DNA of 64,000 bases from the IMG/VR virus record IMGVR_UViG_3300010354_000044, positions 1 to 64,000 of that record. The stretch is one strand, 5' to 3'. The position numbers and the translations under genes are program-made. This document shows positions 1 through 64,000 of this stretch, one piece after another. Within the stretch, counting starts at the first letter, position 1. Every line of letters starts with the position of its first letter. Below the pieces are notes generated by a model that ran no database searches, was not told the DNA's origin, and saw only the letters and a program-made list of their open reading frames with translations. Source of the DNA: a virus.

Positions 1-3000
1 GTCAGTAATAGTGTTATCAGCAACTACCGTTGCATTAATGGCCCCAGCGGCGAACTTAGCATTAGTGATTGCACCAGAAGCAATGGAGCCAGCGTCAATC
101 GCATTGTCAGCGATCTTAGCGGCGGTAATGGCGTCAGTGGCAATAGCATTTGCCGTGATCGCATTGTTGTTAATGGCGCCTACCGTTACCGCGTTAGACA
201 CACTGTTCACTGCACCAGTTACGCTACCGACCGATCCGGTTGTGCTGAAGCTTTGGGAGCTGGCAAGGTTGAAATTATCCTTGTCTGTCAATGCTCTAGT
301 GGCATGGGTCCAGATCTGGCTAGTCGTGGGAATATCGCTAACGGCAGCGGGCAATGCTGGCAGGTTCGCGGTCTTGCTGTTGATGGCGCCGAGCTGGCTA
401 TCCAGATTGGCGCTAGCCAGCCCTACAGCTTGCCGGATCTCGGGACTGGTCAAACCTGTTGTTGCGCCAGTGCCAAACACATCAGCGTTCAAATTAATCG
501 CATAGCTACTGGCGGCAATTCCAGTACTGGTGCCGGGGAACGTAATACTCCCGCCTGCAATGCTGAGGGGTGTCGTGCTGTTGGTATTTTCAACCTCTAC
601 CCGCCCCGCCTGGTAACTGGTGAACGACAGCGCCTCTAGGGTGTCAAAGCTAGCCAGCCGAATGCCTGCTTCTGTGCTGCGCACCCAGCACCACCAGAGG
701 AAAATATTCTGAATCAACTCCACTCCATCGGTATCGTTTGAGTTGATCTGGAGGGTGCCTACACCTTCTAGGGCGATGGTGAATTGAGATAGGCCAGAGC
801 CCGTATTAGCCGGGGTCAGCAATCCGTATTTGTTACTCTGAATCTCACTAGCTGCGACAATAGCTTCATGGACGGATTCTGGTGCAGTTGGGCCAATGGT
901 GGCCCCTACCGCCAATCCAGCGGTGTCGCTCCAGGTGAGCAAGCTATCACGGCTATCGTAGAATACGCTGGCCGTAGCTGTCCCACTGGACTCCGCCCAG
1001 TAGGTAGCTTTTAGGCGAATGGCAATACCGTTGGACTGTACAAGGGATTGGGAGAGGCCAGCACCACCAGATACCACCGTATTGAATAGCTCAGTCTCGG
1101 CTAACAGGGTGAAGCTTCCTGTCCCTTGGCTGGTGAAGTCTACCGGGGTGCCAATAGTGTTTGGAGGAACGGGAATATTGGCGATAGAGGTATAAAGTCT
1201 ACCCCCACTCCAGTAATAGAAGCCACCATCTTTTAGCACACTGCCGGTTGTTGTAGGCAGGGTGGCCCCACTGTTGAGGCTAAAGCGTACTTGGGTCCAG
1301 GGGGCGGCGGTAGCAAAGGCGGCAGGTCTACCCTGGCTATCGTTGCCCAGGGTAATGGTGTCGGTGCTGGTGTTGATGTCTGTGCTGGCAATAGTAAAAC
1401 TCTGTACCCTAGCCGCATAGGCGCGAGTGTCATTTGCAAAGTTTGGGGCGGTTAATAGCTGAGGCTTGGCAATAATGGTGGGCGCCGGTGAGCCGCTACC
1501 CGTGACATTGGCAACTTGGCTAGGCGCTAGCCATACCGTCACCACTCCACCACTGGTATTGCTGATTGTAGCCCCACTGGTAAAGGTCCATCCTGATAGG
1601 TCGTAGGTGCCAGCGGCAGCAATGGCCACGTTGCCCGTAGCCGGGACAATGCCAGCACTGTAGGTGCCAGTCTGGGATAAGGTGATCGTCCCGGTGGTAG
1701 TTAAAGTGTCAGCGAATGTCGCCGTCCTTACCGTGATCGTATTCGTAGAAGTATTGAAGCCGAAGCCGTTTGTGATGATGTTGGTGCCAACGTTCACATC
1801 GCTGACATTATCGTTAAGGGTGATATTTAACGCTCCAGCATTGAGTAACGTACCTGAGCGGGTTACCAGTACGGCCCCTTGGCGAGAGGTGGGCAGATTC
1901 TCAAAGTTGTCATACCACCAGGATTTCGCCCTATCGTAGAATTGCTCCGCTGTGGTGATCTTCGGGTTGCCAGTAGTGCCATACAGATCTACCGTGGCTT
2001 TAGTGGTCTGAGTGATGCTGGCATCGTTTAAGAGCTGCCAGTTGTTTGTCAGGGTGCCATTGCCGGTTAGAGTTAGCTCCTGCTGCTGGGGAAGGTGCAA
2101 GTAGCTACTGGTGTAGAAGTTAAACCGATCATCGCCCTGAATATTTTGTATAACGACAGGATCGTTAGCTGTGGCATTGCTTTGTAGTGGTGGAGCAATT
2201 GTCACAGTATACTCAACGGCATTGTTAACGATAGCCTGCGTGACATCTGTGATCAAATACGTGTTGTTGTTGTGAACTAATGTTTCATTTATCTGCGGAG
2301 CTTTAGATATGGTTATTGCGGTGTTATCTGCTACGCTGCTCGCTAGTTGTGGGTAAATTCCAATTGTATAATCTGCGGCATTCCTAGTAATTGAGATGAT
2401 GCGGTAGTTAGTGGAGCCTATTCTAAACGAACTATACAGAATAGGATCTCCAGAAGAGAATAGCCCCGAGCCATTATCTATATTTATAGAAGTACTTGCG
2501 GAGGCAAAAGCACCATTTACAAACCCTAGGCGGAGAGTATTAGTAAATGTTCCAGCGTTATTGTCGTAAACAACAAGTGAAGTAGAGGTGGATGGGGTTG
2601 CAATGGTTATTGCATTTTTGATAAAACCAGCAATAGTTGCTCCGTTTCTAATATCGAAGAAATTATTTTGAATTGAAATTGTCTCGTTGTTACTTGTATT
2701 ACTGCTTAAAGCCGGGGAAATGGTTAAACTGCAATCAGTTGTAGGATTTGCAACTGCCGTAATAAGATGACGGGTGCCCTTATATAAAAAGCTCCCATTA
2801 ACTTGCGGACCCAATGCCGCAGATGCAAACTGTGCAGATCCAGTATCAGCTTTTACTTTTAGGCTTGTGCCGCTTGATGTGCCGTTAGCGAAAGCTAGTA
2901 TATTTATGCTTCTTGTATTAGGAGAAGCAAAATAAGCTAATACGACCGACTGAGTTATTGTGGCTCCACTGGCATCAGAAGTCCACAAATAACTTTTTTG

Positions 3001-4464
3001 GGTAGATCCATCCCACCTATTTCCGTCAGTAATCTGGACGCTACTAACGCTGGAAAACCTAGGTGGCCAGTTTATATGCTGACCGTTTAATGTATCTCTA
3101 CACTGAACTTTTGCAGCATTGATCGGAGAATTGCTAATATTGCGAAAATAATGAGAAACCTGTTTGTCTACTAATATAAATCCTCCTTGATCTGAAGCAG
3201 TGTCACCCCTTTGAATGACGAGCAGTCCGCTTCCTCTAGCATTATTGGTGACAAGAACGTAATTTCTACCTAGAGTTTGAAAATTTCTCATCAAAAACTC
3301 GGCAGACATATTTAAGCTTCGATAATCTATAAACGTAAAAATCCATTGTTCGTTGCCAACCAGAAAAGCACTAGCCCCATCAAGCAAGATATTGGATAAC
3401 GTTTGATTGGCAGTATTGCTGTTATTGGAGTAACGATAGCCTATAAATGCTGCGCGATTAAAAGTTGCTCGAAGGCTTATAATTTCACCAGTGGCGGCGT
3501 CGGAGCCATTGGTGTTTATAAACGTAGCATTATTAAGTGTGGTTGTCGCGCTATTTTGAAAGGCGATTGCGCTAGCACCCTGAATGGTGGCATTGTTAAT
3601 CGTTAATAGGGTGCCGGAGAAGTTTGCAACAAAAGGGTTGCCTGAGCTGGAATCTCCCTGAATATTTGAAACTAAGGCAGGTGATGGGCAGATAGAGTTA
3701 CTGCCAGTACCCCAGCCAGATCTGACTCCATTGATAGTGACAGTAGATGTAGCGGCTAATATCAAGGCCGCTAACGTGTTAGAGGTTGAAACAGTTGGGC
3801 AGCTAGATGCTAGTACTAACTGTTCTGCCCAGGCATTCCAAGTAAAGGTGCCAGCAATGTTCACTCGGGTAGAGTTTACCGTGTAAACATCAACTCCGGT
3901 AGCACCGTCACCTCGATTGACCAGTACTCCAGGAGAGATAAATGTAACTGCTGCGCCATTGGCAAGGTTTCCGGAAGTGGGTAACGCCGGACTAAATGTG
4001 ACAGTATTCGTGCTAGAGTTCCAAGCAACTACCCGATGAACCGAATCAGTTGCACTTCTGAAAGTACTTAGTAGTGGTATGGCCTGCACAGGGGCAGAGA
4101 TTGTCATTGTGGTAGCACCAACGGCGACTGCTGCCGTTGTGGTGACGTTGATGACCTCACTCCTGAAGGCTGCTAGGCCAGCGAAGGCTGTCCCGATAGT
4201 AGTGTCTGTCCCCGTTTGCAATAGCGGGTTTTGGAAGGTTAGGGATGTGCCAGAGGCAACAGATGGGACTGCTACGCCGGTCTGGGGGAATAGGGTAACT
4301 GTTGCACTGCTGACGACAGTGACGCTGTAGACGGCAGTGCTAATGACAACCTGAGCCCCGATCTGTAATGCAGGGGTGGCGGTGGCTAAATTGGTAGTGA
4401 AGGTTATATTAGAGCCAGAGCTACTAGAGACCGTAGCGGTGACAGTGGTAAAAGCCCAAGCCAT
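1..4464 (-). CDS. Tail fibre / virion surface protein, partial (C-terminus cut by window edge)
   Basis: A minus-strand frame opens with ATG at 4464 and stays open through 1,488 codons to base 1, so the C-terminus lies outside the window. The start reads MAWAFTTVTATV. The protein is rich in Thr, Ser, Ala, Asn and Val and nearly free of Cys, as in beta-structured phage fibres. The middle part (about residues 230-420) has short Asn-rich turns of the kind seen in beta-helices. The last visible ~60 residues are degenerate repeats of the type AITxxxIAxxAI, a motif common near the ends of phage fibre proteins. Base composition changes along the gene: about 2200-3700 is AT-rich, the flanks are GC-richer, which suggests mosaic assembly. 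Host-adhesion or structural role is inferred from composition and the phage setting; no catalytic motif was seen. Confidence 0.7.
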   Translation of the reverse strand, partial: MAWAFTTVTATVSSSSGSNITFTTNLATATPALQIGAQVVISTAVYSVTVVSSATVTLFPQTGVAVPSVASGTSLTFQNPLLQTGTDTTIGTAFAGLAAFRSEVINVTTTAAVAVGATTMTISAPVQAIPLLSTFRSATDSVHRVVAWNSSTNTVTFSPALPTSGNLANGAAVTFISPGVLVNRGDGATGVDVYTVNSTRVNIAGTFTWNAWAEQLVLASSCPTVSTSNTLAALILAATSTVTINGVRSGWGTGSNSICPSPALVSNIQGDSSSGNPFVANFSGTLLTINNATIQGASAIAFQNSATTTLNNATFINTNGSDAATGEIISLRATFNRAAFIGYRYSNNSNTANQTLSNILLDGASAFLVGNEQWIFTFIDYRSLNMSAEFLMRNFQTLGRNYVLVTNNARGSGLLVIQRGDTASDQGGFILVDKQVSHYFRNISNSPINAAKVQCRDTLNGQHINWPPRFSSVSSVQITDGNRWDGSTQKSYLWTSDASGATITQSVVLAYFASPNTRSINILAFANGTSSGTSLKVKADTGSAQFASAALGPQVNGSFLYKGTRHLITAVANPTTDCSLTISPALSSNTSNNETISIQNNFFDIRNGATIAGFIKNAITIATPSTSTSLVVYDNNAGTFTNTLRLGFVNGAFASASTSINIDNGSGLFSSGDPILYSSFRIGSTNYRIISITRNAADYTIGIYPQLASSVADNTAITISKAPQINETLVHNNNTYLITDVTQAIVNNAVEYTVTIAPPLQSNATANDPVVIQNIQGDDRFNFYTSSYLHLPQQQELTLTGNGTLTNNWQLLNDASITQTTKATVDLYGTTGNPKITTAEQFYDRAKSWWYDNFENLPTSRQGAVLVTRSGTLLNAGALNITLNDNVSDVNVGTNIITNGFGFNTSTNTITVRTATFADTLTTTGTITLSQTGTYSAGIVPATGNVAIAAAGTYDLSGWTFTSGATISNTSGGVVTVWLAPSQVANVTGSGSPAPTIIAKPQLLTAPNFANDTRAYAARVQSFTIASTDINTSTDTITLGNDSQGRPAAFATAAPWTQVRFSLNSGATLPTTTGSVLKDGGFYYWSGGRLYTSIANIPVPPNTIGTPVDFTSQGTGSFTLLAETELFNTVVSGGAGLSQSLVQSNGIAIRLKATYWAESSGTATASVFYDSRDSLLTWSDTAGLAVGATIGPTAPESVHEAIVAASEIQSNKYGLLTPANTGSGLSQFTIALEGVGTLQINSNDTDGVELIQNIFLWWCWVRSTEAGIRLASFDTLEALSFTSYQAGRVEVENTNSTTPLSIAGGSITFPGTSTGIAASSYAINLNADVFGTGATTGLTSPEIRQAVGLASANLDSQLGAINSKTANLPALPAAVSDIPTTSQIWTHATRALTDKDNFNLASSQSFSTTGSVGSVTGAVNSVSNAVTVGAINNNAITANAIATDAITAAKIADNAIDAGSIASGAITNAKFAAGAINATVVADNTITD

Positions 4465-4480
4465 TAGCGCTTACCCCGCT

Positions 4481-4501
4481 GATTTAGTCTAAATTTAGTC
4501 C
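4481..4501 (-). promoter_or_regulatory. Direct-repeat motif upstream of the 4464 gene (promoter or operator candidate)
   Basis: On the minus strand this reads as two GACTAA copies 11 bases apart (GACTAAATTTAGACTAAAT), ending about 17 bases before the ATG at 4464. A near match (GACTAAGTTTGGACTAGAT) lies directly upstream of the minus gene starting at 33574. Both are places where a minus transcript should begin. The second half resembles a late-type -10 box, but this is inference from two copies. Confidence 0.35.
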
Positions 4502-4523
4502 ACCGATGGCACCACCCCACCAC

Positions 4524-4545
4524 AACCCCCACTACGCAGGGGGTT
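4524..4545. other. Intergenic hairpin, 7-bp perfect stem
   Basis: AACCCCC and GGGGGTT flank an 8-base loop. Neither strand carries a U-tract after it, so it is not a typical intrinsic terminator. It lies in the 226-base gap between the fibre gene and the small plus-strand gene; nothing else was recognised there apart from AT-rich sequence at 4575-4690. Confidence 0.4.
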
Positions 4546-4690
4546 CGCGGCGTTGAATAGTTGCGGGGAGAGCAGATATTCAATAACATTAAATTAGTGA
4601 AAATTTGCAGAATACAACATATATAGCTAATTTACGAGAGGTATTAGTAGTCAATATGCAAAATGTTGGCCAGTATGAGAAATAAGCTTT

Positions 4691-4999
4691 ATGTATGCTG
4701 TATATAGCTTTTCAGGTCTACTAATGGGTAGTAACTCTAGCGCCTCTAGCGAATCACCCTCGTCTGTGCTCCAATCAAAACTAATCGGTCTACTACAGCA
4801 ATTTGCTGGCTGGGCTATTATTGCTGTTACTGCGTACCAGCTCCAAGCAGCCTTCGCTCTAAAGCAAGCGACTAACGATTTACATAACCTACAGCAAGAA
4901 GTTACTGAACTACAAAAACAGCTAGATACCCAAAATAATCGCCTGACTGTGACTGAGGTTATCATCAATGAGCGTTTCAAAGGTTTGGACAATAAATAG
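4691..4999 (+). CDS. Small membrane-anchored coiled-coil protein (i-spanin or holin candidate)
   Basis: The 102-residue product has a Ser-rich N-terminus, one hydrophobic segment at about residues 36-56 (FAGWAIIAVTAYQLQAAFAL), then about 40 residues of heptad-like sequence (LHNLQQEVTELQKQLDTQNN). One N-terminal membrane helix followed by a coiled coil is the layout of inner-membrane spanins and of some small phage holins or anchors. No o-spanin is encoded next to it; the only small lipoprotein in the window is at 61486. It is convergent with terL, with a single base between the stop codons. An alternative start is the Met at residue 12. The lysis role is a guess from topology only. Confidence 0.5.
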   Translation: MYAVYSFSGLLMGSNSSASSESPSSVLQSKLIGLLQQFAGWAIIAVTAYQLQAAFALKQATNDLHNLQQEVTELQKQLDTQNNRLTVTEVIINERFKGLDNK

Positions 5000-5000
5000 T

Positions 5001-6752
5001 CTATAGGCCGTCATAAATATCCAAGGGGGCAACGGATGTTTCCCAGACTGTATCTTTATAGCGAGTCTTGCCAAACTCTGAGAAATAAGCCGAGCCTGTA
5101 GCCTTAGTCTGCCGTTTTGTATTAAATACAAGTGGCGCAACGTTATAGTCCACAACTTTACCAGCTAACTGCCAGGCCACCCCAGCTACAGCATCCGCCA
5201 TATCCTTTGTAAAATCCTTGGGGTGGTCTATTTTTCTCCCTTTTATCAGTTGAATTCTAACCAGCTCATCAAGTAATAAGTTTCTATAGGGAGAGTCGTT
5301 AGGCAGTATAAGTCTACCCTCATGCATTAGAAGCCGTAAATTCTCGTACATTTCTAACTGTAGCTTCTGGGAAAAGTATAAGGACTCTGCTTTAATACCG
5401 TAAACGCGAAAGCGCTCCAAGGTTTCCCAGGAGTTATGGTGATCTGCTGTTATCTTACGAAGAGGTCTTTTGAGATTAATGCCCAGTAGTATATCCTGTA
5501 CGTTCGTAATAGATACATTTGTGTAAGCCGTAGGCTGCCAGGCCATTAGACCATCTATAACTACAAAGGTGCTGTCGGAGGCCTCCTTAACATCCCTTCT
5601 TTCAGCATGTCCTATAGCTATAGCATAGGCATCGTTTACAATGGCTGGGTCTAAGTGGGCTACTGAAACTGAGCTTGTGCCTACCAATTTAGTAATTTTA
5701 TGCCGCACCAAATCATCCGATCCTACGTACTGTTCAGTGATGATACAGGCGCGCCCGGTAAAGCACCTTTTTACTTCATCTTGGTCAAAGAAGGAATCCT
5801 CCGACGCACTTCGTATTCCTTCGCACTCTAAGGCCGCCCGCTTGGGATTAGTATTGTATTCTGAGGCAATGATTGGGTTCTCTCGGTGGTATATAGGATT
5901 AACATCCCAAGTCCTAAGCCTGTAACCTAACCATGTTTCGTCAATCTGCGATGATTCATACAATTTTTGTATGGAATCATTCTCGTACCATGCCGAAGAA
6001 ATGGCAATACGTTTAGCATCCGCACCGAAACTGATGCCCGAGATACCAATATTTGACCAAAGTTCAAGAGCATTAGACTCGCCATCTACATCCTTAAAAC
6101 GTGTAGCCTCATCCATAATAAGTAGAATAACGGCCTGCCCAACCTGTGAGGAGGACTGAGAGTTACCAGAGTAGATGTAGAGCATCTTCTCGTCATAGGT
6201 TATAGCTTCTTTTCCTATAAATATTTTCTGTTGGTTGATTAAAGATGTGAAATACCTGCACACCCTAACCATACCTGTTATCTGTGCAAAGATGGTACGC
6301 TTGGCCTGGGACGCAGAGGTAGCCAGCGCTAGTATACTAATAGGAGTAGAAGAGGCTATGCCGTAATATTTCTGAGGTTCTGGTATATGGCACAACCTAT
6401 AAAATTCATAGCAAGCAATAATAGAGCCAATAAGACTTTTACCAGACCGGCGACCAGCTTCAATAACCAAAGAGTTATAAGACCTGGGGGAGTCACCGCA
6501 GGTAGTTCTACTCTGCGCTGCCCAACTCTCCAAGATAGACATTTCATTGTCGCTGAGCTCTAAGCCGTAAAAAGTCTTTAGAATTACCCACTGCTGGATG
6601 TTAAGCTCAATCCCCCAGCGCTCATTGTCAATTTCTGTCTCAATAAATTCAACTATATTCTTTACAGTATCACTACTAGCAAATGCTGAATTTAATTCAA
6701 ATGCTAGGTCTTGAAATAAATTTCCACCTGCTTCAAAAAAGGGTTTAGGCAT
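5001..6752 (-). CDS. terL: Terminase large subunit (DNA-packaging ATPase and nuclease)
   Basis: At 583 residues the size fits the TerL family. The ATPase half has a Walker A GRRSGKS at residues 100-106 and a Walker B ending in VILLIMDEA (Asp214-Glu215). The RNase H-like nuclease half shows its first acidic site in HLDPA (Asp368), a second candidate in ITADHH (Asp437) and the typical late KDMADA motif (516-521). In the family it translocates DNA into the prohead through the portal and cuts the concatemer. It is the last gene of the minus-strand late block, two bases after the 6754 gene, and lies about 28 kb from the portal, an unusual separation. No small terminase subunit was recognised nearby. 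Confidence 0.95.
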   Translation of the reverse strand: MPKPFFEAGGNLFQDLAFELNSAFASSDTVKNIVEFIETEIDNERWGIELNIQQWVILKTFYGLELSDNEMSILESWAAQSRTTCGDSPRSYNSLVIEAGRRSGKSLIGSIIACYEFYRLCHIPEPQKYYGIASSTPISILALATSASQAKRTIFAQITGMVRVCRYFTSLINQQKIFIGKEAITYDEKMLYIYSGNSQSSSQVGQAVILLIMDEATRFKDVDGESNALELWSNIGISGISFGADAKRIAISSAWYENDSIQKLYESSQIDETWLGYRLRTWDVNPIYHRENPIIASEYNTNPKRAALECEGIRSASEDSFFDQDEVKRCFTGRACIITEQYVGSDDLVRHKITKLVGTSSVSVAHLDPAIVNDAYAIAIGHAERRDVKEASDSTFVVIDGLMAWQPTAYTNVSITNVQDILLGINLKRPLRKITADHHNSWETLERFRVYGIKAESLYFSQKLQLEMYENLRLLMHEGRLILPNDSPYRNLLLDELVRIQLIKGRKIDHPKDFTKDMADAVAGVAWQLAGKVVDYNVAPLVFNTKRQTKATGSAYFSEFGKTRYKDTVWETSVAPLDIYDGL

Positions 6753-6753
6753 T

Positions 6754-7548
6754 TTAAATAACTAAGGTGTCTAGCTGATAGGTTAATCTAGCTATATTGA
6801 CCGGCGTAAACAACTGAATATATAAAGCAGAATTTTCTGTAAAGTAATTACCTAGACTCATTGTGGTTATCCCTGTATTAGCTAGGTTTAAATCGCCGCC
6901 TATATAAGTGAAGGCTGTGCTATTAATCGCAAATCTAACTAACACACCACGATTCTGTGCCGTGGTTGTCCATTGTGGGAGTAGATGGAGATTAACTAGC
7001 CTGAGTTTAGGTGTTTTTAGTAGTACTGGAATAGCTTGAGCCGGAGTCACTAGAGGAGACTGATTTAGAATAGCAATTAAGTCCGTAGTACTCTGGGGGT
7101 TTAGTATTAAAGGGTTACTTGTGTTTATATCTATGGTGGTCTGATAGCTTCTAGACTGTCCTGCTTGCTTAGTTTCTGGGCTTAAAAATCCTGATTGGGC
7201 GCTACTTAAAGTAAGGACATTGCTCCCAAATGTTGAGGAAATACTTCTATAGATCTTATTATTGACAATTAGAGTACCTATTCCAGTCTCCTGGGCCTGG
7301 GTACTTATCTGTAGTGTTGTAGCCGATACTGCCGTAACTGTAGGGGTGTTGTTTACACCTGTGTACTGAATAACATTATTGCCATTGATATAAAACTCAA
7401 CGGTATCCCCGACCATAATAGGCTCATACAAGAAACTAGCCAGGCATAAATCATGGACGTGCTGGTTATATTTTCTATAGCCTACTTGTAATGGATCAGC
7501 TCCATAACCGGTTATAGTATCTCCGGTATAGATTGAAGGTGTAACCAT
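6754..7548 (-). CDS. Putative virion fibre/appendage protein
   Basis: The 264-residue product has no motif I can assign. It is rich in Thr, Asn and Ile with short alternating hydrophobic stretches, as in beta-sandwich fibre or decoration proteins. It sits one base downstream of the 7550 gene and directly before terL, at the end of a run of fibre-like genes, so a tail-tip or head-surface role is likely. An ATG start is used. Function is inferred from position and composition only. Confidence 0.45.
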   Translation of the reverse strand: MVTPSIYTGDTITGYGADPLQVGYRKYNQHVHDLCLASFLYEPIMVGDTVEFYINGNNVIQYTGVNNTPTVTAVSATTLQISTQAQETGIGTLIVNNKIYRSISSTFGSNVLTLSSAQSGFLSPETKQAGQSRSYQTTIDINTSNPLILNPQSTTDLIAILNQSPLVTPAQAIPVLLKTPKLRLVNLHLLPQWTTTAQNRGVLVRFAINSTAFTYIGGDLNLANTGITTMSLGNYFTENSALYIQLFTPVNIARLTYQLDTLVI

Positions 7549-7549
7549 A

Positions 7550-7984
7550 TTAACTTTCCCAAATAATTAAAGCACCAGGCCTTATACTGTTATGATTCGA
7601 ATCTAATTTAACGGGCTCTTCAAATGCGGAGTAATATAACAGGTAATCATTAGGGCCGTTACCGCTCCATAACCCAAAGTGAGTTACATACCATTCTTGA
7701 TTACCAGGCGGCACAGGCAAGATGATTTCATCCGTATTGTATACTTTAGCTGCAAAGGTTTGGCCTGAAGAAATAACTGGAGGTACCTTAGTCCAGTTCT
7801 GTATTTCAATTCGGCTACCTACAACATTTAACGCTTGTATTTCCAAATCGGCGGGCACTACTCTAGGGTTTTGCGGAACGGAGGTGTCCTGGAGTAGCTC
7901 TATGTAAATACAGCAGGGGCTATCAAGAGGCTGTTGCTTAAAAATATGGCCGAGCAATAGATCTTCAAACGTCGCTGACTTCAT
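7550..7984 (-). CDS. Phage structural protein of the tail-fibre-like small family
   Basis: The 144 residues follow the plan of a widespread small phage structural family: an N-terminal helix around HIFKQQ, a strand with CCIYIELLQD, and near the end WYVTHFGLWS followed by LLYYSAF and a final RPGALIIW. In that family the last segment reads roughly THFGLF...GxLLFYGAL...GDxLxFxAGAL. It overlaps the upstream 7981 gene by four bases (ATGA), so translation is probably coupled. Exact location in the virion is unknown. Confidence 0.6.
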   Translation of the reverse strand: MKSATFEDLLLGHIFKQQPLDSPCCIYIELLQDTSVPQNPRVVPADLEIQALNVVGSRIEIQNWTKVPPVISSGQTFAAKVYNTDEIILPVPPGNQEWYVTHFGLWSGNGPNDYLLYYSAFEEPVKLDSNHNSIRPGALIIWES

Positions 7985-8379
7985 AAGGGCGAAGAGTACA
8001 CAAACGAGTTAATAGTAAATGGCTGTCCTTGTATCAAGCTTGCCGTCAAGCCCTGTAATTCACTCAACGTCCAGTCGGCCCCGCTGTTCAGCCCCCCAAC
8101 GCTACCTTTCAACAACAGAGTTGGTGTACTATCTATTGTTTTCATAATACGCCATGCAACAGGGACCCCTGTAACCAATACCTGGGTCGGTGCTATTGTA
8201 GTCGCCGTCATTATGCCGTTATTAGGTGCATTGAAGGCCGGGCTACCTAATGTTAGGCTTACCAATTTTAGGCCTCCGAAATTTATATCGGACCAAATTT
8301 CTAAGGTAGCCCCAGCGGCTAATGTTCTTAGCTGTTCGCAAACAGCGTTTCTAACTATTGTGCCGAATTGAACAGCCAT
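7981..8379 (-). CDS. Small beta-rich phage structural protein
   Basis: The 132-residue product resembles a common phage family that starts with NAVCEQLRTLAAGATLEIWS, continues with a strand pair ending in SPAFNAPNNGIMTA, then WRIMKT and a Gly-rich strand pair closing with a short hydrophobic tail. These proteins often sit among fibre or decoration genes. It starts one base after the stop of the 8380 gene and overlaps the 7550 gene by four bases. Role inferred from family resemblance and context. Confidence 0.6.
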   Translation of the reverse strand: MAVQFGTIVRNAVCEQLRTLAAGATLEIWSDINFGGLKLVSLTLGSPAFNAPNNGIMTATTIAPTQVLVTGVPVAWRIMKTIDSTPTLLLKGSVGGLNSGADWTLSELQGLTASLIQGQPFTINSFVYSSPL

Positions 8380-10551
8380 TTAAGTACTCGCTAGTCTGCT
8401 TGTAGGTTCCAGTAGGTCTAGGATAGGGCTTGCCGTATTACCTGTTATAGTTACAACATGCCCCGGGGGTGTAAAACTGGGCAATTTGTTATAGACCCAT
8501 CCAGTTGATAATTTGCATTGAGCGGAGTAGTTAGATAAAGGCCGGATTAAGTAGTCTCTATCTACAGTGGCCTCCACTGGGTCTGCGACTGTTATTAAAC
8601 TACCAGCATCTACATGATATGAAAATCCTGGTGTACTACGTTCTTCGTATTTGTAAAACGTCAGGGCCTTGTCAGCTTCGGCTAGACTCAAGGGCCGCTG
8701 ATAATAAAATAAATCGTCTGAATCCCTTGGGTTTGCGAAGTCAAACTCTTTTGTAGTCCAAACGGATCTTGATTTAATATCATACGGAAGTTTAGACAAC
8801 CAGTAGGTTAAATACGTATAGTTAGGATTAGTAGAGTACCTATACGTATCTGTAGTTACTTCTAGTAGGTTGGAGGCGTCTATATCCAAATTATTTACAG
8901 TTAGAGGTGTTTCTACTACTGCGTCTAGGCCTAAGTCAACCAGGCCCCAGTGGGTAGCTTTTTGCTCTAGAGTCTTTAGTTGATTGTTTATATAAAGCCA
9001 CGTCGCCCAGTGTTTGTCAGACATTAGAAAAGGCTTTGGCCTATAGTTATCTAACTGGTCCGCCTGCAAGAACTGGACGCGATGACTATCCTGCATTATA
9101 AATGTCTGCAAAACAGCACCATAAGAGCCGTCTGCAACCATTTTTAGTAGGCCGCCAATTAAGCCAGTCGTTAAAGTATTCTCATCAGCCCATAAACGGC
9201 CTGTAGGCCACATATATTTTGCCAATTGGTGTAAGTAGGCAGTATAAGCCTTTGCCTCGTCTGCATAAAGATAAAAAGGTGTTTGCCTAACTAAGCGCTG
9301 TGCCTGGCAAGAGGTTAGTGCAATCTGATGTAGGTTTGCTGGGGTTATTGTGCCTAGATCAGGAAAAGTGATGACCTGTAACCCATTTGCGTTAAATGAC
9401 CTGGTTATTCCCAGGGTCGTGAGCTCTGCTGCAGGCAAAATAGAGGCCCATAACAAACTGGCATCTACATCACACCATTTATGGCTCCTTACGTACTGCA
9501 GTTGTTCTGCTACATCAAGATTGTTAATAACCTTCCACAAATAAGTTGTTGCTTGTAAATAACTTTCGGAAGTTCCGTCCGTCGGATGCATGTCCTCTTT
9601 TATAGCTAAGTAAACCCTAGCTGCAGTTTCATGGGCGCCGCTATCATAAACCAATGACAAGAGCTCCCCTAAGGCTATGGATGCCCAATAGGTAGACTTA
9701 ATAGACGGGTCTGGGTCATACACAAATCCGCTTACAATGTCTACGCGCCCTTGTATCTCCGTAGATAACCAACTCAGCAGTTCTTCAAGGGTGTCTGTTA
9801 TTTCTCCCAAAGACAGGCCTACAGCTATTGGCCTATCGCTGTAGTATTTAATAGCTTGCACTAGGGCGTAACTAAACAGGCTCAAGCTGTAGCAAGACAC
9901 TTCATAATTTAATACTTTAGGTTTATACCGGGTAAACTCACCTGGTAAGTACCCAAATTTAGTAAATAGGTAAGCCGTACTCTTAAACAATTCCCCCAGC
10001 AGTAAATCATTTTCTGTACCTAAAGCGTAAATAAATCCATAAGCAAAATCTATTAACGTCGCAGTGCGGCTATTTAACTCTTTACTGGGTACCGCATAGT
10101 TTTGTACTTCCGCTACTAACGTATTGTTTTGATAAAAGGAGGCTACTATATAACCGTCAGGAACTATAGGTTGATAAAAGGTGTTGCTGTAGTACCGATT
10201 AGAGAATACTGTATTCCTAATCAATCGGTCAGATACCTTGGTGACATTGTCTATTGTGTAAACACTACTGGTTACTAAATCTTCAGCTAGTTGACCTATA
10301 TTTAGAGGTTGTGATGTTGTTAGTCCCTGGATTGTATCTGTTACAGTCTTTATCTCCTCTCTTACGCCATCAATAGTTACCAGCGAATCTGTAGAGTACA
10401 CATCATCTACTTGGAGATTCTTTAGGTACTCTATATTTAACGTAATTGCAGTTTCAGTTTGTGTATCAAGATAATAAGCCGTCCGACCTAAGTCAGGTCT
10501 AACGTCCAAGGTGTCCGTTACTCTTAGGTGCGTAAAATAGTAAAGGCTCAT
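8380..10551 (-). CDS. Large virion protein of unknown fold, next to baseplate J
   Basis: The 723 residues show no motif I recognise. The first ~130 residues look beta-rich, the middle (about 150-500) is strongly helical with repeated helix pairs (ALVQAIKYYS, ELLSWLSTEI, ALGELLSLVY), and the end is beta-rich again. The middle recalls an alpha/alpha toroid as in some glycoside hydrolases, but no catalytic acid pattern can be named. It overlaps the baseplate J gene by four bases and precedes small fibre genes, the place where other myoviruses encode the wedge-to-fibre connector. A fibre-network or sugar-binding role is possible. Confidence 0.45.
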   Translation of the reverse strand: MSLYYFTHLRVTDTLDVRPDLGRTAYYLDTQTETAITLNIEYLKNLQVDDVYSTDSLVTIDGVREEIKTVTDTIQGLTTSQPLNIGQLAEDLVTSSVYTIDNVTKVSDRLIRNTVFSNRYYSNTFYQPIVPDGYIVASFYQNNTLVAEVQNYAVPSKELNSRTATLIDFAYGFIYALGTENDLLLGELFKSTAYLFTKFGYLPGEFTRYKPKVLNYEVSCYSLSLFSYALVQAIKYYSDRPIAVGLSLGEITDTLEELLSWLSTEIQGRVDIVSGFVYDPDPSIKSTYWASIALGELLSLVYDSGAHETAARVYLAIKEDMHPTDGTSESYLQATTYLWKVINNLDVAEQLQYVRSHKWCDVDASLLWASILPAAELTTLGITRSFNANGLQVITFPDLGTITPANLHQIALTSCQAQRLVRQTPFYLYADEAKAYTAYLHQLAKYMWPTGRLWADENTLTTGLIGGLLKMVADGSYGAVLQTFIMQDSHRVQFLQADQLDNYRPKPFLMSDKHWATWLYINNQLKTLEQKATHWGLVDLGLDAVVETPLTVNNLDIDASNLLEVTTDTYRYSTNPNYTYLTYWLSKLPYDIKSRSVWTTKEFDFANPRDSDDLFYYQRPLSLAEADKALTFYKYEERSTPGFSYHVDAGSLITVADPVEATVDRDYLIRPLSNYSAQCKLSTGWVYNKLPSFTPPGHVVTITGNTASPILDLLEPTSRLAST

Positions 10552-11603
10552 CCTATCAGACTCTGGCTATAGCATATGTACAGGTCAGACACCGAGGCCA
10601 GCTCATTAGACCTTAATTGAACTAACCTGTTGGGTTTTGTAATACTAACGGCCCTTACAAAAGGCCTAACAACCGCTGCAATGCTTTCTGGCGTTATGGA
10701 CGCTCCAGGTTGCAGAGTCCCAAAGTAACTCCTTAAAATCTCTGTAAGTCTCTCATCAGTAGTTACGCCCTTGATTGGAACTACATCTAGAGCCATAGCA
10801 ACAGGACGCATTTTTACTTTCTCAAAAGTCGCGTAGGTTCCAGGGGATAGGTAATCCCTAATCAGATTTCTTAGGTTGTTTTCAAAGTCAGGAGTCAGCT
10901 CTGTTGCAGTATCCAAGTAAATGTGGACGAACCCGGGCGCTCTAGGAGCTACCCAGAACCTCTCTAGAGGTAAATAAGCTTCTAGCGTAGATTCTAAAGT
11001 AGGTCCACGCCCTTCCTTGACATCTTCAATACGGGCTCTGAAGTCAAAATCAGATTCGTAATCTCGCCCATCTACTAGATTCCCACAATACTCTCCAGTT
11101 AGAGCACGCTCTGCACCAACAACAAATGACACTAAAGGCAGAGTAAGGCTATATAAAGGAGTCCCTGCAGAAAGGTTACCCGATTCACCCTCGGCTACGG
11201 CGGAAATTTCTATAGGAGTATCCAGCGTGTTAATTATTGAAGCAGATTCTAAGGTTATAAATTGGTTGGCAGTGTTTAAGTCTGTAAGGACCGTTCCTGC
11301 CGGTACCGAAATACTGGCTTCTGAGTTTGTCGTTGCGATGACCTGCCCGCGGGCTACAGAACCTCCTTTGCGTGAGAGATTCATAATAGCAAAAGCATAA
11401 TCGTCTAAATACCCTCCGGTCGCTGTTTGGGGATTAAGATTCTTACGGAGGCTATCTAGTCTGTTTTCCTGCTCTAAAAGAGTAGCGGCTACGGACCTTA
11501 TTAAAGTACTTAATACAGAGCCAGGGCTTAGGTCATTAACATTAGAATTTTCTTTGGCTAAGGCTCCAATTAAAGATTGCTGTATTTCTTCTAATGTTCT
11601 CAT
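10548..11603 (-). CDS. Baseplate J-like wedge protein
   Basis: The 351 residues match the baseplate J / T4 gp6 C-terminal pattern: an N-terminal helical part with SPGSVLSTLIRSVAATLLEQ, then GGYLDDYA (about 82-89), a strand block with SVPAGTVL, and the region around DYESDFDFRARI (about 178-189) where the family has its conserved arginine-rich segment. In contractile tails it forms the wedge ring that changes shape on contraction. It overlaps the gp25-like gene by four bases, the usual W-J order, which supports the call. Confidence 0.85.
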   Translation of the reverse strand: MRTLEEIQQSLIGALAKENSNVNDLSPGSVLSTLIRSVAATLLEQENRLDSLRKNLNPQTATGGYLDDYAFAIMNLSRKGGSVARGQVIATTNSEASISVPAGTVLTDLNTANQFITLESASIINTLDTPIEISAVAEGESGNLSAGTPLYSLTLPLVSFVVGAERALTGEYCGNLVDGRDYESDFDFRARIEDVKEGRGPTLESTLEAYLPLERFWVAPRAPGFVHIYLDTATELTPDFENNLRNLIRDYLSPGTYATFEKVKMRPVAMALDVVPIKGVTTDERLTEILRSYFGTLQPGASITPESIAAVVRPFVRAVSITKPNRLVQLRSNELASVSDLYICYSQSLIG

Positions 11604-12082
11604 AGCGTGTAATTCAGCTGATTTAATTCCTCGGAGTCTTTGACCCTATAGGTAATATTAAAACTCAAGGGCTGAGACGTAGTTATTGGGTTAGCTTGTA
11701 TACTGACAATAGTTATCCGACCATCTTGACTGGCAGCTTCCTGGAGATAGCCTACTATCTCTACAGCCAATTGTTGGTTTTTTAAGGAAGATAGCTTAGA
11801 GTACATATCATTCTCTAAACCCTCCCCACTCATGCTAATACCGGTGCTTGTCCTATACCACCGGGAGTACCCTCCCGTCGGGGTAGCTAGGCGGCGCATT
11901 AATGAATCTACAATAGCCCGCACACCTGTGACTGTTGTTAAGTCGCCATTTGATACAGCTAAATCTAAGATACTAGCTTGATTGTTAAGAGCTAGATCTA
12001 CTCCAGTCCAGTCATCGGGCTGTCGTACTTTATACGGTACTGACTGTTTAGGTAAAGCTGTCGCCTGGCGGTTATAATACAT
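11600..12082 (-). CDS. gp25-like baseplate wedge protein
   Basis: The 160 residues include DLAVSNGDLTTVTGVRAIVD, then LMRRLATPTGGY, a typical start of the gp25/W and DUF2634-like group, in which the conserved region contacts the first sheath ring. A later strand block ends with SFNITYRVKD. It lies immediately before baseplate J with a four-base overlap, the conserved order in myoviruses. Together these genes mark the inner baseplate. Confidence 0.8.
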   Translation of the reverse strand: MYYNRQATALPKQSVPYKVRQPDDWTGVDLALNNQASILDLAVSNGDLTTVTGVRAIVDSLMRRLATPTGGYSRWYRTSTGISMSGEGLENDMYSKLSSLKNQQLAVEIVGYLQEAASQDGRITIVSIQANPITTSQPLSFNITYRVKDSEELNQLNYTL

Positions 12083-12084
12083 AA

Positions 12085-12645
12085 CTAACGGACTTCTATT
12101 CTACCTACAGCTTTACCCATACCAGATTCTAGTAAGGCAGTAGGCTCTAGAACTGTCCAATGTGCAGAACCGCGGCCTATAGTCATATTTAAGTACTGCT
12201 GTTTAATTTCTAGGTAATAAGCCCCCGCTGGGAATAAACCTTCTGTTGTAAACATGCACCAACCAGGGGTCTCCATATCATTGCCCCGAGCAATAAGGCT
12301 TGTATTGAAATAAAGCTCCCAATTTAGGTAACCCTCCTCAGACCTGGCACATTCAGCTTCTAAGCGGCAGGTAGTTTCTGATGCGGTAAATATAGTTGGG
12401 TCGATTACGTAGGTACTTTTATAGCTCTTGCGCCACCAGATTACTGATGCGATACTTTGTGTATCCAGGGTTTGGGGAAGGGTTTTGAAGCGGACCTCAT
12501 ATTGATCTTTCTTACCTAATGGAACTACATAGCCATAGTAGGACTGGAGAGCTAGGTCGTCCACCTTAACCCTAGCCCCTAAACTAAGCGTTTCTGTTGT
12601 AGTAATGAATAAAATGTTATCCAGTCGCTCATTAATTCTAATCAT
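12085..12645 (-). CDS. Putative baseplate-associated protein
   Basis: The 186 residues show no recognised domain. The product is beta-rich with many Trp and Tyr residues (IWWRKSYKSTYV, YLNWELYF) and a closing strand AVGRIEVR. It overlaps the spike-like gene by eight bases and is followed two bases later by the gp25-like gene, so it belongs to the baseplate set. A carbohydrate-binding or wedge-accessory role is possible; nothing in the sequence decides this. Confidence 0.45.
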   Translation of the reverse strand: MIRINERLDNILFITTTETLSLGARVKVDDLALQSYYGYVVPLGKKDQYEVRFKTLPQTLDTQSIASVIWWRKSYKSTYVIDPTIFTASETTCRLEAECARSEEGYLNWELYFNTSLIARGNDMETPGWCMFTTEGLFPAGAYYLEIKQQYLNMTIGRGSAHWTVLEPTALLESGMGKAVGRIEVR

Positions 12646-13792
12646 TTAAATTAGGCCTTGTAATAACATCCGGATACTCCATAGAGTTTGGTTTAGGATA
12701 AGCCTTAACGGTTTGATTTTTGTTCCTAGGCTTCTTTTTCGTCTCTATGCCCGACGTGCCTTGCGGGGGTAAAGCTACCTTAACGCCGCCCATGTCTATA
12801 CCAACGGCCTCCTGTGTAGACAAAAGATTGGCCTTAGGGTAGTCTGGCGGGAACTCAAAGTCTTTGATACTTACTTCAGCTGCTGGTCTCTCTATAGGTC
12901 GGCTGGCCCTAGCAACACTGCCCCCTAGAAATACCAGGCCGCCGCCGACTCTGACGGTGTTACCACTTAAATTAAGAATAGTGCCTGATACTTTTGTAGA
13001 TGCGCCGCCTAAGTTGAGATCTTGAGCGTACAGTCTATATTGTTGGGCTGTATGGTCTACCGTTGCACTCTTAATGTAAAGAGCCTCAGAATCTAACTTT
13101 AATTCTGCTGTCTTAATACTTAAGCCCCCCGAGCTTGCGGCGGTATAACCTTTTGTTCCTACTTCTAGCGTAAATCTATCGGCATAAACCTCTGCCGTAC
13201 CAAGCTGCTCTAATTTATTCTCAGCACTTAACTCAAACGATTTACTTTGTTGAGTTAGGTGTTTACTCTGTACATAGGTAGCTTCCGCTCTAATATACTG
13301 CTGCTGAGTAATTATCTGATGTAAGTCTGTTATTGTATGGCTGTAGGCTGACTGTAGCAAGTGCTGCTTAGCTGTTACTAAAGCTATGCCTGTCTCTAAC
13401 GTATAGTTGGTAGTTGATACCCCGTAGATTGATGCGCTAACTCTTATATCTGCCGCAGCTGTATTGATGTGCCTGCCAAAGCCGTAATCCTGAATGGTTC
13501 GGCAAGCCTCCGTTAGATGCAAAGCAGATTTAGTTAATAACTCTTTGTAGTTACTTACGTCAGCCTTAACGCTCTTACTAAGGCTTTGAATATCTTTGTC
13601 ATAGTGACATTCCCTCAATATACCTTTTATAGTGCCAACTAGCCTATCTAGACTTTGAGTGTTCTGGTACTGTACACTAGACTGGGCTGTGCTAGTTTGT
13701 AAATTACTCGTAAGTAACCCAACTTGGAATGGGTTTACTAACCCATAGTTTGCGTAATTAGAGTCAATAAAACTAACTTTATCCTCTAGCAT
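12638..13792 (-). CDS. Spike-like protein with C-terminal beta-helix repeats
   Basis: Of 384 residues, the first ~190 are mainly helical. From about 195 to 300 the sequence alternates strand and turn in short periods (LSIKTAELKLDSEALYIKSA, then LNLGGASTKV, LNLSGNTVRVGGG), as in the triple-stranded beta-helix of T4 gp5, gpV and VgrG spikes. The tail is Pro- and Lys-rich. It sits one base after the 13794 gene and before the wedge genes, where myoviruses encode the hub or spike. No OB-fold was obvious, so it may be an atypical spike or a baseplate needle. Confidence 0.55.
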   Translation of the reverse strand: MLEDKVSFIDSNYANYGLVNPFQVGLLTSNLQTSTAQSSVQYQNTQSLDRLVGTIKGILRECHYDKDIQSLSKSVKADVSNYKELLTKSALHLTEACRTIQDYGFGRHINTAAADIRVSASIYGVSTTNYTLETGIALVTAKQHLLQSAYSHTITDLHQIITQQQYIRAEATYVQSKHLTQQSKSFELSAENKLEQLGTAEVYADRFTLEVGTKGYTAASSGGLSIKTAELKLDSEALYIKSATVDHTAQQYRLYAQDLNLGGASTKVSGTILNLSGNTVRVGGGLVFLGGSVARASRPIERPAAEVSIKDFEFPPDYPKANLLSTQEAVGIDMGGVKVALPPQGTSGIETKKKPRNKNQTVKAYPKPNSMEYPDVITRPNLND

Positions 13793-13793
13793 C

Positions 13794-15155
13794 CTAAGGT
13801 ATTACCAATAATGAATTAGCTTCAAAAATAATTGTATTAGATACAACCGCGCCGTCCACCATTAATAAAGCGTAACCTACCATAGGCTCAGCAACCGGCA
13901 CGCTAAATTTAGTGCTCCCTAGTGGGCTTAATAAAATGCTATCTAGATAGGTATCTTTATTCTGATTAAAGTAATCTCCTACAACTAAGACTACCTCAGT
14001 GTAAGCCCGCGATAGCGGTAATATCGTTAGGTCTAAAGTGTCTAAGATTCTTGTATTTGCGGGGGTTAGTAAGATTGATATCGCCGAACTTTCCTCTGGT
14101 AAAGGTAAATCATGCTCTAAGTAATTGGTAGTTAGTAAACGGTAATCCTTATAATCTGGTTTACTATCAATAGAAGACTCAACCCCCAGAATGTGGGCCC
14201 AGGTCTTAATTATTGTACGGTACCTTTTATAATAGCTTTCGGCATAATCAACGCTGCGGTGCCTATCTAATATAGAAAAGGCATCACATATAGAATACAG
14301 CCTTAACAAGCCCCCCTCCGTAGGCATGCTCTCTAGGCTAATACCGTCGGGTATACTCTTATATAATCCAACAAGCTGTTGTACAATTAAGGCCTGGTAA
14401 AATAGAACTGGCCCAGCCGTATAGCCAAAGGATAAAGTTGGATTCAATAACTGGTAAATAAAGCTTGTAGGGTAGGTGGGTAGCTGTCTATTAAGGGAGT
14501 TTGACAAGGCCTGGAAATACTCTATAACTGCTGTTAGATTACTAGAGTACGCGCCTAATAGTAACCGATACTTAAGGTCAGATACCGAGCCTAAAATAAG
14601 GTTATAGACTGAAAGGAGTGGGTTACTATAGCCGACTGCTGCTTGCAGCAAATCCTGTAGTTGGTCAATATACTCCGAGTGTTGGCTAAAGTTTAGATTG
14701 CTAAGTAACTGGGATTCCTGCAGCTTAGGGTTATTTTGCTGGATGGAGTGCTCTCTAAAAAACTCGTCAATGATAATCTCCAGAGCTTCTAGAGGCTCTG
14801 CTATTACCTGTTGTTTAGACGATATATAGCCTAAGGAACCTAAATGGCCAGCAAAGGTTGGTGTTTCAGTTAAGGTCAACCGGTACTGCCGATGGGGGTA
14901 GGCTGCCAAACTTCTTGCGTGGTGCGCGGTCTCCTTGTTATTGTTGACTGCTAAGGATCTAATAACGAGTTCTATGCTAGTTGCTAGTAACCCATTTTTA
15001 AAGTCTGTACTATTTTCAATAGTGGCTGGCCTTAACTGTTTAATAAGCTTTTGGGCCCGCAGCCTGGACTGCTGTACATGTAAATGCGTCCTGAACTGCG
15101 TGGGGTCTTTACTACCACCTAGCTTAATGGTCAATGGGTCAATTAGGTAAATCAA
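13794..15155 (-). CDS. Unknown baseplate-region protein
   Basis: The 453-residue product is helical in its first ~350 residues (RLRAQKLIKQLRP, ALEIIIDEFFREHS, IYQLLNPTLS) and ends in ~90 residues that look beta-rich. No motif was recognised. It overlaps the 15139 gene by 17 bases and is followed closely by the spike-like gene, so all three are probably translated together. A structural role in the baseplate is inferred from position. Confidence 0.4.
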   Translation of the reverse strand: MIYLIDPLTIKLGGSKDPTQFRTHLHVQQSRLRAQKLIKQLRPATIENSTDFKNGLLATSIELVIRSLAVNNNKETAHHARSLAAYPHRQYRLTLTETPTFAGHLGSLGYISSKQQVIAEPLEALEIIIDEFFREHSIQQNNPKLQESQLLSNLNFSQHSEYIDQLQDLLQAAVGYSNPLLSVYNLILGSVSDLKYRLLLGAYSSNLTAVIEYFQALSNSLNRQLPTYPTSFIYQLLNPTLSFGYTAGPVLFYQALIVQQLVGLYKSIPDGISLESMPTEGGLLRLYSICDAFSILDRHRSVDYAESYYKRYRTIIKTWAHILGVESSIDSKPDYKDYRLLTTNYLEHDLPLPEESSAISILLTPANTRILDTLDLTILPLSRAYTEVVLVVGDYFNQNKDTYLDSILLSPLGSTKFSVPVAEPMVGYALLMVDGAVVSNTIIFEANSLLVIP

Positions 15156-17874
15156 AATAGCTGTTTATATAGTTTCTAAGTTGTGTATCACTATCTGGGG
15201 AATTAGGTATATAAATTTCACCCTTGGTCATAAGAAGAATAAGATTGACAAAGAAGTCATAAAGCTCTCCATAGACAAGTGTTTCCACAACAGTACTAAG
15301 CCTAGGCTCTACGTCATTGATCCAGTTAACTAAATAACCTGGATAATCTGTAATATCTAAAACTCCTACAGGGTTAGTTACCACATAGGCTGGTGCCGTA
15401 CATAGAGCTAGCTCTGGCGGGTAAACATCATCTAAAGCCCTATTCAGTTGGTTCTGAGTAGGTACAGATGATACGGATGCCACCAACTCAATCAACGGTA
15501 CCACAGAGTTGGTCTGGTCTATCTGCTCAATTTTCTCTAGAATGTATTGACTGTTCGTTACTCCTAGATTCTCTAGGAAGTTTGCAAAGTCACTCTCAGG
15601 ATTTCGCCCATATAAATAACTATATTCAGGGTTACTTATTACAGAGTCCGTTGCGGTTAATTTAGTTTCTAGTAATTGGGTCATAATATCTGGATAAGTA
15701 CTAGCATCAGCTAAATCTATTATACTTTCAGTTGGATTTAGGGCTACAATATTATCTACTATTGTACTTAACTCCCGCCGTCTTTCTACCTCTTCATCAT
15801 AACAATAAACGTTAGTAGGTATAGATTGTGGGTAATCTGTTTGCGGGATTGCAATTTTTGAAGTATTGTTCTGGCCTAAGGGGGCCAGGCATCCTAAGGT
15901 AGATAGGACCATGGGCAGCGGGGACCCTTTGACCGAATTTACTAGATTTAATTCATTAATAGATTCTATATACCCCCCTTGATTAATCGTCCTACTATCA
16001 GACGACGCTTCCACAGTTATGTTATTCAGTGGAAGCGTTAAATCCAGATCAACTTTATCTAGTAGCTGACGAATCTTATCGTTAGGTATAGCCGGTATAT
16101 TAGCAATAATCTTGAGAGCGCCTACCAGGTTATTAGGATTTACCCCTAGATTAATAGTATCTGCGCCTATAGAAGCCTCAATAGGCCCTAACTGCACAGC
16201 CTTTAGCTTATTATCTTCTATCTGTACAGCTAGCTGTAATTGCTTTGGAAGATATTCATTGATTGTATTAACCCCGAAGTTTAGAAAGGCTTCAGGGTTA
16301 ATTCCAAATTCTTCATTATTGAATACAATAAAATTTTTTAATTCGCCTGGTAATTGCTGTGTAAGTTTAGTAACCGCAGTAACAGGGTCTTGCACGACAC
16401 CTATTAGCTGCTGCAGAGATTGCAGGAAGGCCTCTGTATTTACTGGCTGGCTTCTAAGCTGCCGGTCTGTATACTGTAAACCTAGTAATTCGTTTGTTTC
16501 CGCCGGCAGGTTACACTTAAGGCTGCTCAACGCAACTTCTATAGGGTTACCAACCTTATTTTCTAGTCTAAGCGCTCTTCCCTCAGAAATATAAAGACCT
16601 GGGATGATGCGTACAGCTGTAATACGACCAGCTCCATAGGTTTTAAATTTAAGTTCTGTAGGTAATTGAGCATTAAGCCGGCTCAGACAACTCAATACCT
16701 CTTGTGGAATTACTTCATAGGTTTGTTCTGTAGTTATCTCTAAATCGCAGAGCCTTAGCCCATTACTATCTAACTCAATAGGTTGAGTAAAGTAAGTATT
16801 AAGCGAGCGTAATGATTCGTTTAGGTCAATCGTTATATCTAGAGAGTTAATATCTAGGTGAGCGTTTCCGACCGTTAAATTAGCTGCGCGGTCTGTAAAG
16901 AGGAGGTCTTTGACCTTTAGTGCTACCGGTAACCATTTATTGACCTGCTGAACGACTTTAGTAATTTCCTCCGTCGGTAAGTTTAAGCCAAGGGTTCCCC
17001 CCAAATCTGTTATAGCGTTGTCGCCAATACCAGACCAAGCCTGTTCAGCTATTTGCTGGAGAGAACAGTAAACGGCTTCCCTATAAGCTTCGCTTCCTAT
17101 AGGTAAATCTAAGAGCCCTTCTAGTTTGTCTAGCCAGTTAGGGTTAATATCTGTCTCTAAGATAGAGGCAGAGCTAGGTGCATCTTCTAATACGTTTACG
17201 CTTTGATTAGGGTCAGCCGTTAGTTGCCTTTCGTAGGCCTCCTTGGCCCCTTCTAAGCTGATTTCACCCAGCAATCGCTCTGTAGTAGTGGCCAAGGCCC
17301 CTTGCTGTACTTGGCTGGTAAGGTTCGTACTAAATACAGAGCTACCTATGTTAATACTATAGTTAGTCGCTGTTCTATTCTCAAATACAACCTGGTTGGC
17401 CGGAAATTCAGCATTACCTATTGGTATATATGAAATTATAGAAAATGCATCTAGGTTAGTCGCAGACGGGGCAATCCAAGGGGCGGATACTACTGGAATT
17501 CCAGTGTACTGCTGCGTAGCTTGTGGACCTATTTCACCAACACCCCCATGTTGGTAGACCTCCCCTAACCTAACTGAAACACTCTGCCCAATCTCTCCAG
17601 TAATTATATGAGAACCAGGCCTAGGAGGAGGAAATAAAACCCCACCTCCATTAAATAAACCAAAGCCGGTTTGATTAACCTGTCTTAAGCCATAAGGAGG
17701 TTCTGTAGCTAAATATTTGCCATAATAGATATGGTCTGGGGCCTGATAAGCATAAGCTTCCTTGATATGTAAAGGATAATGCTGGCCTAATAAAGCGTTA
17801 TTCTGCCTTACTTTCTGGTAGTAATACAGATTATTACCGCCCGCAGCCCGCTGGCTATCTCCAATAGAAGGCAT
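15139..17874 (-). CDS. Very large baseplate-region protein, unknown
   Basis: The 911 residues carry no motif I can name. The N-terminal ~120 residues are Gly/Tyr/Pro-rich and contain SVSVRLGEVYQHGGVGEIGP, reminiscent of virion beta-domains; the centre holds many Leu/Asn-rich segments of similar spacing (IGLNLP, LNINSLD, LGVNPNN), hinting at internal repeats. It follows the hub genes and precedes the spike-like gene. Given its size it could be a baseplate scaffold. Tape measure seems unlikely because long helices and membrane-like segments are missing. Confidence 0.4.
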   Translation of the reverse strand: MPSIGDSQRAAGGNNLYYYQKVRQNNALLGQHYPLHIKEAYAYQAPDHIYYGKYLATEPPYGLRQVNQTGFGLFNGGGVLFPPPRPGSHIITGEIGQSVSVRLGEVYQHGGVGEIGPQATQQYTGIPVVSAPWIAPSATNLDAFSIISYIPIGNAEFPANQVVFENRTATNYSINIGSSVFSTNLTSQVQQGALATTTERLLGEISLEGAKEAYERQLTADPNQSVNVLEDAPSSASILETDINPNWLDKLEGLLDLPIGSEAYREAVYCSLQQIAEQAWSGIGDNAITDLGGTLGLNLPTEEITKVVQQVNKWLPVALKVKDLLFTDRAANLTVGNAHLDINSLDITIDLNESLRSLNTYFTQPIELDSNGLRLCDLEITTEQTYEVIPQEVLSCLSRLNAQLPTELKFKTYGAGRITAVRIIPGLYISEGRALRLENKVGNPIEVALSSLKCNLPAETNELLGLQYTDRQLRSQPVNTEAFLQSLQQLIGVVQDPVTAVTKLTQQLPGELKNFIVFNNEEFGINPEAFLNFGVNTINEYLPKQLQLAVQIEDNKLKAVQLGPIEASIGADTINLGVNPNNLVGALKIIANIPAIPNDKIRQLLDKVDLDLTLPLNNITVEASSDSRTINQGGYIESINELNLVNSVKGSPLPMVLSTLGCLAPLGQNNTSKIAIPQTDYPQSIPTNVYCYDEEVERRRELSTIVDNIVALNPTESIIDLADASTYPDIMTQLLETKLTATDSVISNPEYSYLYGRNPESDFANFLENLGVTNSQYILEKIEQIDQTNSVVPLIELVASVSSVPTQNQLNRALDDVYPPELALCTAPAYVVTNPVGVLDITDYPGYLVNWINDVEPRLSTVVETLVYGELYDFFVNLILLMTKGEIYIPNSPDSDTQLRNYINSYFDLPN

Positions 17875-17906
17875 AATTTGTACCCTTATTTATTATTTTA
17901 ACTATA

Positions 17907-18053
17907 ATGACTATCCGTGATTTAACTCTAAAGCTATCAACTAATACATTGACGACAGAGGAAAGGACTCTCTTGCATCAACTATTAGAAGAAAAGGATA
18001 TTAAGCCAATTATTAAACAGGCTAATACGGCGCTAGAAGGACCAGTTCAGTAA
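17907..18053 (+). CDS. Antisense micro-ORF, 48 residues
   Basis: ATG at 17907, TAA at 18051-18053. The product (start MTIRDLTLKLSTNTL) is short, charged and predicted to be helical in its second half (TLLHQLLEEKDIKPIIKQA). It fills a 147-base gap between two minus-strand genes in a block where gaps are otherwise near zero, and overlaps the 3' end of the hub gene by 32 bases. No clear Shine-Dalgarno sequence precedes it. It may be a small regulator, or the gap may have another cause. Confidence 0.4.
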   Translation: MTIRDLTLKLSTNTLTTEERTLLHQLLEEKDIKPIIKQANTALEGPVQ

Positions 18054-19905
18054 GCCAGCCCTGCTGTCCCCCTGAGTTAAGGGTGTGCCGTACACCCTCA
18101 ATACGCCACATAGACTGAGGTTCCTTTTTGAAACCTGACTTCCGCCAGTAGTTATCTCCTTCCCAACCTTGGTTGCCTTCAACAACGGTTGCCGTCTCGG
18201 GATTAGTAACAGAACAGTAAACGTCTTCAGCAGAATCCTTAAATTCAGCTTGGCGCCCCTTAAATTGGTACGTCTGATCCGGCCTCTCTAAGTCTGTACC
18301 TGGGTCCTCTGCTGAGTAGTTACCTTTGATAGGTGCTGACTCTTCGTTCTGGTCATTGATACCTTTCCTTGTTACGTCCACGACACTCATGTAGTGGGCC
18401 CGGGTCATAGCCTCATACTCCTTTACAGCCTCCCGCTCATCTATATAGCGCTGTAGTGACTGTGGATATAGAGGTGAGTTTATTATCTGTACTAACTCCC
18501 CAGCCGTCAGAGAAGGGTCCCCTAAGACCGTGCAGGACGCCTGGCGCAGTTCTTTAGCGTAGAGGCGTGCTGCAGAGGCCGCTACCGCGGCGGCTTCTCC
18601 TATACTTTTAATAGTTGGGTCCTCAATGTAAATATTTCGCCCTCCTAGTTCAACCCCTCTTAGAAAGGCAGGCCGAGCTGCCATGTGCATAATTATGGCA
18701 TTGCCAGCAGTTGTACCATTAGGGGACTGATTAGCAATAAAGAAATTGGTTTTCATGCCATGGGTAGACTGCTCCTCTTTGAAGTTAATTAACATTTGGT
18801 TGTAGTCTACTTCGGCAAAAATTGCTTCATAATCAAAGTTTGGAATCAATTGGCAGTCCAAGCCGGAGCGTTCTGTTAGTTCGCCCTCTATATTCTGGGC
18901 TTCAAAGGTTGGTTTAATAGATTCTACGGAAACCTCCCCGGGAATAGTTCTGTAGTAATAAGTCCGGTAGAAGCGTTTAGAATCCGCTAACCCGCTGACG
19001 TCATTAACTCTTGGGCTGTAGTATAAATTACCGTCCAGGTGGTTTTGAAATAGCTCTGTAGGGTAGGGCTCTTGAGCTGCTAAAAATCTAATAAACTCTA
19101 CGGGGATTTGCTTCTCAATAGTAAAGTCTTTAGATATAACATCTACTGAGAAGGGTAGCCGCCCTGTAATAACATTGAAGTAAATAGTAGGCTCTATGTC
19201 CCATAGCTCCTTAGGGTTACTTGTTCGGCCTTGAACAGGGATAACACCTTTTGAGTAATCATTTTTGCATCTATAAAAGAAATCTACAGGAACTAAAGTA
19301 TTGTTCAGGTCTTGCAGAATTTCTTTAATGCCGGTTCTTTGCCCAAATAGGTCAAATAGAAACCCTCCGCCTCCTTGCGGTAAAACGCTGGGGTTAATAC
19401 CACTGTCCCGCAGAAACTGAATAGCCCTATTATAATGGGGCCCTCTCTGAAACCTGCTTGCGGCATTCCGGACAGTTGTATCATTGCTATCCGGGATGTC
19501 CCAAGCCAAACGTCCTTTACTGTCCCTATAATTCTCGTTAGCCGTACCTACTAAAATAGCGGAATAGGCATGCCTAATATCATGTTGACCGGGCTTGAAT
19601 CCTCTGTCTCTTAGGTACCTAACTACCGCAGGCATTTGCTCGCTAATAGACTGCTGACCGCCTGTTCCGTATTTGCGTTGATTATCTGGGCTAAATTGAA
19701 TTAAGCCTTTATATCTATAGTAATCACCTCCCATAAGATTTGGGTTTAACGTACCGGCGCTTTCAAAAGACATTAGAGCAGTAAACTCAACCACATTTAG
19801 TTGAAGAGCAGCAGCTGCCTGTTGAATAACCAAAGCTCCTGCAGGGTCTTTCTGTACCCGCTCTGCCGTACCTACACGGCCACCTCTAGGTCTATATTGA
19901 GCCAT
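18022..19905 (-). CDS. Baseplate hub protein with N-terminal lytic transglycosylase-like domain
   Basis: Residues ~25-170 look like an SLT/goose-lysozyme fold: FTALMSFESAGTLNPN carries the candidate catalytic Glu48, followed by YKGLIQFSPDNQRKYG (66-81), the usual GLxQ block. The remaining ~450 residues hold IPVQGRTSNPKELWDIEP and a long beta-rich part that fits a hub or gp27-like ring protein. In other myoviruses a tail lysozyme cuts peptidoglycan during puncture. It lies five bases after the peptidase-bearing gene at 19911, giving two wall-degrading domains in adjacent hub genes. ATG start. Confidence 0.65.
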   Translation of the reverse strand: MAQYRPRGGRVGTAERVQKDPAGALVIQQAAAALQLNVVEFTALMSFESAGTLNPNLMGGDYYRYKGLIQFSPDNQRKYGTGGQQSISEQMPAVVRYLRDRGFKPGQHDIRHAYSAILVGTANENYRDSKGRLAWDIPDSNDTTVRNAASRFQRGPHYNRAIQFLRDSGINPSVLPQGGGGFLFDLFGQRTGIKEILQDLNNTLVPVDFFYRCKNDYSKGVIPVQGRTSNPKELWDIEPTIYFNVITGRLPFSVDVISKDFTIEKQIPVEFIRFLAAQEPYPTELFQNHLDGNLYYSPRVNDVSGLADSKRFYRTYYYRTIPGEVSVESIKPTFEAQNIEGELTERSGLDCQLIPNFDYEAIFAEVDYNQMLINFKEEQSTHGMKTNFFIANQSPNGTTAGNAIIMHMAARPAFLRGVELGGRNIYIEDPTIKSIGEAAAVAASAARLYAKELRQASCTVLGDPSLTAGELVQIINSPLYPQSLQRYIDEREAVKEYEAMTRAHYMSVVDVTRKGINDQNEESAPIKGNYSAEDPGTDLERPDQTYQFKGRQAEFKDSAEDVYCSVTNPETATVVEGNQGWEGDNYWRKSGFKKEPQSMWRIEGVRHTLNSGGQQGWLTELVLLAPY

Positions 19906-19910
19906 ATCTT

Positions 19911-21191
19911 TTAAAAGTATTTTTTACTGTCGTCACGTAAGTGAAATATTTGCATTACAACACCGTCCGGAAATCGGATTGTGCTTAAGTTACCCGCCCC
20001 TAAGTTATAACCAGGGACGTAGCTAATTCCCTTTACAGGAACAGTAACTGTGATTCTAGCCCCTGAAGGGCAGCCAAAGTCTATGCCATAATGCATTCTG
20101 CCCCAACGCGGGCCATATCCAGATGTTTTAGGCCAACTGGTTAATACACGCCCATTTACAGCAAATCGGGCCATATGAGACGATAGTGGAGGAGGTGCCC
20201 CCTTCTGTTTGTGTAAAGTTTTATGGTATTGAATATGAACGTGAGGCCCTTTAGATGCTCCCGTATTCCCTACTAAACCTACAAAAGCCCCAGGTGCGCC
20301 AGTTGTACCTGTATCTACTAAGTCTGAACTATCGCCAGACGTAACTTCTCCACTCTCGTTTGTAAGGTAAGTACCTAAATCCTGGACATAACCTGGTTTA
20401 ATAATGCGGCCATTAATGTTGCAAGGTTCTGCATCTGCCCCTACATCAACATAACCTATACCTAATTGTGCGGCTTTTACTATTAAAGACGACCGTAGGA
20501 TATTCTCACCGTCCTTAGAAAACGCTTTTGCCAGAGTACTAACATTTTTGTCAGAGTAACTCGGGTCAAAACTTACCTCTGTATCCTGCAGATAGCGCAT
20601 TCTATCTCGGCATTGGATACTAGCTGTTACTCCCTTACTCGTCCCTACAGTAGAGATTGTATCTACAATACCCACAAATATACGGGTTAGGCGATTACTC
20701 TCTATATCATCAACTGTAATAGGTCTCATTACAGGAATATAGCCAGCCCATATAGATATCTCTGACTCAGCCTGGAACTGCAGGAGTTTCCGCTCCTGCG
20801 TTTGTGCGGGTACTTGGTTAACATTCAGTGCGTTTAGTATTCCACTTGCTTGAAAGGGTGTTGGGGTATTACGTGATTGAGGCTCCTCTTTTATTACATC
20901 CGGTTCGGGCGGAGTTACGCCCTGATAATAAAGAGGAAATGGTGGTGGCACGTCATGAACAGTTGGTAACGAGCAACTAAGATGAATAGTAGCTGTGGAT
21001 GATGCCCAAAAGCGTTGTTGGTAAACAGTTCCACCCGTAATAACCCAGACCCTAGGTTCTGTACCTATGTTAGAGAACAGTATTTGTGTATGGTCTAGTG
21101 CCGTTATGCACCAGACGGGAAATTGCCCCTGGTCTCTCATTTGACAAGGGGCACCCATGGCAGGCGAAAAACGTGGTTCAGGTATAGACAT
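19911..21191 (-). CDS. Baseplate hub protein with apparently circularly permuted M23 peptidase domain
   Basis: Of 426 residues, the first ~290 look like a tail/hub domain (IWAGYIPVMRPITVDDIES, RIFVGIVDTIS). The C-terminal part holds all expected LytM/M23 zinc and catalytic elements, but in swapped order. GLVGNTGASKGPHVHIQYH (His317, His319) comes first, then YGPRWGRMHYGIDFGCPSG (His367, Asp371), then IFHLRD (His417) just before the stop. In ordinary M23 enzymes the HxxxD block is first and HxH last. This looks like a natural circular permutation. The predicted job is cleavage of peptide cross-links in peptidoglycan during infection. A hairpin overlaps the region just upstream of the start. 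Confidence 0.7.
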   Translation of the reverse strand: MSIPEPRFSPAMGAPCQMRDQGQFPVWCITALDHTQILFSNIGTEPRVWVITGGTVYQQRFWASSTATIHLSCSLPTVHDVPPPFPLYYQGVTPPEPDVIKEEPQSRNTPTPFQASGILNALNVNQVPAQTQERKLLQFQAESEISIWAGYIPVMRPITVDDIESNRLTRIFVGIVDTISTVGTSKGVTASIQCRDRMRYLQDTEVSFDPSYSDKNVSTLAKAFSKDGENILRSSLIVKAAQLGIGYVDVGADAEPCNINGRIIKPGYVQDLGTYLTNESGEVTSGDSSDLVDTGTTGAPGAFVGLVGNTGASKGPHVHIQYHKTLHKQKGAPPPLSSHMARFAVNGRVLTSWPKTSGYGPRWGRMHYGIDFGCPSGARITVTVPVKGISYVPGYNLGAGNLSTIRFPDGVVMQIFHLRDDSKKYF

Positions 21192-21194
21192 AAA

Positions 21195-21216
21195 AGCCTG
21201 GTTTTAGTACCAGGCT
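21195..21216 (-). terminator. Hairpin with short U-run just before the hub gene start
   Basis: An 8-bp perfect stem (AGCCTGGT/ACCAGGCT) with a 6-base loop. Read on the minus strand it is followed by TTTATG, where ATG is the start of the 21191 gene. It may act as a partial terminator after the tube gene, or hide the ribosome-binding site of the hub gene and lower its translation relative to the abundant tube protein. Confidence 0.5.
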
Positions 21217-21259
21217 AGTCTAAGTCCTATTTGTAAATGTAGTCAGCTTTAATAGTTTA

Positions 21260-21982
21260 TTAAGCTACCGCCCAGCCTGGTTGTCCGTTATTAATTGGAT
21301 TCAGAGTAGGTCTTGCCGAGTCACCTTCATAAGAGCCGTAAACCCGTAGGTTACCCTCAGAGTCGCCAAGAGTTGTCCCTGCATAGACAGAGCTTTGGTC
21401 AATATAGGTAATACCTTCAGCTAGCCCTTCCCATCGCACAGCAATCACAGAACGACCCGCCATTGCGCCAATCGTCATGCTATCTACCTTACAGTAGCTA
21501 AGCCGGTACTGACCTGTACTATGCCGACGATTAGCAAAAGTTTGATTGGTAATTAGTTCTCCCAAAGCGGAGTTTCGCATGCTAGATTCACTTACAGTTA
21601 AGCCACGCTCATCTAGCTCAGGAGCATTCAAGTCAAATGTGATTAGAAAACGGGGGGAGCGGGAAATCCGCATTTCCCGTCGGATGTCGTCGAATCCAAA
21701 GGTCTGCTGAATTACCCGAGTATCTAGGAGGCCCCGCTCCAAAACCCAACCAAACTGGAATTCACCATCCAGCATACGAGGTACACGCTGGTTAAATTCC
21801 ATGTAAGGCTCTGTCGCATTGCGGACAGTTAACTGAATGGAGGTAAATCGGCCTACGTGGACTTGGTTGCCGGTGGCTTGGTCCACCATCCAGACATCAG
21901 CGTCAAAGCCCTGTAAAGGGTCTCTAATTGCATTATTAACGGCGGCGCCGTTAGCGGAATCTACAGTCTTGTATAAAGCCAT
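21260..21982 (-). CDS. Tail tube protein (candidate)
   Basis: The 240-residue protein is encoded directly after the sheath gene and before the hub genes, the usual place for the tube. It is beta-rich with a segment HVGRFTSIQLTVRNATEPYM and a later strand SVIAVRWEGLAEGITYID. Tube proteins polymerise into the inner channel through which DNA passes. Position, size and beta content support the call; no diagnostic motif is known to me for this lineage. Confidence 0.6.
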   Translation of the reverse strand: MALYKTVDSANGAAVNNAIRDPLQGFDADVWMVDQATGNQVHVGRFTSIQLTVRNATEPYMEFNQRVPRMLDGEFQFGWVLERGLLDTRVIQQTFGFDDIRREMRISRSPRFLITFDLNAPELDERGLTVSESSMRNSALGELITNQTFANRRHSTGQYRLSYCKVDSMTIGAMAGRSVIAVRWEGLAEGITYIDQSSVYAGTTLGDSEGNLRVYGSYEGDSARPTLNPINNGQPGWAVA

Positions 21983-21998
21983 TGTCTCTTAGCTCAAA

Positions 21999-24900
21999 TT
22001 ATAAGGTTTGGATAGATAGACTATCTTCAATTTCACGAGTTACATTTACACGAATGTAATCAGCAGGGAATACCGGCGTGTAGAAGATTGCAATATTTAG
22101 AACGCCTTGAGCTACTGTATTTGAAGGATTATTAGACTCGTTACAAAGGGTAGGTCTATAAGCAATAATCCGCTCTTCTCTTTGTAGGTTTTGAAGATAA
22201 GCATCTACAGCGGAGGCTACTCGGCTGCGCAATCCTTCTGTATTCCGGTTTGACCGAACCCAGATAAGGTTACTGTATAGATCATGTAGAATCTGGTCGC
22301 CCATGCGGCGGATAGATACATAGCGATCGTTGTATAAGGACGTGGTACTAATCCCATTTAGGAACTTGAATGTTCTCAGGCCCGCGTCATAATACAAAAC
22401 CTCGGCTCTGGCTCGGGTTACCGCATCCAAATAAGTAGTCGTGGTAGGGGTATCTACAGAAATAACACCATTAGGAATCATCCCTTCCCCTGCGGCTGCT
22501 GGGGAGATTTCTGGATTCTTACTTGCTAGCAGTCCTACATAAAGACCAGCTGCTGGGGTATTGTTAAATCCAGGAACCCCTTGCATTGTAATGTGGCCGC
22601 CAATTAGTACAACCCTAGGGTTATCTAGACCAGCGGCTAATACTTGAGCCTGACTCTCAGATAGATTTTGAGGCGCCTGAATAACGGCAGTACGAAGTCC
22701 CGTCATTACATTGGCGCGGTTAACCTGCCCAACCATTTCTTCTACTACAGAAGAGTAGTTTTGGTCTCCTGCTGTAAAGCCAGCGCAGTATAGCAAGGAA
22801 ATATCTTCTGATTCCAGAGCTTGTACCGCTTGTCTTAGGATAACAGCACGTTCTGCAGAGGATAGACTAGAGATGCTAGCATCACTGCCTCCCTCCAGAT
22901 AAACATTCTGTAAGTAAGGAGAGCCTACAGCTCCTTGGGCATAGACGGGTAAACTGTACGAGGCGGTAGAGCTAGACGCTACATTCAATACAGGGATTCG
23001 GTCGCCGTAAGAGGGTGCTTGCCTCATAGGTACCTTATCCAGCTCGGCTTCCGTGAGTATCTGCCCAGCAACTACAGGAAGATAGAAGACTCGGATTAGC
23101 CGGCTGTTAGCCGAGGCGTTAAATAAACCATTGGTGGCTACGTCCCGGGTGGATAAAGTTAAGGTCTCAGACGTGGGGGTGCTCAGGTAATCTCCACTAT
23201 CCTCGTCTACAACAAACAGCGTAAACTGACCGTTTGCTTGCGGTGTAAGAGTAACCTTTAGCTTATTGCCATACACCCCATCAGACAGAGCTAGGACACG
23301 GATTAGAGCATCCGAATCAATAGAGTAGAAGTCTTTAAAAGCTGGTCTAGATCCAACCGTGGCCCCTGCAAACGTTTTGATAGACGTAGATAGCCAGTTG
23401 GTATTAGAATCTGGTAGGTTCGTAGCATTCAATAGAAAGTCTTCGGCTACCACACTACCAGTAGTGCCCGAGACCTGCCTAGTCAATACAGCTTTTAGGC
23501 GGTTTGCGTCCGAACCGGTATAGTTGGATTTTAGGGTTAGGCTGGGAGGGTTTAAAGTGACTGACAGCTCTGGTTCCGCCAACATGCCTAGCATGTTAAC
23601 ATCAGCCTCAATCGCGGCTTTCAATTGGCTTAAAATCTGACCGGCCCCAGTACCTACACTAAAGTTACTCTGGCCTGCGACTGAACCGATACCAACTGAA
23701 GCGTAGGCTACAGGCACCCGAAAGGTACCGCCCAGAAGGAACGCAATCTTGTTGGAACTTTCAATGCCTGGTAGGTCTACAGTAATACCAGAAGGGATAG
23801 CAAAAATAACACCATCACTGCGCTCGAACAGTAATTGATGGTTAAAATTATCTTGCTTAACAGCTTCATCTGAAACTACATAAGAATCTACAACCGCCGA
23901 ACGTAAATCGGATTCAAATTGTGTTTGCAAATAGCTGTAGGTCATAGGGTCACTTAGTACCCCTTGGCTGTTGGCAGGAATATTACCGCTTAGAGTCCCG
24001 TTAACTGTTACATTGCTCGCGCTAGCTGCAGCTTGGGTCCCTACTACAAAATACCCGTTAACCCCAAAATCAATAATAAACCCACGGTCTACACGGTAAG
24101 GCAAGGATGTTAGTTGAATAGAAGTAGCGCCATTGGTGTGCGCACTATTACCGGTAGTGACCGTTGAGTTAGCTTTTTTCTTGTACTGAGGTAAAGACCC
24201 AGAATTTACCCTGAATGTTGAAGAAAATACATACTTATTAGTAGCCACCTCGTACAGACTAACAGGGGCGTTAGAAAGAGCTGCCGAGATATTACCCTGC
24301 ACTAAGAATCTGACCATCGTAGGACTAGTGGGGTCCTGGCTGGCGTTAGATAGAACTACCAAGGGCTTCCCAGTGCTGGGGTTAAAAGCAGTGGCAGAAT
24401 TAGAGTAGATTAACCGCCCGGGCTTTAAGTTAGAGATGAAAGCTTGGTTAGCCGTAAGGGTCTGGTCCGCCTGTACCCACTGGATCTGAGCCTCTAAAGC
24501 AGGAGTTCCGCCGGTTTCCGGTACGTAGGTTTGAGGAGCTGTGACCAGGGCATTAGTAGTAATTACAGGCTCTACAGTCGGCTGAGTATTTTGTAAGATG
24601 GTTACCGTAGGGGTTGCAGAGGTCAATAAACCACTGAGGGCAACCGAAGTGTTAGAGCGTAAAGCATCGTTTACGAGCTTAAAGGTGGCGTTAGGAAAGT
24701 ACAGGTAAGAGCCGGCCCCTAGGTTAGTTGCTAGACTGGTGACCGTTAACGTCTTAACTTGTACGGCGGAGACAGTACCAGCTTCTAACGTGCCAGGGTT
24801 CTTAGATACAGTAGCCGTTACAGCAGGGGTTATAGCTGTAATCGTGACCTGCATGTTGTTGCTAGAGACTGAGTAAATCTCATTAACAGCAGGAGTAGCT

Positions 24901-25550
24901 CCCTGTGGGTTAGTTAAGGTTAGGGTCTGGTTTAACGCATAGGTTGTAGTTGAAGCTACGTCAAAAGAAATAGTCTTAGATACGTTAGATACCGGCGCAG
25001 CTACGGTTACTTGAACGCTGCTTTGCAGATAATCCTCTACAACATATTCAAATAAACCTAGGCCTGTATAATCAATAGAGGTAGGTAAAGCAGAGGCCGC
25101 AGATACCGAAAATGTACCTGCTGCCCTAGTAGACTCAATAGCTTCGCCAACATAACGAATGTCAAGCTTAAGTCCAGTTGTTTGAACCTGCGCGCCGTTG
25201 TTAAATTGTTGAATATTCCCACTGTAGCCTACACGAGCTTCGTTCGTAGGTAGCAGGCTGGAGAGACTGATTTTATAACTAGATTCAGTAGATTGAGGAG
25301 TAGCCCTAGAAATAATTAAATCAGTGGCCCCTTGTAGAATCGCTTGTCTTACGGCTACAGCCCCGGGAGAGTTATCATCTCCATAGAGATAAGCCGCGTC
25401 TTGGCGGTTGGTAACCCGAGTAGCTCCTCTAGGGCCCCGTCGGAACACACCAGCAACCCCAATCCGATTGCGGTATGTAGTAGTAAAAGGAATAGGCCCT
25501 ACAAGCGTTTCACTAAAAGAAACATTAGGAAAAGAGAATTGCTGCGCCAT
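21999..25550 (-). CDS. Tail sheath protein, unusually long
   Basis: The ends match contractile sheath proteins: N-terminal FSFPNVSFSETLVGPIPF and GVAGVFRRGPRGATRVTNRQ, and a C-terminal domain with AAGLDNPRVVLIGGH, AGLYVGLLASKN and RRMGDQILHDLYSNLIWVRS, ending in REIEDSLSIQTL. At 1,183 residues it is almost twice the length of T4 gp18. The extra ~500 residues (about 200-700) are Thr/Ser/Val-rich and look like inserted beta-domains exposed on the tail surface. This gene shows that the tail is contractile. It uses an ATG start with no gene overlap. Confidence 0.85.
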   Translation of the reverse strand: MAQQFSFPNVSFSETLVGPIPFTTTYRNRIGVAGVFRRGPRGATRVTNRQDAAYLYGDDNSPGAVAVRQAILQGATDLIISRATPQSTESSYKISLSSLLPTNEARVGYSGNIQQFNNGAQVQTTGLKLDIRYVGEAIESTRAAGTFSVSAASALPTSIDYTGLGLFEYVVEDYLQSSVQVTVAAPVSNVSKTISFDVASTTTYALNQTLTLTNPQGATPAVNEIYSVSSNNMQVTITAITPAVTATVSKNPGTLEAGTVSAVQVKTLTVTSLATNLGAGSYLYFPNATFKLVNDALRSNTSVALSGLLTSATPTVTILQNTQPTVEPVITTNALVTAPQTYVPETGGTPALEAQIQWVQADQTLTANQAFISNLKPGRLIYSNSATAFNPSTGKPLVVLSNASQDPTSPTMVRFLVQGNISAALSNAPVSLYEVATNKYVFSSTFRVNSGSLPQYKKKANSTVTTGNSAHTNGATSIQLTSLPYRVDRGFIIDFGVNGYFVVGTQAAASASNVTVNGTLSGNIPANSQGVLSDPMTYSYLQTQFESDLRSAVVDSYVVSDEAVKQDNFNHQLLFERSDGVIFAIPSGITVDLPGIESSNKIAFLLGGTFRVPVAYASVGIGSVAGQSNFSVGTGAGQILSQLKAAIEADVNMLGMLAEPELSVTLNPPSLTLKSNYTGSDANRLKAVLTRQVSGTTGSVVAEDFLLNATNLPDSNTNWLSTSIKTFAGATVGSRPAFKDFYSIDSDALIRVLALSDGVYGNKLKVTLTPQANGQFTLFVVDEDSGDYLSTPTSETLTLSTRDVATNGLFNASANSRLIRVFYLPVVAGQILTEAELDKVPMRQAPSYGDRIPVLNVASSSTASYSLPVYAQGAVGSPYLQNVYLEGGSDASISSLSSAERAVILRQAVQALESEDISLLYCAGFTAGDQNYSSVVEEMVGQVNRANVMTGLRTAVIQAPQNLSESQAQVLAAGLDNPRVVLIGGHITMQGVPGFNNTPAAGLYVGLLASKNPEISPAAAGEGMIPNGVISVDTPTTTTYLDAVTRARAEVLYYDAGLRTFKFLNGISTTSLYNDRYVSIRRMGDQILHDLYSNLIWVRSNRNTEGLRSRVASAVDAYLQNLQREERIIAYRPTLCNESNNPSNTVAQGVLNIAIFYTPVFPADYIRVNVTREIEDSLSIQTL

Positions 25551-25616
25551 GGTGTGGAGTTTTAGGTTAGTACCTGTATAGCAAAGTAAATCTGATTATG
25601 ACTGTTCAATATTTAG

Positions 25617-26540
25617 CTACCCTATTGAGGCCGTAATAGTTACCGAAGAAATTGCTGAGTGGTAAAGCCTAATAGGGTCTTGTAATGTAGTTGTAGCCGA
25701 GACATAAGACTTGGTAGTATGCAATATAGCTTCAGGGCTGACCAATAATTCATAATTATTTGGGTCTTCCACATCCAACTCAGGATTTTTATAGGTATCC
25801 AGAGTTTTAATAAACTCTACTAAATAAAACTCGTTTAAGTCCCTAGCTTGATTTGTCTGATAAATATCAAACTCAACAGCTATGTGAGCCCGATGAAACA
25901 GTAGGTTCTGACCCTCCGTTTGGGATATAGTGTCAGAGCTTGGGTAGTTAGTGTATAAAATACTAGGGTTTCTTAGTCCATAAGGTAAAAAGACCTGTTG
26001 GTCCTTAATTACCATACGAAGCAGGGTCATATAGTCTCTCAGAATTTCCTCGGCTGGAACTATATAAAGCTCTACCGATTGATTGCTATTTACTAAAGGG
26101 TCCTGCGTTGCTGTTTCAATATGGCTTATGTTGTAACCCTGGGGTAATTCAGTATTCGGCACTAAGTAATACTCTACTTGTACCGGTATATCAAACGAAG
26201 ATTCAGTTAGTAAAGCTTCTATAGTTAGGCGAAACTTTAGTCTATCTAAGTACTCGCCAGGTTCCGGCCTCCCTAAGGTATAGTGCTCGTGCTCAATAGC
26301 ATTTCTAGACTCATTAGTACTCCCTCCTGTTGGATATACCGAAATGGTTAGGCCTTGTTCGGGTAATTCCAAACCTGCATAAGTTCTGAATTTTCTTATA
26401 AATATCTGCTCAGGCTCTGCCCCGACTGGGGTTGCTGGATTAAAAACCGGTGGGTTTTGGATAAGAGGGTGCGCCTGTATAGCTAGCGCAACCGCTAGGC
26501 AGACTTGCCTATCTGTCGGGTAGTAACGCCTTACCGCCAT
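25617..26540 (-). CDS. Putative tail-completion or neck protein
   Basis: The 307-residue product has no recognised domain. It starts MAVRRYYPTDRQVCLAVALA and continues with beta-rich sequence (LTISVYPTGG, VQVEYYLVPN) of the kind found in tail terminator or connector proteins. It is encoded between the 26549 gene and the sheath, where myoviruses carry neck and tail-terminator genes, eight bases after its upstream neighbour. The role is inferred from position. Confidence 0.45.
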   Translation of the reverse strand: MAVRRYYPTDRQVCLAVALAIQAHPLIQNPPVFNPATPVGAEPEQIFIRKFRTYAGLELPEQGLTISVYPTGGSTNESRNAIEHEHYTLGRPEPGEYLDRLKFRLTIEALLTESSFDIPVQVEYYLVPNTELPQGYNISHIETATQDPLVNSNQSVELYIVPAEEILRDYMTLLRMVIKDQQVFLPYGLRNPSILYTNYPSSDTISQTEGQNLLFHRAHIAVEFDIYQTNQARDLNEFYLVEFIKTLDTYKNPELDVEDPNNYELLVSPEAILHTTKSYVSATTTLQDPIRLYHSAISSVTITASIG

Positions 26541-26548
26541 AATACCCT

Positions 26549-28126
26549 CTAGTAAAAGTAAGTTTGGTCGTGTAATTCCTGGAAGTGGCGGTTAGCATCG
26601 TTTAATTCGTCTAGTAACCTAGAGCGCGCAAAACCGACCATCTTAGGGGTCCCACTTAAGTCCAGCTGATTCTCATTAGTCGGCGTTACACTCAGCTCAT
26701 ACGTTGATTTTACCTTGACGGACCTGGCCCTATTGGAGTACAGGGAATAGGTCTGACTATAATCGCCCAGGGAGATTAGTAAGTCGTTAGGTACGCTCAG
26801 AATATCAAGGATTAGTGTAATCTGCGGGTTGGTAACAGACCAAGCAAAAAGCTCTACTACTGCAATTGGATCGTCAACGCTTGGAGGGTCATTCCTAACA
26901 ATTGCCGCAACCATGTAACTTGAATCTTTATTTGCCGTAATTGTATTAACTAAAGATTCTGCGAACTGAGCTGGCCTAGATTTATCCAAAACAGTTTGCT
27001 CTGCGCCTGTTAGTCTGTTAAACGTCGTAGTGATTGCAGCGTCTGATGTTACTGGGAATCGGATTGTATAGTTAGACGCACCTGGGGGTGTAATAGTTGT
27101 ATCTCGTTTTATATACAGAATTACGGGCGATTTTGTGCTCTCGGCGTCTCCTACGCGGCTAGATACAAAGTAATTCGAGCGGACTAATAAAAGAATACTA
27201 TTTAAAGGGTAAGTACTCAGATTACTTGAATCAACACCCCACCTAAACGGCAGTTGGAGGGTACTGTAGCCAGCGTTGGTAGAGGATTTAAACTGAATCG
27301 TCACCAGGTACGCTGTTCTATCCGCGACCGCTGTACGAGGACTAAGTTCTAAATAATGGGTACTCTCTTCACCCGATAATACCGGGGCAGCTAGGATATT
27401 AACAGTAGTATCTGTTAAAGAGGCTTCATTAACTTTGTCGGCAATGTCATTAACAATCCTGGCCGTAGATAAGCTACCAGCGCTATACACAATTGGCGTT
27501 AATGTTACAGCGGTGCCTGGAAAGCTCACATAGAGATATAGTGTATTGGTTAATGTAAAGCTTAGCTGTTCAAAGTAGAGCTGCCCTTTGACTTCAGACT
27601 CATCCGTTGTAGGAGAGGGCTCGCTTGTATTGATAGTAGCAACATCTATCAATAGTTTCAGCTCAGCCATAGCCTTATCTTTTAAGGCTTCTGCATGGTT
27701 TAACTGTTCCTTTAGGGTGGCATAGGCAGATATTAATTCTGCCGCCGCTAGAGCAGAGCTTATACGCCGGATACCTTCAGCAAATTTATTTCGCTCCTCA
27801 TTTAACAGGTTGCCGCTCGGGGGCGAGAACATAAATTTCTTGACATCAGCCGTATTAGGGTAACGCCAGCTGCCGTCACTGTTTTTTGCCGTACTAATAA
27901 TAAGAGCTATTTCTGGGTCGGCATGGTCAGTGATAGCATAATATACCTCTTTGACCGCTGTGTTTTTTAGCAATACAGAGAACCGCCGCACCATCCTAGC
28001 CATGTTGGCTAACTCCGGCGAGGCGGTTATCATTTGCTGGTCCGTAGCGTTTTCTATCCCTGCATTTTCAATAGCCGTAAATGCAGCGTTATTAAAAGAG
28101 AAGCGGTCTCCAAAGGAAAATTGCAT
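26549..28126 (-). CDS. Putative neck / head-tail joining protein
   Basis: The 525 residues begin with FSFGDRFSFNN, followed by a helical region to about residue 165 that includes a coiled-coil-like segment (AEALKDKAMAELKLLIDV), and then ~350 residues of beta-rich, Thr/Ser-rich sequence. No motif was recognised. It lies between head genes and sheath in the head-to-tail order of this block, which suggests a neck, collar or whisker-type role. Confidence 0.4.
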   Translation of the reverse strand: MQFSFGDRFSFNNAAFTAIENAGIENATDQQMITASPELANMARMVRRFSVLLKNTAVKEVYYAITDHADPEIALIISTAKNSDGSWRYPNTADVKKFMFSPPSGNLLNEERNKFAEGIRRISSALAAAELISAYATLKEQLNHAEALKDKAMAELKLLIDVATINTSEPSPTTDESEVKGQLYFEQLSFTLTNTLYLYVSFPGTAVTLTPIVYSAGSLSTARIVNDIADKVNEASLTDTTVNILAAPVLSGEESTHYLELSPRTAVADRTAYLVTIQFKSSTNAGYSTLQLPFRWGVDSSNLSTYPLNSILLLVRSNYFVSSRVGDAESTKSPVILYIKRDTTITPPGASNYTIRFPVTSDAAITTTFNRLTGAEQTVLDKSRPAQFAESLVNTITANKDSSYMVAAIVRNDPPSVDDPIAVVELFAWSVTNPQITLILDILSVPNDLLISLGDYSQTYSLYSNRARSVKVKSTYELSVTPTNENQLDLSGTPKMVGFARSRLLDELNDANRHFQELHDQTYFY

Positions 28127-28145
28127 TAACGTCCATTAAGCAAAC

Positions 28146-28598
28146 TTAGGCGTCTTTAGCGTATACGGCTAGAATGCGATCGCACTCTGTAACAACAGAC
28201 TTGTACTGCGAGAATTTTTCTTTAACTGCTTTGACCTTAGCTAGGTCTGGTGGAATTGTCTCCTCCAAGTCTAGGACGTAGGATTTAACAGTACTGTGGT
28301 GCGCGTCATCGCTTAATGGCAGGATGACGACATCAGTTTTGTTCTCCGCCTGTAGGGTACTGTCAATTTGAAGCTCAGCGACTACTTTAGTTTCTTCACT
28401 AGGCTCCACAACCGCTGTCTCTACATTCTCCGCGTTATCATAACGCCGATGGCTGTAAAACGACGAAGCGTATTGAGTTAGTAAGCGTTCTGCTTCCATA
28501 TCCGGCACATCACGAAGGACATCACCGGTGTAATATGTTTTATAGCCGCCTGATTTCAGCGGTACTGAAACATTTCCTTTGCAAATTAAAATATACAT
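28146..28598 (-). CDS. Small head-completion-type protein, unknown
   Basis: The 150-residue product starts with a compact beta module (MYILICKGNVSVPLKSGGYK ... YYTGDVLRDVPD) that resembles small phage proteins binding near capsid or neck, then a linker rich in Glu, Val and Thr, and a C-terminal helix (LAKVKAVKEKFSQYKSVVTE). It follows a terminator-like hairpin after the decoration-type gene, so its own transcription may be lower than that of the capsid gene. A HIP1 octamer (GCGATCGC) lies inside it at 28176. Confidence 0.4.
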   Translation of the reverse strand: MYILICKGNVSVPLKSGGYKTYYTGDVLRDVPDMEAERLLTQYASSFYSHRRYDNAENVETAVVEPSEETKVVAELQIDSTLQAENKTDVVILPLSDDAHHSTVKSYVLDLEETIPPDLAKVKAVKEKFSQYKSVVTECDRILAVYAKDA

Positions 28599-28621
28599 AC
28601 ATACACTAAAAAAGTTATGAG

Positions 28622-28646
28622 TAGGGGCTGTTGTAAGCAGCCCCTA
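28622..28646 (-). terminator. Intrinsic terminator-like hairpin after the 28653 gene
   Basis: TAGGGGCTG and CAGCCCCTA form a perfect 9-bp stem with a 7-base loop. On the minus strand the stem is followed within nine bases by TTTTTT (28608-28613). It would end or attenuate transcripts of the capsid and decoration genes. Confidence 0.65.
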
Positions 28647-28652
28647 TTAAGC

Positions 28653-29318
28653 CTAAACAGGCGCGGTAACTTCGTCGTAAGTAATAGTGCTGGTGACAGA
28701 TGCCCCGTTAGCCGCTACCGTTACTACATAAGTAGCAAACTTGAATGCGGCGTCATATCGCACATAATGGTCAGCGGGCTGGGAGACAAAGGGTACAGAG
28801 GCCGTCTTGTTATAGACCATCTTATCGGTTTCAAAGCCGATAGTAGCTGCGGTAATTTCGTTATGAATTAGATTACCGTAGTCTTCGGTCGGTGGATCAA
28901 AAATAGGATCGTGAACAGCCCAAGCACTATTAGCGTATTTATAGAAGTTTACTAATTTAAAGTAGTCTCCCATATCAGTACAGTACAGGCGGTAGTTTCC
29001 AGTACCTCCAGCAGGAGCGCTGGAGGGGACTGAAGTTACTACAGCATTCAGGTAGGTGGGCTTTACGAATAACTCGTAGGTATAAGTTGTGCTATTTGCC
29101 AGACCAGTACGGGTAACATTGCCGGAAGCAATGCTATACTGCTTCCCATCTAGCCGGACGACGCCAGCTGCATATGGAATCGTCAGTGTACCGGTAGCAA
29201 TAGTCGCGTTAGATAACGCTAGGCCGGATACAATCCCGCCATAAGGGTAGGTACGCATCCCACCGCGCAATGCCTGCGGGAAGCGATCAAAATCAAATTG
29301 TTGGCCAACGCCGGGCAT
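28653..29318 (-). CDS. Capsid decoration/head fibre candidate
   Basis: The 221 residues follow the major capsid gene. The protein is beta-rich and contains IVSGLALSNATIATGTLTIP and a strand pair AAGVVRLDGKQYSIASGNV, a pattern common in phage head-surface or fibre adaptors. It stands between two terminator-like hairpins, as expected of a gene expressed at high level with the capsid. Identity as decoration protein is inferred from position; an adaptor or vertex fibre is also possible. Confidence 0.5.
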   Translation of the reverse strand: MPGVGQQFDFDRFPQALRGGMRTYPYGGIVSGLALSNATIATGTLTIPYAAGVVRLDGKQYSIASGNVTRTGLANSTTYTYELFVKPTYLNAVVTSVPSSAPAGGTGNYRLYCTDMGDYFKLVNFYKYANSAWAVHDPIFDPPTEDYGNLIHNEITAATIGFETDKMVYNKTASVPFVSQPADHYVRYDAAFKFATYVVTVAANGASVTSTITYDEVTAPV

Positions 29319-29352
29319 AATCTTTCCTTCAACTTTACGCGGTAAATAATGC

Positions 29353-29376
29353 AGCGGGGGTATTGATACCCCCGCT
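29353..29376 (-). terminator. Strong hairpin after the major capsid gene
   Basis: AGCGGGGGTAT and ATACCCCCGCT form an 11-bp perfect stem with a two-base spacer (in practice a 4-base loop). The minus-strand continuation is only moderately T-rich (GCATTATTTACC), so it may stabilise the 3' end of the capsid mRNA or act as a leaky terminator rather than a full stop. Confidence 0.55.
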
Positions 29377-29384
29377 TAGGGTCC

Positions 29385-30731
29385 TTAGAAGGTGCCGTAA
29401 CCTTCCATAGATTTGATGACCAGGGTGTCGCTGAGTTCTTCAGGCTCACAGACAGTAAGAATAGAAATCCACTCAGGATACTTAGCAAAGGGCAAGAAGC
29501 TATCACCCATCTGCATGGTCCGACCGGGAGGAGACGGAGGTTGTTGGTCAGGGCCAGTCCGCATCCACAAACCAGGAGAGCCGTCTGGAGATTCAGCTAC
29601 GCAGTGGTGGGTAAGGCCCAGGGTTTCCGACGCATCCAAGTAATGCCGAGGGGCAATTAAAGCTACCTTGTTAGCAGGCCAGTAGTTAGTGATTTCGTTG
29701 GTTTGAGGATGACGGAATAGGCCGTCCAGCACTCGGATGCGGACACCAGCGATGGCTTGAATATCCCCGCCGGGCCCATAGGAGATAAACTGAGGACTGG
29801 CTTGAGCGCCTACACCCGAGACGGTTAGTTGACGACCGCCATCACCGGTACCACCGGTCATGGGGTAGTTACCAAAGAGCCCCAGTTGGCCACTGTAAGC
29901 CTTAACGTACTCATTCTCCATTAGGACGGTGTAGAGCTCAGAGCTCATCACCATTTCGGTGAACTGATTCTTATTAGTCTTCCAAAGGAAATGCTTAATA
30001 AAACGCAGGCAGCGAACAATGTCAGCTTGGGGATGCGTCCAGGGAACCCCTACGCGATTCTGCGCGTCCGCGAACAGAATAGCTTCCTTACGTCCTTTGT
30101 CATTAATAAGAGCCTTCGCAGCTGTATAGTTAGTTCCAGGAACAGCAGCGTTAGCAGCTAAGGTCTCAGAGTAGCCATCATAGCTAAACAGGTTATGAGT
30201 AGGAATATGGGTAGAGACGTCAATGCTCTGCCGAGTACGGGGGTCAGTGTAGTTAATACGGCCAAGCAGAACCTGGGCCCGGAAAAAGTCCATTGTCCGC
30301 TTATGATAGTTAATCATTTTACGGACACGGTCAGCCACAATCTGCTCGGGCCGATACTGCTCGTTGTAGGTGCCGGCGCGGCGTAGTTGGTTGATAAGCC
30401 CTTGGTCTAGAAAATCGTCCATACGGACGATAGCTGGGCTTACTTGACGCCGACGGATACGTTCGTTTTCAGTGAAATTCCCGGCAGGGACGCCAAATCG
30501 GACGATAGGCATAATCCCGAGACCTTCTACCATCTGTTCAATGGTAATCGTCCGCTCAGGGATATCTTGAGATGGGAAAATATCATCTAGAGAGCCTACC
30601 TCAATTTGCTCATAAGAGCGGGCAAGCATGGTTAGGTTAAGTGAACCGAGCGCTGTTACATCACCGATGTATTCATAATTACTCGATGAAGGAACAAGTT
30701 CAGGGTGCTGGGGTTTAGTGGGTAAGGGCAT
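29385..30731 (-). CDS. Major capsid protein (lambda gpE-like family)
   Basis: The 448 residues match the gpE-type capsid pattern: an N-terminal region with IPERTITIEQMVEGLG (about 57-72), then RRRQVSPAIVRMDDFLDQGL, QIVADRVRKMINYHKRTMDF with the helix of the E-loop and spine, and a C-terminal part with PANKVALIAPRH followed by MRTGPDQQPPSPPGRTMQMG. It forms the shell of the HK97-fold head. It is encoded directly after the protease-scaffold gene, the standard order, and is followed by a strong hairpin. ATG start 20 bases after the previous stop. Confidence 0.85.
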   Translation of the reverse strand: MPLPTKPQHPELVPSSSNYEYIGDVTALGSLNLTMLARSYEQIEVGSLDDIFPSQDIPERTITIEQMVEGLGIMPIVRFGVPAGNFTENERIRRRQVSPAIVRMDDFLDQGLINQLRRAGTYNEQYRPEQIVADRVRKMINYHKRTMDFFRAQVLLGRINYTDPRTRQSIDVSTHIPTHNLFSYDGYSETLAANAAVPGTNYTAAKALINDKGRKEAILFADAQNRVGVPWTHPQADIVRCLRFIKHFLWKTNKNQFTEMVMSSELYTVLMENEYVKAYSGQLGLFGNYPMTGGTGDGGRQLTVSGVGAQASPQFISYGPGGDIQAIAGVRIRVLDGLFRHPQTNEITNYWPANKVALIAPRHYLDASETLGLTHHCVAESPDGSPGLWMRTGPDQQPPSPPGRTMQMGDSFLPFAKYPEWISILTVCEPEELSDTLVIKSMEGYGTF

Positions 30732-30751
30732 AAAATTAAATCAAACCTGTA

Positions 30752-32044
30752 TTAATAAACCTGAGCGGAACGAGCTGCACGTTGTTCCAACACGGACTTG
30801 TTTCTCATAAGGAGGGACTGATAGGGGTTATCGTCGGAATATTCCTGACGATTACTATCCTCTGCATTCTGCGCGGACGTGTTATCTTCCTGAGAACCTT
30901 GCTGATTAGTTAACAGCTGTGTGTACTGATCCGATAGCTCTGTAAGTGCGGTAAAAATAAGGGCCTCTTGCTCTGCAGGTAGCCCTGATTCCAACATGGG
31001 CCGGAAGGACGCCTTCACAGACTCAGACAGATTCAAGACCTCTAGACGCCCCAGTTTCTGATTTAAGCGTTGCGCTTCCAGCTGCTTGGTCGCTTCATCT
31101 GCGGCTCGCTTGGCTTTTTCAGTTTCAATACGTTGTGATTCTACTTGCTGCGCCAACATAATGAACTGTTCAGCCAACGACTGTACCTCAGTGGGCGGTT
31201 GAGGAGTGGCTGTAGCGTTCTGAGGCGCAGGAGTAGGAGATGAGTTTTGCGTAATTGAGTCGGTCATACTTTGATTAAAATCTCCAGTCTGTAGTAATGG
31301 AATCAGAAAATGTGTGCGGGTGTCTGTCCAACTTGAAAACATTTCGGTAAGCGCTTTAACCTTGGGCATTCTTGTTAGAAAAGGCCGGTTAGTTAAAGCG
31401 CACCCTACTAGCAAAGTACCAATAGGTTCTCCGCTTTCTTTAGATACGGCATTACGGACTACTTCAGCAGAGCTATACCGGTAGGATTCATTCTGAACCT
31501 CTGTATAAGCTTCAGCTCTTACATCAAATTCTCCATATAGTACGTCCTCATCTTCGTAAAGCGAAGTAAGGAAACCAACAGCAGGTGCGCTACCTGGAGC
31601 CTCAGACTCAAGGGGATGGCCATAGAATAACGGGGGTTCAAAACCACTGACATTCTCCTCAAAGTTTCGTATCATTTGTGCAAAATCTTGCTGAGTAAAT
31701 TCAACATCCCCGTATTGCGGATGTTGCCAACTACCCAGCACGGCAATAGGCACCCTGAGTTTAAACTTAGTTCCTAGAACAGGACCACTTTCTAGTTTAA
31801 ACTCATCTGATAATTCAATGTTTATATTACGCTGATCTGGGTCCGAATAACTTTCAGCAGAGCCCTCAAAATCTTCAAGGTCCTCCGCCCCATCTTCTAA
31901 ACCTAAATCTTCCAGATCTTCAATATCTTCTCGGGCGATTGCTTCAAGCTCTTCTGCTGTTGGGCCTTCCAAATCCTCTAGGTTAGTAAAGAGGTTGTCT
32001 AGCTCTTCATCAAAAGCCGCATCAATTTCAAATTCTGTTAGCAT
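30752..32044 (-). CDS. Mu I-like prohead protease fused to scaffold
   Basis: Of 430 residues, the first ~75 are extremely acidic (runs of EDLED). About residues 88-235 follow the Mu gpI-type prohead protease plan: VPIAVLGSWQHPQYGDVEFT, FYGHPLE, GSAPAVGFLTSLYEDEDVLY, YRYSSAEVV and GCALTNRPFL. The C-terminal ~150 residues are a long charged coiled coil, as in scaffold proteins made from the end of the same gene. In Mu the protease removes the scaffold during head maturation. The acidic front is uncommon and could bind the basic inner capsid surface. It ends 20 bases before the capsid start. Confidence 0.75.
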   Translation of the reverse strand: MLTEFEIDAAFDEELDNLFTNLEDLEGPTAEELEAIAREDIEDLEDLGLEDGAEDLEDFEGSAESYSDPDQRNINIELSDEFKLESGPVLGTKFKLRVPIAVLGSWQHPQYGDVEFTQQDFAQMIRNFEENVSGFEPPLFYGHPLESEAPGSAPAVGFLTSLYEDEDVLYGEFDVRAEAYTEVQNESYRYSSAEVVRNAVSKESGEPIGTLLVGCALTNRPFLTRMPKVKALTEMFSSWTDTRTHFLIPLLQTGDFNQSMTDSITQNSSPTPAPQNATATPQPPTEVQSLAEQFIMLAQQVESQRIETEKAKRAADEATKQLEAQRLNQKLGRLEVLNLSESVKASFRPMLESGLPAEQEALIFTALTELSDQYTQLLTNQQGSQEDNTSAQNAEDSNRQEYSDDNPYQSLLMRNKSVLEQRAARSAQVY

Positions 32045-32047
32045 AAT

Positions 32048-33574
32048 TTATACAGTACTACTAGGAGTTCCAAACCCTTTGTTTTTATTTTTGTAAGGAG
32101 GTGACCCATCCGACATCATTTTCTTTTTCTTATAGTTAGCGTACTTATTACTCTTTTGCATCGTGGGTTGCCCCGTAAATGGAGGTTTATCTCCGTATTT
32201 ACGTTTGTACTCTTTCTTATAAGCAAGAACTGTATAAGCCGCCTTATCCTGTTCTGTCATATTTTTCTTGGCTTTAACCAACGCTGCGATGTTGGCGTAT
32301 AAGCGCTTATCACTAGGTTCAACAGTGGAGTAGTTTTCGCCGTCTTTAGCTTCTGCCTGTTCAGACTCCGCAGTCTCCTTATAATCTTTAGTAGTTTGAC
32401 TCAGGGCTTCCTTAGATTCTTGATTTGCATAACTACTACTCGTGGGAGCCTGAAAGGCTACGTACTTATCGCATATGTAGCTACTGAGGATTGGTACGTT
32501 ATATATCTGACAGACGGCCGTTTGGTACTCTATGTTCCACATAGATGCAGCACATGTTGCGCAAGCCGGGCCGGGCCTATAATTAGGGATTGAACTGTCA
32601 TCGTCACTTAATTTCTGTAGGCTGGCCTGTTGCTGAAATGCTTTAATTACGTCGTTTAGATTAGTCCACTTAGAGCTAGTCGGCATACTTTCATCATTAA
32701 GATCACAATACTCCTCATAGTCATCAGATGCATGTACGTCATCAGATGTAGAGGTTGATTTAGAGGGGTTGTAAGCCCAGTTCTTCAGAGATATATCTCT
32801 TTTGCTGGGGCATCCTTCAGATACAGGACTACCCTGCTCCATACCCCTCATCCGACTCACGAAAGAAATAGTCCTATTGGCCCAAGTAACATGCTTAGCT
32901 GTCCAGTTTGCCTTTTCTGTTTGCAGCAGCTCTAGATTACGATTAATAGGGCCCCGGCCTAAACTGGCTTTTGAGCTGCACGGATTGTCCGCCCACCGCT
33001 TCAGTTCACTAGCCGACATATTAACGGTAGCTCTATATTTCTTGTAGACTTCGTCTACGTTGTCAGCGTAGTGTTGTACATCGTCTAGCTCGGCTAAATC
33101 TTCTTCCTCTAGGTAATCCATAGAGTTAGATTCTTTTGGTGCTTGAATCTTCTGTAAGGTGCCACCTTTATGGCCTACTAACGTATCAGTGGCCTCACCT
33201 TCTCTGTAAATCCTAATTTGATAAGCGGGGTCTTCTGGTGTGCCTGTAACTTTAGCGTCAATGTTAGGGACTGTACCGTTGGTTATCTTCTTAGTAATTC
33301 GGCCTCTAGCTGTTCCACCACTAGCTTGCCAACTTACATAATCGCCTACCTTAAAGCTCTTAGGTTCAGCATACGTTTCTGCGCTAGAATTAGTAGAGAC
33401 ATCTACCTCCGGCAGCGGCGTAGTTTCAATGTTAATCCGATCGTCACCCGGATCTACAGACTGAGGAATATCCGCCAACCTCTGAATTGGCGGACTTCCC
33501 TGCTCTTTTCTATAGATATTAACAGAATCAAGCAATAAAGAGTTAATTAGATTGGCTGACAACGATTTTCCCAA
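32048..33574 (-). CDS. Head-region protein with HVA1/TUDOR-like domain and Cys4 motif
   Basis: Residues ~72-145 match the HVA1 (DUF2945, TUDOR-like) pattern: FKVGDYVSWQASGGTARGRI followed later by VGHKGGTLQKI. Residues ~180-265 (MSASELKRWADNPCSSKASL, FVSRMRGMEQG) recall a small phage/plasmid helical domain. A later CATCAASMWN ... CQIYNVPI ... ICDKY places four Cys as in compact metal-binding or FeS motifs attached to phage head proteins. The C-terminus is Lys-rich. The first start codon is TTG at 33574, directly beside the GACTAA repeat motif, so the true start may be further in. It sits between portal and protease genes; function unknown. Confidence 0.6.
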   Translation of the reverse strand: MGKSLSANLINSLLLDSVNIYRKEQGSPPIQRLADIPQSVDPGDDRINIETTPLPEVDVSTNSSAETYAEPKSFKVGDYVSWQASGGTARGRITKKITNGTVPNIDAKVTGTPEDPAYQIRIYREGEATDTLVGHKGGTLQKIQAPKESNSMDYLEEEDLAELDDVQHYADNVDEVYKKYRATVNMSASELKRWADNPCSSKASLGRGPINRNLELLQTEKANWTAKHVTWANRTISFVSRMRGMEQGSPVSEGCPSKRDISLKNWAYNPSKSTSTSDDVHASDDYEEYCDLNDESMPTSSKWTNLNDVIKAFQQQASLQKLSDDDSSIPNYRPGPACATCAASMWNIEYQTAVCQIYNVPILSSYICDKYVAFQAPTSSSYANQESKEALSQTTKDYKETAESEQAEAKDGENYSTVEPSDKRLYANIAALVKAKKNMTEQDKAAYTVLAYKKEYKRKYGDKPPFTGQPTMQKSNKYANYKKKKMMSDGSPPYKNKNKGFGTPSSTV

Positions 33575-33575
33575 A

Positions 33576-33596
33576 ATCTAGTCCAAACTTAGTCTT
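33576..33596 (-). promoter_or_regulatory. Second copy of the GACTAA repeat motif
   Basis: The minus strand reads GACTAAGTTTGGACTAGAT, matching the copy near 4481 at about 17 of 19 positions. It lies in the divergent gap between the 33574 minus gene and the 33624 plus gene and could be a promoter or operator for either one. Confidence 0.35.
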
Positions 33597-33623
33597 TTAG
33601 TTATATTCCTTTGTGTTCAATAT

Positions 33624-34181
33624 ATGGCTATACCTTCTTTGGCTTATCTACTCTCGGTCCAGAAGCTACTGGAAGTTTATGTGAAAGAGTCTCTTGTAGA
33701 CCTAACTAAGCCTCAGTGTAATATCAGAATTCCAGGCTTACCCGCTCGCATGGTTTGTAGCCAGCAGCTTCTAAATCTGAGTGATTTTAACTGGGACTTT
33801 AGTAATTATGATTTCTGTCTGTCTATCTTAGAATTGGAAGAGTCTATCGCTGACTCAATAGCACACGCTCAGATAAGTAATAATAACCTTTTTATTATTA
33901 TGAACGACTTTAAGTCGTATAACTTCCTAGTACCTAACTATCCAGCGCTTTATGATAAGCTTGTAGCCGCCCAGATGATTCGCCTAGGTTGTACCTTAAG
34001 AGAGTACCCGGGCAGATATATTGTCATAAAGGACATCTCTACAAAACTATTTGAAACAAATGGTATAGCCTGTAGCTGTGAAGCGCCTCTATGTAACCAC
34101 AGAACGCTGGCTAATGTTTACATCAATAATTCCAAGCTGTTGCAACCTATTGTAAGTGCCAGCATGCCTGGTTATTTCTGA
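33624..34181 (+). CDS. SWIM-type zinc-finger protein encoded against the head operon
   Basis: The 185-residue product ends with ACSCEAPLCNHRTLANVYIN (CxC-x4-CxH), the signature of SWIM zinc fingers, which bind nucleic acid or partner proteins. The first ~120 residues are unassigned; FSNYDFCLSILELEESIADS and NNNLFIIMNDFKSYNFL suggest an alpha/beta domain. It runs on the plus strand between two minus-strand head genes and overlaps the portal gene 3' end by 10 bases. That placement is typical of an inserted moron gene with its own control. A role in DNA binding or in modulating the host is possible. Confidence 0.6.
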   Translation: MAIPSLAYLLSVQKLLEVYVKESLVDLTKPQCNIRIPGLPARMVCSQQLLNLSDFNWDFSNYDFCLSILELEESIADSIAHAQISNNNLFIIMNDFKSYNFLVPNYPALYDKLVAAQMIRLGCTLREYPGRYIVIKDISTKLFETNGIACSCEAPLCNHRTLANVYINNSKLLQPIVSASMPGYF

Positions 34182-35599
34182 TTTAACTTCCCACTAGGTT
34201 TACGCCCAGATACTGGTCTAGGTTTATCCAAAGGGGTAGAAACGCCTACGGGTCTGCCCGGCTGTACCTCTTCCAGCAATACCTTCTTGATAAAGTCTAC
34301 GTCCTTCTTATCGTGCGGCCTGTCTAAAGCTCTTACCATCTGCCGGACCATCTGGTGGTCAGTCGGATTCAAGGGGTTAAAGTAGCCAGACTTTGTCATA
34401 CCAGTGACGACTTGCATCATAGCCACACGATCTTCAGCCCGATCACTATAGACCCGAGAGAAGCTGGCTGCATACCGGGTTGATTCACGGTTGAAGTTAT
34501 ACTCAATTAGCCTTGAGAAGGCTTGGCGGGCAATAGGCTGTAGCAATAGATTCCTGTAGTGCTCCATATTGCCATAGTACAGCTCCATACGGCGCTCTAC
34601 CCCTTGTTCATTGTTATTCAATTCATTGGTAATAAGGAAAGGCGGGATACCCAGTGGTAAGATTTCTTGCTCAGTTACAAACCTAATAGCATCTATAAAC
34701 GTACTGCCGATATTATTTCCGGTGGTGAGAGAACCTACTTCAGGCTTATTCGCCCCATCCTGTTGGGGTAGGAATAGGATGTTACCGTTGGTATCTAAAT
34801 TCTGTATGGTCTCTTGAAATACATCCTGAGTGGTTAAACTACGCTCCTCGCCAGTAGCAGGGTCAATGGTAGTTTGATTGGTTGGGTAAACAGGCATCTT
34901 GACATATAGCAATGGATTACCATAACGGTCTAAAGCCACTGCCATCATGTCAATCAAGGCATCCTTTAACCTATGCCATTTATAACAAGGAGCTACCGCT
35001 GAATAACCATAATAATTACCAAATGCAGCATTATTAGCAACGTAGATGATCTTCCAGAAGGGCAGCTGCTTCTCGGGTCTAAATCTATTAGGTGTTTGAT
35101 AAATTCCTGATTTCCAGTACCCACCGGGCGTAGGTTTATTCTCGGTTAACATCCCGTTAACATCTGGGCGGATAATGATAGTGTTCGGCGGGTATGTCAC
35201 AATACCATCTAGGAACAGCGTACCCATGTCCAGATTATACAGATTCTCTGATACAGAGAACCCGGCCCACAAAGTCGTAAATATAGCTTGAAATAGTATT
35301 TCGTTTAGGTTCTGGTTGGTCTTATCCTGAAGTTTCTGAACGTTGTATTGTAGGAACTCTTTTATCTCTGGGTCCGGATGATAAACCGTACCAACAGTAG
35401 ATAAGATACTCTTTACCATTATATTGAGGGCAGTAAAGAGCGTTGTATCCTGATAGACCATCTGCTCGTAAGTTTTTAGCTTCTGGAGCGATGGGCGTAA
35501 GGTTCCTACTGGGATAGACCCTTGCTGCCTGGATGCACCCCGTATTTGACGCCTGCTCTCAAAGCGTCTATCTACTGTATAAAGGGTAGATGGGGCCAT
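34172..35599 (-). CDS. Portal protein (Mu gp29 / DUF935-like)
   Basis: The 475 residues show the Mu gp29-type portal plan: an N-terminal clip/wing lead-in (YEQMVYQDTTLFTALNIMVK, LWAGFSVSENLYNLD), YGYSAVAPCYKWHRLKDALI in the centre, then the stem-crown segment with IDAIRFVTEQEILPLGIPPF followed by NEQGVERRMELYYGNMEHY, and the late GYFNPLNPTDHQMVRQMV. Twelve copies form the vertex through which TerL pumps DNA. It is the first large gene of the head module after the small 35614 gene. ATG start. Confidence 0.85.
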   Translation of the reverse strand: MAPSTLYTVDRRFESRRQIRGASRQQGSIPVGTLRPSLQKLKTYEQMVYQDTTLFTALNIMVKSILSTVGTVYHPDPEIKEFLQYNVQKLQDKTNQNLNEILFQAIFTTLWAGFSVSENLYNLDMGTLFLDGIVTYPPNTIIIRPDVNGMLTENKPTPGGYWKSGIYQTPNRFRPEKQLPFWKIIYVANNAAFGNYYGYSAVAPCYKWHRLKDALIDMMAVALDRYGNPLLYVKMPVYPTNQTTIDPATGEERSLTTQDVFQETIQNLDTNGNILFLPQQDGANKPEVGSLTTGNNIGSTFIDAIRFVTEQEILPLGIPPFLITNELNNNEQGVERRMELYYGNMEHYRNLLLQPIARQAFSRLIEYNFNRESTRYAASFSRVYSDRAEDRVAMMQVVTGMTKSGYFNPLNPTDHQMVRQMVRALDRPHDKKDVDFIKKVLLEEVQPGRPVGVSTPLDKPRPVSGRKPSGKLNQK

Positions 35600-35613
35600 T
35601 GCGTACCTGTACC

Positions 35614-35805
35614 TTAATTACTTTCTGAGCTGTCTGGATCTTCTTGAGGGTCGGCTTCCGGTGGAGAAACATCCAGCTTTGCTGGGTCTAAGTAAGCCTG
35701 CTTATACTCAATAACGGCCTTGGTAAGCTCCGAAGTAATCTCATTGTTACCTTGATCAACTGGCATTTGTAGACTACCAATGAAAAGCAGTGTATAGAAT
35801 AACAT
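35614..35805 (-). CDS. Small acidic protein upstream of portal
   Basis: The 63-residue product has a hydrophobic N-terminus (MLFYTLLFIGSLQ) and an acidic Pro-rich end (PPEADPQEDPDSSESN). The start could instead be the internal Met13 (35766), which would remove the hydrophobic part and leave a 51-residue soluble peptide. It starts five bases after the stop of the 35811 gene. No function recognised. Confidence 0.5.
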   Translation of the reverse strand: MLFYTLLFIGSLQMPVDQGNNEITSELTKAVIEYKQAYLDPAKLDVSPPEADPQEDPDSSESN

Positions 35806-35810
35806 CTTAG

Positions 35811-36167
35811 TTAAGTTAAAAACCGCGCAATACTAGAGCCAGGGTCTCTCGGGAATTGCAGCTTAGACTGATTTTCAGCTCTAATCATATCCAGCTTCTT
35901 CTCCTGTTCCCTAGCTGCCCGCTCCCGAGCTCTGACAACTTCTTCTACTTCCCAAGCGATAGCCTTTTTGATTAGGTCATCCAGGCCATGATCTTGCATC
36001 CATGGGTCTCGGCCTAACCAGTCTTGTATGGGTAGATACGTAATCTGGTTGATAGCCACCCAAGAGGCTATGTCATACTTCTTAGCTACTGCCTGTACTA
36101 AATCCTGCTGATCGTTAAAGTCGCTAAAAAATGCTTGTTCGTCCGAGGTGTACTCAAATCTAATCAA
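35811..36167 (-). CDS. Unknown small protein, second in the head operon
   Basis: The 118-residue product is mostly helical, with a charged C-terminal helix (AWEVEEVVRARERAAREQEK) that could be a coiled coil, and an N-terminal part containing ASWVAINQITYLPIQDWLGR. The first in-frame start is TTG at 36167, following a 14-base palindrome. The start is therefore uncertain. Its place after the chaperone candidate suggests that it might be the second product of a tail-chaperone pair, but this is only positional. Confidence 0.45.
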   Translation of the reverse strand: MIRFEYTSDEQAFFSDFNDQQDLVQAVAKKYDIASWVAINQITYLPIQDWLGRDPWMQDHGLDDLIKKAIAWEVEEVVRARERAAREQEKKLDMIRAENQSKLQFPRDPGSSIARFLT

Positions 36168-36171
36168 GAAA

Positions 36172-36185
36172 TCAACAGCTGTTGA
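36172..36185. repeat. 14-base perfect palindrome (TCAACAGCTGTTGA)
   Basis: It lies in the gap between the 36251 gene and the 35811 gene, five bases upstream of the TTG start. It could be an operator, or a hairpin over the ribosome-binding site. No second copy was noticed. Confidence 0.35.
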
Positions 36186-36250
36186 AGCTAAGGCGCCCAG
36201 TAAGTAATATAACGGTTCAAAAACCTCTACTCTATAAATTGGATAGTTGT

Positions 36251-37006
36251 CTAAGAAACAGTGGCTTTGCGGGATTGTACTGGCGTAGTAGCTTCTGTCA
36301 AGTCTTTGGGACCTGAGGATAGCTGCTGCCTCAGATCGCCAGCTAACTTTTTTGCGTCATCCATATCAGTATCGCCAATAGTAAACATATTGATGAACAC
36401 CGTAGCTGCAAACTGGACATCAGCAATATCCCAGCTATCTAGAATAGAGATAACATCCTTTGGCTTTTCTACCTCTACGTCATTGACAGTAGCTAAGCAG
36501 TACGATAATAGAAACTCTTCTAACGAACATCCAGTTTCAGCCATGCCATTATACTTTTTGTCTGCCTGAAACTGTACGCCGGTAGAAGGGGTATTGAACT
36601 CAATAGTAAGGTTTGGGTTTGGCATAGACCCTTTCGGAATTCTATACCGGGGTTGGTACTGCTTAGACAGGTTCTCTGCAATTTCCTTTGCACTTTGAGC
36701 TTGTTCCTTAGATAGAAACAGCAAGTCTGTCATAGCGATTGTTAGAAACTGTCGGTCCCGAATAGGAAAAGGCTCTAGTCTATCAACGAGGTCCCGGGGC
36801 TGACTATCAAAGGGCTTATCATCTACCTCTTTCATAGCAATAGCCAAAAGCAGCTCTTCCACCGAATAAGGCATACGCTCCTGTTGAGGGTAACGGCGGC
36901 GTGCGCTTCGGTACATACTATACGTCGGAATTTCCAACGTCAGTGAATATAGTTGAGACGGGATCTGGCTTTTGTCAATCCGCAGAGTCTTTACATCAAT
37001 AGCCAT
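36251..37006 (-). CDS. Tail-assembly-chaperone-like protein with internal duplication
   Basis: The 251 residues contain two similar halves. About 47-98 reads YSVEELLLAIAMKEVDD ... LEPFPIRDRQFLTIAMTDLL, and about 160-212 reads CSLEEFLLSYCLATVNDVEV ... LDSWDIADVQFAATVFINMF. This helical pattern resembles tail assembly chaperones or gp26-like baseplate assembly factors, which are encoded near the tape measure. It is the first gene of the minus-strand block, divergent from the operon of the 3,051-residue protein. Function is inferred; the duplication is visible in the sequence. Confidence 0.5.
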   Translation of the reverse strand: MAIDVKTLRIDKSQIPSQLYSLTLEIPTYSMYRSARRRYPQQERMPYSVEELLLAIAMKEVDDKPFDSQPRDLVDRLEPFPIRDRQFLTIAMTDLLFLSKEQAQSAKEIAENLSKQYQPRYRIPKGSMPNPNLTIEFNTPSTGVQFQADKKYNGMAETGCSLEEFLLSYCLATVNDVEVEKPKDVISILDSWDIADVQFAATVFINMFTIGDTDMDDAKKLAGDLRQQLSSGPKDLTEATTPVQSRKATVS

Positions 37007-37020
37007 ATACTAAGGAGAAG

Positions 37021-37065
37021 ATGTTGTTATTATCAATAGTCTCCATCATTGTTAACGGATTGTAG
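37021..37065 (+). CDS. Hydrophobic 14-residue leader-type micro-ORF
   Basis: ATG at 37021 lies four bases after a strong AAGGAG (37012-37017) and encodes MLLLSIVSIIVNGL before TAG. It stands at the head of the plus-strand operon, 52 bases before the 37118 gene. It could be a leader peptide that couples or attenuates expression, or a tiny membrane peptide. The strong ribosome-binding site is what sets it apart, since most genes here have weak ones. Confidence 0.4.
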   Translation: MLLLSIVSIIVNGL

Positions 37066-37117
37066 AGTTTGTAAGTAGCCAACTTTGAGTTCCGTCGTAT
37101 TGAGTAGTATCTAACTA

Positions 37118-37354
37118 ATGGTTTATGGCAAGCTTTTACTAGTTACTATTTTTGCTATGCTTTACCAACGATCTAAGGCTTCTAATCTGGCCCTACAACT
37201 TACATTGGTGTACATTATTGTAACTCTGAATTTTATATCAGCCGGTATTACTAATGCCGCGGCCACTAAAATAACAGCAGAACGTATGACGGGCCGGCCA
37301 TCGACCAATGAAGCTGTTACCTACAGGCATAAAACCACAACTCCTGCGTATTAA
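37118..37354 (+). CDS. Small membrane protein coupled to the giant gene
   Basis: The 78-residue product has two hydrophobic stretches (LLLVTIFAMLY near the start, and LALQLTLVYIIVTLNFISAG at about 25-44) and a polar basic tail. Its stop and the start of the giant gene overlap (TAATG at 37352-37356), so translation is coupled. It could be a membrane partner that helps the giant protein enter the cell, or an unrelated membrane peptide. No family recognised. Confidence 0.6.
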   Translation: MVYGKLLLVTIFAMLYQRSKASNLALQLTLVYIIVTLNFISAGITNAAATKITAERMTGRPSTNEAVTYRHKTTTPAY

Positions 37355-40300
37355 TGTCTTTATTCCCCGAGTACAATATATACGGGCCAGATAGTCTTGG
37401 GCGTGATGTACAAAGGTTAATAGATTCAGAAGCTGACCCTGAAAGTATTGCCCGACGTCAACTAACTTTGCCTAACCTAGAGGCAGAACGTGAAGTTGCA
37501 GCTTTTAGGTTAAACTACGGTGAGGTTCATACAAAGCCTGGGAATCGTTACAACATACTGGGCCAAAAGCTATATGACCCTTTACCTACTGCAGTAGAAG
37601 GTCGGTTGGCTACTGGCAATTTGCAGGCAAATATCACGCAAGATAGAACGATTCAATTAAGAGGGTTAGAGGTTATCAACACCCTTAACTCCGGGCTAGG
37701 GGGTACAGCAGCCCCCGCTCTTAGTAATCGCCAGGGTTCTATGGCAAATCGTTTTACTAAGACGACAGTTTTTGATAGCCTTGTAGGCCCTAGTGATACT
37801 AATATTTTACGGGGTCTTGTTAATAGTCCGGTATTTGAAGAGCCGGTTACTGTAAGGCCTACAACTCAAGATATATCAAACCAATTAGTCTTTCCGACTC
37901 AACAACGCACTAATTATAGTTCCCATTTAGGGGCCTTTGCTCATAAAAATGTTAATGAACAAGGGGTGCAGGAATTATACAATAGCGTTGTCAACCTACA
38001 AAATAGTCTGGGTAATGCTATTACGTCTATAGAAAGACAGTATGCCCAGCAAATGGTTAATGGCCGCATTGAACGAGTACTAGTCGGCGTTCGTGTAGGC
38101 ATTCGTAATTATAACGATTTATACGATGGCCTAGGTTTATATAGTCAGGCATCTTATCCCGGTGTACAGCGGGCGCACTATTTCAATTTCACAGTTAATA
38201 GAAACAACCAGGTTATAGAGACCAGTACTAATAGACTTATTACAGGCTCTCTAATCTCTCAAAACTCTGGTCATATCTCTAATATGGGGGGTCGCAATAG
38301 CGCTTATAACACCGTACTGGGTTTACTTTCTAGCTATGCTAGGTCGGCTGAAATTGAGGCTAAGTACGGAGTTACTCATAGTCTATTTAATATCATGGTT
38401 GCGAGGCAAGACTATAGCTCGTTAGGGCGGGTCTTTGCTGAAATGCTAATTCAACGTGACCAAAGTACTATTGTTAACCAGGGTAATAAGTTCAGGGAAA
38501 CGCTGGAGCTTTTACTAAGCACGACAAATAATAAGGGCCTATCGTCCATTGTAGAAAATACGGTTGATAGGATCGCCAGACAAGGTCTAGATTACTATAC
38601 AACCATTGGGGCTCTATTAGATAAAGATGTACTAGAGCAGCAAATTAATAAACTTTATAGTTATAGGAAGCAGCAGCTACTAAAGGCCTTTGAACCTATT
38701 ACGTCCCATGTAGGTGGGATTAACGAGACGTTTGGTCTAGCTGTAGATACAACTTTACGCAACCTCAATGAGCTTGTAGCTAACGATGCCGAGCAGTTTT
38801 CTATTCCTATAAACGGGCGGCGGGTCACTATTGCCGGGTTTGAAGACCTGAAAATGGCTGCGTTGTCCCTCAGTCCATCGGAGCACGCTCATTATGATTT
38901 TAGAAAGAATCAAGCGAGTAGTTCCATATTGCAGCTTTTGATGTCGCCGTTTCTAATGCCGCACGAAACAGGCTTCAGCGGCTCCCAGGCTGCCGCTCGG
39001 CTTGGTTTCTACCACATGGTAGAAACTAGGGGTGGGCGTAATATGTATGAAATATACCCTGCAGTCTACCGGCATGGTTTCGGCGGCACAAAACCTGGGG
39101 AGTACATTAAATTAATCTCAGCACAGTCCGCTAAGTCCAGCTTATTTAAATACACCTCCCATTTATATAACTTTACCGGAGCCAAGAAAGTCGTAGAGTT
39201 CTTTGAAACTCGTACAGTCTTTGAAGGTATGCCCGCCTTGCGCTATAGCTCCCTCAAAGAAGTAAGGGAACACTTGCAGAGTATCAACTATACAAGCGCT
39301 GATGAGATTATAAAAAATTACAAGACTCGGATGCATCTTGGGGCGGATGAGGAGGATGACACTGAGATTCTACTACTGCCCTTTAGAAAGGCCGAGCAGA
39401 TTAGCCAGCGGTTAAAGAATCTACTAGGCGGGCGTCCTATGCTAGAACTTAACACAACCTTCCGCCAAGCTATTCTGAAGCAGGATAAAGAGGCTCTGCT
39501 TAACTTGTTTGAGCGTAATGAGTTCGGGGATTTGTATCTAAGCGCGAACGCCCTGGCCGGTGAAGTGCCCGCTAATCTAAACAAGATACAATATGACCGT
39601 CTTATTCTAGAACGGAATCGTATCATAAAACGTCTAGGCTACGAAGGTAGGGCTTTAAGTGATAGCGAAAAACTCATACTATCCACCGAGCTTGTTAAGG
39701 CCATGCGGGCAGCAGAGCTTGATATATTTGACGGAGGCGGTTTTGTACAAGGTCGCCGGACCCGGCGAGTTGCTGTAGCAATGGGTGTGAACACCCTTAG
39801 CGACTTCATGCTTGTTAATAATGATTACTTGCAAGCATCGTCTTTTGGGTACATGCATGTTAGTAACCAAAAAATTGCTATTACGCATACCCTTAAAACA
39901 GATAAAGTCGGTACGATACGGCAGCCTGACCCTTTATTTGATGCAAAGGTCAACTTTATTGCTAGCGCATTTAGGCCAGGGACTATTGTCTACTTACAAC
40001 CAAAGGCTTTAGAGAATGAGAAGGTAAAGGATAGCTTAAGCAGATTAGCGGCTAAGTTACGCAGTGAATATCTGGCCAAGAATTTAGACAGCCGCTATTT
40101 AGATGCGCAGGTTACGCAAGCTTTACTACAGTCTTTCCCTGCTCTTGATTCAGTTAGCTTTACTGATGGTGAGTTAACCACAGTAATGCTCAAAGCTGGT
40201 GCATATCAGTTTACTAATGACTCCATTAACTTCCTAGGGGCTCTGGAAGGAAGCAGAATCCGACTAGGATTAATGAATAAAGGGGGGCGCTTTAATCTAA

Positions 40301-43300
40301 CCACTGGCCCTAGCTCAGAGCCTGGCACTGAGTTCTTCGAAATAAAAGTACCTGGAGAAGTCCGTAAGTACACAGGAGGTATGCTAGCTGTTGCCGGGCC
40401 TACCAAAGCAAAGCCAGGTCAGGGCGGCGGCCTAGAGCTAGAAATCCCCTGGTTAATAGAAACAGGAATTGGAGGTACAAGCCGGTCATCTTCCCTGACT
40501 AAGGGGCCTTGGTTAATGTACGACGGCGCCGGATTTGAAGCCTTTGGCACGGCTTTCAAAGCCAATTCTATGCTTTCACATCTCCAGAATGACAGCATCT
40601 TTGCCGTGATGAACCCGGGCGTTTTCAAGGCTTATAATTATGAATCTGGGCTGTCTATTCTACGGGATACTGCGTCTAGGCAAAGTCTACTGAATTTAAG
40701 TAGCGGCGATTTAAGTTTGATTCTGGGTATCGCGTTTTTACAAAAGAACACGGATACCCGTCTTCGGCAAGCCCTGGTCAATTACCTAGACAGTAACTCC
40801 AGTTCACTAGCAGTAAGCCCTTACTTACGAACGCTTATTCAAGATAAATCCTTTGGATCATCAGCGGCTAAGTTAGAAAACCTCTTACTAACAGCTCCTG
40901 ACTTAGCTACCTTAGTAGATAGTCCAACCCTTAGAGACTTTGGAGATAAATTAGCTGAGCAATTTGAGAGTGGGACTTTTGATATACAGAGCCGACTTGA
41001 AGCTATTGTTAATAGGGCTCTTAAAGGGTCTACGACTATTTATGAACAGATAGAAGGGGATGTACGGGGCATTCGCACGTTTGACGAGCGAAACTTTAGT
41101 GTACGTAGTGCCGGCATTTTAGCTGATATTATTCATACAACACAACAAACAATAGACCCAAGCCGTACTTTAGGTCGTATAACAGGCAGTAAACCCTTAA
41201 CAGGCCTTAACTTTATAGATGATCAAGGCCGCCCTAACGTTAGAAAATTTATAGATAACCGCGATTTCCGGGCTGCATCGTTAGACATGGCGCAAAAACT
41301 AAGGGTGCGCTCTCTGTTGCCCAATCAGAGTATTTTAGAGAGCTCTTTAAGTCAGCTCAGGGAGGGGGATGCTCTTTATAAGGACATAGAGAACCTGCTC
41401 TATGTTATCCATAGTTCGTTAATGGCGTCTCCCTACATTGAACGAGCCATTAATTTACTACCTAGTCGTGTTTTATACCCGGCAGGCTCTGAGGACGCTG
41501 TAGGCCTAGAATACCATTATTCTTTAAGCCTTAGTAAAAAAGAGTTTGCGGCCTTACGGGGGCAGGGGCTTGATATGGAAAGGTTCACCCAAGCCCAAGC
41601 TGCTTATAGCACTGTTGTAACCCATAGTGGTGTTAATGAAATTAGCCGTAGGATGGAGATTATATCTCCATTTGGTGTAGACCCAGCGCAGCGGAATTTA
41701 GGTCGTATCGTCTCGGCGCTTATACAGAATTACAATGAGATATCGGGTAAAGCTCAGTTTATTGGTAATGATAACCTTAGCCCCTTAGATGCTATTGTCC
41801 GTAGTATAAGCGCCGGGGATGAGACTGAGCTAAATAGCTTAATGTCCCGGTATCAACTTATTAATCAAGCCGTAAGGTATCATCGCGGCGTAGGCCCCTC
41901 TGACCAACAAAGTGCGGTTAATCTGATAAGTGCGGTTAATCTGATAACTGCGCTTAACCCGAGTCGGCTTGATTTAAGTCAAGCCACTGACGAGCAAATT
42001 AGAACCTTAGGAGCTTTATATAACCTAAGGGGCGATGTTACTACTATCCGGCAAAGGTTGTCGGAGTTAGGCCCTACGTTGGGCCGAGGTCTGCTTTATT
42101 TAGACCGCAGTGACAATCTATTTAGTGAAAGGCGCTTGGCTTTGTCTAAAGCCATTATAACCTACTCGGAGTTAAGACGAAATAAGGGGCTTACTGACTT
42201 AAGTTACAACCTAAGTCCTTATGCTGCTGACGTACAGTCTGCATTAGTAACTTCAAATGTTAATAGCTACAATATTGGGTTTCTTGAGTTTGAGCAGGCC
42301 TTAAATTTAGTCACAGACCAGTCCTCCGGACGCCTTGATGTTAGATACGCCGATAATAGGTCTACAAAGATACTTAATGTAGCCAGTAAATTGCAAGCTA
42401 ATGACGCTTTTGTAGAACGGCTAGCGTTGAACGCCGCGGGTACTAGCACTACAGATACGTTTATTAATTCTCTACAGCGAATAGTAGCCGGTACAGAGAA
42501 TATTCTTAAATTCTATGGAAAGGAGACTGAACAAGCCCAGAGAGCACTAAAACTTCGTAGTGAAGTTTACGATACAAAAACGTTGCTCCTACCTGCTATT
42601 GAAACATATACAGCGGGAGACGGGACTATTATAAAACTAGCTGAGTCAGATAGTAACGGAAAAGTACAGTATACAGATACTCCCGTAGTTCAACTAGGGT
42701 TGGATGTTCTAAGTCAAATACCTACTAGATTTGAATCTTACATTAATGAAGTTGTGGAACGCCAGCAACGTATTCGTGAGCTGATTCCTAAATTCCAGGA
42801 AGTGGTTAACCAATTACAGAAGGGCTTCATCTCTAATGCATCTGTCAGCGATATCAGCATTATAGAAGAGATGCAGCGATTAGCTTACGAAAGTCAACAT
42901 GATTTAGAATCTATTTTAACGTCTGTTCTGCAGCAGAATGCTGAGAACGAGAAGCGTAAATACCCTGGGGTGGCGTTTACAGCAGTAGCTGATTACTTAG
43001 CTACACCTACAGAGGCTTTTGTCGGTAAGCGAGTTACCTCCACTGGGTTAAACCAGGTAGTTAGGGATGCGAAAGCTACTTTAAACTCCCCGGAGCTGTC
43101 CAAGGTAGAAGTAGAAGCACTACAACGTATCGGCCAGTTAACCGGGTATGTCAACAGGGCTGGGGGCTTAAGCGGAGCAAGCCAGTCTACTAACATGCTC
43201 CATGATGTTAAGTCTCAGGCTATTCTAAAAGAACGTGGTCAGCTAGAGAATAATCAATTACAGCTATCTCTACAGGGTAATGAAACAGCCTTGATTGTTT

Positions 43301-46300
43301 CTATGTACGGACGATTCGGGGTCCATGGCGGTGACTTTGATGGTGACTCTTATCAGCTGATATTCGGATTTAGGGATATCCAAGAAAGCCTTGTCAAGGC
43401 TATTCAGCACCGCGATGCTATCCGTAATAGCCTGCTAAACCTACAGAGTCAATCTACTCTAAATTCAGATTACAATGTCGCTATTCAAGGTAGGATATCC
43501 AATCTACAGACAGCCCTTACCGCCAGCCAGCAGGACGTAGATAGGTTAATTACTGAGGTAGATAATCTAAGCACCATTACCGCCGACCGGGTTAAAGAGG
43601 GTATGCGTAGGCACGTAGCTGCTTTTACGGGTATTCCCTTGTCTTTGGCTCTAAAACCGGAATATTACAGCGATGAAGAAATCGCGTACATGATTGAACA
43701 GCAGCGAGGGGTTACTCCGGGTTTGACTGACGCCGGCGAGAAGTATGGCGATCAAATAACAAAGTTTACTCAGCTGTTTAACAGACTTAATCCAACCACT
43801 CTCGCTAGTGCCTCGGATGAGATTATTGATTCTGAAGCTAGCCGACTCAAGTTCAGCGCAGAGGAGCTTAGTCTCTTCAAGGAGTTTGCCCGCCAAGATA
43901 ATTTGTACGCGGACAATCTAACGGCTTCGGACCGTAACCGTTTATTTACCGAATCTATCACGTCTTATTTTAACCTGCACATGGGTTTATCTGAAGGGAA
44001 TAAATTTGCCCAGGCCGCCGCAGGTTCTGTATTGGATTTAGGAACCTTTGAGGTTCTCCAGACGGTAGTAGGTAATGTAGGGACATCCTTAATTGGTGAA
44101 GGCTATAACGCTATCACGACACTTATTGGCCGCAGTGTTCTAGCTAGAACTATGGGGCAGGCCTTAAATGACCCTACTACAAATATAGGCGAGGGAATCG
44201 TTCAAGCGCTGGATACCCTAAATACCAATAATACTTTAGACGATAATGTAACCCGTATCAAAGACTTATTTTCAGAAGGGCGATTAAAGCAAACGGCGGC
44301 GTTTGCCGAGTCCCGGGCCCAGCAGTTACAAATGAATTTAGGGCTTATCCAGCAAATCATCCGGGACTCGCTAAAGCCAAAACAAGAGGGAGGGACTATT
44401 GCGGCCATTGCGGAGCAGATGGGCGATGAAAGCTTTAAGACTAAGTTCCTTAACGAGCAAGATACGGACACGCGCATGGAGTTGTTGCGCAACTTCGTGT
44501 CCACCAGAGCGGTGACAACCATGGTTGGGAGTCAGACCTCTGGTAATACTTCCCTTATCAATACCTTCGGGGCTATCTTTTTATTAGCTGACTATACAAA
44601 GCTAGAGGACCCTACCTCTATGCTACGTAGTGATAGCCCTCGGTACGATACGCTGCGCCGCACCCAGCAACTATACAAATCAGCCGCAGAAGGGCTTGAC
44701 GTTAATCTTGAAAGTTTAGACGTTATCAGCCGCTTGAGACTCAAAGACAAAGAGTTTGTGGCCCGGATGGCGACAGATGAAGAATTTTTGGTACGTCAGA
44801 CAATAACTGATCTGATCAATACAGCGGTAGCTGAGGAGGCTTTCAATAAGTACTATGCTTATGGTCAAAGTGACGAATCTCTAATAAGCCGAGCTAACAT
44901 TGAGCGAGATAACTATATTAAAGCGTTATCCGACTCTAACCTTACAGGGGATAGCGGGCTGTACTTCAAGAACGAGCAGCACAGAGAAGCCGTCAGGAGA
45001 AGCCTCCATATAGATGGAAATACCGATGACTTTTTCTTTACGGCAGAGACGGCCCGGCAGTCCTTGTTAGACATAACTCTGGTGCGTAAAACCTTCCTGG
45101 GCATGACTGAGAGCGATGTAGAGTTCTCCCGGAAGGTCAATAGGGCCGGGTCCATTCTATCGCAGCCTGACATTAGTGCCAGTTTTGCCCCTTTTGCCAG
45201 TGCCCAGGCCGAGAACCTTGTAGCTATCCAACAATGGGCTAAGCGTGGTCGTATGGACGACCCTAGAGCCATGACTACATTTGAGATTGGTTCATCCGCA
45301 CGTTTATTTGACGCAATAGACCAGGTCCACCAGAATCTGACGGAGGAGTTTGGTTCTCTAGAAAACGCATTATCTAAACAGGAAGTATACGCAGCCTATT
45401 CTCAGATGGCCGAGCTCGCCGGCGTGTTTGATATTAGCAGGGAGGATAGTAATATTCTAAGCTTGGCGCTTCAGACAAGAGTTGAGGGCCGGCAGTCTAT
45501 ATTCTCAGAGTTAGCTAATTACAATGCCGGACTTGCTTATATGCAGGAACGTATTAACCAGCAACAGGATATTATTTCAAAAGGTACCTTAACTGATGCA
45601 GACGAAAGTCGGTTAAATACCCTTTACGCAGACCTAGAAGCTTTTGCCACCGGCTTAGATGCTAATGCCAATCAGAACGAGGCCTTCAGAGCTAAGGTAA
45701 GAGAGATTGGCGAGTTTCAGCGCTCCTTAAAAATGGACCAGGCTCAGCAGAGAAAGGCCACCTACGCCAATATTATTAATACAAAAATACATACACCTAC
45801 CTCCCTAGATGTTACTGGGTATGGGTTTAATAACACCTTGGAATTGTTTGCGGCCCCTATTATTGGGGCTGCGTTAATCCAAGGGGGACTTGACGAGCGG
45901 TTAGTCTCTGGGACTTACGATTTACTGCAGGGTCTGTCTACCGTTGAGGGTTCGGCCGGCAATGTAAGAGCACTAGAAGCTGACCGGTTATTTAGGTTGG
46001 CGCGCTTTAAAGAGCAAATGTTACAAGGGGAAAGTTTGCTTTTAGGTGCAACTCAAGCCCTAGCTGCCGAGACATTTTTCATGGGAACTGCGTCTTTAAT
46101 TGCCTCCAAATTACGTTCCCCCAACTCCCCCTCCCCTAACTCCCCTAACAATCGGCAGTCTGGTTTAAGTGGAATTATGGCCGAGGCAGTGGTTACAGCT
46201 GCTGCCTTGGCTTTTACTCGCCGGAACAACCAATATGGTATTGACGGAGAACCTTACCGAAATCTCGCTGCAGAGGCTCTATTACAGACAGCGGAAGCAA

Positions 46301-46509
46301 TAGAATCTAGCACCAGCGAATGGTTAGAACGTGCTATGGATATCCAGGTAGAAACGGAAGATCAAATTGTTACCTTTGATTTTGATCCTTCCATTGCCCC
46401 TAGTAGCTATGAAGAGCGTATTGTAACTGGCTGGATTGAGATGAGCATAGAAAACTCTGACGAATTTGCTAATGCTTATTATGAAACTGGGAATTATATT
46501 GATGGGTAA
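37354..46509 (+). CDS. Giant 3,051-residue protein with DFDGD motif; candidate single-chain virion RNA polymerase
   Basis: The motif at residues 1990-2003 (VHGGDFDGDSYQLI; Asp1994, Asp1996, Asp1998) matches the Mg-binding DxDGD loop of the double-psi beta-barrel of multisubunit RNA polymerases (bacterial NADFDGDQM). Single-chain proteins with this motif include YonO of SPbeta and the ~2,180-residue gp66 of crAss-like phage phi14:2, which is packaged in the virion and injected. Here the region before the motif (about 1880-1990) is mixed alpha/beta and the region after it is helical. A Lys-containing stretch at about 1020-1080 might hold the other barrel, but I cannot show this. The C-terminus has two mildly hydrophobic segments (APIIGAALIQGG, AVVTAAALAF). 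The main alternative is a tape measure, because no other one is visible and the chaperone candidate is next door. Confidence 0.6.
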   Translation: MSLFPEYNIYGPDSLGRDVQRLIDSEADPESIARRQLTLPNLEAEREVAAFRLNYGEVHTKPGNRYNILGQKLYDPLPTAVEGRLATGNLQANITQDRTIQLRGLEVINTLNSGLGGTAAPALSNRQGSMANRFTKTTVFDSLVGPSDTNILRGLVNSPVFEEPVTVRPTTQDISNQLVFPTQQRTNYSSHLGAFAHKNVNEQGVQELYNSVVNLQNSLGNAITSIERQYAQQMVNGRIERVLVGVRVGIRNYNDLYDGLGLYSQASYPGVQRAHYFNFTVNRNNQVIETSTNRLITGSLISQNSGHISNMGGRNSAYNTVLGLLSSYARSAEIEAKYGVTHSLFNIMVARQDYSSLGRVFAEMLIQRDQSTIVNQGNKFRETLELLLSTTNNKGLSSIVENTVDRIARQGLDYYTTIGALLDKDVLEQQINKLYSYRKQQLLKAFEPITSHVGGINETFGLAVDTTLRNLNELVANDAEQFSIPINGRRVTIAGFEDLKMAALSLSPSEHAHYDFRKNQASSSILQLLMSPFLMPHETGFSGSQAAARLGFYHMVETRGGRNMYEIYPAVYRHGFGGTKPGEYIKLISAQSAKSSLFKYTSHLYNFTGAKKVVEFFETRTVFEGMPALRYSSLKEVREHLQSINYTSADEIIKNYKTRMHLGADEEDDTEILLLPFRKAEQISQRLKNLLGGRPMLELNTTFRQAILKQDKEALLNLFERNEFGDLYLSANALAGEVPANLNKIQYDRLILERNRIIKRLGYEGRALSDSEKLILSTELVKAMRAAELDIFDGGGFVQGRRTRRVAVAMGVNTLSDFMLVNNDYLQASSFGYMHVSNQKIAITHTLKTDKVGTIRQPDPLFDAKVNFIASAFRPGTIVYLQPKALENEKVKDSLSRLAAKLRSEYLAKNLDSRYLDAQVTQALLQSFPALDSVSFTDGELTTVMLKAGAYQFTNDSINFLGALEGSRIRLGLMNKGGRFNLTTGPSSEPGTEFFEIKVPGEVRKYTGGMLAVAGPTKAKPGQGGGLELEIPWLIETGIGGTSRSSSLTKGPWLMYDGAGFEAFGTAFKANSMLSHLQNDSIFAVMNPGVFKAYNYESGLSILRDTASRQSLLNLSSGDLSLILGIAFLQKNTDTRLRQALVNYLDSNSSSLAVSPYLRTLIQDKSFGSSAAKLENLLLTAPDLATLVDSPTLRDFGDKLAEQFESGTFDIQSRLEAIVNRALKGSTTIYEQIEGDVRGIRTFDERNFSVRSAGILADIIHTTQQTIDPSRTLGRITGSKPLTGLNFIDDQGRPNVRKFIDNRDFRAASLDMAQKLRVRSLLPNQSILESSLSQLREGDALYKDIENLLYVIHSSLMASPYIERAINLLPSRVLYPAGSEDAVGLEYHYSLSLSKKEFAALRGQGLDMERFTQAQAAYSTVVTHSGVNEISRRMEIISPFGVDPAQRNLGRIVSALIQNYNEISGKAQFIGNDNLSPLDAIVRSISAGDETELNSLMSRYQLINQAVRYHRGVGPSDQQSAVNLISAVNLITALNPSRLDLSQATDEQIRTLGALYNLRGDVTTIRQRLSELGPTLGRGLLYLDRSDNLFSERRLALSKAIITYSELRRNKGLTDLSYNLSPYAADVQSALVTSNVNSYNIGFLEFEQALNLVTDQSSGRLDVRYADNRSTKILNVASKLQANDAFVERLALNAAGTSTTDTFINSLQRIVAGTENILKFYGKETEQAQRALKLRSEVYDTKTLLLPAIETYTAGDGTIIKLAESDSNGKVQYTDTPVVQLGLDVLSQIPTRFESYINEVVERQQRIRELIPKFQEVVNQLQKGFISNASVSDISIIEEMQRLAYESQHDLESILTSVLQQNAENEKRKYPGVAFTAVADYLATPTEAFVGKRVTSTGLNQVVRDAKATLNSPELSKVEVEALQRIGQLTGYVNRAGGLSGASQSTNMLHDVKSQAILKERGQLENNQLQLSLQGNETALIVSMYGRFGVHGGDFDGDSYQLIFGFRDIQESLVKAIQHRDAIRNSLLNLQSQSTLNSDYNVAIQGRISNLQTALTASQQDVDRLITEVDNLSTITADRVKEGMRRHVAAFTGIPLSLALKPEYYSDEEIAYMIEQQRGVTPGLTDAGEKYGDQITKFTQLFNRLNPTTLASASDEIIDSEASRLKFSAEELSLFKEFARQDNLYADNLTASDRNRLFTESITSYFNLHMGLSEGNKFAQAAAGSVLDLGTFEVLQTVVGNVGTSLIGEGYNAITTLIGRSVLARTMGQALNDPTTNIGEGIVQALDTLNTNNTLDDNVTRIKDLFSEGRLKQTAAFAESRAQQLQMNLGLIQQIIRDSLKPKQEGGTIAAIAEQMGDESFKTKFLNEQDTDTRMELLRNFVSTRAVTTMVGSQTSGNTSLINTFGAIFLLADYTKLEDPTSMLRSDSPRYDTLRRTQQLYKSAAEGLDVNLESLDVISRLRLKDKEFVARMATDEEFLVRQTITDLINTAVAEEAFNKYYAYGQSDESLISRANIERDNYIKALSDSNLTGDSGLYFKNEQHREAVRRSLHIDGNTDDFFFTAETARQSLLDITLVRKTFLGMTESDVEFSRKVNRAGSILSQPDISASFAPFASAQAENLVAIQQWAKRGRMDDPRAMTTFEIGSSARLFDAIDQVHQNLTEEFGSLENALSKQEVYAAYSQMAELAGVFDISREDSNILSLALQTRVEGRQSIFSELANYNAGLAYMQERINQQQDIISKGTLTDADESRLNTLYADLEAFATGLDANANQNEAFRAKVREIGEFQRSLKMDQAQQRKATYANIINTKIHTPTSLDVTGYGFNNTLELFAAPIIGAALIQGGLDERLVSGTYDLLQGLSTVEGSAGNVRALEADRLFRLARFKEQMLQGESLLLGATQALAAETFFMGTASLIASKLRSPNSPSPNSPNNRQSGLSGIMAEAVVTAAALAFTRRNNQYGIDGEPYRNLAAEALLQTAEAIESSTSEWLERAMDIQVETEDQIVTFDFDPSIAPSSYEERIVTGWIEMSIENSDEFANAYYETGNYIDG
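41911..41946 (+). repeat. Recent 18-base in-frame tandem duplication
   Basis: AGTGCGGTTAATCTGATA occurs twice in a row without a mismatch, giving SAVNLI-SAVNLI in the giant protein, followed by the diverged TALN. Perfect identity indicates recent slippage. Confidence 0.8.
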
Positions 46510-46569
46510 ATGTCAGACCTAAATTATTGACTATACTATTTATTTATTACTTACTATTATCTATTTATT

Positions 46570-46644
46570 ATGATTTGGTCTAGCACGTCTTGGCTTATTT
46601 TTGGCTTTACGTTATATCTCATGACTTTGAAATTATTCCTTTAG
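46570..46644 (+). CDS. Micro-ORF for a 24-residue hydrophobic peptide
   Basis: ATG at 46570 to TAG at 46642-46644 encodes a peptide starting MIWSSTSWLIFGFTLYLM, in effect one membrane span. It follows a TTGACT box at 46527-46532 and runs straight into the terminator at 46643. No ribosome-binding site is evident. It may be a real microprotein or chance in an AT-rich gap; the rest of the 213-base gap holds only that possible promoter and the terminator. Confidence 0.3.
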   Translation: MIWSSTSWLIFGFTLYLMTLKLFL

Positions 46645-46676
46645 CCGAAGGCGGCTGTACGCTCGGCTTCTTTATT
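46643..46676 (+). terminator. Intrinsic terminator after the giant gene
   Basis: AGCCGA (46643-46648) pairs with TCGGCT (46663-46668), with an inner GCG/CGC pair set, followed by TCTTTATTT. It lies about 135 bases after the giant gene stop and before the fibre operon starting at 46723. Confidence 0.65.
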
Positions 46677-46722
46677 TGCAGATCGCATACTTTGCTTAAA
46701 TCCTCTTTGATAAAATGGGTTC

Positions 46723-47631
46723 ATGGTAAGAACTACATTTAGTGGGACTGCGCGGCAAATTACACGTTTTCTAAAGGATGGCGTGCATCTAATTGCTGTG
46801 GGTAATACCAACACAGCATTTAGTTCCGGGGCGTGGCCTATCAACACTAGCCCACCGCCAGTCCCAGTTAGCCTAGCATCATTAGAAAATATCTGTGGTT
46901 ACGTACCGCTAAAACGTGTAACTCCAGTAGTCGAGTATGCGGCGGGTAATCTAACCTTAGCAGACGGCTCTATATGGTTAGATTTTCCCTATTACACCGA
47001 AGACATTCTAATATCAGCAGCCTGTGACTCTGTCCTTGTTGAAGCTTCTATAGACCATAATGCTCTGCCGGTTGAGGTGGATAGGTATCACTCATTGGGT
47101 CTTTACGTTGGCTGTACGGTCAAGCAGCCAATAAACGAAGCTACAAAATTTATACCTAAGGACCAAGTCATAGGTTATTTGGATACAGCCTGGTACTTTC
47201 CAAAAGTTGTTAAGAATACTAACTATGTTCAAAACATCCAACTGATTAGAAAGTTTTCGTCTGTTCCTCGTGAGCAAGGGTTTAACCCTTATTTAGTTCA
47301 AGTAGATTCAGTAACTGACAGTAGTGTAACCTTATCAATCTCTACTACTCCGGCTAAGTTATACTCCATTGTTCTTCCAGCTAACTCTCCAGCTCCAACT
47401 GTTGCAGAAGTTATTAACGCTGCAAACTCATTAAGAGGTGTTTTCACAAGAACCACGACATTTGTAGGATTGGATAGTTTAACTCTATACGAGTTTTATA
47501 CGGTACTAGAAGATATTTACGGTAATTTGTCTACTTTACGAAAGAATACTGCGGCCACATCAAGGAGCCCAACGTTAGGGCTTCAATTATTTAGACCCGA
47601 AAACGCTATACAACTTGGGATGCCTATCTAA
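46723..47631 (+). CDS. Baseplate wedge/structural protein (gp53-like N-terminus)
   Basis: The 302-residue product begins with a segment (HLIAVGNTNTAFSSGAWPIN followed by PPPVPVSLASLENICGYV) that resembles the start of T4 gp53-like wedge proteins, which show a GR/GNxxxW...PPxPV pattern. The rest is beta-rich, including a fibronectin-like stretch (SVTDSSVTLSISTTPAKLY ... LTLYEFYTVLEDIYGN). It opens the plus-strand fibre and baseplate operon after the terminator. ATG start. Confidence 0.55.
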   Translation: MVRTTFSGTARQITRFLKDGVHLIAVGNTNTAFSSGAWPINTSPPPVPVSLASLENICGYVPLKRVTPVVEYAAGNLTLADGSIWLDFPYYTEDILISAACDSVLVEASIDHNALPVEVDRYHSLGLYVGCTVKQPINEATKFIPKDQVIGYLDTAWYFPKVVKNTNYVQNIQLIRKFSSVPREQGFNPYLVQVDSVTDSSVTLSISTTPAKLYSIVLPANSPAPTVAEVINAANSLRGVFTRTTTFVGLDSLTLYEFYTVLEDIYGNLSTLRKNTAATSRSPTLGLQLFRPENAIQLGMPI

Positions 47632-47632
47632 G

Positions 47633-48484
47633 ATGCCACTTAAAGGTAAAGACGGTTCACAGACCGACTATTTTATTAAGACAGAGAGTGATGTTTTTAA
47701 TAACAGTAATGACGGGGGTTCCGCGCCTACAGCGACGGCCACTATTGTTGCAAGTCCTGATCTAGGTCGGCAGAGTGATTCCGCAGCTACTAGCAATACT
47801 GGATCGTTTAGTATTGTCGCTCTACTAAAGCGTCTACTAGGGACTACCTTAGTAGACGTTTCTAGTAACCTTACATCGTTACGCTCAGGGGTTAATGATG
47901 ATCTAGGGCGGAGGGCTGATACAGCAGCCACAAGCAACACAGGAGAATTTAGTGTTGTGGCGCTTCTGAAGCGTCTGCTAAACACTACGCTGGCTGATGT
48001 GGCTACTAATGTATCCGCCTTGCGTACTGGCGTTAATAATGACCTTGGCCAAAGAAGCGACTCAGCAGCTACTACCAATACAGGAGAATTTAGTGTTATA
48101 TCCCTGTTAAAGCGGTTGTTAGATACAACCCTTAGTAATGTTTCTACCAATATTGCGGCATTACGTCTAGCTGTTAATAACGATAATAGGGTTCAGGCCC
48201 AAATCTTAGGCTCTATTCCCTTACCCATAACTGATAACGGCAGCAGTGTTACTGTAGATAATAATGGCACGTTTCCGGTACAGGTCAATAACCAAGTTAG
48301 TCTGAATGCTGTTTGGGGTATTCCAGCCTTTGATAGAATTGCACTAACTTACGACGGACAGAATAACGTCACGTCTATTACCTATGGTCGGGGCAATAAT
48401 ACCAATATAGCCACGCTGAGTATTACCTACAGTGGGGGGAACATCGCTACGATTATACGAAATCCTGCCCTAAGTAATCTGTAA
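47633..48484 (+). CDS. Fibre protein with three 47-residue repeats
   Basis: The ATG at 47633, one base after the previous stop, is preferred to an overlapping TTG at 47615. The 283-residue product has three tandem repeats of 47 residues, each with SDSAATSNTG, then a helix of the form ALLKRLL and a short tail ALRxGVNN. This LLKRLL module is common in phage fibre proteins and probably forms trimeric coiled segments. A C-terminal ~90-residue beta domain (NGTFPVQVNNQVSLN, LTYDGQNNVTSITYG) may be the tip. Confidence 0.6.
   Translation: MPLKGKDGSQTDYFIKTESDVFNNSNDGGSAPTATATIVASPDLGRQSDSAATSNTGSFSIVALLKRLLGTTLVDVSSNLTSLRSGVNDDLGRRADTAATSNTGEFSVVALLKRLLNTTLADVATNVSALRTGVNNDLGQRSDSAATTNTGEFSVISLLKRLLDTTLSNVSTNIAALRLAVNNDNRVQAQILGSIPLPITDNGSSVTVDNNGTFPVQVNNQVSLNAVWGIPAFDRIALTYDGQNNVTSITYGRGNNTNIATLSITYSGGNIATIIRNPALSNL
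47759..48181 (+). repeat. Three tandem 141-base coding repeats
   Basis: Each unit encodes 47 residues starting with DLGxR. Units are diverged at the DNA level but keep length and the LLKRLL core, so they are old and under selection. Confidence 0.8.
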
Positions 48485-48532
48485 ATTCTAGAAAGTTATG
48501 CCATACATTATACTTGGGAGAGGGTAATTTAA

Positions 48533-49591
48533 ATGCCCGCAGGCTTCAATTTTATTACTGGCGATTTTACTGTAACCCCATCTATTGCACTTAATGACTT
48601 AAACCCTAGTCTAAGGGACAGGATTAAGTTATTTGGGGGTAGTGGGGGTCAAAACGGCACAACAGATTTTGTAGCTACCGCAGATACGACATTAGATCAA
48701 GGTTTTTACTTCTTTCGTAATTTTACAGTTACTGAATGTACAGTAACTATTAATAAATTTGCCTATATTTTCTGCACGGGTAATGTACTGATCAACCAAG
48801 GTCAATTGTTTGTAACCCCCGCCGCTCCTGGGGGTACACCTGGTTACCTGGACCTCGCAGCCGCAACTGGTGCCGCTTTCGGTGGTAGGCCGGGCTTCGG
48901 GGCAGGCACTACAGAAGTAGAAGTTATAAGCCAGCCTAGATACGGTGTTCCAGGTACTGCTTATCCTTGGACACTCCAGCCCTTCGGCAGCGGCGGCAGT
49001 GCTGGTTATGTGACCGGTACTAGTGGGGACGTGAGGGCGGGTAATGGCGGTGCTGGGGGTGGGGGCTTAATCATTGAGGCAATTGGCTCAATTACGATCA
49101 TTCCTGCAGCGGGTTTACCAGGGTCAAGGTCAGCGATCGCAGCTGATGGTGTAGCAGGCACTAATGGCTTTATTGGCGTAGGCGCCGTTGGTGCTGCTTC
49201 CGGTGGTGGGGGCGGTAGTGGCGGATTAGTTAAGTTGTCTAGTCTAACGTCTATCGTCTTTAATGCTGGCTCATCAGGCAATTTTTGCATCTCCGCTCAA
49301 GGTGCCGATGGCGGGGACGGAGTTGCTAGTGACGGACTTGATGCTGGCGGAGGTGGTGGCGGTGGCGGAGGATGGGTGCTACTAACCGCACCTAGCCTTA
49401 CGTTTAATGGAGCATCCAGGGTCCTCCCTGGGCTTATTGGTACTACAATTGGCACACTTGGTGCCAGTCCTGGTGGTGGCTACGGGGGCGCTTTTGGTGG
49501 CAATGGCGGGTCAAATACTGAAGCTACCAATCCAATTATTGATGCGGCCCGCGTCGGGCGGTATATTAGCCGTACTTGGAGAGAGTTTTAG
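48533..49591 (+). CDS. Glycine-rich adhesin-like fibre protein
   Basis: Of 352 residues, the first ~100 form a beta-rich base (DFVATADTTLDQGFYFFRNF). From about 150 to 345 the protein carries glycine-rich blocks (GGAGGGG, SGGGGGSGG, GGGGGGGGGW, GGGYGGAFGGNGG) separated by hydrophobic strands. Such blocks occur in the polyglycine sandwich of T-even-like gp38 tip adhesins. Receptor binding is therefore likely. A HIP1 octamer lies in the gene at 49133. The product is followed two bases later by a small protein that could be its chaperone. Confidence 0.6.
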   Translation: MPAGFNFITGDFTVTPSIALNDLNPSLRDRIKLFGGSGGQNGTTDFVATADTTLDQGFYFFRNFTVTECTVTINKFAYIFCTGNVLINQGQLFVTPAAPGGTPGYLDLAAATGAAFGGRPGFGAGTTEVEVISQPRYGVPGTAYPWTLQPFGSGGSAGYVTGTSGDVRAGNGGAGGGGLIIEAIGSITIIPAAGLPGSRSAIAADGVAGTNGFIGVGAVGAASGGGGGSGGLVKLSSLTSIVFNAGSSGNFCISAQGADGGDGVASDGLDAGGGGGGGGGWVLLTAPSLTFNGASRVLPGLIGTTIGTLGASPGGGYGGAFGGNGGSNTEATNPIIDAARVGRYISRTWREF

Positions 49592-49593
49592 TA

Positions 49594-50097
49594 ATGCAAT
49601 ATTACGTTGACAGTAGCAGCGGTGCCGTTATTGGCGTTCACTACGGAGAGCCTGTAGAACCCCCTGACGGGTGGTTATTAATTGAAGGCCCCGACGGTAA
49701 CCCTACTGATGTCTTTTACGACGAGACGGGTATTCAGTTAAAGCCCGAGAAGCCTACCGTAACAGCTTATTGGCATAGTGAGCTTAAAGAGTGGCGGGAA
49801 CCGGAACCTCTGCCCGAACCTCCAAAACCTCCTAGCTGGGGTGGCTTCTATAAGGACTTCTTAACAACGGCAGCCTACTCAGTAATCCTAGAAGTATCCG
49901 CTCAGAGCTTAGAAGCCAACACAGTCTTTACTAACCTTAGTAACGCTTTGTTATTGGCCTCTCAAGGGTTTGCAAATATAAATGCCATTCAGTCTGCATT
50001 TGATTCTTTGTTATCTCTTACAGAATTTACAGAGGATGATAAGCTGGAGGTTCTGGACTTAGTTGAACAGCATTCTGTTAGCCTGAACGTTCAGTGA
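49594..50097 (+). CDS. Small protein after the adhesin (fibre-assembly candidate)
   Basis: The start is taken as ATG at 49594 (MQYYVDSSSGAVIG), directly after the adhesin stop; an upstream in-frame TTG-type start would overlap the adhesin. The 167 residues have an N-terminal beta domain ending in AYWHSELKEWREP, a Pro-rich hinge (PEPPKPPSWGG) and a helical C-terminus. Small two-domain proteins in this place often act as fibre-assembly chaperones. No direct motif. Confidence 0.5.
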   Translation: MQYYVDSSSGAVIGVHYGEPVEPPDGWLLIEGPDGNPTDVFYDETGIQLKPEKPTVTAYWHSELKEWREPEPLPEPPKPPSWGGFYKDFLTTAAYSVILEVSAQSLEANTVFTNLSNALLLASQGFANINAIQSAFDSLLSLTEFTEDDKLEVLDLVEQHSVSLNVQ

Positions 50098-50098
50098 G

Positions 50099-51712
50099 AT
50101 GGTGCTCTTTAATTTTGACTTAGGGCGGACCTTAGACGCATTAGATGTAGGGGCTAATAATCTACAGAAAATCCGAGATGCCTGGAATTTAAGTAGTCAA
50201 GAGGAGCGCGAAGCTACTGCGCAGAAGGCTATATTAGATGACCTGAGTCCGTTTCTTTCTCTAAATCCAGAGAATACACAGTCCGGGTTTTTATCTACTG
50301 AACTAATAAGCGGGCCAGCTAGTAACCGTATTTCACAGGCTATAGAGCAGCAGTTCTACCAACGTACTGATTATTTCTCTATCACTTACTATGACAAGTA
50401 TGTAGGAAAAGCCAGAAATTTTGCTTTTTCTTTGCTGCCTGCAATTGAAAATAGTATTAGGCCTAATATCCCGGGCCAGACAGTACCTGGTGTGATGCCG
50501 GGTATTATGATACATACCAAAATGAGGCACCGAGCGGTCCTTATACCTGGTGGGACTCCGGTCTATCAAAGCATAGGGCTTGAGGCTGTTGAAATAAGAT
50601 TATGTGGACTGTTTACCGGAAATGAAAATGCACTTGCGCCGAAAGGTAAATCAGCGCTATTTACGGACTCTCCAGAACTTAATGTCGTTAGTGGCTATGA
50701 TGTAGCGCAGTTCTTTCGGGAGAATATTGTTATACCTGGGACGCCGGTTGAATTAGATATCTTTGCGTCTAATGGTCACATAGATGTAACCGGAGACTCT
50801 TTATCTGAATTAGAACAGCGAGCAGGGTTAGTCCGCATCACCGGGACATTATTAATTAATGAGTTACGTACCTTCAGCGCTAGGGCCTCCCGGGATTACT
50901 ATTGTATTGATGGTTATCTAATTAACTATAAATTAGAGAAGCGCGCCGATCCAGAAGGTTCTGGAGCTGCTGCGGATATCAAGGCTTGTCTACAAAAAGC
51001 TGAAGAGTATAAAAAGAATAAGGCTTCGGCTAAAGAGGCTGCCAAGTCTCAAACTCAAGCCTTAGCAGGACCTGGGCTAGTAGTTTTACCAGAATCCGAA
51101 TACCGCCGGGCTTTAGATATCTACACCGCCGAGGTTAAAAGTGGCCCTGGCGCTCAGTTTCCAACCGTAGGTCGGGCTAAGCAGGGTGATAGCCTTCAGT
51201 TGACAGGTCGGCTTGATAATGGCTGGGCGGAGCTAGCGGACGGTAACTGGATACAAGCCACCTATGTGAAATTCAGTGCTCCGAATGTAGGTCCTGGTGT
51301 TATAGGAACAGGATCTACTCCTTTCCCGCCGTTTGACCCAAATTGCATGCGTATCCTTAAAAATGCGAATGTAGATGTGTCTCAGTTAAATAATGATTTA
51401 GAGGAACCTCTTGCAGAAAGGCCCCCAGCTAACGAGCTGGACGGAGATGGTAGCTCTAAAGTAATTAAAGGCGTAGGGCCTTTTAGTCTGAACGTCATGA
51501 AAAGCGGGCTTGACTCTAATCAAGTTTCGGAGCAGTTAAAGCGCTTAGGGACCGAGGCTGGATTAATAAAGGTTATTTCTGGCCAAAGTGTCTCAGTAGG
51601 TCCATTAGATAATACAACCGCCAACCTATTGTATGGCCGGTATAAAGAAGCACAGTTCACTATTTATACCTACACTAGTGAACCTGGCGGTACCCCTTCA
51701 GCTGCGCGGTAA
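50099..51712 (+). CDS. Baseplate/tail protein with SH3 domain
   Basis: The 537 residues begin with a helical and beta part containing SITYYDKYVGKARNFAFSLL and IMIHTKMRHRAVLIPGGTPV. At about 340-395 there is a bacterial SH3 domain (YTAEVKSGPGAQFPTVGRAK ... WAELADGNWIQATYVKF), which usually binds peptidoglycan or repeats. A Lys/Ala-rich helix (AEEYKKNKASAKEAAKSQTQ) links the halves. The job may be to hold or recognise the cell wall during attachment. ATG start one base after the previous stop. Confidence 0.6.
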   Translation: MVLFNFDLGRTLDALDVGANNLQKIRDAWNLSSQEEREATAQKAILDDLSPFLSLNPENTQSGFLSTELISGPASNRISQAIEQQFYQRTDYFSITYYDKYVGKARNFAFSLLPAIENSIRPNIPGQTVPGVMPGIMIHTKMRHRAVLIPGGTPVYQSIGLEAVEIRLCGLFTGNENALAPKGKSALFTDSPELNVVSGYDVAQFFRENIVIPGTPVELDIFASNGHIDVTGDSLSELEQRAGLVRITGTLLINELRTFSARASRDYYCIDGYLINYKLEKRADPEGSGAAADIKACLQKAEEYKKNKASAKEAAKSQTQALAGPGLVVLPESEYRRALDIYTAEVKSGPGAQFPTVGRAKQGDSLQLTGRLDNGWAELADGNWIQATYVKFSAPNVGPGVIGTGSTPFPPFDPNCMRILKNANVDVSQLNNDLEEPLAERPPANELDGDGSSKVIKGVGPFSLNVMKSGLDSNQVSEQLKRLGTEAGLIKVISGQSVSVGPLDNTTANLLYGRYKEAQFTIYTYTSEPGGTPSAAR

Positions 51713-51715
51713 GTT

Positions 51716-52633
51716 ATGGTCCCAATTGAGCTGCAGAACCATCTATCTACTATCGGGGCCCAGTTTGGAGGGTTTGATACGATCGCTGAGCTTCTGCCGG
51801 CCTCCGATATTTACTACCTATCTACCTTCCCCGGGTCATTCTTTGTCGTAACACCGTGGACTATTAACCTAGAAGGTTATAAAGTTGATTTCTCCTATGC
51901 CGGACATTTGGCAGGTAGACCTTACAAGGTATTCAATAAAGAGTTTATCTATCTACACAGTAATACTAGCTTAATCTTTGAGGGTACAGAAGCTGAAGCT
52001 CTGTTAGCCTCAGCGTACCATGGCGAGTATTTTCATATACAACTGGCAACTAAGAATGGGCTTGAACTTGTTATCCTATGGGTTTGTAAAAGAGTCGCGC
52101 CTGTTGTAATTGATAATACATTACGCCAGTTACGCAACCAAATTAAACCCGTTGTAGAGCAGCCGCATCAACTTATTCTTGATTGCCGGGGTCTAAGTCT
52201 TTCTATTTACATTGGTTACGGCAATAATCTTACTGTTCAGGACTTAATTGTAAATGGCCAGATAGTTGAGGTCTCAGACCGTATTATACGGTTAACACCT
52301 ACTCAGTCTACCTGGTATGGATTTAAGTCTGAAGATATTTGGTACACAGTTACCCTAAGTGGCGACCAAGCTGACCGTTGGCGGCAGATTGGTGAGCTAC
52401 ATTATTTCAAAGCTACTAATAGTTATATCCCTAGGGTTGATACCCTAACTACCCGAAATTTCTCACTAGCCAAATTGGGGCGGGCAAATTTATACGGTAG
52501 ACCTAAGGCTATTGAATACATCCGAGGCCAGTCGTATGTTATTTGTAGAGTAAACTACGAGCCTGAGTTCATTAACTTAAACTTTGACTTTTCTATACCG
52601 TATAGTTCTATTATGTTTAAACAGTACATGTAA
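51716..52633 (+). CDS. Unknown protein of the baseplate/fibre operon
   Basis: The 305 residues show no recognised domain. The sequence is beta-rich with many aromatic residues (DIYYLSTFPGSFFVVTPWTI, STWYGFKSEDIWYTVTLSGD), suggesting a virion protein. Its TAATG junction with the next fibre gene implies coupled translation. Function is assigned only by position in the plus-strand structural operon. Confidence 0.4.
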   Translation: MVPIELQNHLSTIGAQFGGFDTIAELLPASDIYYLSTFPGSFFVVTPWTINLEGYKVDFSYAGHLAGRPYKVFNKEFIYLHSNTSLIFEGTEAEALLASAYHGEYFHIQLATKNGLELVILWVCKRVAPVVIDNTLRQLRNQIKPVVEQPHQLILDCRGLSLSIYIGYGNNLTVQDLIVNGQIVEVSDRIIRLTPTQSTWYGFKSEDIWYTVTLSGDQADRWRQIGELHYFKATNSYIPRVDTLTTRNFSLAKLGRANLYGRPKAIEYIRGQSYVICRVNYEPEFINLNFDFSIPYSSIMFKQYM

Positions 52634-53238
52634 TGCCTGCAGGACACCTTCCGGCTAGAGATGCCAATAATCAAATTATTTATATTAAAAGCACTAAAGC
52701 TAACTCACAAGCAGAACCGGCGCTTAGTCAGGAAGATGTAGTAACAGCTTTAGGTCTTGAAACTAATACTAGCGCCCCGGCTAGTGATACGGCTGCTGCT
52801 AGTTTAAACGGGCGTTTAGTCCGGCTAGCGCAGCAGTTTACGACTTTGCTGAGCCTCTTGCCGGCATCACTAGGGCAAAAAACGAGCGCGGCTAGCCTTC
52901 CAGTAGTAATAGCGAGCAATCAACCAAGTCAGCCCGTAACAATGACTCCTATTACATTGTCGTCGGTATCAGGCGACCAGACGATCGTTTCCCCAACTGC
53001 TGGCAAGGCCTTACGTATCTATAGCATTGTATTAAGTAACCCTTCTGCAGCGACTAGTTTCATACTGAAATCTGGTACAGCCGCTCAAGGTCAGACAACT
53101 CTTAGCAGTACAATAGTTGCCCACGATTATGCTGGAGATTTTAAACATCCCTTGGGTCTGCTTGCAGACCGGAGCCTTGTTATTAATCTGCCGGTTAGTG
53201 GTTCCCTTAGTGGTTATGTCACCTGGAGGGAAGAGTGA
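52633..53238 (+). CDS. Fibre protein with LPASLGQKT/SLPVVIAS motif
   Basis: The 201-residue product contains ASDTAAASLNGRLVRLAQQF, then LLPASLGQKTSAASLPVVIA, the signature of a widespread phage structural module, and a C-terminal strand domain (VSPTAGKALRIYSIVLSNPS) that ends other phage fibre proteins. It starts at the TAATG junction with the previous gene and its stop overlaps the GTG of the next. Confidence 0.65.
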   Translation: MPAGHLPARDANNQIIYIKSTKANSQAEPALSQEDVVTALGLETNTSAPASDTAAASLNGRLVRLAQQFTTLLSLLPASLGQKTSAASLPVVIASNQPSQPVTMTPITLSSVSGDQTIVSPTAGKALRIYSIVLSNPSAATSFILKSGTAAQGQTTLSSTIVAHDYAGDFKHPLGLLADRSLVINLPVSGSLSGYVTWREE

Positions 53239-53612
53239 GTTCTATTCAAAGTCAAACATTTGGGGGCACCTTTATTAACATGGGAGTACAAGGTATTGGG
53301 CCCACCTCGCCCCTTAACAGTATTACACCCGTAACTACTCATTCACTTTATGTGCAAAGGACTACAAGCTTAGCTGACCCTCAAGGAGCCCGAGAAGTTC
53401 TTTGGGTTGCAGCAGGGGCGACATCAGCTGGGTGGGTTGTAGCCTCCGCTACACCTATTCGGCGATATAGCGTTAATAACCCTGCCGGGACAGTGATAGC
53501 TGACTTTGTAGGGCAGTCTTTGATTAATTACTCTATAGACGAATACGGGAACTCAAGCACCGCAACCCTTTATATATCTGGGAGTGGGAGTACCTCATGG
53601 TATGCCGTATAG
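53235..53612 (+). CDS. Short fibre protein, MSxIQSQTF type
   Basis: GTG start at 53235, overlapping the previous stop (GTGA). The 125 residues start MSSIQSQTFGGTFINMGVQ and are beta-rich, ending in TATLYISGSGSTSWYAV. The N-terminus matches that of the 54554 gene (MSYIQSQTFLPSGGG), so the two probably share an attachment site in the virion. It overlaps the glycosyltransferase gene by 16 bases. Confidence 0.55.
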   Translation: MSSIQSQTFGGTFINMGVQGIGPTSPLNSITPVTTHSLYVQRTTSLADPQGAREVLWVAAGATSAGWVVASATPIRRYSVNNPAGTVIADFVGQSLINYSIDEYGNSSTATLYISGSGSTSWYAV

Positions 53613-54511
53613 CATTTCTTCGGCCTCCATTAGTAGACAACCGCGTGGCTGGCCGACATATCTCAACCCTAGAGCTTGTCAAAGGTCTAAGAAGTATTGG
53701 TGTTAACGCCGTTTACACACATAACCTAAAGGCCAAGGCAGACTACTATGCCGTTGACTGTTTAGAAGATATCCGATGGCTGCCCGATGTAGCTCCAGCC
53801 AGGCGAATTGCTTGGATTAGGCGTGATGTCTATAAGCAGGTACAACGTCCTGTTATTGAAGGTGTTGGGCATTTATTCGCAAGCAGCCAGTTTGTCGCCC
53901 GGGCGTGGAAAGAGTACCCAGTGACAGTCCTACCCGATGCCGTATATCTACCCGCTTGGATACGTCCTCATGTTCGCCACCGTTTACTCTACGTTGGCAG
54001 GGTCTGCCGAAGTAAAGGTATACCCTTATTACTCCAAGCTATGAAGTTCCTGAATTATCGTTGGCATCTAACAATAGCTGGGCCGATTCTTGCAGATTTT
54101 GGCCCAATGGTAGAAAACTATAATATTAAATATCATGTTAAATTTACCGGGGAGCTGCCTTACTGGCGCATTGGTCAGTTATACCGGCAAGCAGAATGTG
54201 TCATAGTCCCGAGCCATAATGAGCCCTTTGGCCGCGCTGTTGTTGAGTCTTGGGCAAATGGATCTACCCCGATCGCTATCGCTGGTAGTGGGGGCCCAGA
54301 GGAAACGCTACAGCAGGTTTCATTAGCAAAGTTCCCTTATTTAGTTCCGCATAACCCTAAGCAGATTGCTAAAGCTATTCGCTGGGTAACCGAGTCTGAT
54401 GGCGATGGTATCCCCTATCGTCTTGATTATGAACACTGCCGAGAACTGGCTAAACCTTATGATAGGCGGTCTATTGCTAAACAATTTATGGAGCATTTAA
54501 CTAATGCTTAG
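53597..54511 (+). CDS. GT-B glycosyltransferase (GT4-like)
   Basis: The 304 residues fit a retaining GT-B glycosyltransferase of the GT4 type. The C-terminal domain has LLYVGRVCRSKGIPLLLQAM (about 130-149) and the nucleotide-sugar site SHNEPFGRAVVES with the spaced glutamates Glu209 and Glu217 (E-x7-E). The N-terminal half is short, which is common in phage enzymes. The gene is embedded among fibre genes and overlaps the short fibre gene, so it most likely glycosylates a fibre or modifies a host surface glycan. The acceptor is unknown. Confidence 0.8.
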   Translation: MVCRIAFLRPPLVDNRVAGRHISTLELVKGLRSIGVNAVYTHNLKAKADYYAVDCLEDIRWLPDVAPARRIAWIRRDVYKQVQRPVIEGVGHLFASSQFVARAWKEYPVTVLPDAVYLPAWIRPHVRHRLLYVGRVCRSKGIPLLLQAMKFLNYRWHLTIAGPILADFGPMVENYNIKYHVKFTGELPYWRIGQLYRQAECVIVPSHNEPFGRAVVESWANGSTPIAIAGSGGPEETLQQVSLAKFPYLVPHNPKQIAKAIRWVTESDGDGIPYRLDYEHCRELAKPYDRRSIAKQFMEHLTNA

Positions 54512-54557
54512 TAGTTATTTGCTTGTTACCTACCTTGTCTGGAGAGTACGTCGGTGA
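54504..54557 (+). CDS. Coupling micro-ORF, 17 residues
   Basis: ATG at 54504 lies inside the end of the glycosyltransferase gene and TGA at 54555 overlaps the GTG start of the next fibre gene. The peptide is MLSSYLLVTYLVWRVRR. It bridges a 42-base gap so that ribosomes could pass from one gene to the next. It may be only a coupling device; the hydrophobic product with basic end may also sit in the membrane. Confidence 0.35.
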   Translation: MLSSYLLVTYLVWRVRR

Positions 54558-55411
54558 GTTACATTCAAAGTCAGACATTCTTACCTTCCGGCGGTGGCTT
54601 TAGCTTTAAGTACACCTTCAGCGATAGCACCAGCAGCGGGCCATCGGCGGGGCAGGTGCGGCTCAATAATGCAGCCTCCGCCAGCGCTACTCAAATATTT
54701 ATCAGCGAGACAGACCGCAACAGCAAAAATATGGCAGCCTTGCTGGACTTGGTTGCCGCCAATACTGGCTTGTTGTTGACCAGCGAGGCGGACCCTAGCC
54801 GGTACGCTTACTATGTTGTCACTGGCAGCACCGACAATAGTAGCGATCGCACCTTGGCGGTAACCCATGTGGCCAGCAGTAGCACGCTGACTGGGAACGT
54901 GACCATATCCGTTGCTGGGGGTGGTGGGGGTAGTGGTGGTGCCTCATTGACGCTAACAGAGCAAGCGCAGATCCCAAGCACAAGCGGTGATGAAATCAAG
55001 TTAGCCAACGTCAGTAATAACTTTCAATGGCGGTTAGAAAGCAACGGTCTTACCTACACCGCAGCCGCTACCAACCGAAGCCAGTCCTATACTGGAGCTC
55101 AGACAGTTTCGAGCATCAGTTTAATAGACACATTTACTATTAGTACAAACGCGAGTCAAGGGAACGTTTTTACTGTTACATTATTTGGAAATAGAACATT
55201 AGGAGCTCCCACTAATCTACAGGCTGGGGGAACCTATTTATGGATCATAACTCAAGGAAGTAGTTCCAGAACTCTGCAATATAATTCAATATTTAAATTC
55301 CCTAACGGTTTAGTGCCTGAATTAAGTACTGCAGCTAACGCAATTGATGTTCTGACCTGTGTATATAACGGGACTGCCTTATTGTGTAACTTAGTTAAGG
55401 ACTTTAGGTAA
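54554..55411 (+). CDS. Fibre protein, second MSxIQSQTF type
   Basis: GTG start. The 285-residue product shares its first nine residues almost fully with the 53235 gene. A Gly-rich hinge (VAGGGGGSGGASLTL, about 119-133) separates a GC-rich N-terminal half, which includes a HIP1 octamer at 54843, from an AT-richer C-terminal half (VFTVTLFGNRTLGAPTNLQA) of a type found in many phage fibre ends. The composition break suggests domain exchange. Its stop overlaps the next ATG (TAATG). Confidence 0.6.
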   Translation: MSYIQSQTFLPSGGGFSFKYTFSDSTSSGPSAGQVRLNNAASASATQIFISETDRNSKNMAALLDLVAANTGLLLTSEADPSRYAYYVVTGSTDNSSDRTLAVTHVASSSTLTGNVTISVAGGGGGSGGASLTLTEQAQIPSTSGDEIKLANVSNNFQWRLESNGLTYTAAATNRSQSYTGAQTVSSISLIDTFTISTNASQGNVFTVTLFGNRTLGAPTNLQAGGTYLWIITQGSSSRTLQYNSIFKFPNGLVPELSTAANAIDVLTCVYNGTALLCNLVKDFR

Positions 55412-57948
55412 TGTTTACGTTCCCTACTGGATTATTTGCAGGGGCCCGTCCCGACTACGGAGACAACCTAGCTTTAATTGTTGAGACGGATAATATACCA
55501 TTTTCCAGTGGCAGTCCATCAACAAGTGTACAATTTAGGTTACCTTTAGCATTTCAAACCAGTTACAATTTTACTATTGATTGGGGGGATGCCGTTGTAG
55601 AAACTATTGTAACAAGTGGTATAAGCTCACAACCGGTTCATACCTACCCTAGTGCGGGTGTTTATACTATAAAAATTAGAGAAAACGTTACTAATGGATT
55701 TCCTACGTTAAGGTTTACTAATACTGGTGACCGATTTAAATTAATTGAACTTGCTAATTGGGGTAACTGTACCTGGACTACATTTGAATCAGCGTTTTAC
55801 GGGTGTGCAAACCTCGTCATTACTGCTTTAGATAGCCTAACAGCAAAAACAGGACTCGTTACAAGTTTTAGAGACGCGTGGAGGGGGTGTACTAATTTAA
55901 GAACATTTCCGAATATTGATGTATCAAGTGGTACAAACTTTAGAGATGCTTGGTCCGGTTGTAATAAATTAATTGAATTTCCTGCTCTTAATTTTGTCTC
56001 AGGGGTAGACTTTAGGGGTACTTGGTGGGGTTGTCGGGGATTAACTACATTTCCAACTGTTAATTTTCCGGCAGGGGTGGATTTTAGTAATGCTTGGTAC
56101 GATTGTCAAGGTCTACTCAACTTTCCGAATATTTCGTTTCCAGTGGCAACTGTGTTTACCGCAGCCTGGAAATTTTGCTCTAATCTAGTTAGCTTTCCAA
56201 TCACTGATTTTCCGTCTGGTATATTATTTACTGAAGCTTGGAGTCATTGTTATTTCTTAAGCAGTTTCCCGTCTGCTAACTTCCCAAATGCTACTGATTT
56301 TAAGTATGCATGGTATAGTTGCTATAGATTACAGAGCTTTCTTACCACTAATTTTCCTGCCGCTATAGATTTTAACCGGGCATGGGCTTATTGTGGTCTC
56401 TTGCCAGACTTTCCTCTTATAAATGTACCTAACGCTTCGGGTTTTCAATTAACATGGTTCAACTGCACTAGTTTAACTACTTTCCCGCCCATTAGCTTTC
56501 CTAAAGGTACTGAATTCTCCAACGCTTGGGGTGGTTGTACTGGACTAACGAGCTTTCCTGCCCTTAACTTTCCAGTTGCCACAAATCTTGCCGGCGCATG
56601 GTCTGAGTGTACTAGCCTAACTAGTTTTCCTGTTATTACAGCTCCATTAGCTACTACATTTAATTATGCCTGGGCAGATTGCAGCAGCCTAACCAGCTTT
56701 CCCATTATCGAGTTTCCTCAAGCGACTATCCTTTCACGCGCTTGGCTTAACTGCACTAGTTTAACTACTTTTCCAACTCTTAACTTTCCTGTAGCTACCG
56801 ATTTTGTAGAGACGTGGAGAAACTGTAGTAGTTTAGCAACGTTTCCACTTATTAGTTTCCCAGCGGCTATAAGTTTCTACAGAGCATGGAGTCTCTGTAC
56901 TAGCCTTACAACCTTTCCCGCAATTGATTTCGCTACAGCTACGAGTCTTGATGAGGCGTGGGCAGGATGCACAAGATTAACAAGTTTCCCTCTAATTAAT
57001 ACCCCTAATGTTAGTGGCTTTAGTAGTACATGGGTTGACTGCACAGGTCTAAACAACATTGACTTTCCACTTATTAACATGGGAGTTATGATATCCGGAT
57101 ATGACTGCTTCACCGGCGTCAGTCTATCAACCCAGTCCTACTCCAATTTGTTAATTGACATTAACACTAGAAATAGCCGATCAAATGTTAGCTTTGATGC
57201 CGGCGGCAGCACGTACAATACGAACGCAGCTACCGCCCGCGCTGCTTTAGTCTCCCGTGGGTGGTTGATAACTGACGGAGGGCCTATTGATCCAGATCCT
57301 TTTTATGACAATGTTTCGTTGCTATTGCTTGGAAATGGTACTAACAATCTAGCTAATTTCAGAGATTCAGGGCCGGCGCGTAGATCCGTGACCGTATCCA
57401 GCGGGAATCCAGTAATTACTACCTCTCAATTCAAATATGGCAATGGGTCTATAACCGGCGGTAGGATTGAAGTCCCGTATAGCCCCGCCTTTGATTGGGG
57501 GACTGGAGACTTTACCATTGAATTTTGGTTCAGATGGAGCGGAACGCTCAGTTCTGAGTTTAGGTTCTGCGTAGGCGGTACTCCTCCCTGTTTCGGCTTT
57601 GGAAGTAGAAGCTCTGGAGGCCGTGTCATCGGCCTAGTTCAAGAAAATGTGGCGTGGGATGTTGAGATCCCATGGACTCCAGTAGGGTCAGGTACTTGGT
57701 TCCATCTTGCCCTAGTTAGGGCAAATGGTGTTGTAACTATCTTCCAGAATGGCGTAAGTATCGGATCTCAGGCTAATACCCGAAACTGGACTATGAACAA
57801 CAGTGTATTTGTTATAATGCCTGATACGCTCATAGCCTCTAGCGGCGCCTGGTTTGATGACTTCAGAGCAACCGAAGGCGTAGCCCGGTACACGTCAAAC
57901 TTTACACCACCGAGTACAGAGTTACCCGACGAGGGTGATTTACCTTAG
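55411..57948 (+). CDS. AWxxC-repeat surface protein with PKD-like and LamG-like domains
   Basis: The 845 residues begin with a PKD-like beta domain (FTIDWGDAVVETIV ... HTYPSAGVYTIKI, about 50-95). About 17 repeats of 24 residues follow, each of the form xFxxAWxxCxxLTxFPxxxF, resembling BspA/DUF285-type leucine-rich-like repeats. The last ~210 residues look like a LamG/concanavalin-like domain (GDFTIEFWFRWSG and FDDFRATEGVARYTSNF). One Trp and one Cys per repeat would line up as ladders along a solenoid. A receptor- or glycan-binding role at the fibre tip is likely. It ends the plus-strand operon, convergent with the 57945 gene by four bases. Confidence 0.7.
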   Translation: MFTFPTGLFAGARPDYGDNLALIVETDNIPFSSGSPSTSVQFRLPLAFQTSYNFTIDWGDAVVETIVTSGISSQPVHTYPSAGVYTIKIRENVTNGFPTLRFTNTGDRFKLIELANWGNCTWTTFESAFYGCANLVITALDSLTAKTGLVTSFRDAWRGCTNLRTFPNIDVSSGTNFRDAWSGCNKLIEFPALNFVSGVDFRGTWWGCRGLTTFPTVNFPAGVDFSNAWYDCQGLLNFPNISFPVATVFTAAWKFCSNLVSFPITDFPSGILFTEAWSHCYFLSSFPSANFPNATDFKYAWYSCYRLQSFLTTNFPAAIDFNRAWAYCGLLPDFPLINVPNASGFQLTWFNCTSLTTFPPISFPKGTEFSNAWGGCTGLTSFPALNFPVATNLAGAWSECTSLTSFPVITAPLATTFNYAWADCSSLTSFPIIEFPQATILSRAWLNCTSLTTFPTLNFPVATDFVETWRNCSSLATFPLISFPAAISFYRAWSLCTSLTTFPAIDFATATSLDEAWAGCTRLTSFPLINTPNVSGFSSTWVDCTGLNNIDFPLINMGVMISGYDCFTGVSLSTQSYSNLLIDINTRNSRSNVSFDAGGSTYNTNAATARAALVSRGWLITDGGPIDPDPFYDNVSLLLLGNGTNNLANFRDSGPARRSVTVSSGNPVITTSQFKYGNGSITGGRIEVPYSPAFDWGTGDFTIEFWFRWSGTLSSEFRFCVGGTPPCFGFGSRSSGGRVIGLVQENVAWDVEIPWTPVGSGTWFHLALVRANGVVTIFQNGVSIGSQANTRNWTMNNSVFVIMPDTLIASSGAWFDDFRATEGVARYTSNFTPPSTELPDEGDLP
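55864..57060 (+). repeat. About 17 tandem 72-base coding repeats
   Basis: Each unit encodes 24 residues with conserved AW, Cys and FP positions. DNA copies differ freely at third positions, so the array is old but under protein-level selection; a few neighbouring units (CTSLTTFP, CTSLTSFP) are closer and may be younger. Confidence 0.8.
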
Positions 57949-58250
57949 GTAAGGCCAATCCTATCGTCTATGGCCTGCAGTAATGTATAGAGCACTGAAA
58001 GCTGGTTTATCTCAAACGGAGTTAGGCCGCGATCGTACATCGCCCTAATCTGATGAATGACGAGGTCTAGCCGTTGCATCGTATAGAATTCAATCAAAAG
58101 CTGAACAGCCAGATCCTGCGTTAGGCCATGGGTCTCGGATAACTGCTTGAGGGCTGTGAACGTAGGGCTGGTGAGTGCCAGTCGGTCATACTCGTACCTA
58201 CCGTTTGTCTTGCTTCTTGCTAACCGCTGTGGTTTTCCTGTTGCAGCCAT
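57945..58250 (-). CDS. Small helical protein, unknown
   Basis: The 101 residues have a basic N-terminus (GKPQRLARSKTNGRYEYDRL), followed by helices (FTALKQLSETHGLTQDLAVQ) that look like a small DNA-binding or regulatory domain. It overlaps the spike-like gene upstream by 31 bases and is convergent with the repeat-protein gene by four bases. It is the last gene of the actin-like operon. A ribbon-helix-helix-like regulator is possible but not shown. Confidence 0.45.
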   Translation of the reverse strand: MAATGKPQRLARSKTNGRYEYDRLALTSPTFTALKQLSETHGLTQDLAVQLLIEFYTMQRLDLVIHQIRAMYDRGLTPFEINQLSVLYTLLQAIDDRIGLT

Positions 58251-58462
58251 ACTTGCTCCTCCTCTTCTTCAGTTCCTACAAAAGACTCATCGCAGTTTAA
58301 ATAAACATTCCTACCATCTATACGAATATCACCGGCGCTTTTAATGGTTATATGCGCACGGTCTATGATTATCTGTGTAGAGCTATTTTGTATGCAAAGT
58401 GTATGCTTATGTACGCGCACATAGTCTAATAAACGCCACAATCTTATTACTTTCTGTATCAT
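58220..58462 (-). CDS. Small beta-helix spike-like protein
   Basis: The 80-residue product has a helical N-terminus and then short strands of regular spacing (TQIIIDRAHITIKSAGDIRI, DGRNVYLNCDE), as in the triple beta-helix end of gpV/gp5/VgrG spikes. An acidic run EEEEE follows. It lies ten bases after the PAAR gene, so both could build one membrane-piercing tip. Very short for a spike on its own, so it may cap the 12638 product. Confidence 0.5.
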   Translation of the reverse strand: MIQKVIRLWRLLDYVRVHKHTLCIQNSSTQIIIDRAHITIKSAGDIRIDGRNVYLNCDESFVGTEEEEEQVWLQQENHSG

Positions 58463-58471
58463 GTTATATGC

Positions 58472-58726
58472 TTATTGTACAAAAACTGTATTAGAGCCTT
58501 GGATGCAAACGCCGCCCCCACTATTCCTATCCATCTTCCGATGCGCCCGCCGACCTTCTATGTAAACCCGGCTTGATCCTGTGGTAGCTACAAAGCGCAC
58601 AAGCCTATCGCCTACCGTAGCCGCTTTGCGGTTATTGACAAAGGTGCGTTTGCTTCTGCATCGGGTAATAGGTCTAATCCCGCGCCAGGTTACCTCTAGG
58701 TCCCCTAATCTAGCTTGTGGTTTCAT
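58472..58726 (-). CDS. PAAR-type spike-tip protein
   Basis: The start is taken as Met at 58726 (MKPQARLGDLEVTWRGIRPI); a longer form from 58756 is less likely. The 84 residues show the PAAR layout: RLGD near the start, RTFVNNRKAATVGDRL in the middle, then GSSRVYIEGRRAHRKMDR and a closing GSNTVFV strand. PAAR proteins cap contractile spikes with a sharp metal-bound cone. It overlaps the 58710 gene by 17 bases. Confidence 0.65.
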   Translation of the reverse strand: MKPQARLGDLEVTWRGIRPITRCRSKRTFVNNRKAATVGDRLVRFVATTGSSRVYIEGRRAHRKMDRNSGGGVCIQGSNTVFVQ

Positions 58727-59513
58727 TTTGTATAGGTTGGTATAGAGTATTATCAATTAGATTTTGAAGGGCTATTGATTTACATTCCTCAATTAGCCGA
58801 CTCTCTAGGCTGAGATCAATGGTAGGGATATCTCGGTGCTCATAGTTATCCAAATCAGCGGACCAATAGTCTCCTATCTCTTGATCCGTTGCCAAGGTCT
58901 GAATAGATGTTAGGGCAAATTGTTCTACGGTCTGCGTCGTTTGGGTAACTCCGTAAATAACCCTATTAGGTAATTTCCGGATAGTCGCTAGACTCAAGGG
59001 TCTATAGAGGGCTATGTTTGCAGGCGTCTCCTGGGCTGGTACAGTATCACTTAGTAACGTCCGCCTGCGCTGCTCTGCTAGGATAGCCTCTTTTTCGTCT
59101 GCATAGGGCTGTCCAGAATACCCAAAAGAGTAATGCTTTAAGTTTAGTGTCTGACTCTCATAGACAACATCAGTATCTGCCCAGAGTTCGTTAAGCCCTC
59201 GCCCATTAACCCTTCCTGTGTAGGCTTCTTCAATTAAACTCTCGGGCGCGGTAATAGGTTCAGTAAATACAGAGGCACTGCTTGTAAAATAAAATAGCCG
59301 AATATCTAAGTTACCAATGTTTAGAGTTAATTTAGGAATAAACGGTCTATTGGCTAAGCGATCGTAGGATTGGATTCGGACGATAGCGCCCTGCTCAAGA
59401 CGGAGTTCAAACTGCATCTGCTGGTATACTAACCCCCCGCCATATTGCTCTTGTTGGCTATACAGCGGGCGGGCTAAGTCCGGCAGATTCAAGTCCTTGG
59501 TTACAATAATCAT
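58710..59513 (-). CDS. Unknown protein between actin-like and spike genes
   Basis: ATG at 59513 (MIIVTKDLNLPDLARPL) is preferred; an upstream GTG at 59546 would add 11 residues. The 267 residues are beta-rich in the first half (FELRLEQGAIVRIQSYDRLA, LTLNIGNLDIRLFYFTSS) and helical towards the end. No motif recognised. Overlap with the PAAR gene suggests a role in the spike or baseplate. Confidence 0.45.
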   Translation of the reverse strand: MIIVTKDLNLPDLARPLYSQQEQYGGGLVYQQMQFELRLEQGAIVRIQSYDRLANRPFIPKLTLNIGNLDIRLFYFTSSASVFTEPITAPESLIEEAYTGRVNGRGLNELWADTDVVYESQTLNLKHYSFGYSGQPYADEKEAILAEQRRRTLLSDTVPAQETPANIALYRPLSLATIRKLPNRVIYGVTQTTQTVEQFALTSIQTLATDQEIGDYWSADLDNYEHRDIPTIDLSLESRLIEECKSIALQNLIDNTLYQPIQNETTS

Positions 59514-59572
59514 ATAGAAATATCTGCGGTACTTTGGGTTTAGCACCGCAGATATAACGCAGACTATCCAAC

Positions 59573-59887
59573 TCAGAAGTCTAATTCCTGAGCCGCTGGA
59601 AGTGTAACCCCCTTGGAGGCCTTTACGGACTTATCCGCAACAGGCCTTGGCGTCTCTTTTACTACCGGCTCTTGTATAGCAACGGTGCTGCTGCGCGATC
59701 GCTCCACCGCGGCGTTAGTAGGAGGGGCTGTTGACTGAGGTTTATCTAAATAATCCCACGAGACCGTAAGCATAAACTCAAAGACATCGGCCCAGTTTAG
59801 CCTGGCGCGGCGCCTGTTTTCTTGCAGCCGGGTTTTTAATGCTTTTAAACCCTCTACAATCTTTAGGTCCGATATCCTATAGTTCAT
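59573..59887 (-). CDS. ParR-like adaptor candidate
   Basis: The 104-residue product overlaps the actin-like gene by four bases (ATGA). It has a basic helical N-terminus (LKALKTRLQENRRRARLNWA, about 14-33) and a disordered Pro/Ser/Lys-rich tail ending in ALPAAQELDF-like residues. In ParMRC systems a small DNA-binding ParR follows ParM and links filaments to DNA. Position, size and basic helix fit; sequence identity is not shown. A HIP1 octamer lies at 59695. Confidence 0.5.
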   Translation of the reverse strand: MNYRISDLKIVEGLKALKTRLQENRRRARLNWADVFEFMLTVSWDYLDKPQSTAPPTNAAVERSRSSTVAIQEPVVKETPRPVADKSVKASKGVTLPAAQELDF

Positions 59888-60972
59888 CCTACCATGACTC
59901 CTACGCGCTGGTTGCTTAGCCTATACAGGGCATGTACATTGCTGAGCTCGGGTTGATCAGGGATATAGATTTCAAAATTCTTCAAAGGGGCGCGCAGAAT
60001 GTTAGCTCCACCGCCGAAGAACATAATACCACTCATCCCTTCACTGCCCGTAGAACCTTTAAATCTATTACTGCACTTAGACTGAATCTCTAGATAATAC
60101 GAGCGAGCTACTTTCCTAAAGATATCAGAAAAGTCAAAGCGCTGATTATTATCCAAGGGGTACTCATATCGCGGTTTGCCGTCATGGCCAATCACCGGGC
60201 GGCATAAAGCATCCATAATAATACCAGAATTGGGAATACCAGTTACTGCATTACGAAATTCTGGGTTATCTGCCAATTGGCTTGTAATAGCGACTACGCC
60301 CGCCAAGGGTGAGCCATTAGAGCCATTATAAGATTCGCGGTCTAGTAGGGTGTTGTCACTATCTAAGGTCACCATCTCAACGGTGCCCCCGCCAATATCC
60401 ACACCTAAAACAGTTCCATATTCCGATAGGTAACCATCTTCCCGCGCAAATACAACAGCATCTAAGCCCTCCGGGCGGCAAACCTTAGGCTTAATAGCAA
60501 CCGTCATATCATAGGCGCCGCTATGGTCCGTATAGGTATACCGGAAAGTCCGCGCGAGGGCCCGCTCCAATCGCTCAGCGACGGTCATCGTAATCTCTTC
60601 ACCCACGTCATCGCGCCCGCGGCAAATTAAACTAGGTTCAGGAAGACTCCAATAAAGTTCTACCTCATAGGAGCAGACTCGCTTACTTAAAGGCCCTAGT
60701 GTAGATAAAACCATAGGCACATAATTTTCAGGCTCAAGCTTGTTTAAGTCCATCAGCTCATGGGCCGCCGCCCCATACTTACGAGCCTGATGCCCAATAT
60801 GCCACGCCCCATATTCATTAGATTCAATAATTACATTATCTGGCTTTACTTCAATCCGGCGGCCAATTAGCTGAGCCATAACTGACTTGCGAGTCCTCGG
60901 CGCCGTCTCATCATCACGTAGTCCATAAGTTGTGTAATTACCAACGTCAATAGCTTGACTAATCGTAGGCAT
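59884..60972 (-). CDS. Actin-like ParM-type ATPase
   Basis: The 362 residues contain the actin-fold nucleotide-binding elements: phosphate-1 AIDVGNYTTYG (7-17), phosphate-2 VLGVDIGGGTVEMV (188-201) and the adenosine motif GIMFFGGGANIL (315-326). Phage or plasmid members polymerise to push DNA apart or to position virions or replication centres. The gene starts a minus-strand operon that continues with the ParR candidate and then with spike-tip genes, an uncommon mixture. The ~80-base upstream stretch has two ACCTAAA copies (on the plus strand around 61009-61022), a weak parC candidate. Confidence 0.85.
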   Translation of the reverse strand: MPTISQAIDVGNYTTYGLRDDETAPRTRKSVMAQLIGRRIEVKPDNVIIESNEYGAWHIGHQARKYGAAAHELMDLNKLEPENYVPMVLSTLGPLSKRVCSYEVELYWSLPEPSLICRGRDDVGEEITMTVAERLERALARTFRYTYTDHSGAYDMTVAIKPKVCRPEGLDAVVFAREDGYLSEYGTVLGVDIGGGTVEMVTLDSDNTLLDRESYNGSNGSPLAGVVAITSQLADNPEFRNAVTGIPNSGIIMDALCRPVIGHDGKPRYEYPLDNNQRFDFSDIFRKVARSYYLEIQSKCSNRFKGSTGSEGMSGIMFFGGGANILRAPLKNFEIYIPDQPELSNVHALYRLSNQRVGVMVG

Positions 60973-61055
60973 ATATATATATAACTGAATTCGACTTATT
61001 AGAGTATACCTAAATTACCTAAAACTTGCACCTTACTTACATACAAAACTCACCC

Positions 61056-61079
61056 AGCCGCTCTTGAGCGGCTTTTTTA
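61056..61079 (+). terminator. Strong intrinsic terminator with no annotated gene upstream
   Basis: AGCCGCT-CTTG-AGCGGCT is followed by TTTTTT on the plus strand. The only DNA upstream on that strand is the 80-base leader region of the actin-like gene and its antisense. So it ends either a short RNA made from about 60975-61055 or an antisense transcript of the actin-like gene. Confidence 0.75.
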
Positions 61080-61137
61080 TTTGTACTTGCCCAACTTGTA
61101 TGGGTACAAATTTCCAGCATTAACCCTACAAAGAGAG

Positions 61138-61329
61138 ATGGCTGCGACCAGCAGGGTAAAGGGGCAAAGGAGTAAAGCTAGTTGCACTCTTACAACTACC
61201 GAGGAATCGTCGGTAGTTAACCCCCCATCTGCTGGTAAAGGAGGGTGGAGTAAAGAGATTAAAAAGACTAAAGAGACTAAGTATAAATACCTAGAAGGCG
61301 CTATAGCGAAAAAATGGCGCGGATTTTAA
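61138..61329 (+). CDS. Small basic protein at the start of the structured array
   Basis: ATG at 61138 (MAATSRVKGQRSKASCTLTT) is preferred over an in-frame TTG at 61081 that lies beside the terminator. The 63 residues are Lys/Thr-rich. The end GGWSKEIKKTKETKYKYLEG resembles a segment of the 62886 protein (EGWISVIKRTKRAMMAYLEG), so both share a module. The coding sequence contains a 9-bp hairpin (AACTACCGA/TCGGTAGTT, 61194-61218), a feature of the genes in this array. Confidence 0.5.
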   Translation: MAATSRVKGQRSKASCTLTTTEESSVVNPPSAGKGGWSKEIKKTKETKYKYLEGAIAKKWRGF

Positions 61330-61397
61330 GTGGGTAGTTATGGGTCTAATGGACATCCCCCCTCGGGTGTGGAATGAGAAATGAAGACCTGCTTCAA

Positions 61398-61431
61398 AAG
61401 ACCTTGCCGAGTGGTCTTAAAAAATGCTCGG
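61398..61431 (+). ncRNA. H-type pseudoknot, copy 0
   Basis: AAGACC (61398-61403) pairs with GGTCTT (61413-61418) inside the loop of the stem CCGAG/CTCGG (61407-61411/61427-61431). The layout, spacing and A-rich loop match copies 1, 2 and 4, but both helices have different sequences, which is strong comparative support. It precedes the lipoprotein gene and is not followed by a clear tRNA-like fold. Confidence 0.6.
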
Positions 61432-61485
61432 ACGGTTTGCCTAGTCCGCTAAAGCTAGGTTGCTGTCGATTCCCAAGGAGGGAAT

Positions 61486-61668
61486 ATGTCTAAAGTAACT
61501 CTAACTGCCGCAACTCTCGTAGTCCTTCTAGGGCTAGGAGGTTGTATGGAGCAGGAGTCTAGCTCCTGCTCGGTCAACGAGCAGGGGGCAGTAGTGAGCG
61601 AGGGGCACGACTGCCCCTCCTCCCATGACCGATTCCCCCGGCGCCGCCAAGGGCCTGGGACCTGGTAA
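61486..61668 (+). CDS. Small predicted lipoprotein
   Basis: The 60-residue product starts with a basic-hydrophobic signal (MSKVTLTAATLVVLLGLGGC) and a lipobox LGGC with Cys20, leaving a mature peptide of 41 residues. A strong AAGGAGGG lies at 61475-61482, within a small hairpin (ATTCCC/GGGAAT) that may hide it. It could be an o-spanin, a superinfection-exclusion lipoprotein or an array cargo protein. The mRNA holds two perfect hairpins: GAGCAGGAG/CTCCTGCTC at 61549-61571 and GAGGGGCA/TGCCCCTC at 61600-61619. Confidence 0.6.
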   Translation: MSKVTLTAATLVVLLGLGGCMEQESSSCSVNEQGAVVSEGHDCPSSHDRFPRRRQGPGTW

Positions 61669-61673
61669 CTAAG

Positions 61674-61709
61674 ATGACCTACTACAGGGGTCATTAAATA
61701 AGCTGTAGT
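61674..61709 (+). ncRNA. H-type pseudoknot, copy 1
   Basis: ATGACC (61674-61679) pairs with GGTCAT (61689-61694). Stem ACTACAG/CTGTAGT lies at 61681-61687/61703-61709, with the A-rich loop TAAATAAG. It begins six bases after the lipoprotein stop and runs one base before tRNA-like element 1. Confidence 0.7.
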
Positions 61710-61710
61710 T

Positions 61711-61753
61711 CCCTACCCTGGTGGGCTTGGTGCGGTCCGATTCCGCACTAGGG
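61711..61753 (+). ncRNA. tRNA-like mini-fold, copy 1
   Basis: Acceptor-like helix CCCTA/TAGGG (61711-61715/61749-61753), mini hairpin CCC-TGGT-GGG (61716-61725) and T-arm GTGCGG-TCCGATT-CCGCAC (61730-61748). The T-arm 3' strand runs straight into the acceptor strand as in tRNA. There is no anticodon arm and no encoded CCA. Confidence 0.65.
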
Positions 61754-61756
61754 TTT

Positions 61757-61859
61757 TGCCTTGAATTTCTTTCTCCAAGGATATTCACACAGGTACTTAG
61801 AGTACAGGCGAAATCTTGTGTATGGATGCCTTTATGCCTACACAAGCTAGGAGAAAAAG
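61757..61859 (+). promoter_or_regulatory. Structured 5' leader, copy 1
   Basis: It contains, in order: an upstream stem with conserved loop TCTCC (61772-61776), a small hairpin GTAC-TTAGA-GTAC (61793-61805), AGGC (61806-61809), an 8-bp stem CTTGTGTA/TACACAAG (61815-61822/61839-61846) around GCCTTTATGCC, and AGGAGA (61849-61854). TCTCC can pair with GGAGA and hide the ribosome-binding site. Confidence 0.6.
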
Positions 61860-62189
61860 ATGGATTTCAACTTCGTTGACTATAACGGTGCCGACCTCGC
61901 TGGTGAAGACCTCACCGGCGCCAACCTCGTCTGCGCCAACCTTAGCGGCGCCGACCTTACCGGTGCCGACCTCAGCGGTGCCGACCTCGGCGGCGCCAAC
62001 TTTGACGGTGCCAACCTCACCGGCGCCAACCTCACCGGTGCTGACCTCTTTGACACTGTCATCACTAACGCGAACTTTAGCGGTGCTAACCTCAGCGGTG
62101 CTAACCTTAGCCTCGTTGATTTTATTAACTGCAATCTGGTTGGCACCAATTTCGCCGGTGCCAACCTCTACGGCCTCCGCGTTAGCTAA
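61860..62189 (+). CDS. Pentapeptide-repeat protein
   Basis: The 109 residues are nearly all A(D/N)LxG-type pentapeptides (about 20 units) after a short lead MDFNFVDYNG, so the product should form a right-handed quadrilateral beta-helix. Such proteins can mimic DNA (gyrase-protecting Qnr/MfpA type) or act as scaffolds; the target is unknown here. The ATG lies five bases after AGGAGA. Repeat codons are chosen so that neighbouring units pair at the RNA level, for example GGCGCCG with CGGTGCC, keeping one G-U pair. A TTG/ATG in the leader reads another frame and is not taken as a gene. Confidence 0.8.
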   Translation: MDFNFVDYNGADLAGEDLTGANLVCANLSGADLTGADLSGADLGGANFDGANLTGANLTGADLFDTVITNANFSGANLSGANLSLVDFINCNLVGTNFAGANLYGLRVS

Positions 62190-62195
62190 CTAAAC

Positions 62196-62229
62196 GACCT
62201 ACTACAGGGGTCACTAAATAAGCTGTAGT
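62196..62229 (+). ncRNA. H-type pseudoknot, copy 2
   Basis: GACC (62196-62199) pairs with GGTC (62209-62212); stem ACTACAG/CTGTAGT at 62201-62207/62223-62229. It starts six bases after the pentapeptide gene stop and ends one base before tRNA-like element 2. Confidence 0.7.
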
Positions 62230-62230
62230 G

Positions 62231-62281
62231 CCCTACACCCAATACAAGGGGGTGCCTGGTAGGTTCGACTCCTACCTAGGG
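62231..62281 (+). ncRNA. tRNA-like mini-fold, copy 2
   Basis: CCCTA/TAGGG acceptor-like helix, middle hairpin CACCC/GGGTG (62236-62240/62250-62254) and T-arm GGTAGG-TTCGACT-CCTACC (62258-62276). The T loop TTCGACT is the canonical tRNA sequence, and the T stem differs at several pairs from copies 1 and 4 while staying fully paired. Confidence 0.7.
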
Positions 62282-62284
62282 TCT

Positions 62285-62318
62285 GTCAACAATGCTCTTC
62301 GTTTTGTTGACGATTTTT
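62285..62318 (+). terminator. Terminator-like hairpin directly before the 62337 gene
   Basis: GTCAACAA/TTGTTGAC (62285-62292/62304-62311) with an 11-base loop, then GATTTTTT. It replaces the structured leader found before the other array genes. It may stop the upstream unit, or act as an attenuator for 62337, whose AAGGAGG (62326-62332) follows at once. Confidence 0.65.
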
Positions 62319-62336
62319 TAACCATAAGGAGGAAAT

Positions 62337-62738
62337 ATGGCAAGTGTTGACTCTTGGGCTGCAGAGATGCAGTTCAAGGCCCTGTGCAAAAAACGGGGCA
62401 TTAAGTTAGTGGCGATATCTGCAAAGGTATTGCCACAGGGGTTACGGTTTGTCGGAAAGCGTAAGCTAGAAAACGCTTTCCGACATTTAAGACTTGCTCA
62501 CCCGAGTGGGCAATTTCCAGCCGGCGAGGTCCTGGACCTCGTCTTTTCTCTGGACGCGGTTATCCAGTACCGCGGTCAGGTAATTGGGGTTGATGTGACG
62601 ATGGACCCCAGCCAGGTTGCAGCTAAAGAAGAGAAGCTGCGCTCTTTGGCCAAAGCGCACGCTGCGATCGGGATTCAACGCTCAGTGACTTACTGCAGCA
62701 CGATTGAATCCTTTGACGAATGGCTGCTGCGCCTATAA
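62337..62738 (+). CDS. Unknown array protein; nuclease-like pattern possible
   Basis: The 133 residues have a strand-helix front (QFKALCKKRGIKLVAISAKV), a middle LENAFRHLRLAHPSGQFPAG and then LDLVFSLDAVIQYRGQVIGV followed by DVTMDPSQVAAKEEKL. The D...xVDVT...K arrangement recalls PD-(D/E)xK-type nucleases, but the ExK lysine is not where expected, so this is only a hint. The gene is packed with RNA hairpins, including a 12-bp stem closed by a GCAA tetraloop (62409-62436), and its stop abuts tRNA-like element 3 with no spacer. Confidence 0.55.
   Translation: MASVDSWAAEMQFKALCKKRGIKLVAISAKVLPQGLRFVGKRKLENAFRHLRLAHPSGQFPAGEVLDLVFSLDAVIQYRGQVIGVDVTMDPSQVAAKEEKLRSLAKAHAAIGIQRSVTYCSTIESFDEWLLRL
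62671..62730 (+). ncRNA. Pseudoknot inside the 3' coding end of 62337 (copy 3)
   Basis: GGATTCAA (62671-62678) pairs with TTGAATCC (62704-62711) in the loop of stem GCAGCA/TGCTGC (62695-62700/62725-62730). A small hairpin CAGT/ACTG (62683-62695) sits between. It takes the place of the intergenic pseudoknot of the other copies, but the sequence also encodes protein. Confidence 0.55.
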
Positions 62739-62781
62739 CCCTGCCCCGGTGGGCTACTCATGGTTCAACTCCATGACAGGG
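62739..62781 (+). ncRNA. tRNA-like mini-fold, copy 3
   Basis: Acceptor-like CCCTG/CAGGG (one pair changed from copies 1, 2 and 4 with pairing kept), mini hairpin CCC-CGGT-GGG, and T-arm TCATGG-TTCAACT-CCATGA with a canonical T loop. It begins on the base after the 62337 stop codon. Confidence 0.7.
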
Positions 62782-62786
62782 CATTG

Positions 62787-62885
62787 CCTTGAATTCCTTT
62801 CTCCAGGAATTTTCACTCAGGTACTTAGAGTACAGGCGCAATCTTGTGTATGGATGCCTTTATGCCTACACAAGCTAGGAGAAAC
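62787..62885 (+). promoter_or_regulatory. Structured 5' leader, copy 3
   Basis: Stem AATTCCT/AGGAATT (62792-62798/62805-62811) with loop TTCTCC, the GTAC hairpin, the CTTGTGTA/TACACAAG stem and GGAGA at 62878-62882. Most of it is almost identical to copy 1, but the first stem has other bases and still pairs, and the TCTCC loop is kept. Confidence 0.6.
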
Positions 62886-63488
62886 ATGGCTGTACGTCGC
62901 GAATTTCAAGTCCTCTCTGCCATTAGCAGTGAAGAGGACGTGTTCGACAATCTCCTGCCCGTGCGGGATATAATCTCAGGCCTAGAAGGCCTGCTATTGT
63001 GTAGTGAGGCCTGTACGTGGCCTCAGGATTTGGTTTACGAAGCAACCTGGCTTGAGGGGTGCTATACTCCTCGGGCAGTTAAGGATGACCCTAGGCTGGC
63101 ACTAGGGTTTCATCCCTATACCGAGACACGGTGGAAATACCACTCAGGCGTCTTACGCCTGAGTACGCAGACTACGGAGGGGTGGATTTCGGTTATCAAA
63201 CGTACTAAACGGGCCATGATGGCCTATCTGGAAGGTATTCATCTTCCAGAGGTAGACCTCTGCGGGGTAGACCTTTGGAAGGCTGACCTTCGGGGGGCAA
63301 ACCTTCAGGGGGCAGACCTCAGGGGAGCTGACCTCCGAAGGGCTAACCTTCAAGGGGCTGACCTTCAAGGGGCTGACCTTCGAGGAGCTAAGCTTCTAGA
63401 GGCCAACCTTCTAGAGGCTGACCTTCGGGGAGCCGACCTTTGGGGGGCTTTAGTAGAGAAGGCCACCCTACAAAAGGCGAAGACCTAA
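62886..63488 (+). CDS. Pentapeptide-repeat protein with unknown N-terminal domain
   Basis: ATG at 62886 follows GGAGA by three bases; an in-frame ATG in the leader stem is not used. Of 200 residues, the first ~115 form an unassigned domain ending in GWISVIKRTKRAMMAYLEG, the module shared with the 61138 product. The last ~80 are about 15 pentapeptides (ADLRG, ANLQG, ADLQG type). DNA-mimic or scaffold activity is possible. The mRNA has many strong hairpins, such as ACTCAGGCGT/ACGCCTGAGT (63142-63164) and an 11-bp stem with three G-U pairs (63050-63076). Confidence 0.75.
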   Translation: MAVRREFQVLSAISSEEDVFDNLLPVRDIISGLEGLLLCSEACTWPQDLVYEATWLEGCYTPRAVKDDPRLALGFHPYTETRWKYHSGVLRLSTQTTEGWISVIKRTKRAMMAYLEGIHLPEVDLCGVDLWKADLRGANLQGADLRGADLRRANLQGADLQGADLRGAKLLEANLLEADLRGADLWGALVEKATLQKAKT

Positions 63489-63503
63489 AGTTACTTCCCT
63501 GCT

Positions 63504-63538
63504 TGACCTACTACAGGGGTCATTAAATAAGCTGTAGT
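63504..63538 (+). ncRNA. H-type pseudoknot, copy 4
   Basis: TGACC (63504-63508) pairs with GGTCA (63518-63522); stem ACTACAG/CTGTAGT at 63510-63516/63532-63538. Almost identical to copy 1 and in the same place, between the stop of 62886 and tRNA-like element 4. Confidence 0.7.
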
Positions 63539-63539
63539 G

Positions 63540-63582
63540 CCCTACTCTGGTGAGCTAGGTGCGGTCCGATTCCGCACTAGGG
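63540..63582 (+). ncRNA. tRNA-like mini-fold, copy 4
   Basis: CCCTA/TAGGG, mini hairpin CTC-TGGT-GAG and T-arm GTGCGG-TCCGATT-CCGCAC. Compared with copy 1, the central pair of the mini hairpin changed from C-G to T-A on both sides at once, a compensatory change. Confidence 0.7.
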
Positions 63583-63589
63583 TTTTGCT

Positions 63590-63685
63590 TTGTCTATTTA
63601 TCTCCATTTAGACACACAGGTACTTAGAGTACAGGCGCAATCTTACTTGGGACGCCTTTATGCCCTTGTAAGCTAGGAGAACATC
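63590..63685 (+). promoter_or_regulatory. Structured 5' leader, copy 4
   Basis: First stem TGTCTA/TAGACA (63591-63596/63609-63614) with loop containing TCTCC (63601-63605), the GTAC-TTAGA-GTAC hairpin, second stem CTTAC/GTAAG (63642-63646/63668-63672) around GCCTTTATGCC, and GGAGA at 63676-63680. Both variable stems differ from copies 1 and 3 and still pair; the loop, GTAC hairpin and ribosome-binding site do not change. Confidence 0.65.
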
Positions 63686-64000
63686 ATGTCTATTATCAAA
63701 CAGACTTCTTCAGTAGTCCCGACTATTGAGGAAGCAACTGCCCTAGCATGCACCCTACGGATGCAGGGGATACCCTGCTATGTGGGGAAAGTTGGAACCC
63801 ACTACCGGGTAGACCCGGCTCTTCCCAAGCAGTACAAGAAACGGGCTAGTAAGAGACCTGCCCGGGACTACATTTCCCTCCTAGGAGGGGATGACTGGTG
63901 CCTTAAGGCGCCGACCAAAGTCCCAAAAACGGGAGACTGGGTGGATTGTACCCCCGAAATGGGGGTGGCGGCCTGCCAGGCCGCTTTGGCAGAGAGGGAC
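63686..64000 (+). CDS. Unknown array protein, partial (C-terminus cut by window edge)
   Basis: ATG at 63686 lies five bases after GGAGA and the frame stays open for 105 codons to the window end. It starts MSIIKQTSSVVPTIEEATAL; the stretch EEATALACTLRMQGIPCYVG followed by GTHYRVDP resembles a small beta-alpha-beta module such as SPOR, but this is weak. The coding sequence is an almost unbroken chain of hairpins, such as a 13-bp stem with two G-U pairs at 63705-63734 and GCGGCCT/AGGCCGC at 63968-63984. Confidence 0.65.
   Translation, partial: MSIIKQTSSVVPTIEEATALACTLRMQGIPCYVGKVGTHYRVDPALPKQYKKRASKRPARDYISLLGGDDWCLKAPTKVPKTGDWVDCTPEMGVAACQAALAERD

Follow-up and report, generated by a model that had tools for sequence, protein, structure and literature searches.

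The closest described systems are RNA polymerases encoded by phages. In P23-45, the 5,002 aa protein gp96 was found in the same way as the protein described here and has been proved to be an active virion RNA polymerase, fused to a tape measure; it is accompanied by a second, non-virion RNA polymerase, gp64 (PMC10770324). YonO of SPbeta is a single-chain two-barrel RNA polymerase of about 100 kDa whose aspartate triad is essential (PMC5467207), and the provision of two basic residues by the other barrel is a stated hallmark of the superfamily (PMC7824862). Other points of comparison are gp66 of the crAss-like phage phi14:2 and, among double-barrel polymerases with DxDGD or an equivalent active site, the eukaryotic QDE-1/RDR enzymes and PolD.

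The window considered here is the 64,000 nt stretch that opens a virus record of 171,984 bases. It contains a gene for a 3,051 aa protein that we read, on the basis of sequence comparison and structural models, as a highly divergent single-chain two-barrel DNA-dependent RNA polymerase, most likely packaged in the virion, with a probability of about 0.8. That the protein is a divergent polymerase of the predicted type is very probable, and that it is virion-borne is probable. The gene and the relevant parts of its product are as follows.

37354–46509, + strand: candidate single-chain two-barrel RNA polymerase of 3,051 aa (ORF and family alignment)
39388–39435, + strand: invariant K..Q..QR..N motif, residues 679–694, the independent probe (family alignment)
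40141–40683, + strand: candidate double-psi barrel B, residues ~930–1110, with R1044, K1050 and K1092 (invariance, model and weak Foldseek matches)
42946–43383, + strand: candidate double-psi barrel A, residues ~1865–2010 (AlphaFold2 model of residues 1740–2445, Foldseek against PDB)
43150–43173, + strand: NRAGGLSG region, residues 1933–1940, counterpart of the family R-S-P-P-x-G motif (alignment)
43333–43347, + strand: codons for D1994-F-D-G-D1998, the candidate catalytic Asp triad (conservation in relatives)
44071–44109, + strand: conserved G..G....G..YN motif, residues 2240–2252, downstream of the triad (family alignment)
44353–44382, + strand: invariant Q..RD..K.K motif, residues 2334–2343 (family alignment)

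The reading frame opens with ATG and is free of stops, and the ORF call and motif scan bear out the original prediction of a single 3,051 aa frame with GGDFDGDS at residues 1992–1999. DFDGD (residues 1994–1998) is the only match of the D-x-D-x-D type in the protein, and its composition leads one to expect about 0.0013 copies of DFDGD, or 0.03 of D.DGD, per protein of similar make-up. Taken alone the string is nonetheless weak evidence for a polymerase, since the best PDB matches in a profile search with the motif were antibody light chains carrying DFDGDSY. The small membrane protein to which the gene was said to be coupled did not materialize, as the segment 46510–46722 holds only a 50 aa ORF with a TTG start (46590–46742) that overlaps the next gene.

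There are several points of likeness to the known enzymes. First, the protein resembles gp96 in its giant size, in its DFDGD sequence, in lacking sequence similarity to known RNA polymerases and in its virion-gene context, and the phage, like P23-45, has a second polymerase-like protein. It differs in that DFDGD lies near the N-terminus of gp96 (779 of 5,002) and two-thirds of the way along here (1994 of 3,051), in that a tape-measure fusion is not evident, and in that its phage has a contractile tail and cyanophage relatives. Second, with gp66 it shares a giant single chain, two barrels (predicted here), DxDGD and a proposed location in the virion; unlike gp66, it is about 40% longer, shows no sequence similarity to it, comes from phages related to LMM01 and not crAss-like, and has an N-terminal PLD-like motif in most of its relatives. 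Third, it would share with YonO the single-chain two-barrel organization, again with no detectable sequence similarity. Finally, QDE-1/RDR and PolD have a corresponding active site, but differ in hosts and architecture and gave no similarity in PDB sequence searches. We offer by analogy, and with no sequence similarity detected, the proposal that the protein works in the manner of gp96, gp66 and YonO.

Sequence searches gave no direct route to this assignment. Neither the protein nor the family profiles matched any RNA polymerase in Pfam, PHROGs or PDB sequences; tblastn found no match to the protein in phage and plasmid records, and residues 801–3051 matched nothing in 50,697 phage records, P23-45 gp96 included. 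Because Pfam, PDB and tblastn detect no similarity, the protein is not filed in the gp96-like or gp66-like families. When the family profile was compared with E. coli RpoC using hhalign, the triad alone aligned, and 16 of 60 column shuffles that kept the triad reached the real score. The suggestion that the protein represents a new branch holds in the sense that the family forms a separate branch with no sequence similarity to known RNA polymerases that these comparisons could detect. It appears to be previously unassigned, although the full survey of viral two-barrel polymerases (PMC10770324) may possibly list the LMM01 proteins gp080 and gp064 described below.

As no library knows the protein, its family had to be built first, and it now includes at least 23 giant phage proteins of about 3,000–5,000 aa. 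The first relative, L002 (4,729 aa, 31% identical across the motif segment), came from a conserved-peptide scan. Further giants were recovered with a DNA pattern for GDFDGD-x-Y and are linked to one another by blastp: L055 (3,360 aa), L056 (3,488 aa), L057 (4,379 aa), L059 (3,311 aa), L060 (3,702 aa), L062 (4,838 aa), L063 (4,789 aa), L064 (3,923 aa) and L065 (4,035 aa), together with L058 and L061 (over 5,000 aa), which have open ends. A further set of proteins with GDFDGDxY (L066–L071, 1,645–2,787 aa) has no blastp link to the family and was set aside. Because the motif itself served to pick out the first-found members of the family, the fact that they share it is not counted as evidence. 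An unbiased probe was provided by the sequence K..Q..QR.KN..G (residues 679–692), which lies about 1,300 residues upstream of the triad and was scanned alone. D-[FYW]-D-G-D is kept in all ten relatives found with this probe that cover the site, as DYDGD (L117, L120, L124 and L126), DFDGD (L118, L121, L122, L125 and L127) or DWDGD (L119), and it is present in 23 of 23 alignment rows. The conservation is therefore not an artefact of the search, and its persistence in distant relatives retrieved without the motif raises DFDGD above chance. The same probe gave 15 matches in 84,980 bacterial and archaeal genomes, none of them homologous, and within the range of these scans the family is confined to phages.

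Most members are only 10–25% identical to the 3,051 aa protein. Invariant in 22 of 22 members are K679, Q682, Q685, R686, N689 and D817 in the upstream part; the basic residues R1044, K1050 and K1092, still far upstream of the triad; and P1747, G1872, G2243, G2248, N2252, Q2334, R2337, D2338, K2341 and K2343. Some 50–65 residues ahead of the triad, an arginine is invariant in 23 of 23 rows and in most members begins a sequence such as R-S-P-P-x-G, which recalls the R-A-P motif (NRAPTLHR in beta-prime) that E. coli RpoC has 35 residues ahead of its DFDGD. At this site the 3,051 aa protein has RAGGLSG, with the arginine kept and the proline absent. Members also vary at the N-terminus, where a PLD-like signature (HxK....D...GSxN) is found in most relatives and is absent from the 3,051 aa protein and the two relatives nearest to it, L055 and L056. 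The alignment supports strong constraint on the Asp triad across a diverse family of giant proteins.

This pattern bears on the possibility that the protein is a structural giant with no polymerase function, whose DxDGD loop arose by chance or binds calcium. DFDGDSY does occur by chance in antibody light chains, and D-x-D-G-D is also the start of EF-hand loops. We regard this as highly improbable, given that D-x-D-G-D is kept at such low overall identity and that three more basic residues and several polar ones are also invariant. Nor does the family alignment fit the EF-hand pattern D-x-D-G-D-G-x-I-x-x-x-E, as position 6 is variable and there is no conserved acidic residue at position 12.

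Structure prediction provides a second line of evidence. An AlphaFold2 model of residues 1740–2445 (20 alignment rows; mean pLDDT 63.5, pTM 0.30) has, with low to moderate confidence, six strands at 1872–1880, 1887–1890, 1930–1935, 1950–1954, 1980–1983 and 1999–2004, with DFDGD after the fifth strand and ahead of the sixth and a long helix following, an order that in the model fits double-psi barrel A. Nearly all of the best 50 Foldseek matches of this model in PDB are RNA-polymerase largest subunits, headed by yeast Pol I (E 0.019, probability 0.98) and spanning bacteria, plastids, Pol I and Pol II with low TM-scores. Such chains are very redundant in PDB and their many matches count as roughly one; with that redundancy, the low TM-scores and no E below 0.001, the fold match is support and not proof.

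The upstream segment, residues 650–1200, was modelled separately (mean pLDDT 69.3, pTM 0.60) and is strand-rich around R1044, K1050 and K1092. Its highest Foldseek probabilities against PDB are to second-largest subunits, although weak (7d58_B, 0.28; 5c4a_B, 0.18). In BFVD it matches LMM01 gp080 at 1.4e-8, and viral RNA polymerases occupy ranks 2, 3, 4, 7 and 10, none significant alone; no Foldseek match from outside the family reached E<0.001. Conserved lysines had been anticipated in a first barrel; this candidate barrel holds three invariant basic residues, and the likeness of their surroundings to second-largest subunits is weak. A likeness to second-largest subunits upstream and to largest subunits downstream is what one would look for in a single chain that carries both barrels. 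The original RNA-polymerase reading from DxDGD is strengthened by the constraint on the triad and by a fold that points to largest subunits, but no sequence or profile search finds a polymerase. Counted against it are the lack of any search match to an RNA polymerase, the RpoC comparison that did no better than shuffles, the modest models, the redundancy of polymerase chains in PDB, the missing proline of R-x-P and, as to an early role, the LMM01 transcriptome considered below.

The same features could belong to a two-barrel polymerase of another kind, RNA-templated or DNA-synthesizing like QDE-1 or PolD, or to a structural descendant that has lost catalysis. Neither template nor substrate can be read from the active-site signature, and GGDFDGDSY recalls eukaryotic RNA-dependent polymerases, a resemblance that we take as a lead only. 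These options appear improbable, as those phage analogues of like architecture for which assays exist proved to be DNA-dependent RNA polymerases (PMC5467207, PMC10770324), and strict conservation argues against a dead enzyme.

The location of the gene is informative as to where such a DNA-dependent RNA polymerase might act. The - strand half of the window contains terminase, portal, protease, major head protein, large tail sheath, tube and baseplate genes, and the giant gene leads a + strand cluster oriented away from that of the portal. The relevant neighbors are as follows.

21999–25550, - strand: tail sheath (contractile tail)
34172–35599, - strand: portal protein; a portal homologue accompanies the giant gene in nearly every relative covering that flank
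36251–37006, - strand: divergently oriented 251 aa neighbor, phrog_32670, function not assigned, conserved beside the giant gene in relatives
50099–51712, + strand: 537 aa protein from the + strand cluster downstream, also kept in the vicinity of the giant gene in L002, L055 and L056

The sheath, tube and baseplate genes indicate a contractile tail, as had been proposed, and the giant gene does lie among structural genes, adjoining the portal and other virion genes. Homologues of the portal and 251 aa proteins are near the giant gene even in the most distant relatives, L124, L126 and L127. The terminase is closest, at about 34.5% identity, to those of Microcystis phages (Ma-LMM01 and MaMV relatives) and Microcoleus phage My-WqHQDG; with its closest cultured relatives infecting cyanobacteria, the suggested cyanobacterial host is a reasonable guess but not a proved one.

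Packaging is favored because the gene remains linked to those of the virion and in most cases adjoins the portal. A two-barrel RNA polymerase could instead act, unpackaged, from newly made protein in the infected cell, as might befit the head gene of a cluster divergent from the portal cluster. We consider this unlikely: the linkage to the portal and the 251 aa neighbor is conserved across distant relatives, and a second RNA-polymerase-like protein sits in a non-structural region, as in the virion/non-virion pair of P23-45.

It is quite unlikely, too, that the protein, like gp96, also serves as the tail tape measure and has the polymerase as just one of its parts. This alternative is kept because no tape-measure ORF is recognized among the tail genes of the window (the largest ORF without an assignment in that cluster has 911 aa), and gp96 provides a precedent. 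Several observations oppose it. First, the protein has no TM-like segment by hydropathy. Second, its gene is beside the portal and not the tail tube, so that neither the membrane segments of a tape measure nor a position between tube and baseplate genes is found. Third, LMM01 has, besides gp080, a separate 2,898 aa protein, gp120, rich in hydrophobic segments. Finally, lengths within the family range from about 3,000 to 5,000 aa. A giant encoded beside the portal is more reminiscent of ejected virion polymerases than of a tape measure, and the packaged polymerase is the reading that we prefer.

Cultured phages also encode members of the family, although these came up only when other members were used as queries. 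Ma-LMM01 gp080 (YP_851094.1, 3,562 aa, 'hypothetical') has DFDGD at 2537, matches L060 at E 1e-121 and the 3,051 aa protein at 5e-7, and has orthologues in MaMV phages and My-WqHQDG; BFVD/UniProt names it solely for its PLD-like domain, the HxK...D/GSxN signature of which is absent from the 3,051 aa protein. It occupies the same neighborhood, adjoining gp081 and near gp083, which is annotated 'tail protein' and has a portal-like position. The My-WqHQDG member, WOL31285, has DFDGD and is 2,622 aa long in a record that is incomplete at the 5′ end. LMM01 gp120 and a 4,151 aa protein of My-WqHQDG were considered as positional counterparts and rejected, as they have neither DxDGD nor similarity.

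The second giant is encoded in the same record at 65417–73942, 1.4 kb beyond the window and 19 kb past the first, and is 2,841 aa long. It contains a Dda-type helicase (phrog_325, 1.6e-77), a NADAR domain (2.1e-18) and a macro domain (1.3e-10), and between the recognized domains lies VRAPMTRS...FNLGDFDGDG. When the triad-region profile of the 3,051 aa family was compared with the second-giant proteins by hhalign, the real score exceeded those of all 60 triad-keeping shuffles. From their sequences, these phages seem to carry two polymerase-like giants. In the phage of the window, the second would combine in one chain a polymerase core with the Dda-type helicase and the NADAR and macro domains.

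We envisage the following course of events. The 3,051 aa protein would be packaged through its link with the portal-side virion genes and enter the cell with the DNA. In the layout that we infer, barrel A would supply the Mg-binding triad D1994/D1996/D1998 and barrel B the basic residues R1044, K1050 and K1092, which together would serve Mg-dependent RNA synthesis, with the invariant motifs at 2240–2343 forming elements behind the active site; the position of Q..RD..K.K would suit an element resembling the bridge helix or trigger loop. The packaged protein would transcribe the first phage genes, and the second giant could take over once synthesized.

If this reading is correct, many diverse phages, laboratory Microcystis phages among them, encode their own RNA polymerases under the label 'hypothetical protein', and a deep branch would be added to the single-chain two-barrel polymerases, which serve in reasoning about how cellular transcription arose. 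How Ma-LMM01, which is without T4-type transcription factors, times its genes is a stated open question (PMC5780444), and the reading would supply an answer that can be tested. In the LMM01 transcriptome, early, middle and late genes alike are reported to have host sigma70-like promoters, and the timing of the classes is left open; since such promoters are reported for all classes, the data do not demand an early-transcribing virion polymerase (PMC5780444). The existence of cultured relatives makes the polymerase claim directly testable.

We give roughly even odds to an overlooked two-polymerase program in phages of the LMM01 kind, whose hosts are bloom-forming cyanobacteria, with a portal-linked virion giant (the 3,051 aa protein here, gp080 in LMM01) and a second one made in the cell (65417–73942 here, gp064 in LMM01). 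Such a pair would bear on the three expression classes of LMM01, which has no known sigma factor. LMM01 gp064 (1,673 aa, 'hypothetical') has QRTPM...NEGDADGDQ and lies beside the early-gene cluster gp054–gp063; My-WqHQDG WOL31509 has GRTP...NNGDTDGDP and a NADAR-like stretch resembling the one in the 2,841 aa protein. Relatives of the 2,841 aa protein in G001, G002, G005 and G024 and gp064-like proteins in G006, G010 and G011 were also found, the G005 fragment ending short of the R-x-P/DxDGD site. R-x-P-M (R-R-M-P-M in L141) and D-x-D-G-D are kept in the proteins from G001, G002, G006, G010, G011 and G024, with differing middle residues in D-x-D-G-D.

The phage record from which the window is taken (G000) encodes, 1.4 kb past the window end, a second giant protein of 2,841 aa. 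This single chain unites a Dda-type helicase and a polymerase-like region with the motif pair R-A-P...DFDGD with two further domains, NADAR and macro. The polymerase-like region has relatives in several related phages. The locations of this and other genes are as follows:

Window 36251–37006, − strand: 251-aa protein (phrog_32670)
Window 59884–60972, − strand: 362-aa protein with the actin/ParM-like motif GVDIGGGTVEM
Record 65417–73942 (L128:2417–10942), + strand: 2,841-aa second giant protein
Record 85147–85926, 98870–99631 and 105220–105993: three paralogues whose F-x-MGSP start motifs resemble those of formylglycine enzymes; proteins of this type are frequently diversified in phages

The 251-aa protein is about twice the length of many phrog_32670 homologues (112–145 aa), and because it adjoins the giant gene in relatives it is possibly a chaperone or packaging partner of the giant protein.

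Most members of the window family (e.g. L057, L060, L125 and gp080 of Microcystis phage Ma-LMM01) contain a PLD-like signature, HxK....D......GSxN, in the N-terminal 270–470 residues; the N-terminal part of L060 matches PLDc_2 at E 0.005, and the signature is absent from the window protein. In the member L118 (G022, − strand), one in-frame stop divides the giant ORF into a 1,471-aa part and a 2,231-aa part, the latter containing DFDGD; readthrough, recoding or a sequence error are alternative explanations of this stop.

Further phage proteins with GDFDGDxY (L066–L071; 1,645–2,787 aa) are related to each other, show no blastp link to the window family, and possibly represent another two-barrel polymerase family. 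Ma-LMM01 also encodes a second polymerase-like protein, adjoined by the early-gene cluster gp054–gp063 (coordinates in NC_008562.1):

43271–43551: annotated 42-bp tandem repeats, between the gp054–gp063 cluster and gp064
43811–48832: gp064, hypothetical protein (L136), motif QRTPM...GDADGDQ

These repeats might constitute a promoter array.
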